Shown piece by piece: positions 1-25,781 of a stretch of DNA of 25,781 nt (the stretch's first letter is position 1; each line of letters starts with the position of its first letter). This DNA comes from a virus. A program made the translations under genes and the position numbers. The DNA lies in the IMG/VR virus record IMGVR_UViG_3300043783_000154, positions 1 to 25,781 of that record; one strand, 5' to 3'. The notes under the pieces are model-generated. The model made no database searches, was not told the DNA's origin, and was given only the letters and a program-made list of their open reading frames with translations.

Positions 1-12
1 AACTAGAATATC

Positions 13-306
13 ATGGTCAGTAGCGCCCCGGTTGCCTCTCTGCGGCGTGGCGCTGAAGCGGCTACCCTTGACCCCGTGCGCCCCTCAGATCTCGCCCTGA
101 TCGCCCAGACGCAAGCCGATCTGGCGTCCGGCAAAGCCCGCGCCGACCGGAAAGCAGCGAGGGTGAACCAGGCCGACATCGCCTCAGCGCTCGGTGTCTC
201 AAGGCAGGCGGTCACCGGATGGGAAGCCGGGACGCGCACCCCGTCCTCGGCGAATGCTCTTGCGTACGGGAAGCTTCTGCGGTCACTGGCGAGGAGGGCG
301 GCGTGA
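13..306 (+). CDS. Helix-turn-helix (Cro/CI-like) DNA-binding protein
   Basis: A 97-residue protein whose C-terminal half is an XRE/Cro-CI helix-turn-helix: residues about 52-92 contain NQADIASALGVSRQAVTGWE, the usual 'A..LGVS...V..WE.G' signature. The N-terminal half is low in recognisable features. It probably acts as a phage transcription regulator; whether it is the lysogeny repressor cannot be told. The ATG at 13 is preceded closely by a TAGAAT hexamer (4-9), which could be a -10 box, but little upstream sequence is in view. The stop TGA overlaps the next gene's ATG by one base, so the two are probably co-transcribed. Confidence 0.8.
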   Translation: MVSSAPVASLRRGAEAATLDPVRPSDLALIAQTQADLASGKARADRKAARVNQADIASALGVSRQAVTGWEAGTRTPSSANALAYGKLLRSLARRAA

Positions 307-593
307 TGGCCGGCGGCACTCTGGGTACCGAGCAGCTGATCGCCCTCGCCAAGAAGTACATCGAGGTCGTCCCGGACGACGCTGACCCGAACGCTGCGGA
401 CTTCCGCAGGGAAGTCACCATGCAGCAAGCCCGCGAGCTCGGCGAGGGCGAAGAGGCGATGGGTGCCTACATCTTCCTTCACTACTTCGCCTGGCGGGAG
501 CAGGTGTACTGCCGCCTCTGCGGCTGCCCAGTCCTGGCTGCGTGGCTTATCCAGCACCGGGAGAAGCTGCACGCGCCGCGGTTTGGCCTGTGA
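306..593 (+). CDS. Small hypothetical protein
   Basis: A 95-residue protein starting at ATG 306 inside the TGATG junction with the HTH gene; the open frame extends further upstream but the coupled ATG is the natural start. Mostly helical and acidic in the first half, with a CRLC pair near residue 71 (followed by GC) and an aromatic stretch (FLHYFAWREQVY) before it. I recognise no family. Its end overlaps the next gene by four bases (GTGA), so it belongs to a three-gene operon. Confidence 0.65.
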   Translation: MAGGTLGTEQLIALAKKYIEVVPDDADPNAADFRREVTMQQARELGEGEEAMGAYIFLHYFAWREQVYCRLCGCPVLAAWLIQHREKLHAPRFGL

Positions 594-850
594 CTGCCGC
601 CGACCTGGCCGCGTTCGCCCCGCCCGAGTGCCCGCACGGCCATGTCCTGCGGATCGGCAGGAACCCCTCGAAGCCGTTCATCGGCGGCCGGGTAGCCGTA
701 AGTTTCGCCGGATGCACCTGCCCGGCTGGCGCAGCGAAGGCTGGGAGTGCCGGCCACATCGAGGTCGCTTGCGAATCATGCAGGCGAGAGGGGCGGGAGA
801 TCACGTGGCGGGATCCGCAGTGCTCGGTCAAACCGGACGCTACGTTGTAG
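590..850 (+). CDS. Small Cys-rich protein, putative zinc ribbon
   Basis: An 86-residue protein starting at GTG 590, which overlaps the preceding stop in a GTGA junction. It carries two cysteine-containing patches: CPHGH and CTCP in the first half and ACESC in the second. This spacing is compatible with a zinc-binding fold. Many small actinophage proteins look like this; no specific function can be assigned. No terminator is obvious behind it, but a hairpin-containing non-coding stretch follows. Confidence 0.6.
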   Translation: MTAADLAAFAPPECPHGHVLRIGRNPSKPFIGGRVAVSFAGCTCPAGAAKAGSAGHIEVACESCRREGREITWRDPQCSVKPDATL

Positions 851-1084
851 CTTTGTAGCAGGCGACGTCGTTCAACAGGACGATCAACAAGCTCAGGACG
901 CCGGGCGTACACGAGATTCGTCTCGGTACACAGCCGAGATCCCGCGCTGAGGGAACCATCAGCGGCCCCGGTATGCGGGGTGGAGAATCGGGATTCCCCG
1001 CCGTCGCTGCTATCGTTGGCCCATGCTCTCGCGCCGATCTTCCCGGAGTACCGGCACCCGCTCATCGCGGGCCGGTCTCTCAAG
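851..1084 (+). other. Non-coding stretch with two hairpins upstream of tRNA genes
   Basis: I see no convincing gene between the small Cys-rich protein and the tRNAs. Two inverted repeats are present. At 975-1001, GCGGG and CCCGC flank GAATC-GG-GATTC, with five unpaired bases on the left arm. At 1051-1075 an outer CCGG/CCGG and an inner CCCGC-TCATC-GCGGG form a stem. Neither is followed by a T-run, so they are not classical terminators. They may belong to the leader of the tRNA transcript. Confidence 0.4.
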
Positions 1085-1169
1085 GGAGGATTCGCTCAGC
1101 GGCTAGAGCAGCTGGTTGCTAACCAGTAAGCGCCCCTCGCGCTCGCGGGTTCGAGTCCCGCATCCTCCG
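1085..1169 (+). tRNA. tRNA-Ser (anticodon GCT)
   Basis: A complete class II tRNA cloverleaf can be drawn. Acceptor GGAGGAT (1085-1091) pairs with ATCCTCC (1162-1168). D-stem GCTC/GAGC. Anticodon stem GCTGG/CCAGT around loop TTGCTAA with anticodon GCT at 1118-1120. A long variable arm AGCGC-CCCTC-GCGCT follows, as expected for serine. T-arm is GCGGG-TTCGAGT-CCCGC. The discriminator base is G (1169), as in serine tRNAs, and CCA is not encoded. It would read AGC/AGU codons. U8 and U33 are intact. Confidence 0.93.
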
Positions 1170-1170
1170 C

Positions 1171-1262
1171 GGAAGCGCAAGCCGACGGACGGCGACGGCA
1201 TCTGTCCCGAAAACAGACGAGCGGCGAGAGCCGCCTTGGGAGTTCGATCCTCTCCGCTTCCG
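1171..1262 (+). tRNA. tRNA-Ser (anticodon CGA), irregular, possibly degenerate
   Basis: Begins two bases after the first tRNA ends. Acceptor GGAAGCG (1171-1177) pairs perfectly with CGCTTCC (1255-1261), discriminator G 1262. D-stem GCCG/CGGC (1181-1184/1196-1199). Anticodon stem TCTGT/ACAGA with loop CCCGAAA, anticodon CGA at 1208-1210. Variable arm GCGGC-GAGA-GCCGC and T-arm GGGAG-TTCGATC-CTCTC. Odd points: the near-universal U33 is C, position 8 is C rather than U, and there are three rather than two bases between acceptor and D-stem. It may be a working but unusual phage tRNA or a decaying copy. Confidence 0.75.
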
Positions 1263-1263
1263 C

Positions 1264-2856
1264 TCAGCCCGGTATCCCGTCGCTGCCCGGCCCGGCCCAC
1301 TCCGGTTCCCAGGCGGGGAACACCCGGGCACGGTACACCGGCTCGCCGTCAGCGTCCTCGCGCCACACGACCACGGCGTGAATAAGCTCGGCCAGGGTGT
1401 CCCGCACTCGCTCGGGCGGCAGGACATCCCACCCTTCGAGCAGGCTCCGCACTGCGACGGCCATGTCCGCGGGACTGACCGCGGCGCGCTGGCGGGCAGC
1501 AGCGAGGGCAGCGGCTACCGGTTCGCGGTCGGCGAGGAGGCCGGCCTTGGTCTCGGCCCACGCCTCGGCGGGCAGGTCATCCTCGAGGAGCTCGCGCCTG
1601 ATGGCCCGGGCAATCTGGCGGTCGATCTTCGCCAGTTCCCCCGCGAGCTGCTCCTCGGTCGCCCTCGCCGCGGTCGCGGCGGAACTGACCGCCGCCGCCG
1701 GGTCGTCCAGGGTGATGCCCTCAGCGGTGAGCCAGTCCCGCACCGCTTTCACCGCCACCGGGTAGGGCACCTTCCGGCCGCCGCCCGGGCAGTCGTGGTA
1801 CCGCGTCCACCGCGAGCACCGCAGGCGGCTGCGCCGGTTGCGCTTGCCGTCGGCTTTCAGCACGCCCATCTTCGACCCGCAGTGCCCGCACCGCACCAGC
1901 CCGGTGAGCCGGTAGACGGCCCGGCGGGCCCGGGGCGGCCACGCTGTCACCGTGGCCCGCCGGGCCAGGTACGCCCGCCACTGCGCCTCGCTGATGACCG
2001 GCTCATGGGCGCCGGGCAGGTAGATCTTGTTCCGGCACCGCGACGGCGAGCCGCATTCATCGCACCGCGGGTCATGCACGCGCAGATACCCGGCGCCGAA
2101 ACCCGAATCCAGGACATCGCGGACGGTGTCCCACGACCACGGCCTGCCGTAGGTGTTGAAGATCTCAGCGAGGTTCAGCCGCTGCGCGATCGACGCGAAC
2201 TGCCACCCGTCGCCGCCGGCGGTGTGGATGAGGTACATCTCCGCCAGCACCGGCCCGGTCGCGGGATCGGCCTCGTAACGCTCGCCGAGCGGGTCTTTCA
2301 GGTCGCGGCGGGTGCGGCCGGGCCGCTCAGGGTCGTCGGCCCGGCCCAGGCGCACGTAGCCGAACTTGGCCCGGCCGACGTCGTGCAGGCCGGCCGCCAG
2401 GCGGTGCGCGCGGGCCTCGCCCCACTGCTCCCCCGCCCGGTCGGACTCGAACGCGGCGATCTCCATCAGCATTCCCCTGGTGAGCTTGCCGACCGCGGTC
2501 TTCGCGTCGACTTCCTCGGTGGCGGACTCAAGGCGCCCGCCAGCGGCCTCGATGCGCGCGAGGTTGACCGCGCAGCCGTGGCGGCTGCGGCCGAAGCGGC
2601 TGTACTTCCAGACCGCGATCTCCCGCGCTTCCCGCGCCTCGATGCGCTCGATCTGCTTCATGATCTGGCGCTGGAAGTCGCGGCCGGTCTTGTCCAGGTC
2701 CTCGATCCAGTCGATGATGCGCCGGCCGCGCCGCCGTGCCCATTCGGCGATGGCGGCGCGCTGCAAGTCGGGCGAGATTGCCTCTTCGTGCATCATCGAC
2801 ACGCGGATGTACCCGATAGCGGGCACTAGCCCGGCCGTGGTGGAATCATCCTGCAT
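1264..2856 (-). CDS. int: Large serine recombinase (phage integrase)
   Basis: A 530-residue site-specific recombinase. The N-terminal resolvase domain (about 12-155) has the nucleophile in GYIRVS (Ser20) and the arginine-rich active-site segment SRFGRSR (about 86-92). A 'recombinase' domain follows (about 160-300). The zinc ribbon uses C323, C326, C347 and C356, and a helical, probably coiled-coil C-terminus follows (about 380-470). This is the architecture of large serine integrases such as those of phiC31 and Bxb1, which join attP and attB through a covalent phosphoserine. An extra cysteine group (C265, C268, C274) lies in the recombinase domain. ATG start at 2856. The gene runs leftward, converging on the tRNA pair and ending one base from it. 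A candidate attP lies 42 bp upstream. Confidence 0.95.
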   Translation of the reverse strand: MQDDSTTAGLVPAIGYIRVSMMHEEAISPDLQRAAIAEWARRRGRRIIDWIEDLDKTGRDFQRQIMKQIERIEAREAREIAVWKYSRFGRSRHGCAVNLARIEAAGGRLESATEEVDAKTAVGKLTRGMLMEIAAFESDRAGEQWGEARAHRLAAGLHDVGRAKFGYVRLGRADDPERPGRTRRDLKDPLGERYEADPATGPVLAEMYLIHTAGGDGWQFASIAQRLNLAEIFNTYGRPWSWDTVRDVLDSGFGAGYLRVHDPRCDECGSPSRCRNKIYLPGAHEPVISEAQWRAYLARRATVTAWPPRARRAVYRLTGLVRCGHCGSKMGVLKADGKRNRRSRLRCSRWTRYHDCPGGGRKVPYPVAVKAVRDWLTAEGITLDDPAAAVSSAATAARATEEQLAGELAKIDRQIARAIRRELLEDDLPAEAWAETKAGLLADREPVAAALAAARQRAAVSPADMAVAVRSLLEGWDVLPPERVRDTLAELIHAVVVWREDADGEPVYRARVFPAWEPEWAGPGSDGIPG

Positions 2857-2898
2857 GCTGGGGCTTCCCGTCCCTGCTCGCCGTCCCCTAAGATCATG

Positions 2899-2940
2899 GT
2901 ACTTTACACGGGTTCAGGAACTAGGACCCCTGCAAAGTAC
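2899..2940. other. Candidate phage attachment site (attP)
   Basis: A 42-bp imperfect dyad just upstream of the integrase start. Outer arms GTACTTT (2899-2905) and AAAGTAC (2934-2940) match perfectly, and over 18-bp arms 14 positions are complementary. The centre is GGAACT, with AA (2919-2920) at the exact midpoint. Large serine integrases typically use attP sites of about 40-50 bp made of two inverted half-sites around a non-palindromic central dinucleotide, often next to the integrase gene. Both half-sites are present, as expected for attP rather than attL or attR. A regulatory operator is the alternative reading. Confidence 0.6.
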
Positions 2941-3024
2941 ACCGGATGCCCGCCTCGGGCGTCTTACAACGAAACGTCCCGGCAGTGGTGAACCAAGCTA
3001 GGTCCCCTGCCGCCGCCGGGAAGA

Positions 3025-3089
3025 TGCCCCCGGCCCGCACGGAAGCCCGCGCTGCCCCCAGCGCAGGCCAGGGCAGCGGGCCGGGGGCA
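3025..3089. repeat. Large two-tier hairpin in the integrase/glycosyltransferase gap
   Basis: Perfect 14-bp inverted repeat: TGCCCCCGGCCCGC at 3025-3038 and its complement at 3076-3089. Inside it lies a second hairpin, GCGCTG-CCCC-CAGCGC (3049-3064). A smaller hairpin (2945-2963, GCCCG-CCT-CGGGC core) precedes it. The whole 2857-3160 gap holds the attP candidate and these hairpins but no convincing gene; an ATG-started frame at 2946-3164 looks like chance. No T-run follows the large stem. It could insulate the synthase operon from integrase-side transcription or form a structured 5' leader. Confidence 0.6.
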
Positions 3090-3160
3090 CATAACAGCAA
3101 CGGGCCGCCACGAGCGGTGCACACGCCCGGGCGGCCCTGGTCACAACTGGAGTGCGACCT

Positions 3161-4351
3161 GTGAAGCATGAAAGCACGGCGGGCCAGTGTCCCGGCTGGT
3201 TCGACCCGCCCGACCGGGGCGAGGCAACGCTCAGGCTGCCCGTCATTGATGATCCCGGCCGGGTGAGGATCGTTGCCCTGGTCCCGGCCCACAACGAGGA
3301 AGCGGGCATCGCCGCCACGATCCGCTCTCTGCTGGACCAGACCCGGCCGCTCGACGAGATCGTGATCATCTCCGACAACTCGACTGACCGCACTGTGGAG
3401 ATCGCCCGCCGGTTCCCGGTGACGGTGCTGGAGACCGAGGGCAACACCCACCGCAAGTCCGGCGCGCTCAACATGGCCTGGAACCTGCGCTGCAAGGACG
3501 CTGACATCATCGTCGGGGCAGACGGCGACACCAGGCTGCCACCGCATGCCGTGGCGGACTGGGAGGCTGAGTTCGCCCGCAACCCGCAGCTCGGCGGCTC
3601 CAGCAGCCAGCCCATCATGACCGGGCACGGGTTCCTGCCCCGGCTGCAGCGCAACGAGTTCTCCAAGGGCTGCCAGATGTCCCTGGCCCGCGGCTGGTGC
3701 CGCGTGGTCTCGGGCACCGGCTGCGCCTACCGGAACGTCGCCCTGCACGAGGTAGCCAAAAGACCGCACCGGGCAGGCCCGTGGACGTACGAGAGCGTCG
3801 TCGAGGACTACCACCTGACCTACAACATGCGCCAGGCCGGGTGGCTGTGCGAGATGAGCGAAACCGTCTGGTGCTGGACCGGCTCCATGACCAGCATGAA
3901 AGCCCTCTGGTACCAGCGCATCAAGTGGCAGGCGGGCACCTGCGGTGACCTGCTCACCTTCGGGTTCAACCGGCTCAATTACCGCGAATGGGCTCAGCAG
4001 GCGTTCCTGGTGCTGTGCATCGGATTCTGGCTGGTGTGGTGGTCGATGCAAGGCCCGCGCATCGTAGCCGGGGACTGGCACTTCTCCCCGCTCTGGGACC
4101 TCGCGATGCCCGCGTTCTTCGCCTCGATGGAGCTCATCCACGTCCGCCGCCAGCGGGAAAAGGACTGGAAGGACTGGCTGCTGGCCGGGTCGCTCATCTA
4201 CATGACCACCTACTCGATTCTGGCGGTGGTGTGGGGGCTGGCCAGCTGGGTCAAGGTGATCCGCGCCCGCATGGGTGACCTGTGGGCACCGCAGTACCGC
4301 GCCGAGGGCATGGCGGCCGAGGAGATGCAGGTCGGGGTGAGCGCGACGTGA
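3161..4351 (+). CDS. Membrane glycosyltransferase family 2 (polysaccharide synthase type)
   Basis: A 396-residue inverting GT2 enzyme. The GT-A fold begins with VALVPAHNEE, followed by DNSTDRT, the DxD motif in GADGDT (about D121/D123), the catalytic ED in VVEDYH (about 215-216) and QRIKW (about 252-256). That QxxRW-like motif is typical of processive synthases such as cellulose, hyaluronan and PgaC/IcaA enzymes. Three hydrophobic segments follow (about 275-300, 310-335, 360-385), so it should sit in the membrane and export or extend a polymer from nucleotide sugars. GTG 3161 is preferred over GTG 3152 because GGAG lies 8 bases upstream. The stop is 14 bases before the NodB-like gene, indicating an operon. 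The polymer it makes is unknown. Confidence 0.85.
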   Translation: MKHESTAGQCPGWFDPPDRGEATLRLPVIDDPGRVRIVALVPAHNEEAGIAATIRSLLDQTRPLDEIVIISDNSTDRTVEIARRFPVTVLETEGNTHRKSGALNMAWNLRCKDADIIVGADGDTRLPPHAVADWEAEFARNPQLGGSSSQPIMTGHGFLPRLQRNEFSKGCQMSLARGWCRVVSGTGCAYRNVALHEVAKRPHRAGPWTYESVVEDYHLTYNMRQAGWLCEMSETVWCWTGSMTSMKALWYQRIKWQAGTCGDLLTFGFNRLNYREWAQQAFLVLCIGFWLVWWSMQGPRIVAGDWHFSPLWDLAMPAFFASMELIHVRRQREKDWKDWLLAGSLIYMTTYSILAVVWGLASWVKVIRARMGDLWAPQYRAEGMAAEEMQVGVSAT

Positions 4352-4365
4352 GGGGAGCCCCGAAC

Positions 4366-5436
4366 ATGCCGCTGCGGCGCGGTGCCGTGGCCCTGGTGCT
4401 GATCGGGGGCCTGACCGCATTCGCCGTGTTCGCCGCGGCGCTCGCAGGGGCAGCGCTGAAGCAGGTGCCACACCCGGCCGCAGCGGCCAGCCCGCTTGCC
4501 CACGTCGAGCGCGTCCCGGCCCCGAAGGCCGCGCTCACCACGGCCAGGCAGGTTCCCGTCCTCGTCTACCACGAGATGGACAACGACTGCGCAGCCACCG
4601 CTGCCACCTGCGCCAGGGGCCACGACTACGAGTCCGTGTCCCAGGCTCAGTTCACGGCGGAGATGGCCTGGATGTACGCCCGCGGCTACCACACGGTCAC
4701 CCTCGCGCAGTACCTCGCATGGCTGGGTGACAAGCGCACGCTGCTGCCGCCCAAGCCGTTCCTGATCACCGCGGACAACGGGATCTGGAACTTCCTGTCC
4801 GGCAGCCAGGCCACGCTCTGGCACTACCGCTACACCGCCGCCGCGTTCCTGGTCACCGGGTTCGCCAGTGCGGCGTCAGGCCAGTGCGCCGCCAGGCTCG
4901 ACGGCATCGACGTCCAGCCGGGCTGCCCGAAGTCCAGCGAGTACTGGGACGCCACCTGGGCGCAAATCAGGTCCCTGTCGCCGGCGGTGTACAGCTTCGG
5001 CATCGAGGCGGGGCCCAGCGGCCACTACGAGCAGGACTACGCCGGCGCTTGCTACCAGTTCGACGCGTGCAAGATGCCCGGGGAAACCGCAGCGCACTAC
5101 GAGGCGCGGGTGCGAGCCGAGATGAACGGTGGCATCGCCATGCTGACCCGCCAGCTGGGCGCGCGGTTTGACGCCCGCGCCTGGGTGGTTCCCTACTCCG
5201 ACCTTGGCTACCCGTGCGAGGCAGTGTCCTGCGCCGGGGAGCAGCACACCGATCCCGGTAACTGGCTCATCCACTACGCAGCCCGCCACTTCGCCGCCGC
5301 GTTCGTGCAGGACTACTACCGGAACGGCAAAGACCATGAGCGGTTCAGGTACGAGGTGCACAACACCACAACCCTCACCCAGTTCATCGCAGCCATCCGC
5401 CACTACACGAAAGCCGGGGCGTTTCGATGGGCCTGA
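4366..5436 (+). CDS. Exported NodB/PgaB-like polysaccharide deacetylase-related protein, motifs altered
   Basis: A 356-residue protein from ATG 4366, with GAGGGGAG 8 bases upstream. The N-terminus has an RR pair and a hydrophobic segment (about 8-30) that serves as signal peptide or anchor. The core opens with VPVLVYHEMDN (about 63-73), characteristic of PgaB/IcaB-type deacetylases. The usual TFDDG metal motif reads TADNG (about 136-139), so a metal-binding Asp is Asn. No clear H(S/T)xxH motif follows; the matching region seems to be GIEAGPSGH (about 212-220). Several cysteines suggest disulfides outside the cell. Downstream of a GT2 synthase, a role in binding or modifying that polymer is likely, but catalysis is doubtful. 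Confidence 0.75.
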   Translation: MPLRRGAVALVLIGGLTAFAVFAAALAGAALKQVPHPAAAASPLAHVERVPAPKAALTTARQVPVLVYHEMDNDCAATAATCARGHDYESVSQAQFTAEMAWMYARGYHTVTLAQYLAWLGDKRTLLPPKPFLITADNGIWNFLSGSQATLWHYRYTAAAFLVTGFASAASGQCAARLDGIDVQPGCPKSSEYWDATWAQIRSLSPAVYSFGIEAGPSGHYEQDYAGACYQFDACKMPGETAAHYEARVRAEMNGGIAMLTRQLGARFDARAWVVPYSDLGYPCEAVSCAGEQHTDPGNWLIHYAARHFAAAFVQDYYRNGKDHERFRYEVHNTTTLTQFIAAIRHYTKAGAFRWA

Positions 5437-5639
5437 TCGGCGACGGAAACGCTTTCCTCTACTCAGTGAGCGCGCTGACGTCCGCGCTGGCGCTGACGAC
5501 CGTGATCCGCCGGCCACGCTGGCTGCGCGGGGCGCAGTGGCGCAGCCGCCACCCGCGCGGCGGGCGTTCCTCGGGCTTCTCGGCGGGCTCGCTGCCGGCA
5601 TCCTGCTGGCAGCCGATCAAGGAAAGGAATCGCAGATGA
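5427..5639 (+). CDS. Small membrane protein, hypothetical
   Basis: A 70-residue frame starting at ATG 5427 inside the end of the NodB-like gene. Residues about 9-27 (AFLYSVSALTSALALTTVI) look like one membrane segment followed by a basic tail. The last third is Ser/Arg-rich and looks less like a real protein. Over the same bases another frame encodes a signal-peptide-like segment, so the functional part of this gene may be only its first 35-40 codons. The stop overlaps the next ATG as ATGA. No family recognised. Confidence 0.5.
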   Translation: MGLIGDGNAFLYSVSALTSALALTTVIRRPRWLRGAQWRSRHPRGGRSSGFSAGSLPASCWQPIKERNRR

Positions 5640-6211
5640 GCACTCCCTACAACGTCTCCGGGACACTGAGCACCGGAGGCGGCTCGTTCCCGGTCACCGG
5701 GACACTGAACCTCACCCCGGCCAGCGGCGGTACGAGCGGCACGGCCGGGACCGGCACCGTCACTCCGGAGGCCCTGCCCAGCCAGACCGCCATCGGCACC
5801 GGCTCCAACGCGCAGGCCTGGGCCTCAGCCATCCTGACCGCGCTCGATGCCCCGGTCACTACAGTTAACATCAACTCGCTCGTGGGCTGGTTCGGCCAGG
5901 AAGACAACCACGGCTCGGCCGGCGAGGGCGCTGACGGCATCGGGGCGAACAACCCGCTGTCGATCACGGGAGACACGCCCGGCATCACCGGCTCGAACGG
6001 CTCGGTGACATCGGGTGCCGGCGGCCCGCCCAACCTGACGTTCCCCACGGTGACGGCCGGTGTCGACGCCCTCGTGGAAGCGCTCAACTCCTACCCCGCC
6101 ATCCTCGCGGCCCTCAAGTCGGGTGCGGGGCTTCCCACCGTCGGCCCGGCAAACGCCTCGGTTACCGCTGAGCTCAGCGAGTGGTCCGGCGGAGGGTACG
6201 ACTCCGTGTGA
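5636..6211 (+). CDS. Gly/Thr-rich protein with lysozyme-like domain
   Basis: A 191-residue protein from ATG 5636, preceded by AAGGAAAGG. The first 60 residues are Gly/Ser/Thr-rich with repeated 'GT(L)' units, suggesting a secreted or surface linker. Residues about 62-120 contain WASAILTALDAP, NINSLVGWFGQED and ANNPLSIT. This resembles the lysozyme-like fold seen in actinophage tail lysins and endolysins, with Glu in GQED the likely acid. It could cut peptidoglycan or bind glycans. An in-frame GTG at 5537 would add a twin-arginine-like signal (ARRAFLG followed by a hydrophobic stretch), supporting export. The overlap with the next gene is GTGA. Confidence 0.6.
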   Translation: MSTPYNVSGTLSTGGGSFPVTGTLNLTPASGGTSGTAGTGTVTPEALPSQTAIGTGSNAQAWASAILTALDAPVTTVNINSLVGWFGQEDNHGSAGEGADGIGANNPLSITGDTPGITGSNGSVTSGAGGPPNLTFPTVTAGVDALVEALNSYPAILAALKSGAGLPTVGPANASVTAELSEWSGGGYDSV

Positions 6212-7455
6212 ACGAGCACGATCGGTTCCTGGCCACCAGGATGCGCCGGATCCCCGGCCTGCCGGACATGGGCTGGCTGGAGGGCAAGCGCATCCTGGTG
6301 ACCGGCGGCACCGGGTGTATCGGCTCCCGGCTGATCCGGGAGTTGAGCAAGCATCACCCGGCCGCGCTGGCCAGCTTCAGCATGCGCCCCGGCCTGTCGC
6401 CCTGGCCGAAGACGGAGGGCGTGAGCTACCTGCAAGGCGACATCCGCCACTACGGGACCCTGATGGACGCCATGCGCGAGGGCTGGGACGTCGTCTTCCA
6501 CACTGCGGCGCAGCGTGACCCCGGGCTCGCCGAGCGGCATGTCGCCGAGACGGTGACCACCAACGTGTTCGGCTCGCTCAACGTGATCCGCACCGCCGAG
6601 ATCACGGGCGCGGGCTGCCTGATCTTCGCCTCGACCGGCAAGGCGCTGCGCCCGTTCTCACCCGACACCTACACCGCCAGCAAGCGGATCGCCGAATGGC
6701 TGCTCGCCGGCTCGCTGGTGCCGCTGAGCGGCTGCGCCCGGTTCACCCACGTCGTCGACAACTCGATCTTCTACGGCCGGCTGGCCCGGTGGTGCCACTA
6801 CGGCCAGCCCATCGCGCTGCACAGCCGGGACGCCGTGTTCTACCTGCAGTCGGCCACCGAGGCCGCCGAGCTGCTCATGGGCGCGGCGTCCAGCGCCCGC
6901 GAAGACCAGGCCGAGGTGCACGCCATCACGGACCTGGGCATGCCGGCGGCCCTGCTTGACCTTGCCGAGGGGTGCCGCGCGGCCATGGCGTCGGACTCGC
7001 CCATCGTGGTCACCGGCTACGCCAGCGGGTACGAGGAGAAGCCGTTCCCGGGACTGTATGACCCGCTGACCGCTGGCGAGGTCTCGCCGCTGCTCAACGC
7101 CTTCGAGGCTGCTGTGGCCCGCCAGCCTTACCCGGGAGCCGGCGCGGCGCCGCTGGACTTCGGCGCCGCGGAGATCCGGCTGAAGTCCCTGGAGCGGGCC
7201 TGCTGGCCGATGGCCGGGTGCCCGGACCCGTGCGGCATCAAGGCAGCGATGCACGAGGTGTCATGGGCGATCATGCGCGCGGCCGTGGCCGCCGCCCCGC
7301 TCGAGACCGTCCGGCGCGTTGCAGCCTTGTGCAAGCAGTACGAGCCCCTGCCATGGCCGCACGACGAAATGCTCGCGATCATCGCCGGGACAGCCGGGAA
7401 TGGCCGGCACGAGCCCACGAGCCTGGAGGCCGAGAATGACAGACCCCGAAGCTAA
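6208..7455 (+). CDS. NAD-dependent epimerase/dehydratase-like protein (extended SDR)
   Basis: A 415-residue protein starting at GTG 6208, overlapping the previous stop. The Rossmann fold begins with ILVTGGTGCIGSRLI (GxxGxxG, about 30-45) and the catalytic YxxxK is in YTASKRIAEW. FASTGK takes the place of the usual Ser/Thr of the triad. Such enzymes epimerise, dehydrate or reduce nucleotide-linked sugars in the cytoplasm. About 120 C-terminal residues (from LNAFEAAVARQ) do not look like standard SDR and form a helical extension. Beside a GT2 synthase and a NodB-like protein, sugar-donor supply is the natural inference. The substrate is unknown. Confidence 0.8.
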   Translation: MNEHDRFLATRMRRIPGLPDMGWLEGKRILVTGGTGCIGSRLIRELSKHHPAALASFSMRPGLSPWPKTEGVSYLQGDIRHYGTLMDAMREGWDVVFHTAAQRDPGLAERHVAETVTTNVFGSLNVIRTAEITGAGCLIFASTGKALRPFSPDTYTASKRIAEWLLAGSLVPLSGCARFTHVVDNSIFYGRLARWCHYGQPIALHSRDAVFYLQSATEAAELLMGAASSAREDQAEVHAITDLGMPAALLDLAEGCRAAMASDSPIVVTGYASGYEEKPFPGLYDPLTAGEVSPLLNAFEAAVARQPYPGAGAAPLDFGAAEIRLKSLERACWPMAGCPDPCGIKAAMHEVSWAIMRAAVAAAPLETVRRVAALCKQYEPLPWPHDEMLAIIAGTAGNGRHEPTSLEAENDRPRS

Positions 7456-7756
7456 AATCCGCGCCGCGCTATCCCGCCTTCTCCAGCGCTGCCGTACCGT
7501 CCCCTCGGTGCCAGGCTGGGTCGATGAGGCAGTCAGCGAGATCAGGGAAGCGATCGGTGCCCCGTCAGGGGTGGTGACCGCGGACTCACCAGAAGCAGCA
7601 GCAGCGCTGGTTGCGCTGAAAGAGCGCGCCGGCGGGATGGAGGCGCTGGCGCGGGAGTTGCTGGACGGCTTCAGGCAGGGCGGCAACGGCTACAGCCAGC
7701 GGATGAGCACGGCGGCCTACGAGAGCTTGCGGGAAAGGCTCGGCGAGCAAGAGTGA
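7436..7756 (+). CDS. Small helical hypothetical protein
   Basis: A 106-residue protein from ATG 7436, inside the end of the epimerase gene, with GGAGG 7-8 bases upstream. Mostly helical with alternating charge; the middle (SPEAAAALVALKERAGGMEAL) suggests an amphipathic helix or short coiled coil. No cysteine pairs except a single C, no signal peptide. No family recognised. It opens the run of overlapping small genes and ends in a GTGA junction. Confidence 0.6.
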   Translation: MTDPEAKIRAALSRLLQRCRTVPSVPGWVDEAVSEIREAIGAPSGVVTADSPEAAAALVALKERAGGMEALARELLDGFRQGGNGYSQRMSTAAYESLRERLGEQE

Positions 7757-8091
7757 TCACGCTCATCATCGCCCTCGCTGCCACGGCCGCTTACCTGGTC
7801 ATCGGCTGGCGCTTCATCGCGCCGACGTGGGTAACCCGCGAGGTCGCCAGGCAGGTTGAGGCGTACCGATTCTCGGCCGCCGACCCGGCCGAAGTGGCCG
7901 GCTGGCGGCGCACCGCCGCAGGCGAGGGTGTCGCGCTCGGCCTGATCTGGCCGGTCTACCTGCTGGGCAGGTTCCTGCTTGGGAAGGTTGCCGACGCCGC
8001 GCCGCTGACCGATTTCGAGGCCAAGCGGAAGATCGCCGGCCGGGACCGCCGGATAGCCGAGCTTGAACGGCAGCTTGGGATCAAGCCGTGA
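7753..8091 (+). CDS. Small membrane protein
   Basis: A 112-residue protein from GTG 7753 (GTGA overlap). The N-terminus (about 2-22, ITLIIALAATAAYLVIGWRF) is a membrane segment or uncleaved signal. A second hydrophobic segment lies at about 60-77 (VALGLIWPVYLLGRFLL). The C-terminus is a charged, probably coiled-coil helix (RDRRIAELERQLG). The topology would allow a membrane-anchored adaptor; similar small proteins are common in actinophage early operons. Function unknown. Confidence 0.6.
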   Translation: MITLIIALAATAAYLVIGWRFIAPTWVTREVARQVEAYRFSAADPAEVAGWRRTAAGEGVALGLIWPVYLLGRFLLGKVADAAPLTDFEAKRKIAGRDRRIAELERQLGIKP

Positions 8092-8441
8092 TCCGCGCCC
8101 ACGTCGCCGACCACTCCTACGGATTCGGCGTCGCCATCCTCATCGCCGACCGGCCGCGAGACCTGCCCGGCCAGCCGTACCGGCTCCTGCACATCGGCCA
8201 GGACGGCACCGCCCGCGAATGGGAAGAGGTCACCAGCCCGGCGCTCGGCCCGTCCGGGCCCACCCTGACACTGGAGGACGACGAAGCCCGCGCGCTGCTG
8301 GACGCCCTGACCCGCTACTACCACGGGGCCGAGGACACGCGGGCGCTGCGGAAGGACTACGACGCGGAGCGGGCCCGCGTCGACAAACTGACCGCCGCCC
8401 TCGGTGATGTGGTCAAGGCTCTGGTGAGCGAAGGTGGCTGA
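8088..8441 (+). CDS. Small hypothetical protein with C-terminal coiled coil
   Basis: A 117-residue protein starting at GTG 8088 in a GTGA junction. The first half looks like a beta-rich domain (ADHSYGFGVAILIA, RLLHIGQDGTAREWEEV). The second half is helical and charged (ALLDALTRYYHG, RKDYDAERARVDKLTAAL), a likely coiled coil. No catalytic motif seen. Its stop falls eight bases into the next gene, consistent with translational coupling. Function unknown. Confidence 0.6.
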   Translation: MIRAHVADHSYGFGVAILIADRPRDLPGQPYRLLHIGQDGTAREWEEVTSPALGPSGPTLTLEDDEARALLDALTRYYHGAEDTRALRKDYDAERARVDKLTAALGDVVKALVSEGG

Positions 8442-8706
8442 ACTCGGCAGCCGCAACAACTACATGCGCCTCCAGTGCAAGCACTGCCCGTGGGTGCCGC
8501 CCGAGAGCATGAAGATGGAAGGCGCGCTGCTGCACTTCCAGGTCGAGCACGACACCGACCAGGTGCATCTTGACTTGGTCGCGGTGTGCTCGTGCGGCGC
8601 GGCCATGGCGGTCACAGAGTCGCGGCCGACCGGCGGCGGGATCAAGGACTACCTGAAGTGCGGGGCGTGCGGGAACACGGGCCATCTGCGGAGGAATGCC
8701 GCGTGA
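8434..8706 (+). CDS. Small zinc-ribbon-like protein
   Basis: A 90-residue protein from GTG 8434. It contains three cysteine pairs: CKHC (about 15-18), CSC near residue 52 and CGAC (about 77-80), plus several histidines (HFQVEHD, HLDL). The last pair, KCGACGNTGHL, is a typical zinc knuckle. It is probably a small metal-bound structural or nucleic-acid-binding protein. No family is assigned. Its end overlaps the next start by four bases. Confidence 0.6.
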   Translation: MAELGSRNNYMRLQCKHCPWVPPESMKMEGALLHFQVEHDTDQVHLDLVAVCSCGAAMAVTESRPTGGGIKDYLKCGACGNTGHLRRNAA

Positions 8707-9119
8707 CCGAACTGCGGAACTTCCTGATCGCTGCTGTCGCCACCGCGGCGTTCTGGCTGTACATCGCATTCAGCCTGCCGTCCGTGATCGCAGGCGCTCT
8801 CGTGTTCGTGGTGTCAGGCGGATTCACCTTCCTGGCGATCCAGCTGCTGGTGAGCGCGGGCGAACCGCGCCCGGGATCGCTCCCGCTGCAGCACCGGCCG
8901 GTGGTGCTCCAGCGCCAGGCCGCGCCGTTCTGCTACCACTGCGAGGTCGATGAGGCCGTCGAAAGCGGCGACCGGTTCCGCCTGGACAGGCTCGGCCTGA
9001 TGCTCGCAGGCTTCCCCATCGGTGACCTGTACCAGCGTCACCGGGACTGCTGGGTCACCACGGGCGACGAGAAAGAACTGGCCCGCATGCTGCGCCACGT
9101 CACCTGGACGGCCTCATGA
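8703..9119 (+). CDS. Membrane protein with C-terminal cysteine domain
   Basis: A 138-residue protein from GTG 8703 (GTGA overlap; the open frame runs further upstream but lacks a better start). Two hydrophobic segments in the first 50 residues (FLIAAVATAAFWLYIAFSL and VIAGALVFVVSGGFTFLAIQ) form a hairpin anchor. The rest is soluble, with CYHC near residue 78 and a DCWVT motif, possibly zinc-bound. Two closely spaced helices with a short turn also fit a holin-like layout, but the large soluble domain argues against that. Confidence 0.55.
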   Translation: MTELRNFLIAAVATAAFWLYIAFSLPSVIAGALVFVVSGGFTFLAIQLLVSAGEPRPGSLPLQHRPVVLQRQAAPFCYHCEVDEAVESGDRFRLDRLGLMLAGFPIGDLYQRHRDCWVTTGDEKELARMLRHVTWTAS

Positions 9120-9134
9120 CCGAGGATGGCTGAC

Positions 9135-9581
9135 ATGGACATAGCCGAGTTCCTAGCCGCCCGCTGGGATGAGCTGGAGCGCATCGCCACCGAAGCGGCG
9201 AAGGTGCCGGGCCGCCGCTGGGAAGCCAAATCGCAAGGTCAGAGCCGCGAGAACGATGGCGTGCTCTGGGATGACGACCTGGCGAACATCATTGCCTGGT
9301 TCGACAGTCACTTTCCGGCGGCGATGCACGCCGCAGTGCACGACCCGCAGTACGTCCTCGCTGACATCACAGCCAAGCGGGCGATTCTGGCCGAGCATGC
9401 ACCGGCCGACTTCACCGCCTACGGCGACCGTCTTTGCCGGCGCTGCCGGTTCGGTGACGATGAGCCCGGGCGCGATGAACTGCACCACTGGGTGCCGTGG
9501 CCGTGCCGCACAGCGTGTTTGCTGGCCGCCCCGTTCGCTGCCCATCCGGAGTTTGACCCGTCATGGAGGCTGGAACCGTGA
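9135..9581 (+). CDS. DUF6221-like protein
   Basis: A 148-residue protein. ATG 9135 is chosen over ATG 9126 because GAGGA lies 8 bases before it and because relatives begin at 'MD..(E/A)FL.AR.DE'. The features match, from memory, the actinobacterial DUF6221 family: N-terminal FLAARWDELERIA, a central HDPQYVLADITAKRAIL, a C-terminal cysteine stretch (CRRC, PCRTACLLA) and the ending AAHPEFDPSWR. The family is common in streptomycetes and their phages and has no known function. The gene overlaps the next by four bases. Confidence 0.7.
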   Translation: MDIAEFLAARWDELERIATEAAKVPGRRWEAKSQGQSRENDGVLWDDDLANIIAWFDSHFPAAMHAAVHDPQYVLADITAKRAILAEHAPADFTAYGDRLCRRCRFGDDEPGRDELHHWVPWPCRTACLLAAPFAAHPEFDPSWRLEP

Positions 9582-10015
9582 GCGAGCACATCTTTGAAGA
9601 GGTCAAGGCGGACCTGGCCGAGGAAGCCCGGCGCGCCCTCGGCGGCGTAGAGGCTCTTTTCGGTCACGCCCGATACCATGACGGCAGCGTGACCGAAACC
9701 CTCCCGGAGGAGACAGGCATGGGCGTGCTCAGCGTCATAGACGACGACGTGAAGGAATACCTGACCGAAGGCTTCGACTACCTCGGAGGCATGGCGGCCA
9801 AGCTCAAGGCAGCCGCTCCCGGCATCATCGCCGTCGCCGAGGCTTCTGGTTCGCAGACCGTCTCCGCTGCCGTCGAGTCGCTGGCCGGCCGGGTTCTGCC
9901 GCCCGACGTTGACGCATGGCTGGCGGGCGTGGTCAAGGACGCGATCGAGAAGTTCGGCGCACCGGCAGCAGCCCAGCCAGCACCAGCCGAGCCCGCAGAG
10001 GCTCCGGCTGCGTGA
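9578..10015 (+). CDS. Hypothetical protein with possible internal second start
   Basis: A 145-residue protein from GTG 9578, which overlaps the previous stop and has GGAGG 8 bases upstream. The N-terminus is acidic and helical (EEVKADLAEEARRAL); the C-terminus is Ala/Pro-rich (APAAAQPAPAEPAEAP), a likely flexible tail. An in-frame ATG at 9719 has an even better ribosome site (GGAGGAG, spacing 6) and would give a 98-residue product starting MGVLSVIDDDVKEYL. Between the two starts lies an 11-bp inverted repeat around a -10-like hexamer, so a shorter, separately regulated product is possible. Function unknown. Confidence 0.6.
   Translation: MSEHIFEEVKADLAEEARRALGGVEALFGHARYHDGSVTETLPEETGMGVLSVIDDDVKEYLTEGFDYLGGMAAKLKAAAPGIIAVAEASGSQTVSAAVESLAGRVLPPDVDAWLAGVVKDAIEKFGAPAAAQPAPAEPAEAPAA
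9658..9698. promoter_or_regulatory. Inverted repeat, possible operator overlapping a -10 box
   Basis: TTTCGGTCACG (9658-9668) and CGTGACCGAAA (9688-9698) are perfectly complementary over 11 bp, separated by 19 bp. The spacer contains TACCAT (9674-9679), a TANNNT-type -10 hexamer. GTG 9689 and ATG 9719 (with strong Shine-Dalgarno) lie in frame downstream. No good -35 is visible. The arrangement suggests a dimeric repressor site over an internal promoter, or an RNA hairpin hiding nothing else obvious. Confidence 0.4.
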
Positions 10016-10296
10016 TTGTGCAGGAGCAGGTCACCCTCACCGAGGACGTCCCGATCGGGCTGTGGCGGGATGCGGTGTCGCGCGAGGCGTTCTGGCAGGA
10101 CATGCGCCGCAAGCTCGCCTATGGCGTGGTGAAGGAGCGGCCAGGCTGGTCGCTGCTGGAACAGCGGGAGGACCGCTACGCGCTCTATGTGCGCCGGGTA
10201 ACCGGGCCCGGCGGTAAGTCCGAGGTCACCGAGTGCTCGCTCGCTGAGGCGGAGTCCGCCCGGCTGCGGCTGTCGTGCTGGGCGGCTGAGGCGTGA
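10012..10296 (+). CDS. Small hypothetical protein
   Basis: A 94-residue protein from GTG 10012 (GTGA overlap); GTG 10018 is a second possible start. It appears to be an alpha/beta protein: TLTEDVPIGLWRDAV, then FWQDMRRKLAYGVV, WSLLEQREDRYALYVRRV and a C-terminal helix. The short beta segments with alternating charge resemble small phage proteins of unknown role. No motif is recognised. The gene overlaps the next by four bases. Confidence 0.6.
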   Translation: MIVQEQVTLTEDVPIGLWRDAVSREAFWQDMRRKLAYGVVKERPGWSLLEQREDRYALYVRRVTGPGGKSEVTECSLAEAESARLRLSCWAAEA

Positions 10297-10511
10297 CGGC
10301 GGATCCCGGCACCCATCCCGTCTCGCTGCGAACTCACCTGCGCGAACTGCAGACGGCGCTGGACGGCGCCGCGGCCGAGCACTTCGCCCACCGCCGGGCC
10401 TGCCACTGCAAGGAAGGCTCAGGCTGCACCGAGGGCAGGCAGCTGTCGGCGCGGGTCGCTGGGGCGCAGTGGCAACTCGCCATGGTCCGCTTTTTGAACC
10501 AGGAGGACTGA
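10293..10511 (+). CDS. Small hypothetical protein with Cys/His patch
   Basis: A 72-residue protein from GTG 10293 (GTGA overlap). The middle contains HFAHRRACHCKEGSGC, a Cys/His group that could bind a metal, flanked by two helices (LRTHLRELQTALDGAA and RVAGAQWQLAMVRF). Such short helix-metal-helix proteins are frequent in actinophage gene runs. No function assigned. The next gene's Shine-Dalgarno (AGGAGG) lies inside its last codons. Confidence 0.55.
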   Translation: MTADPGTHPVSLRTHLRELQTALDGAAAEHFAHRRACHCKEGSGCTEGRQLSARVAGAQWQLAMVRFLNQED

Positions 10512-10516
10512 TCCCC

Positions 10517-10681
10517 GTGCCACCTGAGCAGCCGATGCCGGCTGACCCGATAACGGCGCTCGCCGAGTCGACGCTGCAGCTTCACGAGATGTTCCTCGCC
10601 GCGGTCAAGTCCGGGTTCACCGAGGCCCAGGCCATGCAGATCGTCCTCACCGTGATCTCGGCATCGCTGGGGAAGGGCTGA
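10517..10681 (+). CDS. Very small hypothetical protein
   Basis: A 54-residue protein from GTG 10517, with AGGAGG (10501-10506) about 10 bases upstream inside the previous gene. The C-terminal 30 residues (MFLAAVKSGFTEAQAMQIVL) make an amphipathic helix-turn-helix-like pattern, 'GFTE.QA..I', seen in many tiny phage proteins. The longer open frame upstream overlaps the previous gene heavily and is not preferred. It is followed three bases later by the next ATG. Confidence 0.55.
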   Translation: MPPEQPMPADPITALAESTLQLHEMFLAAVKSGFTEAQAMQIVLTVISASLGKG

Positions 10682-10684
10682 CCA

Positions 10685-11188
10685 ATGACCGAGGACGCCA
10701 GATCCGCTCTCGCTGCCGCCGCCTACCTGGCCGCGCACCGCGATGACGTTCATGTCCGCGATGCGCCCGCCCAGTCCGTCCCGCCCGGCCATACCCACTG
10801 GCTCACCCTCGCCGATGAGGGATACCGCTGGCTGCAGGAGCACGGCGAGCCAGCCGCCACCAGCGCAGACCTGGCCGTCATCAGCGGCCAGCTGGAAACC
10901 GTCGACACGAAACTGGAGAAGATCATGACCGAAGATGCAGCTGTACAAGCCGTCACCGCCGACATTCTCGCCGACGAGCAGGCCATCACCACGGCCATAG
11001 GCACGATCCAGGCCGCGGTAACCGCGGCTGCGGCCGACGCCGTGCAGCCGTCCACCCTGACCGCGCTGCAGTCCGCTCAGGCCGCCCTGGACTCGCTGAC
11101 CGCGACCGTGAACTCGGACGCCTCGTCGGACACCCCGGCCTCGTCCTCGTCGCCGGCGAGCACTTCGGGCACCACGCCGGCCAGCTGA
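10685..11188 (+). CDS. Coiled-coil, Ala/Ser/Thr-rich protein
   Basis: A 167-residue protein from ATG 10685. The first 55 residues look globular (WLTLADEGYRWLQEHG). Residues about 60-140 are a long helical stretch with regular hydrophobic spacing (LAVISGQLETVDTKLEKI, ILADEQAITTAIGTIQ), probably a coiled coil. The last 25 residues are Ser/Thr/Pro/Ala only. It resembles short fibre-like or stalk proteins often found in actinophages, but no exact family is claimed. It closes the operon: a strong intrinsic terminator follows 12 bases after its stop. Confidence 0.65.
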   Translation: MTEDARSALAAAAYLAAHRDDVHVRDAPAQSVPPGHTHWLTLADEGYRWLQEHGEPAATSADLAVISGQLETVDTKLEKIMTEDAAVQAVTADILADEQAITTAIGTIQAAVTAAAADAVQPSTLTALQSAQAALDSLTATVNSDASSDTPASSSSPASTSGTTPAS

Positions 11189-11200
11189 GGCCGCGAGCCC

Positions 11201-11248
11201 GGGACGGTGCCGCGTGATTCTTGGGGCGCGCGGCACCGTCCCGTTTTT
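11201..11248 (+). terminator. Intrinsic (Rho-independent) terminator
   Basis: A perfect 14-bp stem, GGGACGGTGCCGCG (11201-11214) with its complement at 11229-11242, a 14-base loop, then GTTTTTG. It lies directly behind the coiled-coil gene and is the clearest terminator in the window. It should end transcripts from the 7.4-11.2 kb gene run. Confidence 0.92.
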
Positions 11249-11277
11249 GAGCCGCAATGGACGCGAGGAGGGGAGCG

Positions 11278-11622
11278 GTGGACGACGAAACCCGGATCAC
11301 GCCCGGCCGGCCGTGGAGCGTCTCAGACCTCCGCAACGCCGGCGGTGAGCTGCACGTCGCCGGCTACTGGATAGACGAGCAGGCCCGCCTCACCGATGAA
11401 GACCTCGCCGAGTGGCAGCGACGGTGGGAACAGGCGAACACCCCGGCTGCACGGCGCAGGCACATGAAGCGCGAGATGCGGCGCCTGCTTACCCGCCGCA
11501 CCCGCTTGCGGCTGTGGTGGCACGGGCGGATTGATGCTGTCGCCATCTGGCTGGCCGGCATGGGGCGCGCAGGGAGGGCGCTTGCCAGGGCACTGTGGCG
11601 GGTGACTGGGCTGTGGCTATGA
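11278..11622 (+). CDS. Small basic protein with C-terminal hydrophobic helix
   Basis: A 114-residue protein. GTG 11278 is chosen because AGGAGGGG precedes it at proper spacing; ATG 11257 lies in frame but has no ribosome site and touches the terminator. The N-terminal half is soluble (RPWSVSDLRNAGGELHVAGYW). The middle is very basic (RRRHMKREMRRLLTRRTRLR) and the end has amphipathic hydrophobic helices (AVAIWLAGMGRAGRALARALW). It could bind nucleic acid or membrane. It is first in a new gene run after the terminator. Confidence 0.6.
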   Translation: MDDETRITPGRPWSVSDLRNAGGELHVAGYWIDEQARLTDEDLAEWQRRWEQANTPAARRRHMKREMRRLLTRRTRLRLWWHGRIDAVAIWLAGMGRAGRALARALWRVTGLWL

Positions 11623-11927
11623 CCGCCTCTCCGGTCGATGCCGAGCCCCTGGCCACCTGGGAAGCCAGCAACGGCCGCGGCCCGTTCCGCGAGCACCTGG
11701 CCGAAGCGTCAGCGTGGGCGGTCACGCACCTCGGCCAGGAGGTGGCGAACCGCACGGTCCGCGTCGACTTCCATCTCCTCAATGCGCCTGTCGCGGTGCT
11801 GTACCAGGTCGTCACGGACGAGGACGGCCACAAGCTGGCGAACCCGGAGACGGGTGGCCTCTGGCTCGCTGAGCCCGTCGTCCAGATGCTGGACGAGCTG
11901 CCGCCAGCACACCTGCTGGGGAGGTGA
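11619..11927 (+). CDS. Small hypothetical protein
   Basis: A 102-residue protein from ATG 11619 in an ATGA junction. It has an alpha/beta pattern: FREHLAEASAWAVTHLGQEV, then a beta strand with RTVRVDFHLL and a second with VAVLYQVVTDEDGH, then a C-terminal helix. The layout resembles small phage accessory proteins of unknown role. No motif or family recognised. The next gene starts three bases after its stop with a good Shine-Dalgarno within its end (GGGGAGGTGA). Confidence 0.6.
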   Translation: MTASPVDAEPLATWEASNGRGPFREHLAEASAWAVTHLGQEVANRTVRVDFHLLNAPVAVLYQVVTDEDGHKLANPETGGLWLAEPVVQMLDELPPAHLLGR

Positions 11928-11930
11928 GCG

Positions 11931-12521
11931 ATGCCTGACGACGTACTCGGCCGCATCGACGGCGCGCTGGAGGACTGGGAGCGCGGCCCCGACGTCGCAC
12001 GCTGGCACGCCGATGGTGGCCCGGACGACCTCGCCGAGTGGGTTGCCTACTGCGCTCCCGGCCGCCGCGCCGGCGCGAGCCTGGCGATCAGCATGAGCGC
12101 CTACGCCGATGCTGTGACCGACGTGCGAGAGAGCCCGATCCTGGAAGGCTCCGGTGTCGTGCTGGTCCGCACCGAGGCACTGGAACTGCCGCCTCTTCCG
12201 CCACTGGGCCTTCCCGTGCCACCCGGAACCGGACTGGCGCCTCGGCTACCTGGTCGCCGCCTCGGTGAACCGGCCCATGAGCCTTCTGTCCGGGGTGGTG
12301 TGAGCATGGCCGGCGGCTACCCAGACGGCTACCGTGACCCGCCCTGGACGACAGCGGAGGACTTCGCATCCACGGTGATACCCGCACGCGCTGAGGCGCT
12401 CACAGAGGCGCTGAACGCTTCGCTGCCAGACTGGGCGAAGGAAGCTGGCCTGCGGCTTGAATGGTCGCGGCCCGCTGACGACCCGATCGGCACCTTCACC
12501 GGCAGGATGCTGGAGTTATGA
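11931..12521 (+). CDS. Hypothetical protein, probably two genes joined by a frame disruption
   Basis: A continuous 196-codon frame from ATG 11931 (GGAGGTGA upstream). Codons 1-83 look like a normal protein (DVLGRIDGALEDWERG, SPILEGSGVVLVRTEAL). Codons about 84-125 turn into a Pro/Arg/Gly-rich run (ELPPLPPLGLPVPPG) that looks like out-of-frame translation. Over the same bases the +1 frame gives a far more protein-like segment and stops at 12301-12303, immediately before ATG 12306. The last 71 codons from that ATG look normal and could be a separate gene. So either a one-base change fused two neighbours or the reading shifts. Function unknown. Confidence 0.5.
   Translation: MPDDVLGRIDGALEDWERGPDVARWHADGGPDDLAEWVAYCAPGRRAGASLAISMSAYADAVTDVRESPILEGSGVVLVRTEALELPPLPPLGLPVPPGTGLAPRLPGRRLGEPAHEPSVRGGVSMAGGYPDGYRDPPWTTAEDFASTVIPARAEALTEALNASLPDWAKEAGLRLEWSRPADDPIGTFTGRMLEL
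12154..12303 (+). other. Alternative-frame coding segment
   Basis: In the frame one base ahead of the 11931 gene, GTG 12154 opens 49 codons ending at TGA 12301-12303. They include WNCRLFRHWAFPCHPEPDW and LGYLVAASVNRPMSLLSG, with two Cys, several Trp and a plausible fold. The stop is followed two bases later by ATG 12306. This is most likely the true C-terminal end of the upstream gene reached through a frameshift, or else an overlapping mini-gene. Confidence 0.4.
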
Positions 12522-12898
12522 CCTACTGGCCACTTGAGGACGCGCCCGGCGAGCGCCCTGTTCATCCCGTCGCCGATCTTGGAGACTGGGTGCCCAGCTA
12601 TGGGCCGGAAGACCGCGCCGAGAGCGCTCTGGACGACCACGAAGCGGCGAGCCTGCAGTTCCGGGAAGCAGCGGCCACGTTCCTGGTGCCGCCTGCCCTG
12701 CTGGAAGACTACGGCGACGCGGGCTGGCTCGGTGACTGGCTCGGCAAGGCGCTCCGCGGCGAGATCGAGCCAAAGCCGCCGCGCGAGCCGAAGCGCCACC
12801 GCTGCCTCGCCTGCTGGCTGGTCTCGAAGCTGCCAGGGCACGACCGGTGCAGCCACGGCTACCTTGAGAGCGGCTGCGAGACGTGCGGGGGATGGTGA
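12518..12898 (+). CDS. Hypothetical protein with C-terminal Cys/His zinc-binding patch
   Basis: A 126-residue protein from ATG 12518 (ATGA overlap). The first 80 residues are acidic and soluble (LQFREAAATFLVPPALLEDYG). The last 35 contain CLAC, HDRCSHGY and CETC, spaced like a zinc-binding module and preceded by a basic stretch (KPPREPKRHR). It may be a nucleic-acid-contacting accessory protein. No family recognised. Its TGA overlaps the next ATG by one base. Confidence 0.6.
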   Translation: MTYWPLEDAPGERPVHPVADLGDWVPSYGPEDRAESALDDHEAASLQFREAAATFLVPPALLEDYGDAGWLGDWLGKALRGEIEPKPPREPKRHRCLACWLVSKLPGHDRCSHGYLESGCETCGGW

Positions 12899-13104
12899 TG
12901 GCCGACAGCAACCTGGACATGCTCGGGCAGATGACCGCAGCGTTCCGGCAGGCCATGGCAGACGAGGACGTGCCAGCGAACACAGCGGCCCGCATCATGA
13001 ACCGGGTGCTCTACGGTGACCCCGGCGGCCCTGGCGCGATCTACGAGGTTCGCGAGGACGGCAGCAAGGCCGTGCACATGGGGAGGGCACAGTGGAAGCC
13101 ATGA
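12898..13104 (+). CDS. Small hypothetical protein
   Basis: A 68-residue protein from ATG 12898 at a TGATG junction; GTG 12895 is an equally coupled alternative. Helical N-terminal half (DMLGQMTAAFRQAMADEDV, TAARIMNRVLYG) and a short beta C-terminus (AIYEVREDGSKAVHMG). No motif recognised. The next gene probably starts at GTG 13092 within its last codons, guided by GGGGAGGG at 13080-13087. Confidence 0.55.
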   Translation: MADSNLDMLGQMTAAFRQAMADEDVPANTAARIMNRVLYGDPGGPGAIYEVREDGSKAVHMGRAQWKP

Positions 13105-13334
13105 CCGGGTGCAGGATGGAACTGTGCCGCTACTGGCCGGGCGACGGCTGCATGAAGGGCGTGATGCCCTGTGACGAGCCTGAGCGCGATCCCTTCCTGT
13201 CCACGCTCCGCGACGGAGCCATAGCCGTGACCGGCGACCCCGGTTTCGTGGACGCGGTGCTGGCTGGCGAGATCTGCCCGTTGTGTGAACTCGGATTGCC
13301 TCACGACTGCAAGCGAAACGGCCTGGCAGAATGA
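13092..13334 (+). CDS. Small Cys-rich protein
   Basis: An 80-residue protein. GTG 13092 fits the GGGGAGGG ribosome site; ATG 13101, in an ATGA junction, is the alternative and would remove three residues. Seven cysteines occur: MTGCRMELC, DGC, PC, then ICPLCELG and HDC near the end. The final CPLC...HDC group looks like a zinc ribbon half. No family recognised. It overlaps the next gene as ATGA. Confidence 0.55.
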   Translation: MEAMTGCRMELCRYWPGDGCMKGVMPCDEPERDPFLSTLRDGAIAVTGDPGFVDAVLAGEICPLCELGLPHDCKRNGLAE

Positions 13335-13561
13335 GCGCCGTGACCATCCCGCTGCTCATATCGGCCTACTTCCTCGGCTACGGCCTCACCGAAGGCATCC
13401 TGTACCGCGCCGGCCCCGGTAGCGAGATTCCGGCCGTCTGGCTCGCCGCGGTCTGGCCGCTTACCGTGGCCGCATCCATCCTCGCTGTCCTCTCGCTGCC
13501 GGTGGCCATCGCCACGGGCAGTCTGGACCTGGACGGCCAGCAGGAGGGTGACCATCCGTGA
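13331..13561 (+). CDS. Small two-helix membrane protein
   Basis: A 76-residue protein from ATG 13331 (ATGA overlap). Two membrane segments: about 5-22 (TIPLLISAYFLGYGLTEG) and 37-62 (WLAAVWPLTVAASILAVLSL), with a short charged tail (LDLDGQQEGDHP). Size and topology would fit a class II holin, but no lysin gene is adjacent and nothing else supports this, so it is only called a membrane protein. Possible last gene of the 11.3-13.6 kb run. Confidence 0.6.
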   Translation: MSAVTIPLLISAYFLGYGLTEGILYRAGPGSEIPAVWLAAVWPLTVAASILAVLSLPVAIATGSLDLDGQQEGDHP

Positions 13562-13642
13562 CCGCAGTGCTGAGTAACCGCAGGTGGCATCTTGCAGAGG
13601 GTGACGCAGCGCGCCTCACCCGCCGCCTCCTCGCTGCTGATC

Positions 13643-13648
13643 TAACAT
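13643..13648 (+). promoter_or_regulatory. -10 box of a likely leaderless promoter
   Basis: TAACAT lies 7 bases before ATG 13656 with no Shine-Dalgarno between. In actinobacteria TANNNT at this distance is the hallmark of leaderless transcription starting at the start codon. No good -35 is seen. The alternative that 13558-13707 encodes a 49-codon gene (GTG start coupled to the previous stop) is weaker because its second half is low quality. Confidence 0.4.
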
Positions 13649-13655
13649 TCGCACC

Positions 13656-13931
13656 ATGCCACCCACTGCACCCCAGGACGCCCCTGAGCGCGTCCTGCAG
13701 CTCGTAGCGTCGGGCGACATCACGCTTCCCGACCTCGAGCTGTGCTGGTGCTGCAGCGGCATCCTCGGCAGGCCCCAGAAGCGAGCCGTGTTCTGGTGGC
13801 TCACCCGCCGCGGCTACTGGCTCGGTCTCTGCGTCCGCTGCTGCGCCATCTGGCGGGCGGACACTGGCGGTGACCCCACCTTGCAGTCGCTGCGCGTCAC
13901 CAGCCGGCGGCCTGGCGCTGAGGCGGCGTGA
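13656..13931 (+). CDS. Small Cys-rich hypothetical protein
   Basis: A 91-residue protein from ATG 13656, apparently leaderless. Core features are LCWCCSGILG (about 29-38) and LCVRCCAIW (about 59-67), two CxxC-type groups that would make a zinc ribbon, separated by a basic aromatic stretch (KRAVFWWLTRRGYW). The tail is basic. Probably a small nucleic-acid- or protein-binding module; no family recognised. It is not translationally coupled to its neighbours, unlike the genes before it. Confidence 0.6.
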   Translation: MPPTAPQDAPERVLQLVASGDITLPDLELCWCCSGILGRPQKRAVFWWLTRRGYWLGLCVRCCAIWRADTGGDPTLQSLRVTSRRPGAEAA

Positions 13932-13969
13932 GACAGGAACACAGAGCCGGAATTGTCAGTGTGCGCCGG

Positions 13970-13975
13970 TAAAAT
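13970..13975 (+). promoter_or_regulatory. -10 box of a likely leaderless promoter
   Basis: TAAAAT sits six bases before GTG 13982, in a short AT-richer patch, with no ribosome site between. It is a strong TANNNT match and suggests that the tandem endonuclease gene has its own promoter and a leaderless mRNA. TTGTCA at 13953-13958 is too close (11-bp spacing) to be its -35. Confidence 0.45.
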
Positions 13976-13981
13976 GAACAG

Positions 13982-14968
13982 GTGAAACGGTGCCCCCGAT
14001 GCGGCGTCATGAAGTCACTGGAGCAATTCGGCGCTGACCGAACAAAACGTGATGGCCGGATGTCGCATTGCCGGGATTGCACCAACGCAGCCCGCAAGGC
14101 CAGGTACTACGCCAACATCGAGCACGAGCAGGCGCGCGGTCGTCAGTATTACCAGGATCACCGCGAGGAGAAGAGGGCCGCGGCGCTCGCCTGGCGGGCA
14201 GCCAACCTGGACAAGGTCCGTGCGTACTGGCGGGAGCAGTGGCACCGGAAGACGCAGAGCCAGAGGCGCCCAAGGCGCCAGAGCGGGCACGGAGGCCCTG
14301 AAGAGTGGGCACGGATGTGGGAAGCGCAAAGCGGGCGCTGCTATCTCTGCCAAGTGGAATTCCTGCCAGGCGACAAGGTCAGGGTTGACCATGATCACGA
14401 TTGCTGCAATTCAGCGAAGAACGACGCGTCGTGCCGCGCATGCCGGCGCGGGCTCGCTCACGATGCCTGCAACCTGCTGATCGGCATCGGCGAGGATGAC
14501 GCCAATCTCATGCTGGTGATCGCGGGCAACTTCGAGCGTGCCAGCGATCTCGCTAAGGCGCGTATCGCCGCGCTGGCAGCGACACAGGGGTCACTGTTCG
14601 GCGATGGCGTGGCCACGGCACGCGTTCGCTCCCGCAGTCGCGCCCACGACGGCCCGGCGGAGTGGGCACGCATGTGGGGCGCGCAGGCTGGCTGCTGCTA
14701 CCTGTGCGACCGCCCGATGGATCGCCTGGGCAACATTCACGTGGACCACGACCACTCCTGCTGTCCTGGTGGTGAGCGCACGGACTCCTGTTACGCCTGC
14801 CGCCGCGGACTGTGCCACGCAGCTTGCAACTGGCTCGTCGGCATGGTCGGCGAGGACATGGACCTGCTGAGGCTTATCGTTGACTCGTTCGCGCCTGTCC
14901 AGGCAGCAGCCCGTGAGCGGATCGCTGCCAAGGCGGCAGAGCAGGGAACACTCGACATCGCCGTGTGA
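13982..14968 (+). CDS. Tandem endonuclease VII-like HNH nuclease (two nuclease domains)
   Basis: A 328-residue protein. The N-terminus has a zinc finger (CPRC at 4-7, CRDC at 30-33) and a basic helical region (about 40-95) typical of phage HNH proteins. Two copies of an endonuclease VII-type domain follow. The first has EWARMWEAQSGRCYLC, D136-HDH, C141/C142, C151-x2-C154, H160 and N164. The second has EWARMWGAQAGCCYLC, D255-HDH, C260/C261, C270-x2-C273, H279 and N283. Each keeps all zinc and metal residues, so both may cut DNA. EndoVII-family enzymes resolve branched DNA; phage relatives may also act as homing nucleases. A single domain is usual, so the internal duplication is unusual. GTG start, leaderless. 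Confidence 0.85.
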   Translation: MKRCPRCGVMKSLEQFGADRTKRDGRMSHCRDCTNAARKARYYANIEHEQARGRQYYQDHREEKRAAALAWRAANLDKVRAYWREQWHRKTQSQRRPRRQSGHGGPEEWARMWEAQSGRCYLCQVEFLPGDKVRVDHDHDCCNSAKNDASCRACRRGLAHDACNLLIGIGEDDANLMLVIAGNFERASDLAKARIAALAATQGSLFGDGVATARVRSRSRAHDGPAEWARMWGAQAGCCYLCDRPMDRLGNIHVDHDHSCCPGGERTDSCYACRRGLCHAACNWLVGMVGEDMDLLRLIVDSFAPVQAAARERIAAKAAEQGTLDIAV

Positions 14969-15309
14969 CGAGGAATGGCACCGTGGCGTGGAGAAACTCA
15001 TCTGAAGACCGCCGCCGCAGCAGCGAGACTTACGGTGATCCTGTCTACCTGCGGAACCGGCAGGAAGCCCGCCGCCGCGCTCGGGGTTACTGCGAGCAGT
15101 GCGGGCACAGGCATGCCCGGCTGGAATGCGACCACGTCATCCCGCGTTCGCAGGGCGGCACCCACGACCTCGCCAACCTGCGCATGCTCTGCAAGGGCAC
15201 TGCGAGTTGCCGCTGCCATGAGCGCAAGACGGGTCAGGAAGGCAACGCCGCCAAGACGTCAGCACGGCCGGCACCTGACCCTGCGCCACGTCCGGTCACG
15301 AAGTGGTAA
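14965..15309 (+). CDS. HNH endonuclease
   Basis: A 114-residue protein from GTG 14965 (GTGA overlap; GTG 14983 is an alternative). The classical HNH core is complete: C43-x2-C46, then LECDHVIPRSQGG (D56, H57), N71, and C82-x-C84-H85. Small HNH enzymes encoded beside terminase genes are common in HK97-like phages and, in studied cases, assist terminase in cutting packaging substrates. Here the large terminase is next door but on the opposite strand, so the two genes converge. A role in packaging is an inference from position. Confidence 0.85.
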   Translation: MTRNGTVAWRNSSEDRRRSSETYGDPVYLRNRQEARRRARGYCEQCGHRHARLECDHVIPRSQGGTHDLANLRMLCKGTASCRCHERKTGQEGNAAKTSARPAPDPAPRPVTKW

Positions 15310-15337
15310 GCGGGCCTGATGACAGTCAGTCACCGTG

Positions 15338-15377
15338 TATTCGAACAGATTCGCAGGAGTGGCACGGTGTTCGAATA
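15338..15377. repeat. TTCGAA-cored inverted repeat in an AT-richer gap
   Basis: TATTCGAACA (15338-15347) and TGTTCGAATA (15368-15377) are perfect 10-bp inverted repeats 20 bp apart. ATTCGAACAG recurs at 15567-15576. The 15310-15628 gap between the converging HNH and large-terminase genes has no credible gene and includes a patch (15384-15450) much richer in A/T than the rest, with TTGACC at 15384. Possible roles: operator, terminase recognition site or bidirectional terminator region. None is proven. Confidence 0.5.
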
Positions 15378-15482
15378 GTGGCGTTGACCTGCACATATAT
15401 GATTTACATCATCTGCCCAATATTTCCCAGTTTCCAGTAGGAAAGGGCCGTCTCAGAGGCCGCCCATCCAAATCCCTCCCCC

Positions 15483-15511
15483 CGTGATCTTGAAAAGCCG
15501 CTTTGATCACG
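15483..15511. repeat. Hairpin downstream of large terminase
   Basis: CGTGATC (15483-15489) pairs with GATCACG (15505-15511), and inside it AAAG-CCG-CTTT can form a second short stem. It lies about 120 bp beyond the minus-strand terminase stop. It may end the terminase transcript or the converging HNH transcript, although no T-run follows on either strand. Confidence 0.4.
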
Positions 15512-15628
15512 CAGCGTGACGCAAACCGGCTCGCGCGGCCGTGCGTTTACGCTGGTCAGGCCATCAATTCGAACAGCACGTTTGCGCAGGTCAGAGCGCC
15601 GGGGAGGGTCGCCATCCGGGCCATCCCG

Positions 15629-18334
15629 CTACGCGCTGAGCACCCTGATGCGGGCCGGCCGCGGCTCGGGCAGCAGGAGGGCCTCGTGCGCAGCGCCGGC
15701 GAACGCGTAGGCGGCATCCACATGCCCCTTCGGCGCGTCGTCGTCATCTTCGGGGTCGTCCGTGCCGGCGCTGGCGTCCTTCCCGGTCGCTGCTTTGCGG
15801 GCGAAGCGCCATCCGTCGCCGGACTTGAGGCGGGAGGCCGCGCCGAGGTGGCTGTTGAGCAGCGGGTCGTTCGGGTGCAGGACCATCCGGCCTTTGACGA
15901 GGCTGGCCAGGCCCATGCAGGCCTCGCAGACCTCGCCTCCGGTGAGTTCCGCGTAGTGCGGCCGGCCGGGCGCGGCATCGGCCAGCTTGACCGGGCGCCC
16001 CTTGGGCGCGCGGAAGACCGGCGCGAGCGACGCGGCGGGCCCGGACGGGTACCAGGCGATGATGGAGGGCTTCATCCGCTCAAGCAGCGGCGCCAGCTCG
16101 AGGCGCGCGGCAGCAGCGGACGGCCAGGAGGCGGCGATCTCGCCCCGGACCTTCCCCTCAGGCGTCTTCGCGGCGACGGCGAGCGTCGCGTGGCCGTCGT
16201 CGGGGGCGACGTCGAAGCACGCCGCGAGCCGGCTGCGCAGGGAGTCCATGGTGACGGCCGGGTCGGCGCAGGCGCCCCAGGCGGTCATGTCGATTGCGGA
16301 GTCCAGGTGGCGGACCCTTTGGCACATGACCTCTGTGTTGTGTGTGGGCACCAGGTCGCCTGCCAAGAACAGGGAGTCCGGCGCGTCCACCTTGATGCAC
16401 CGGACCGGCACCGATGCGACTGGCTCAATGCTGGCGATGGTGGTGGGGCGCACGTCGCGTGGCCCGCGCGCGGCACGGATGCGCTCGGCCTTGCGCGGGA
16501 GCGTCACGGGACAGGGCTGGTCCGGGCGCGGCGTGAAGTCGACCGACAGTCTCGGCAGGTGGTGCGACTTGCCATACTGCCCAGCCTCAAGCTCGCTCGT
16601 CTTCCAGCCGAGAGAGCGCACCAGCGTACGAACTCCCGCGATCAGCTCGGTGTTCGTGTTGACGAAGCAGCACCGGCCGGATTTCGCCGTCACGGTCCCA
16701 TCGGAGTCCATAAGGCCGCGTAGCAGGTCGAGCCGTTGCGCCAGCGAGGCGGTCAGGTAGATGTCGGGGACGAACTTGCGGAAGTCGCTCGCGAGGGCCT
16801 TGCGGAACGGCATCTGCGGGTAGATCCCCAGCGAGCGCAACGCCCTTATGAACGCACCATGGCGGCCGACCCGGAAGCCGATGCGCTCGCAGTGTGCGGA
16901 GTCGGGCGCGCGGGTCGTGATCGTCGCACCGGACGCCTCCATGCGTGCCGCAATGTGGTCGGCGTCACGGCTCTCCGCGCAGATTGTCGCGCTGCGGCGC
17001 GACCCGTCGCCGAGCCATAGCCCGAGCAGGTACGGGTGCACCGGCAGATCAACATCGGGGCCGTCCAGGGGGGCGACGGGTGGCAGTGAGAAGTTGCGCA
17101 CATCGAAGTTCATGCTGGGGTGGTGGTACGTGACGCCGCGCGAGATCAGATCCGTAGTCCGCAACGTCTCGAACGCCGGCCTTGGGCGCCGCCGGTCGCG
17201 CACGGTCCAGAGGTGGCCGGCGTCGCACACGATGGACCTGCCGTCGTTCAGCGTGACCCTGTAGCAGTCGCGTCCGACATGCGTCTCCGATGCCCCCACG
17301 ACATTGACCCATTCGCCGGAAGTTCCCTTCACGGCGTCTCCTGCCTGCAGTCTGTCTATTGGCATAGTACCACAGGCGGTTAGAACCGGCGTGCTGACGT
17401 CAAGGCAGCGAAAGATCTCCGGTGGGTCGCTCGCCATGTCCGATGCGATGGCGCGGGCGCTGATGATGTGGCCGAGTCCGGGGTTGGCCTGCGCGATCTG
17501 CTGCCAGTCGTCAATCGGGCAGTAGCCGTCGCTCTCATCGTCGTACTCGCCGGAGTACTCAAACAGGCCGATGGTCTCGTCCCGGCCGTGCAGCGCTGAG
17601 TCGCGGAGCTGGTTGAGGACGACGGATTCGTCATCCCCGGCGTTGGACATGGCCCAGATCTGGCTGTTGGGCCGGGCCATGGTGGTCTTGGAGACGGCGG
17701 CCCACGATTTCCAGTCCCGCTGCTCGCGGAGTTCATCGATGTTGACTTCGTCGTTGCTGCCGCCGCGGCCGGCCTTCCGGTTGCTGGCCTTGATCTTGTA
17801 CCGGGCACCGTTTGCCAGCCAGAATGTCTCCTGGCCGTTGATGTTCCGGAGCCGCCCGATCTTGCGGGCAGGGTTGAACTCGCCGGAAAGGACCAGGTCG
17901 TCCTCTATCGTGTCCTGGCACAACTGCCACTGCTCTTTGGCGAGGTCCAGTTCCTGGGCGAGGCCGAGGACGCGCAGTTTCGGGTTGTGGTACATGCGCC
18001 AGAGCGTGATTGTCCGTTTTAGGTCTGATTTTCCGTTTTGCCGAGCCACTAGGATGACCACTTTCCGGAACCTGTACGTGCCATCGGGCAGCAATTCCAG
18101 TGCGTGGATGGCGACCCAGCGCTGCCACGGCAGCAGTGGCTTGCCGATCTTCTCGGCGAAGTCGGCGACGTCGTAGCCGTCGCTGGTGCGGCGGTTCAGA
18201 GGGCGCAGGGGCGGGGTGAACAGCCGCGGCGTTGCCTTGCCTTTAAGTCCTCTTGGCGCTGCGCGCAGCGCGGGCTTCGCGCTGCTGGTCAAGCCAGGTG
18301 GGCTGAGTACTGGCACTGTCACCCCCGGCGTCAA
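15629..18334 (-). CDS. terL: Terminase large subunit with intein
   Basis: A 901-codon frame: 309 N-extein residues, a 357-residue intein and 235 C-extein residues, so the spliced protein is about 544 residues, normal for TerL. The ATPase has Walker A in LVARQNGKSDL (about 95-105) and Walker B in VNIDEL (about 197-202). After the splice point, AACFDVAPDDGHATL carries the first acidic residue of the RNase H-like nuclease, and HVDAAYAF near the end is a likely later metal ligand. TerL pumps DNA into the prohead and cuts concatemers. Starts are all weak: TTG 18334, GTG 18322 or 18316, TTG 18292. The N-terminus overlaps the small terminase gene. Transcription is opposite to the head genes. Confidence 0.92.
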   Translation of the reverse strand: MTPGVTVPVLSPPGLTSSAKPALRAAPRGLKGKATPRLFTPPLRPLNRRTSDGYDVADFAEKIGKPLLPWQRWVAIHALELLPDGTYRFRKVVILVARQNGKSDLKRTITLWRMYHNPKLRVLGLAQELDLAKEQWQLCQDTIEDDLVLSGEFNPARKIGRLRNINGQETFWLANGARYKIKASNRKAGRGGSNDEVNIDELREQRDWKSWAAVSKTTMARPNSQIWAMSNAGDDESVVLNQLRDSALHGRDETIGLFEYSGEYDDESDGYCPIDDWQQIAQANPGLGHIISARAIASDMASDPPEIFRCLDVSTPVLTACGTMPIDRLQAGDAVKGTSGEWVNVVGASETHVGRDCYRVTLNDGRSIVCDAGHLWTVRDRRRPRPAFETLRTTDLISRGVTYHHPSMNFDVRNFSLPPVAPLDGPDVDLPVHPYLLGLWLGDGSRRSATICAESRDADHIAARMEASGATITTRAPDSAHCERIGFRVGRHGAFIRALRSLGIYPQMPFRKALASDFRKFVPDIYLTASLAQRLDLLRGLMDSDGTVTAKSGRCCFVNTNTELIAGVRTLVRSLGWKTSELEAGQYGKSHHLPRLSVDFTPRPDQPCPVTLPRKAERIRAARGPRDVRPTTIASIEPVASVPVRCIKVDAPDSLFLAGDLVPTHNTEVMCQRVRHLDSAIDMTAWGACADPAVTMDSLRSRLAACFDVAPDDGHATLAVAAKTPEGKVRGEIAASWPSAAAARLELAPLLERMKPSIIAWYPSGPAASLAPVFRAPKGRPVKLADAAPGRPHYAELTGGEVCEACMGLASLVKGRMVLHPNDPLLNSHLGAASRLKSGDGWRFARKAATGKDASAGTDDPEDDDDAPKGHVDAAYAFAGAAHEALLLPEPRPARIRVLSA
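16337..17407 (-). other. Intein with LAGLIDADG homing endonuclease inside TerL
   Basis: Residues 310-666 of the terminase frame. It starts at Cys310 (CLDVSTPVLTACG, block A), has a block B with CDAGHLW (His about 374), and ends SLFLAGDLVPTHN with Asn666, followed by Thr667 as the +1 nucleophile. Two LAGLIDADG motifs lie between: LLGLWLGDG (436-444, Asp443) and LRGLMDSDG (538-546, Asp545). All residues for splicing and DNA cutting seem present, except that block B has Cys in place of the usual Thr. The insertion lies between the ATPase and nuclease domains, at IFR/TEV. Removing it restores one continuous terminase sequence. Confidence 0.93.
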
Positions 18335-18605
18335 TCCGCTTGCTCACGCGGGCGCGTGCCGCCGGGGTGGCGCCGAGTTCGGCAAGGCAGTCGAGAAGGA
18401 GCGGTCCCATCCACCGCAGCCCCCAGGCCTGGTCGTGTGCGTGCGCGCTCGTGAACTCGTCACCATCGGGCAGCCCGTCGATCACCTGTGCGTAGCGCTG
18501 CGCGAGTTTGCGGGCCGCGGCGTCCTCGGAGCCGAGTTCCAGCGCGGCGAGGGTCTCGCTTACGGCCGGCCAGAGCAGTTCGCTCGCGTCACGCAGCGGA
18601 GCCAC
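18243..18605 (-). CDS. terS: Terminase small subunit (putative)
   Basis: A 120-residue protein from GTG 18605, which overlaps the preceding gene by 17 bases; the open frame reaches back to 18689 but that part is Arg/Cys-rich and unconvincing. The core (LARKL-like AARKLAQRYAQVIDG and LRWMGPLLLDCLAELGATPAARARV) resembles P27-type small terminases of actinophages, in which a helical region with 'LGP.LL..L..LG.TPAAR' follows a short helix-turn-helix. It would recognise phage DNA and recruit TerL, whose gene follows and overlaps. The assignment rests on this pattern and position. Confidence 0.65.
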   Translation of the reverse strand: MAPLRDASELLWPAVSETLAALELGSEDAAARKLAQRYAQVIDGLPDGDEFTSAHAHDQAWGLRWMGPLLLDCLAELGATPAARARVSKRIDAGGDSASTQPTWLDQQREARAARSAKRT

Positions 18606-18798
18606 GGGCCTGTTCCTGCAGCCGCAGCCCGGGACCGTCCTCGGCTTCGATCGCGTCAAGTCCCTGCTCGATCGCCACGGCCGTGGCAAAGGAGAGGCTC
18701 CAGCGCTTCCTGCGTGCGAGGGCCCGGACCCGGGCTGCCGTTTCCGGGGTGATGGCGGTGGTCACTTTCGCGCTCCGCAGCGCCTCTGTGTGCGGCAT
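18589..18798 (-). CDS. Ribbon-helix-helix-like DNA-binding protein
   Basis: A 69-residue protein from ATG 18798, with GAGGGGA about 10 bases upstream. Residues about 10-50 (KVTTAITPETAARVRALARR, then SLSFATAVAIEQGLDAIE) match the beta-strand, helix, helix pattern of Arc/MetJ-type ribbon-helix-helix proteins. It leads the packaging operon and could control the divergent promoters beside it or assist TerS in site recognition. It overlaps the terS start. Confidence 0.65.
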   Translation of the reverse strand: MPHTEALRSAKVTTAITPETAARVRALARRKRWSLSFATAVAIEQGLDAIEAEDGPGLRLQEQARGSAA

Positions 18799-19034
18799 TC
18801 GCAGTGATCCCCTCTATTCGCAGCGGTTTCCCGCCAGGTTTCTATTTACGGTCACGTTTATAGCGGGGGTTTCGGTCTGGCCGTAATTATGCTTCCTGCC
18901 AGGACCAGCCGCTATCACCCGGTCGGGTGTCTTCGCGGCTGACGTGCAGGGAGGGCCTTCGTGCCGGTCGGCACTTCGCAGGGTTCGCTCCTGGCTGCCC
19001 AGTCCGCGGCTGGGCAGCGCCAGGACGGTCTTTC
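18799..19034. promoter_or_regulatory. Divergent control region with structured leader
   Basis: This gap separates the leftward packaging operon from the rightward head operon, so both promoters should lie here. The part 18840-18892 is AT-richer. GGTTTC occurs three times (18825, 18837, 18868). Toward the head genes two hairpins are stacked: GTGCC-GGTC-GGCAC (18961-18974), and CCTGG plus CTGCCCAG (18990-19002) pairing with CTGGGCAG plus CCAGG (19010-19024), with loop TCCGCGG and a 2-base bulge. The second ends next to the ribosome site of gene 19035. No convincing -35/-10 pair can be fixed. Reading 18927 onward as coding is possible but unlikely. Confidence 0.45.
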
Positions 19035-19292
19035 GTGACCGCCGCAACCCTGCAGGGCGTTCCGCAGCGGCGCTCGCTCCTCGGCAAGATCGGCTCCGCG
19101 GTTGCGGCACGAGCCCGCGCCAAGGGGAAGGGCGGCAGGCTCGCCGCGGCCCTGGCGGTGGCCCGCGAGCACGTGGTGACCGCGGCGGCGCTGACGGCTG
19201 TTGACATCGGCGCGTTCCACGGGTGCCCGGTGGCCGGCTGGGTCGTGACCGGCGTGTCCCTGCTGGCGCTCGACTTCGCGGTCCGGGGTTAA
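19035..19292 (+). CDS. Small membrane protein upstream of portal
   Basis: An 85-residue protein from GTG 19035, with AGGACGG about 6 bases before it. Basic helical N-terminus (RAKGKGGRLAAALAVAREHV), then two hydrophobic segments (VVTAAALTAVDIGAF and VAGWVVTGVSLLALDFAV) ending in RG. Proteins of this shape commonly sit just before the portal gene in actinophages. The role is unknown. The stop TAA is two bases before the portal GTG. Confidence 0.6.
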   Translation: MTAATLQGVPQRRSLLGKIGSAVAARARAKGKGGRLAAALAVAREHVVTAAALTAVDIGAFHGCPVAGWVVTGVSLLALDFAVRG

Positions 19293-19294
19293 GC

Positions 19295-20746
19295 GTGGGA
19301 TCGCTCATCGGGAAGGCGCTGGCACTGGCGAACCCGGCCGGGCCGCCGGTCCCGATGGGCGAGTCCGGGATCTGGCAGCTTCCCCGCGCCACCTCCTCGA
19401 GGGGCAACGCCGACGAGGCGATGCTGCGGGCTTACGGGCGCAACGGGACGACGTTCAGCAACGCTGCTCTTCTCGGCGCGGCGACGGCGGGCCCGGAGTG
19501 GCAGCTGTTCCAGTCCGCGAAGCAGGACGGCCGGCAGCGGTACTCCACGTCTGACCAGGGCTCGGACACGCGCCGGCAGGTGGTCACCCACCCCGCGCTG
19601 AACCTGCTGAGCCGGCCCAACAAGTTCTGGTCCCGGTTCCGGCTGTTCGAGATCAGCCAGCTTTACCAGGACCTGACCGGCAAATGCCACTGGGTGGTGA
19701 CCAAGTCGGCGAACATGCCGATCGGGCTGTGGCCGGTGCGGCCGGACCGGATGCAGCCGGTCCCGGACCGGGACAAGTACCTGCTCGGGTGGCTGTACAC
19801 CTCGCCGGGGGGCGCCGAGACGATCGCCCTGGACGCGGACGAGGTCATCTACAACCCGCTGCCCGATCCCCTCGACTCCTACGGCGGCACGGGGCCGATC
19901 CAGTCGGTGATGACCGAGATCGACGCGGTGGAGTACGCCGCCCAGTACAACCGGAACTTCTTCAGCAACTCCGCGCGGCCGGACGGCGTGCTCAGCGTCG
20001 ACCACCGGGTGTCGGACGAGGAGTGGGACGAGCTCACCGACCGGTGGCGCGACGCGCACCGTGGCGTGGCCCGCGCGCACCGGGTGGCCGTGCTCGAGGG
20101 CGTGACCTGGGTGCCCACTTCCACGGCACCGAAGGACATGGACTTCCCGAACCTGATGTCCACGGGCGGTGACCGGATCCGTGAGGCGCTCGGCATGCAC
20201 AAGATCATGACCGGGCTCGTGGACGACGTGAACCGGGCGAACGCGCAAACGGGTGAGGAAATCTTCGCCGCGTGGAAAGTCGCGCCGCGCCTGCGCAGGT
20301 GGCGGGACGTGCTCAATTTCCATTTCCTGCCAATGTTCGGCGATATGGGCCAGGGATATGAATTCGATTTCAGATACCCAATGCCCGTCAACAGAGAGCA
20401 AGACAACCTGGAATTGACGGCGAAAGCGAATGCCGCTCTCGCCCTCGTCACGGCGGGTTACGACCAGTCGGACGTGCTCAAGTGCGTCGGCCTGCCGGAC
20501 ATGAAGCCGGTCCTGCACATCACCGACGTGCCGGCCCTTCCGCCGCGCTGGACCACGCCGATGGCCGCACCAGCGGCCGGGGGCGCGCCCGATGAGGCCG
20601 GGCAGGGCGCTGCGGACGCCGTGGCGCAGTTGCGGGCCCGCGCCGGGTGGGACTCGCAAGCGTGGGCGCAGCTCGAGGACCTGCTGCGGCAGGCGAGCGA
20701 ACATCGGCAGAACGCGGCCTGGAACTCCCTGGCAGGTGCCCGGTGA
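19295..20746 (+). CDS. Portal protein
   Basis: A 483-residue protein from GTG 19295. Features of HK97-type (Phage_portal) proteins: HPALNLLSRPNKFWSRFRL, LTGKCHWVVTKSA, IYNPLPDPLDSYGGTGPIQ, NFFSNSARPDGVLSVD and MGQGYEFDF. As in relatives, a helical 'LMSTGGDRIREALGMHKIMTG'-like crown/stem region is present at about 285-310. It forms the dodecameric DNA-entry ring at one head vertex. Codons from about 20310 to 20430 are unusually A/T-ended (aga, aat, gat, cca, gaa), unlike the rest. The C-terminus is Ala/Gly-rich and ends in a 2-base-coupled overlap with the 2H gene (GTGA). Confidence 0.92.
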   Translation: MGSLIGKALALANPAGPPVPMGESGIWQLPRATSSRGNADEAMLRAYGRNGTTFSNAALLGAATAGPEWQLFQSAKQDGRQRYSTSDQGSDTRRQVVTHPALNLLSRPNKFWSRFRLFEISQLYQDLTGKCHWVVTKSANMPIGLWPVRPDRMQPVPDRDKYLLGWLYTSPGGAETIALDADEVIYNPLPDPLDSYGGTGPIQSVMTEIDAVEYAAQYNRNFFSNSARPDGVLSVDHRVSDEEWDELTDRWRDAHRGVARAHRVAVLEGVTWVPTSTAPKDMDFPNLMSTGGDRIREALGMHKIMTGLVDDVNRANAQTGEEIFAAWKVAPRLRRWRDVLNFHFLPMFGDMGQGYEFDFRYPMPVNREQDNLELTAKANAALALVTAGYDQSDVLKCVGLPDMKPVLHITDVPALPPRWTTPMAAPAAGGAPDEAGQGAADAVAQLRARAGWDSQAWAQLEDLLRQASEHRQNAAWNSLAGAR

Positions 20747-21348
20747 CCGCCACGGCGTGGGACGCGCTCGCGGCCATGGATGCAGCGCAGCCGGACTACT
20801 CGGGCTCGTGCATGATCGCCCTGTACCCGCCGGCGGACGTCGCGGAGCAGCTGGCGATACCTGATGGCCTCCCGCCAGATGAGATCCACCTGACCGTCGC
20901 TTACACCGGCGACTGCGCGGACGTGGACGAGTTCACCCTCGCCTCTGCCGCGAGCGCCCTGGCGGACCGCCAGCCGGTCGCTGCCACGATCTCGGGTCAC
21001 GCACGGTTCACCGGGGGCGATGACGGAGACGCCTTCGTGGCCCTCGTGGACTCGCCGATGCTCGACACGCTGCGGCGCTCCGCCGTGGACGTGCTGGCCA
21101 CCCGCGGCATCGCGATCCCCTCGGAGCACGGGTTCACCGCGCACATGACGATCTGCTACGCCGATCCGGCCGCCGCGGACCCGGTCGGCCGCCTCGAGCC
21201 GTTCCCGGTCACTTTCACCGGGGTGTCCGCGAGTTACGGCACCGAGCGTTACACGTTCCCGTTCTGCCCCGGGCCCGGGGACGCGCCTGCGCGGGACTCG
21301 TGGAACTCACTGCGGCAGGCGGCGACGGACAGGGCAGGTGAGCGATGA
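20743..21348 (+). CDS. 2H phosphoesterase family protein
   Basis: A 201-residue protein from GTG 20743 (GTGA overlap with portal). It has two HxT motifs, the signature of 2H phosphoesterases: IHLTVAYTG (H49, T51) and AHMTICYAD (H134, T136), about 85 residues apart as expected for the duplicated lobe fold. The family cleaves or joins 2',5'- or cyclic phosphate bonds in RNA and nucleotides; phage members include anti-CBASS enzymes such as Acb1. Lying between portal and protease, it could also be a virion-associated protein. Substrate unknown. Confidence 0.75.
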   Translation: MTATAWDALAAMDAAQPDYSGSCMIALYPPADVAEQLAIPDGLPPDEIHLTVAYTGDCADVDEFTLASAASALADRQPVAATISGHARFTGGDDGDAFVALVDSPMLDTLRRSAVDVLATRGIAIPSEHGFTAHMTICYADPAAADPVGRLEPFPVTFTGVSASYGTERYTFPFCPGPGDAPARDSWNSLRQAATDRAGER

Positions 21349-22931
21349 GCAACGTGTACCCGCTGAAGTGCCGGATCCGCGCGGAGGCTGGCGCTACCCG
21401 GGTCGATGTGTACGACGACATCGGGGGCGGCGGGTGGTTCAGCGACGGGATCTCGGCCAGCGACTTCGTAGCCCAGATCTCCGGCCTGAAAGGCAAGCTG
21501 GACATCCACGTCAATTCGGGTGGCGGGGACGTCTTCGACGGCATCGCCATCGCCAATGCGATCCGCAGCCACAAGGGCGCCGTCACCACGACTGTTGACG
21601 GCCTCGCCGCGTCCATCGCGTCGGTGATCGCCCAGGCGGGCCAGGAGCGCATCGCAGCCGCAGGGTCAATGCTGATGATCCACGAGGCCAGCGGAGGGTG
21701 CATCGGCGACGCGGCCGGGATGGCGAAGATGGCCGAGACGCTCGACAAGGTCTCTGCCAACCTCGCCGACATCTACGCCGACCGCTCCGGGCGCGGGAAC
21801 GCGGGCACCTGGCGTGACGCGATGAAGGCCGAGACCTGGTACACCGCGGAAGAGGCCGTCGCGGCCGGGCTGGCCGACAAGGTGGGCGGCGACGCGGCGA
21901 CGCTGCCGCCGGGCCTGGATGTGGCTGCCTTCACCGCGGTCCCGGGCCGGATCGCCGCCAGGCTCCGCGAGATGCCCGCCGGCCAGCCGCAGGACGCGGC
22001 CCGGCATGACCCGATGAAGGGCACCCACAGCCACGCCCACCCTGCTTACGGCAGCCAGGGCGGAGATGCCCTCCATAGTCATGAACATCAGCACGATGGG
22101 GACGCGAACCACTCCCACAGCCACGCTGAACCTGAGCCCGCTGGGGATGCCGAGGACCACGTGCACGGCCCGGACGGCCACACCCACGTTAGCCACACGT
22201 TCAGCTCTGAGGGTCAGGTGGTCCTTGAGTTCACGGGCAACGGCAATGCCATGGGCGAGGCGTTCTGGGCGTGGATGAAGGAGAACATCCGCATCAAGGG
22301 CGCGGCGGGCAAGCCCGGCACCCACGGTGACCACGAGCGGTTCGACCCCGACGGTGACGGGGACTGCGACGCCTGCCCCGAAGGTGACACCGACCACGAC
22401 TACTGGACGGCCGCGGGCGAGCAACTCAAGTCCGTGCCCGGCAAGCCGATGGAAGACCGGGCCGCGCTGCTGGCCGGGGTCCGCGCCATCGTCCGCGAGG
22501 AACTCGCCGGGCTGGCCACGTTCCTCGGTGCCGATTCCAGGGTCGACAACTCGGACTGGGACGCGAGCAAGGCATGGTCCGCGGGTGCCGATTCTGACGA
22601 CCCGGCGGCGTTCTACGCCGGGATCTGCGCCGGCAAGAAGGCGGGCGACAAGTCCACTCAGGCCGCGTGGGCCCTGCCGTACAAGTACTCGCCGTCCTCG
22701 GCGCCGAACGCCGCGGGTGTCCGCAACGCCCTGGCCCGGCTGGACCAGACCGAGGGCCTGACGAACAAGGCCGAGGCCAAGGCCACCTTGCAAGCGGCGA
22801 TGAAGAAGGTCAACCCGGACTGGGAGCCGGAAGACAGCGCGGGCGACGGGCCCGGCGATGAGACCAACACCGACCTCTCCGGGGCCGACCTGGAGCAGAT
22901 CCGATCAGCTCTGAGAGGAGCGTTCGCATGA
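21345..22931 (+). CDS. ClpP-like head maturation protease fused to His-rich and scaffold-like regions
   Basis: A 528-residue protein from ATG 21345. Residues 1-190 form a ClpP-type serine protease: HVNSGGGDVFDG, nucleophile Ser90 in DGLAASIAS, and His113 in MLMIHEAS. Residues 221-284 hold 16 histidines (THSHAH, HSHEHQH, HSHSH, HVHGPDGHTHVSH), a likely metal-binding stretch. Residues 334-352 (DPDGDGDCDAC...EGDTDHD) resemble a calcium-binding DxDxDG loop. The C-terminus (about 405-528) has WDASKAWSAGADS, then SPSSAPNAAGVRNALARL, a helical domain seen near phage head proteases, probably a scaffold. Such proteases trim scaffold and capsid during head maturation. It overlaps portal-side and capsid genes by 4 bases (ATGA). 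Confidence 0.85.
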   Translation: MSNVYPLKCRIRAEAGATRVDVYDDIGGGGWFSDGISASDFVAQISGLKGKLDIHVNSGGGDVFDGIAIANAIRSHKGAVTTTVDGLAASIASVIAQAGQERIAAAGSMLMIHEASGGCIGDAAGMAKMAETLDKVSANLADIYADRSGRGNAGTWRDAMKAETWYTAEEAVAAGLADKVGGDAATLPPGLDVAAFTAVPGRIAARLREMPAGQPQDAARHDPMKGTHSHAHPAYGSQGGDALHSHEHQHDGDANHSHSHAEPEPAGDAEDHVHGPDGHTHVSHTFSSEGQVVLEFTGNGNAMGEAFWAWMKENIRIKGAAGKPGTHGDHERFDPDGDGDCDACPEGDTDHDYWTAAGEQLKSVPGKPMEDRAALLAGVRAIVREELAGLATFLGADSRVDNSDWDASKAWSAGADSDDPAAFYAGICAGKKAGDKSTQAAWALPYKYSPSSAPNAAGVRNALARLDQTEGLTNKAEAKATLQAAMKKVNPDWEPEDSAGDGPGDETNTDLSGADLEQIRSALRGAFA

Positions 22932-24439
22932 AGGGGCAGGTTGAAATCCCCCAGACCTCCGAAGAGCTGGAGGAACTGCTGAACGACGCCGGGCGGATGA
23001 GCGACATCCTGAAGAACGGCGAGTTCGGCGAGCTGACCGCGGGCTACATCGCCAAGGCGATGGCCGACCAGCGGCAGGAACTGGCCGCGCAGATGCGCGA
23101 GCAGATGGAGACCGGCAAGCAGCAGGTGCTCCAGTCGTGGGCCGAGCAGGGCATGACCCCGCAGAACGGCTTCCGGCCCGGCGGGGCCGCGGTCTCCAAG
23201 CGGGACGCGCGGGCGCAGCGGATCATCGCCAAGGCGAAGCGCCGGATGCCGGACGCCGAGTTCCAGGCCGACAATCAGGGCCTGTTCAGCGGCATGGCGA
23301 TGGGCGCCGAGTTCGATGAGGAGCCGTTCGCCGAGTCGATGCGCGCCTTCATGTACCGGATCTGGAAGGCCGAGCACGCCGCGAAGGACTCCGGTAACGG
23401 CGACCTGGTCGCCGCGATCCGTGCCGACAAGGAGAAGCTGTTCAAGGCGCTCTCCCGGCCGCAGAACGCGAGCCTTAGCGAGCGCCTGCCGGCCGAAGGC
23501 GGGTTCCTGGTTCCCGAGGTTCTGCGCAGCCAGATCCTGATGCTGGCCCTGGAGCAGTCGGTGGTGCGGCCCCGCGCCCAGGTGATCCCGATGGACTCGC
23601 TGCGCGTCCCGATGCCCATCATCGATGACACCAGCCACGTGTCCAACGTGTACGGCGGGGTCGCGGCGTACTGGACTGCTGAAGGTGCGACGCTCGCGGC
23701 GACCGCGCCGAGTTTCGGGCGGTTCGAGCTGGAAGCACGCAAATTGACCGCGTATACGACGATTCCAAACGAACTACTCCAGGACTCGATCACCCCCCTG
23801 GACCGCTGGTTCGACATCTTCTTCCCCAAGGCGATGGCCTACTTCGAAGATGTGGCGTTCATCAGCGGGACAGGGGTTGGCGAGCCCCAGGGTTTCCTGA
23901 ACGCCCCGGCCGCGATCAAGCTCAACAGCGCGACCGAGTACGAGATCGCCTTCAGCGATGTCGCCGCCATGTTCACGCGGATGTGGCCGCCGTCGCTGCG
24001 CAACGCGGTGTGGCTCGCCTCGCCGGACATGTTCGGGCAGATCCTGCAACTGTCCCTGTCGTCCAGCGTGGCCCCGCCCCTGATGCTGCAGTCCTACCAG
24101 GCGATGGATGCCCCGGCAGGCGGCAATGGCGACGGGGTGAATTACATGCTGATGGGGAGGCCGCTGGTCGTCAGCGAGAAAATCCCGTCCAGCCTGAGCG
24201 GAAACACGACCACGGCGGGCGCGCTTTCCTTCGTAGATTTTTCGCAGTACCTAGTCGGCGACCGCCAATCCATGCAAATTGCCACGAGCGAAGAGTACCT
24301 ATTCGCTTCCGACCTCGTGGCTTACCGAGTCATAGAAAGGCTCGATGGAAGGGTCTGGCAGCAAACAGCCCTGACTCCCCAGAACGGCTCCACGCAGACC
24401 CTTTCGCCTGTCGTTCTACTCGACACTCCGCACGCCTGA
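22928..24439 (+). CDS. Major capsid protein (HK97 fold)
   Basis: A 503-residue protein from ATG 22928 (ATGA overlap). Residues 1 to about 165 are helical and charged (SEELEELLNDAGRMSDILK), like the HK97 delta domain that acts as internal scaffold. The mature shell begins near LPAEGGFLVPEVLRSQIL (about 187-203), followed by YWTAEGATLAATAPSFG, RKLTAYTTIPNELLQDS, FISGTGVGEPQGFLN and RVIERLDGRVW, all typical of HK97 gp5-like capsids. The upstream protease probably removes the delta part. The last 80 codons have many A/T-ended codons (gta, cta, ata, aga), unlike the rest of the gene, and lie next to a freestanding endonuclease gene. Confidence 0.93.
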   Translation: MKGQVEIPQTSEELEELLNDAGRMSDILKNGEFGELTAGYIAKAMADQRQELAAQMREQMETGKQQVLQSWAEQGMTPQNGFRPGGAAVSKRDARAQRIIAKAKRRMPDAEFQADNQGLFSGMAMGAEFDEEPFAESMRAFMYRIWKAEHAAKDSGNGDLVAAIRADKEKLFKALSRPQNASLSERLPAEGGFLVPEVLRSQILMLALEQSVVRPRAQVIPMDSLRVPMPIIDDTSHVSNVYGGVAAYWTAEGATLAATAPSFGRFELEARKLTAYTTIPNELLQDSITPLDRWFDIFFPKAMAYFEDVAFISGTGVGEPQGFLNAPAAIKLNSATEYEIAFSDVAAMFTRMWPPSLRNAVWLASPDMFGQILQLSLSSSVAPPLMLQSYQAMDAPAGGNGDGVNYMLMGRPLVVSEKIPSSLSGNTTTAGALSFVDFSQYLVGDRQSMQIATSEEYLFASDLVAYRVIERLDGRVWQQTALTPQNGSTQTLSPVVLLDTPHA

Positions 24440-24547
24440 TAAACGGCCCGGCTACTAATCCTCGGAAAGGAGGTTCTGTCAGTGGTGACGGATATTCTTG
24501 AGAATAAACCGGCAATTGGCCGGACCTGCAATCCGAGGAGAATTCAG

Positions 24548-25201
24548 ATGCCAGGAAGGAAGCCATGCCCGGTGGGCTGTACCTGCGGGCACCATCCGCA
24601 GGGCAACCTGCCCGCTGCGGAGAAGGATCGCCTCCAGCGTGAGCGTGCCCACGAGCGGTATGTGGAGAACCGCGAGGAGAAGATCGCCTACGCGCAGGAG
24701 TGGGGGCGTTCTCACCCCGAGCGCCGGCGCGCGAACACGCGGAGAGCAGCCCGCGTGTACCGGGAGAAGAACCGGGACACCATCAACGCCAAGGCGCGGG
24801 CGGCATACGATCCAGCGGCCGATTCGGTAAAGAGCCGCGTGTGGAAGTTCGGCCTGTCGCGCGAGGAGACGGTGCGCCGGTTCAACGAGCAGCGCGGCCG
24901 GTGCTACATGGGTGGCGAACCGCTGGACCTGGATGCACCGAGGGGTTTCTTCGTTGATCACGCTCGCTGGTGCTGCCCGGGTATCAAGTCGTGCGGTCAG
25001 TGCGTGCGTGGGCTGACCTGCGATTCCTGCAACAAAGGTGCCGGGTGTTTCGGCGATGACCCGGCGCGTTTGCGCCGGGCTGCCGACGCGATTGAGGCGG
25101 CGGACGCCGCCGTTTCGGCCCAGATGGCCACCATGCCCGTCCAGGGCGAGCTTCCGATCGATATCAAAAGGGCGGCTCGCCGCCGGGAGGAGAGTGCGTA
25201 G
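24548..25201 (+). CDS. Freestanding endonuclease VII-like HNH protein
   Basis: A 217-residue protein from ATG 24548 (GAGGAG, 7 bases upstream). It starts with a cysteine finger (CPVGCTCGHH), then a long basic helical region (about 25-90) and an endonuclease VII-like core near 110-165: RFNEQRGRCYM, VDHARWCC (D137, H138), SCGQCVRG and TCDSCN. The first zinc CxxC reads C-Y-M-G, so one ligand is missing. An in-frame GTG 24482 behind a near-perfect AAAGGAGG site would add 22 residues and is a real alternative. The gene sits between capsid and the next head gene, a classic homing-endonuclease place. Activity is uncertain. Confidence 0.75.
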   Translation: MPGRKPCPVGCTCGHHPQGNLPAAEKDRLQRERAHERYVENREEKIAYAQEWGRSHPERRRANTRRAARVYREKNRDTINAKARAAYDPAADSVKSRVWKFGLSREETVRRFNEQRGRCYMGGEPLDLDAPRGFFVDHARWCCPGIKSCGQCVRGLTCDSCNKGAGCFGDDPARLRRAADAIEAADAAVSAQMATMPVQGELPIDIKRAARRREESA

Positions 25202-25204
25202 CCA

Positions 25205-25624
25205 ATGATGGAAGGCCTGGGGCGGGTATTCAACATCGTCCCTATCGCAGCCGGAACGCTGATCAGCATGAAGGACTGCGCCGGAATTACCTGGATTTGC
25301 ACGGGAGACGACACATTTACCCTGTCTTCCGCCGCAACCTACAACGGCTCGGCGTCCACCCTGGCGACGATCACCGACTACTACACCAACACCTCCACGG
25401 CGGGTGCCGCGGAGTGGGTGGCGGCGAACCAGGCCGCGGCGGACAACGTCGCCATTGCCTCGGGCTCGGTGTCGTTCTACACCGACGCCTCCGACCTCCC
25501 GGCCGCTGCCGAGTACGTCGAGGTGACCGTGGCGGCCTCCGGCAAGGTCACCGCGCTCCTGCATGACCTGCTGGTGCAGCGCACCCCGCCGAACCTGCGG
25601 GCTCTTTCCGGCTCGACTTCGTAA
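25205..25624 (+). CDS. Probable head accessory (decoration-like) protein
   Basis: A 139-residue protein from ATG 25205. It is predicted to be beta-rich: FNIVPIAAG, GITWICTGDDTFTLSSA, ITDYYTNTSTAGAAEWV, SVSFYTDAS, YVEVTVAASGKV. The gene position, directly after the capsid (with the endonuclease inserted between) and before another structural-looking gene, matches head decoration or neck proteins of actinophages. The ending LLVQRTPPNLRALSG is well ordered. I recall related proteins in actinophage head operons, but cannot name the family with certainty. Confidence 0.55.
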   Translation: MMEGLGRVFNIVPIAAGTLISMKDCAGITWICTGDDTFTLSSAATYNGSASTLATITDYYTNTSTAGAAEWVAANQAAADNVAIASGSVSFYTDASDLPAAAEYVEVTVAASGKVTALLHDLLVQRTPPNLRALSGSTS

Positions 25625-25633
25625 GGGCGGCCA

Positions 25634-25781
25634 GTGACTGACCTGAAGATCAGCAAGCAGCAGGGCGCGACCGGAGGGGCCGGCGAGTCAGTCGACCAGA
25701 CGACCACGTTCTACCGCAAGGACGGCACCTACCAGACGCCGGGCGTGGCCGATGGCGTGTTCGACCTGAACGCCGGGTCGA
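25634..25781 (+). CDS. Partial gene, hypothetical structural protein (cut by window end)
   Basis: GTG 25634 opens a frame with no stop to the window end (49 complete codons). It begins VTDLKISKQQGATGG and continues with FYRKDGTYQTPGV. A weak ribosome site (AGGGCGG) lies about 5 bases upstream. Polar, acidic and Gly-rich; position in the head operon suggests a structural or connector role, but the fragment is too short to tell. Confidence 0.5.
   Translation, partial: MTDLKISKQQGATGGAGESVDQTTTFYRKDGTYQTPGVADGVFDLNAGS

Follow-up and report, generated by a model that had tools for sequence, protein, structure and literature searches.

A putative phage-borne exopolysaccharide cassette built around a processive-type GT2 synthase

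We analyzed a 25,781-nucleotide stretch of viral DNA (IMG/VR record IMGVR_UViG_3300043783_000154, positions 1 to 25,781), hereafter the window, in which five genes at positions 3161-7455 of the plus strand encode a GT2 glycosyltransferase, a PgaB/NodB-like protein, a one-helix membrane protein, a conserved protein encoded by the fourth ORF, and a short-chain dehydrogenase/reductase family (SDR) enzyme (Table 1). The genes are coupled, as the preliminary description of this DNA had claimed: every junction is an overlapping start and stop, with GTGA at the GT2/NodB-like boundary (4348), ATGA at 5636, and GTGA at 6208. The top relatives of the neighboring integrase belong to the Streptomyces phages SV1, Raleigh, and Bioscum, and the host of the window virus is probably a Streptomyces-like soil bacterium. 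In the candidate attP dyad, 15 of 22 arm positions are complementary, a level that occurs at 7 positions across the whole window. A promoter scan 5' of the cassette gave no sigma-70-like match, which is uninformative at 68% GC.

Table 1. Features of the cassette and its flank in the window.
Feature	Position	Strand	Evidence or remarks
Serine integrase	1264..2856	-	Divergent from cassette; Pfam Resolvase 5e-19; PHROG integrase 1e-67
Candidate attP, imperfect dyad GTACTTTaCACGGGTTCAGGAACTAGGACCCCTGCAAAGTAC	2899..2940		Between integrase and cassette
Perfect 14-bp inverted repeat	3025..3089	+	GT2 upstream leader; repeat search
GT2, predicted processive-type membrane polysaccharide synthase	3161..4351	+	Pfam 5e-20; NCBIfam; AF2 + Foldseek/VIA
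PgaB/NodB-like (CE4-related) protein, membrane-anchored, predicted exported	4348..5436	+	NCBIfam PgaB; PDB BpsB/PgaB; TM 14-32
Small single-TM protein, basic P(R/K)-rich tail, proposed synthase partner	5427..5639	+	TM 9-27
Conserved putative glycan hydrolase	5636..6211	+	E89-D90, NNPL, WSGxGY motifs; relatives in two phages
Extended SDR, nucleotide-sugar epimerase/dehydratase class	6208..7455	+	Polysacc_synt_2 2e-23; WlaL/PglF 7e-27

The GT2 consists of a catalytic domain, interface helices, and C-terminal TM helices, and lacks N-terminal TM helices. Its best NCBIfam family is PgaC_IcaA (TIGR03937; 84.4 bits, E 8e-24), although this score lies far below the curated cut-off of 422 bits and does not place the protein within PgaC/IcaA itself. 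The AF2 model (pLDDT 76) has the arrangement of the synthase class, with a GT-A domain, interface helices, and a TM region. Among solved structures, the top Foldseek/VIA match of the model was the Chlorella virus hyaluronan synthase (HAS; Z 25.1 over 321 residues, rmsd 3.1, 13% identity), and the matches to HAS, the cellulose synthase BcsA, and the chitin synthase Chs1 (VIA Z 22-25) extended over GT2 residues 34-377 (27-384 in the VIA comparison), covering both the catalytic and the TM parts. The PgaC/PgaD complexes were not among the fold-list matches, an observation that carries no weight either way. D121xD123, E215D216, and QRxKW (Q252, R253, W256) are invariant in seven phage GT2 sequences; the DxD and ED motifs are intact, and Lys replaces the Arg of the Q(Q/R)xRW motif. 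The fold matches and the invariant motifs bear out the initial assignment of a processive-type membrane GT2.

A different role for this enzyme, which we regard as unlikely, is that the GT2 is non-processive and acts with the SDR and the membrane partners to attach individual sugar residues to a lipid carrier or a polymer of the host wall in a Gtr-like or teichoic-acid-like manner, the exported proteins editing that wall glycan. The GT2 has a weak match to a GtrB-like PHROG (9e-7), GtrB being a lipid-carrier glucosyltransferase, and TarP/TarS appear lower in its fold list. Furthermore, phages of Microbacterium, Arthrobacter, and Brevibacterium (TinyMiny, SilentRX, and Cantare) encode GT2s that are 41-46% identical and are each followed by a gene for a ~50-aa membrane protein. 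These phages differ from the window in having no adjoining NodB-like, hydrolase, or SDR genes and in the LAxTG-like motif of the small protein; since they keep only the two genes, a simpler glycosylation role is possible for the GT2 family. However, the best fold matches are to processive synthases and extend through the TM region, QRxKW is invariant, and the combination of glycanase and deacetylase modules suits a polymer better. Prophage gtr clusters are likewise phage-borne genes predicted to change host surface glycans, but the cassette GT2 has the fold of polymer synthases and neither GtrA nor GtrC was seen among the coupled genes, which sets the cassette apart from the gtr clusters. Polymer synthesis by the GT2 cassette is a well-supported prediction from the structural model, and we infer that polymerization also takes place in vivo.

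The exported NodB/PgaB-like character ascribed to the second protein is consistent with its sequence matches and N-terminal TM helix. Its best NCBIfam family is PgaB (E 5e-15, with PgaB matches of 2e-16 to 2e-14), below the equivalog cut-off, and in the PDB it matches BpsB/PgaB by sequence (4e-7) and by profile (3e-7); Pfam gave no match even at E 5. AF2 modeling of the protein and three relatives yielded a pLDDT of 35, an unusable model. The chemistry is another matter: whereas PgaB/IcaB have an Asp-His-His metal triad and a catalytic base Asp, all four phage NodB-like proteins retain the base Asp (D143) but carry N144 in place of the metal Asp (T-x-D-N-G), and their sole invariant His residues, H75 and H226, do not form a His pair. 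Canonical deacetylase activity is therefore doubtful from the residues present.

The small membrane ORF, a candidate counterpart of PgaD/IcaD, the small membrane proteins that their synthases require for activity, had no family match. In two other viral contigs, L018 and L005, the same position is taken by a one-helix protein whose basic tail is rich in P-(R/K), and in a third, L025, the counterpart is fused to the C-terminus of the GT2. The small membrane protein recognized at the outset is thus the product of a real gene.

The fourth protein is 44-52% identical to two paralogs in L018 and one in L025. It matched no family in Pfam, NCBIfam, or the PDB, the last also searched with the family profile; against PHROGs the family gave only weak matches to unrelated entries (E 0.025 or worse), and tblastn of the family against phages and plasmids found nothing. 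Its original designation as lysozyme-like was not confirmed by these searches, and its secreted appearance depends on the start codon, as a twin-Arg/hydrophobic (Tat-like) leader is encoded from the in-frame GTG at 5537, whereas no signal is present from the ATG at 5636. We did not adopt the view that the protein is wholly Tat-exported because a good RBS precedes ATG 5636 and the second L018 paralog begins at the matching position in the alignment. It is improbable that the exported proteins are accessories of peptidoglycan remodeling or lysis (lysozyme-like and PgdA-like), with the GT2 and SDR as passengers. A lysozyme-like motif pattern seen by eye in the fourth protein and the peptidoglycan deacetylases among NodB-like folds are in line with such a role, but the closest relatives of the NodB-like protein are PgaB/BpsB, the hydrolase is replaced by GH16 and GH26 in other phages, and the association of the GT2 with the SDR is too close for them to be passengers.

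For the last gene, described earlier as an SDR epimerase, the family assignment stands, while epimerase identity is unproven. The enzyme retains YxxxK, and the four full-length SDRs read STGK instead of STDK, so that the catalytic Asp of the Asp-Lys pair characteristic of the UDP-HexNAc 4,6-dehydratases (PglF/PseB) is missing. Judged by these motifs, the SDR is possibly an epimerase or a reductase. Relatives are present in L018, L025, and the record of L005, and in IMG/VR the three strongest SDR matches (E of 2e-84 or better, the next being 2e-18) are all located on GT2-bearing contigs.

Related gene sets recur in other viral contigs, which supports the proposal of a phage-borne polysaccharide block. 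All five genes are found in L018, with the SDR first; L005 has GT2, NodB, small TM, and GH16 genes together and the SDR elsewhere in the same record; L037 combines GT2-NodB with an SDR; L025 has GT2-hydrolase-SDR, the NodB domain being missing and two TM segments being fused to the GT2; and L036 carries GT2-GH26-canonical CE4. The GT2s of the window, L005, L018, and L025 form one clade (support 100/100). Conservation in independent phages indicates that the cassette is not a chance feature, and its deacetylase and glycanase modules are swapped between carriers (GH16; GH26 with canonical CE4). The GT2 and NodB genes were seen in none of the 12 capsid relatives of the window phage, yet unrelated viral contigs carry versions of the set, and thus the cassette is an exchangeable accessory. 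None of the records searched from other carriers contains the window integrase, and in seven GT2-bearing records serine recombinase domains were not found and tyrosine integrases turned up only twice (L036 and L041). We therefore dropped the suggested tie to serine integrases and to lysogeny in general; the five-gene order, itself not fixed, was not found recurring beside serine integrases.

It is very improbable that these enzymes are auxiliary metabolic genes (AMGs) for breaking down carbon from the environment, the role suggested for soil-virus GT2, CE4, GH16, and GH26 genes: mangrove soil viruses have these families among their listed carbon AMGs (PMC6460857) and glycoside hydrolases occur in permafrost viruses (PMC6786970), but degradation alone would require neither the biosynthetic synthase nor the nucleotide-sugar enzyme of the set. 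Least probable of all is a single acquisition of host genes or a misassembly with no phage function, to which the absence of GT2/NodB from the capsid-related contigs would correspond, as sets of this kind with unbroken reading frames occur in at least four independent viral contigs, the nearest relatives with an annotation come from phages, and scans of 84,980 species genomes revealed only distant GT2s and no bacterial copy of the cassette, although these scans used short exact peptides and leave the absence of host copies unproven. With invariant catalytic motifs in the GT2, recurrence in viral contigs, and no close host copies in these scans, neither of the outcomes named beforehand as fatal to the proposal, namely a GT2 devoid of catalytic residues or close homologs that are plain host genes, was encountered.

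Based on these results, we consider it reasonably probable that the five genes form a phage-borne, synthase-dependent exopolysaccharide cassette that remodels the actinobacterial surface. In this scheme, the SDR would prepare a nucleotide sugar, which the GT2 would polymerize while threading the chain across the membrane; the small TM protein would assist the GT2, as probably would the NodB-like anchor, which may lend helices that the GT2 lacks. The exported NodB-like domain would bind or modify the emerging chain and the small hydrolase would trim it, so that the infected or lysogenic cell would gain a new or altered surface polymer. The favored product is a hexosamine polymer resembling PNAG, galactosaminogalactan, or hyaluronan, and the synthase itself may be split between the GT2 and helices from partner proteins. 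In support of the cassette, PgaC and PgaB are the top NCBIfam families of the GT2 and the NodB-like protein, respectively, each found independently of the other; counting against it are Pga similarities far below equivalog cut-offs, the lost NodB-like metal site, the fourth protein without a recognized family, the SDR without the dehydratase Asp, and the Lys in QxxRW.

The cassette resembles the PNAG systems (Pga/Ica) in its synthase-dependent layout, with a GT2 nearest to PgaC/IcaA, a predicted exported protein nearest to PgaB/IcaB, and a candidate small membrane partner. In Streptomyces, MatAB makes PNAG using GT2 and CE4 domains, which are joined in MatB (PMC5972031), and the cassette likewise pairs a GT2 with a CE4-related protein. 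Unlike Pga/Ica and MatAB, the phage-borne cassette has no PgaA or IcaC, has lost the NodB-like metal site, scores far below the equivalog cut-offs, and adds an SDR and a separate hydrolase. The same division of labor is seen in the five-gene Aspergillus galactosaminogalactan cluster (uge3, gtb3, agd3, ega3, and sph3; PMC4817252), which comprises an epimerase-class enzyme, a membrane glycosyltransferase, an exported deacetylase-class protein, and hydrolase functions. This likeness is one of roles, without demonstrated gene-for-gene homology: the fungal proteins are different, and the phage set has one hydrolase and a small TM protein. Chlorella virus HAS, the best structural match, is also a virus-encoded, processive-type membrane GT2, but the window GT2 lacks the equivalent of HAS residues 1-80 (N-terminal helices), has a bacterial host, and is accompanied by partner genes.

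Phages break down or decorate host sugars, and viral synthase-type polymer systems are rare, the textbook case being the Chlorella virus hyaluronan synthase. Since variants of the set occur in several otherwise different viruses, these viruses probably recoat or alter infected cells; the benefit to the phage may be receptor masking, superinfection exclusion, or altered cell aggregation. More tentatively, we suggest that actinobacterial phages carry complete, mobile, modular exopolysaccharide factories, in which a split synthase (the GT2, deacetylase-anchor helices, and a one-helix partner) is combined with interchangeable deacetylase and glycanase modules. The degenerate NodB-like family raises a clear question of chemistry. 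A recurring polymer system of bacterial viruses would mean that phages can recoat the cells they occupy, with a bearing on superinfection, the aggregation of filamentous bacteria, and the evolution of phage receptors. At least some GT2, CE4, GH16, and GH26 genes of soil viromes would then belong to biosynthetic rather than carbon-degrading cassettes, and, if the modular factories are real, many soil-virus CAZymes called carbon-degrading AMGs would be coat-building parts.

The window, a linear IMG/VR record of 25.8 kb with about 68% GC, encodes a serine integrase, the five-gene block, a run of small ORFs, terminase, portal, protease and capsid. All five ORFs of the block reported in the preliminary description were recovered at their positions (see table), and each junction among them is a start/stop overlap. 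The host is likely actinobacterial: Streptomyces phages SV1, Raleigh and Bioscum encode the nearest relatives of the integrase, and among phage matches to the capsid a single one, from Streptomyces phage Dagobah (35%), is near full length.

Integrase and cassette genes of the window
Feature	Position	Strand	Characteristics
Serine integrase	1264-2856	minus	
GT2	3161-4351		Pfam GT2, 5e-20
NodB-like protein	4348-5436		one N-terminal TM segment; NCBIfam PgaB
Small membrane protein	5427-5639		one TM segment, then basic P(R/K)-containing tail
Fourth protein (putative glycan hydrolase)	5636-6211		conserved in viral contigs L018 and L025
SDR	6208-7455		nucleotide-sugar epimerase/dehydratase class

Among 18,950 NCBIfam families, PgaC_IcaA ranked first for the window GT2 (8e-24) and matched all four cassette GT2s (best 4e-26), all far below the family cut-off. 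Loss of catalytic residues, which would have spoken against the polysaccharide reading, was not seen: DxD (D121, D123), E215-D216 and Q252-R253-x-K255-W256 are unchanged in all seven phage GT2s. With the predicted structure (seven-sequence input; pLDDT 76, pTM 0.76), Foldseek ranked Chlorella virus hyaluronan synthase (HAS) first, and VIA aligned the two over 321 residues (Z 25.1, rmsd 3.1), followed by HAS1, BcsA and Chs1 (Z 22-25), the alignments extending across the C-terminal membrane helices. Because the match begins at HAS residue 81, the window chain lacks the N-terminal membrane helices that HAS possesses. In the GT2 ORF of viral contig L041 (7794-9491), some 140 polar residues are inserted in frame close to residue 200, and the insert shows no obvious intein motifs.

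The NodB-like protein had no match in Pfam; NCBIfam PgaB matched it at 5e-15 and two relatives at 2e-16 and 2e-14, and PDB BpsB/PgaB matched at 4e-7 (sequence) and 3e-7 (profile). With GT2 pointing to PgaC_IcaA and its neighbor to PgaB, two adjacent genes independently indicate one pathway. CE4 enzymes hold their metal by the second Asp and a His pair (PMC13254593). Judged from its motifs, the NodB-like metal triad is absent, because T-x-D-N-G replaces the T-F-D-D-G of PgaB in four phages, among which only two His are invariant; the domain may serve in binding or have an otherwise altered function. The L025 cassette has no NodB-like protein, and in L036 a canonical CE4 (TYDDG, HTWDHPH, RPPYG; Pfam 7e-36) takes the corresponding role.

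Similar small ORFs lie 3' of NodB in L018 (MLWLGAIISQ...LIPKPRRLRR) and L005 (ending ...GGLPRPKFLRRSR). The L025 GT2 polypeptide bears two additional C-terminal TM segments, the last being LLLAITVGTMTMAVLELFPKIKIRRR, which we infer to correspond to the anchor of the NodB-like protein and to the small protein, joined here to the synthase; this fusion suggests that both belong to the synthase complex, which would then be split in the window. A simpler form, GT2 plus a membrane protein of ~50 aa, occurs in Microbacterium, Arthrobacter and Brevibacterium phages. The ~50 aa proteins 3' of lone actinophage GT2s (L002:6080-6229, L003:6086-6238, L004:6062-6223) carry a LA(A/Y/V)TG sortase-like motif with almost nothing N-terminal of it, one TM segment and a basic tail.

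The fourth protein had been called lysozyme-like; it had no match in Pfam, NCBIfam or PDB, and PHROGs returned only unrelated families, weakly (E 0.025 or worse). Its relatives, two paralogues in L018 and one in L025, all share E89-D90, NNPL and WSG-x-GY. In L005 the place of this protein is occupied by a GH16 protein (3e-16) that bears a twin-Arg leader, and in L036 by a secreted GH26 protein (4e-8), so a glycan hydrolase is our best guess; a lysozyme identity is unproven. The L018 paralogues are in tandem (11051-12242); a lipoprotein-type signal is present in the first, whereas the second has no signal. The L036 phage is 122 kb in size and encodes a tyrosine integrase; its secreted GH26 and membrane-anchored canonical CE4 deacetylase lie directly 3' of GT2 (9211-11087).

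The closest solved relative of the SDR was WlaL/PglF (7e-27). YxxxK is retained, but each of the four full-length relatives read has STGK in place of the dehydratase STDK. Its three strongest IMG/VR matches (E 2e-84 or better; next 2e-18) all fell within GT2-bearing contigs, namely L025, L018 and L005's record, and L037 combines GT2, NodB and a partial SDR.

No GT2 or NodB-like match was detected in the 12 records sharing the window capsid (35-94% identity; several are short fragments), and on this distribution the five-gene set is an accessory cassette. The GT2s of the window, L005, L018 and L025 form one clade (support 100/100). Gene order varies: L018 starts with the SDR, and the SDR of L005's record lies about 10 kb away. 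The cassette sits amid replication genes in L005 (ParB, SNF2 helicase, PD-(D/E)XK nuclease) and L025 (D5-type primase/helicase). Lysogenic conversion, proposed earlier from the neighboring integrase, fits the window but does not hold generally, since the window integrase was not found in the other cassette carriers searched; the L036 and L041 records have tyrosine integrases.

Elsewhere in the window, a tRNA-Ser(GCT) lies directly downstream of the integrase 3' end (1085-1263), beside a tRNA-Ser(CGA) called by ARAGORN without Rfam confirmation. The terminase large subunit (15629-18334, minus strand) contains an intein with a LAGLIDADG domain at about residues 309-660; several capsid relatives have a different insert or none at this point. 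Three Cys/His-rich ORFs, one directly 3' of the capsid gene, resemble HNH-type endonucleases (13982-15309 and 24482-25201). In related contigs, a second capsid-like protein, about 35% identical, follows the first (L008:9069-10070, L011:13252-14352, L012:7485-8579, L015:4885-6006, L016:2159-3286).

Most likely, the SDR would produce a sugar nucleotide, the GT2 complex would polymerize and export the chain, the exported NodB-like domain would modify or hold it, and the hydrolase would trim it; the analysis shows the gene anatomy, the GT2 fold and the recurrence of the set, while polymer production, the identity of the sugar, the split synthase and a benefit to the phage are putative. Synthase-dependent exopolysaccharide systems divide their roles in this way. 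In Aspergillus, the GAG cluster comprises an epimerase, a glycosyltransferase, a deacetylase and hydrolases (PMC4817252), and Streptomyces MatB, a GT2 joined to a CE4 domain, makes PNAG (PMC5972031). Soil-virus studies have classed GT2, CE4, GH16 and GH26 (PMC6460857), and likewise glycoside hydrolases (PMC6786970), as carbon-cycle AMGs. A search of the open literature, outside which most subscription journals lie, found no paper describing a comparable synthase cassette in a phage. Virus-encoded change of surface glycans is already known, and we rate the cassette as a newly described variant of it.
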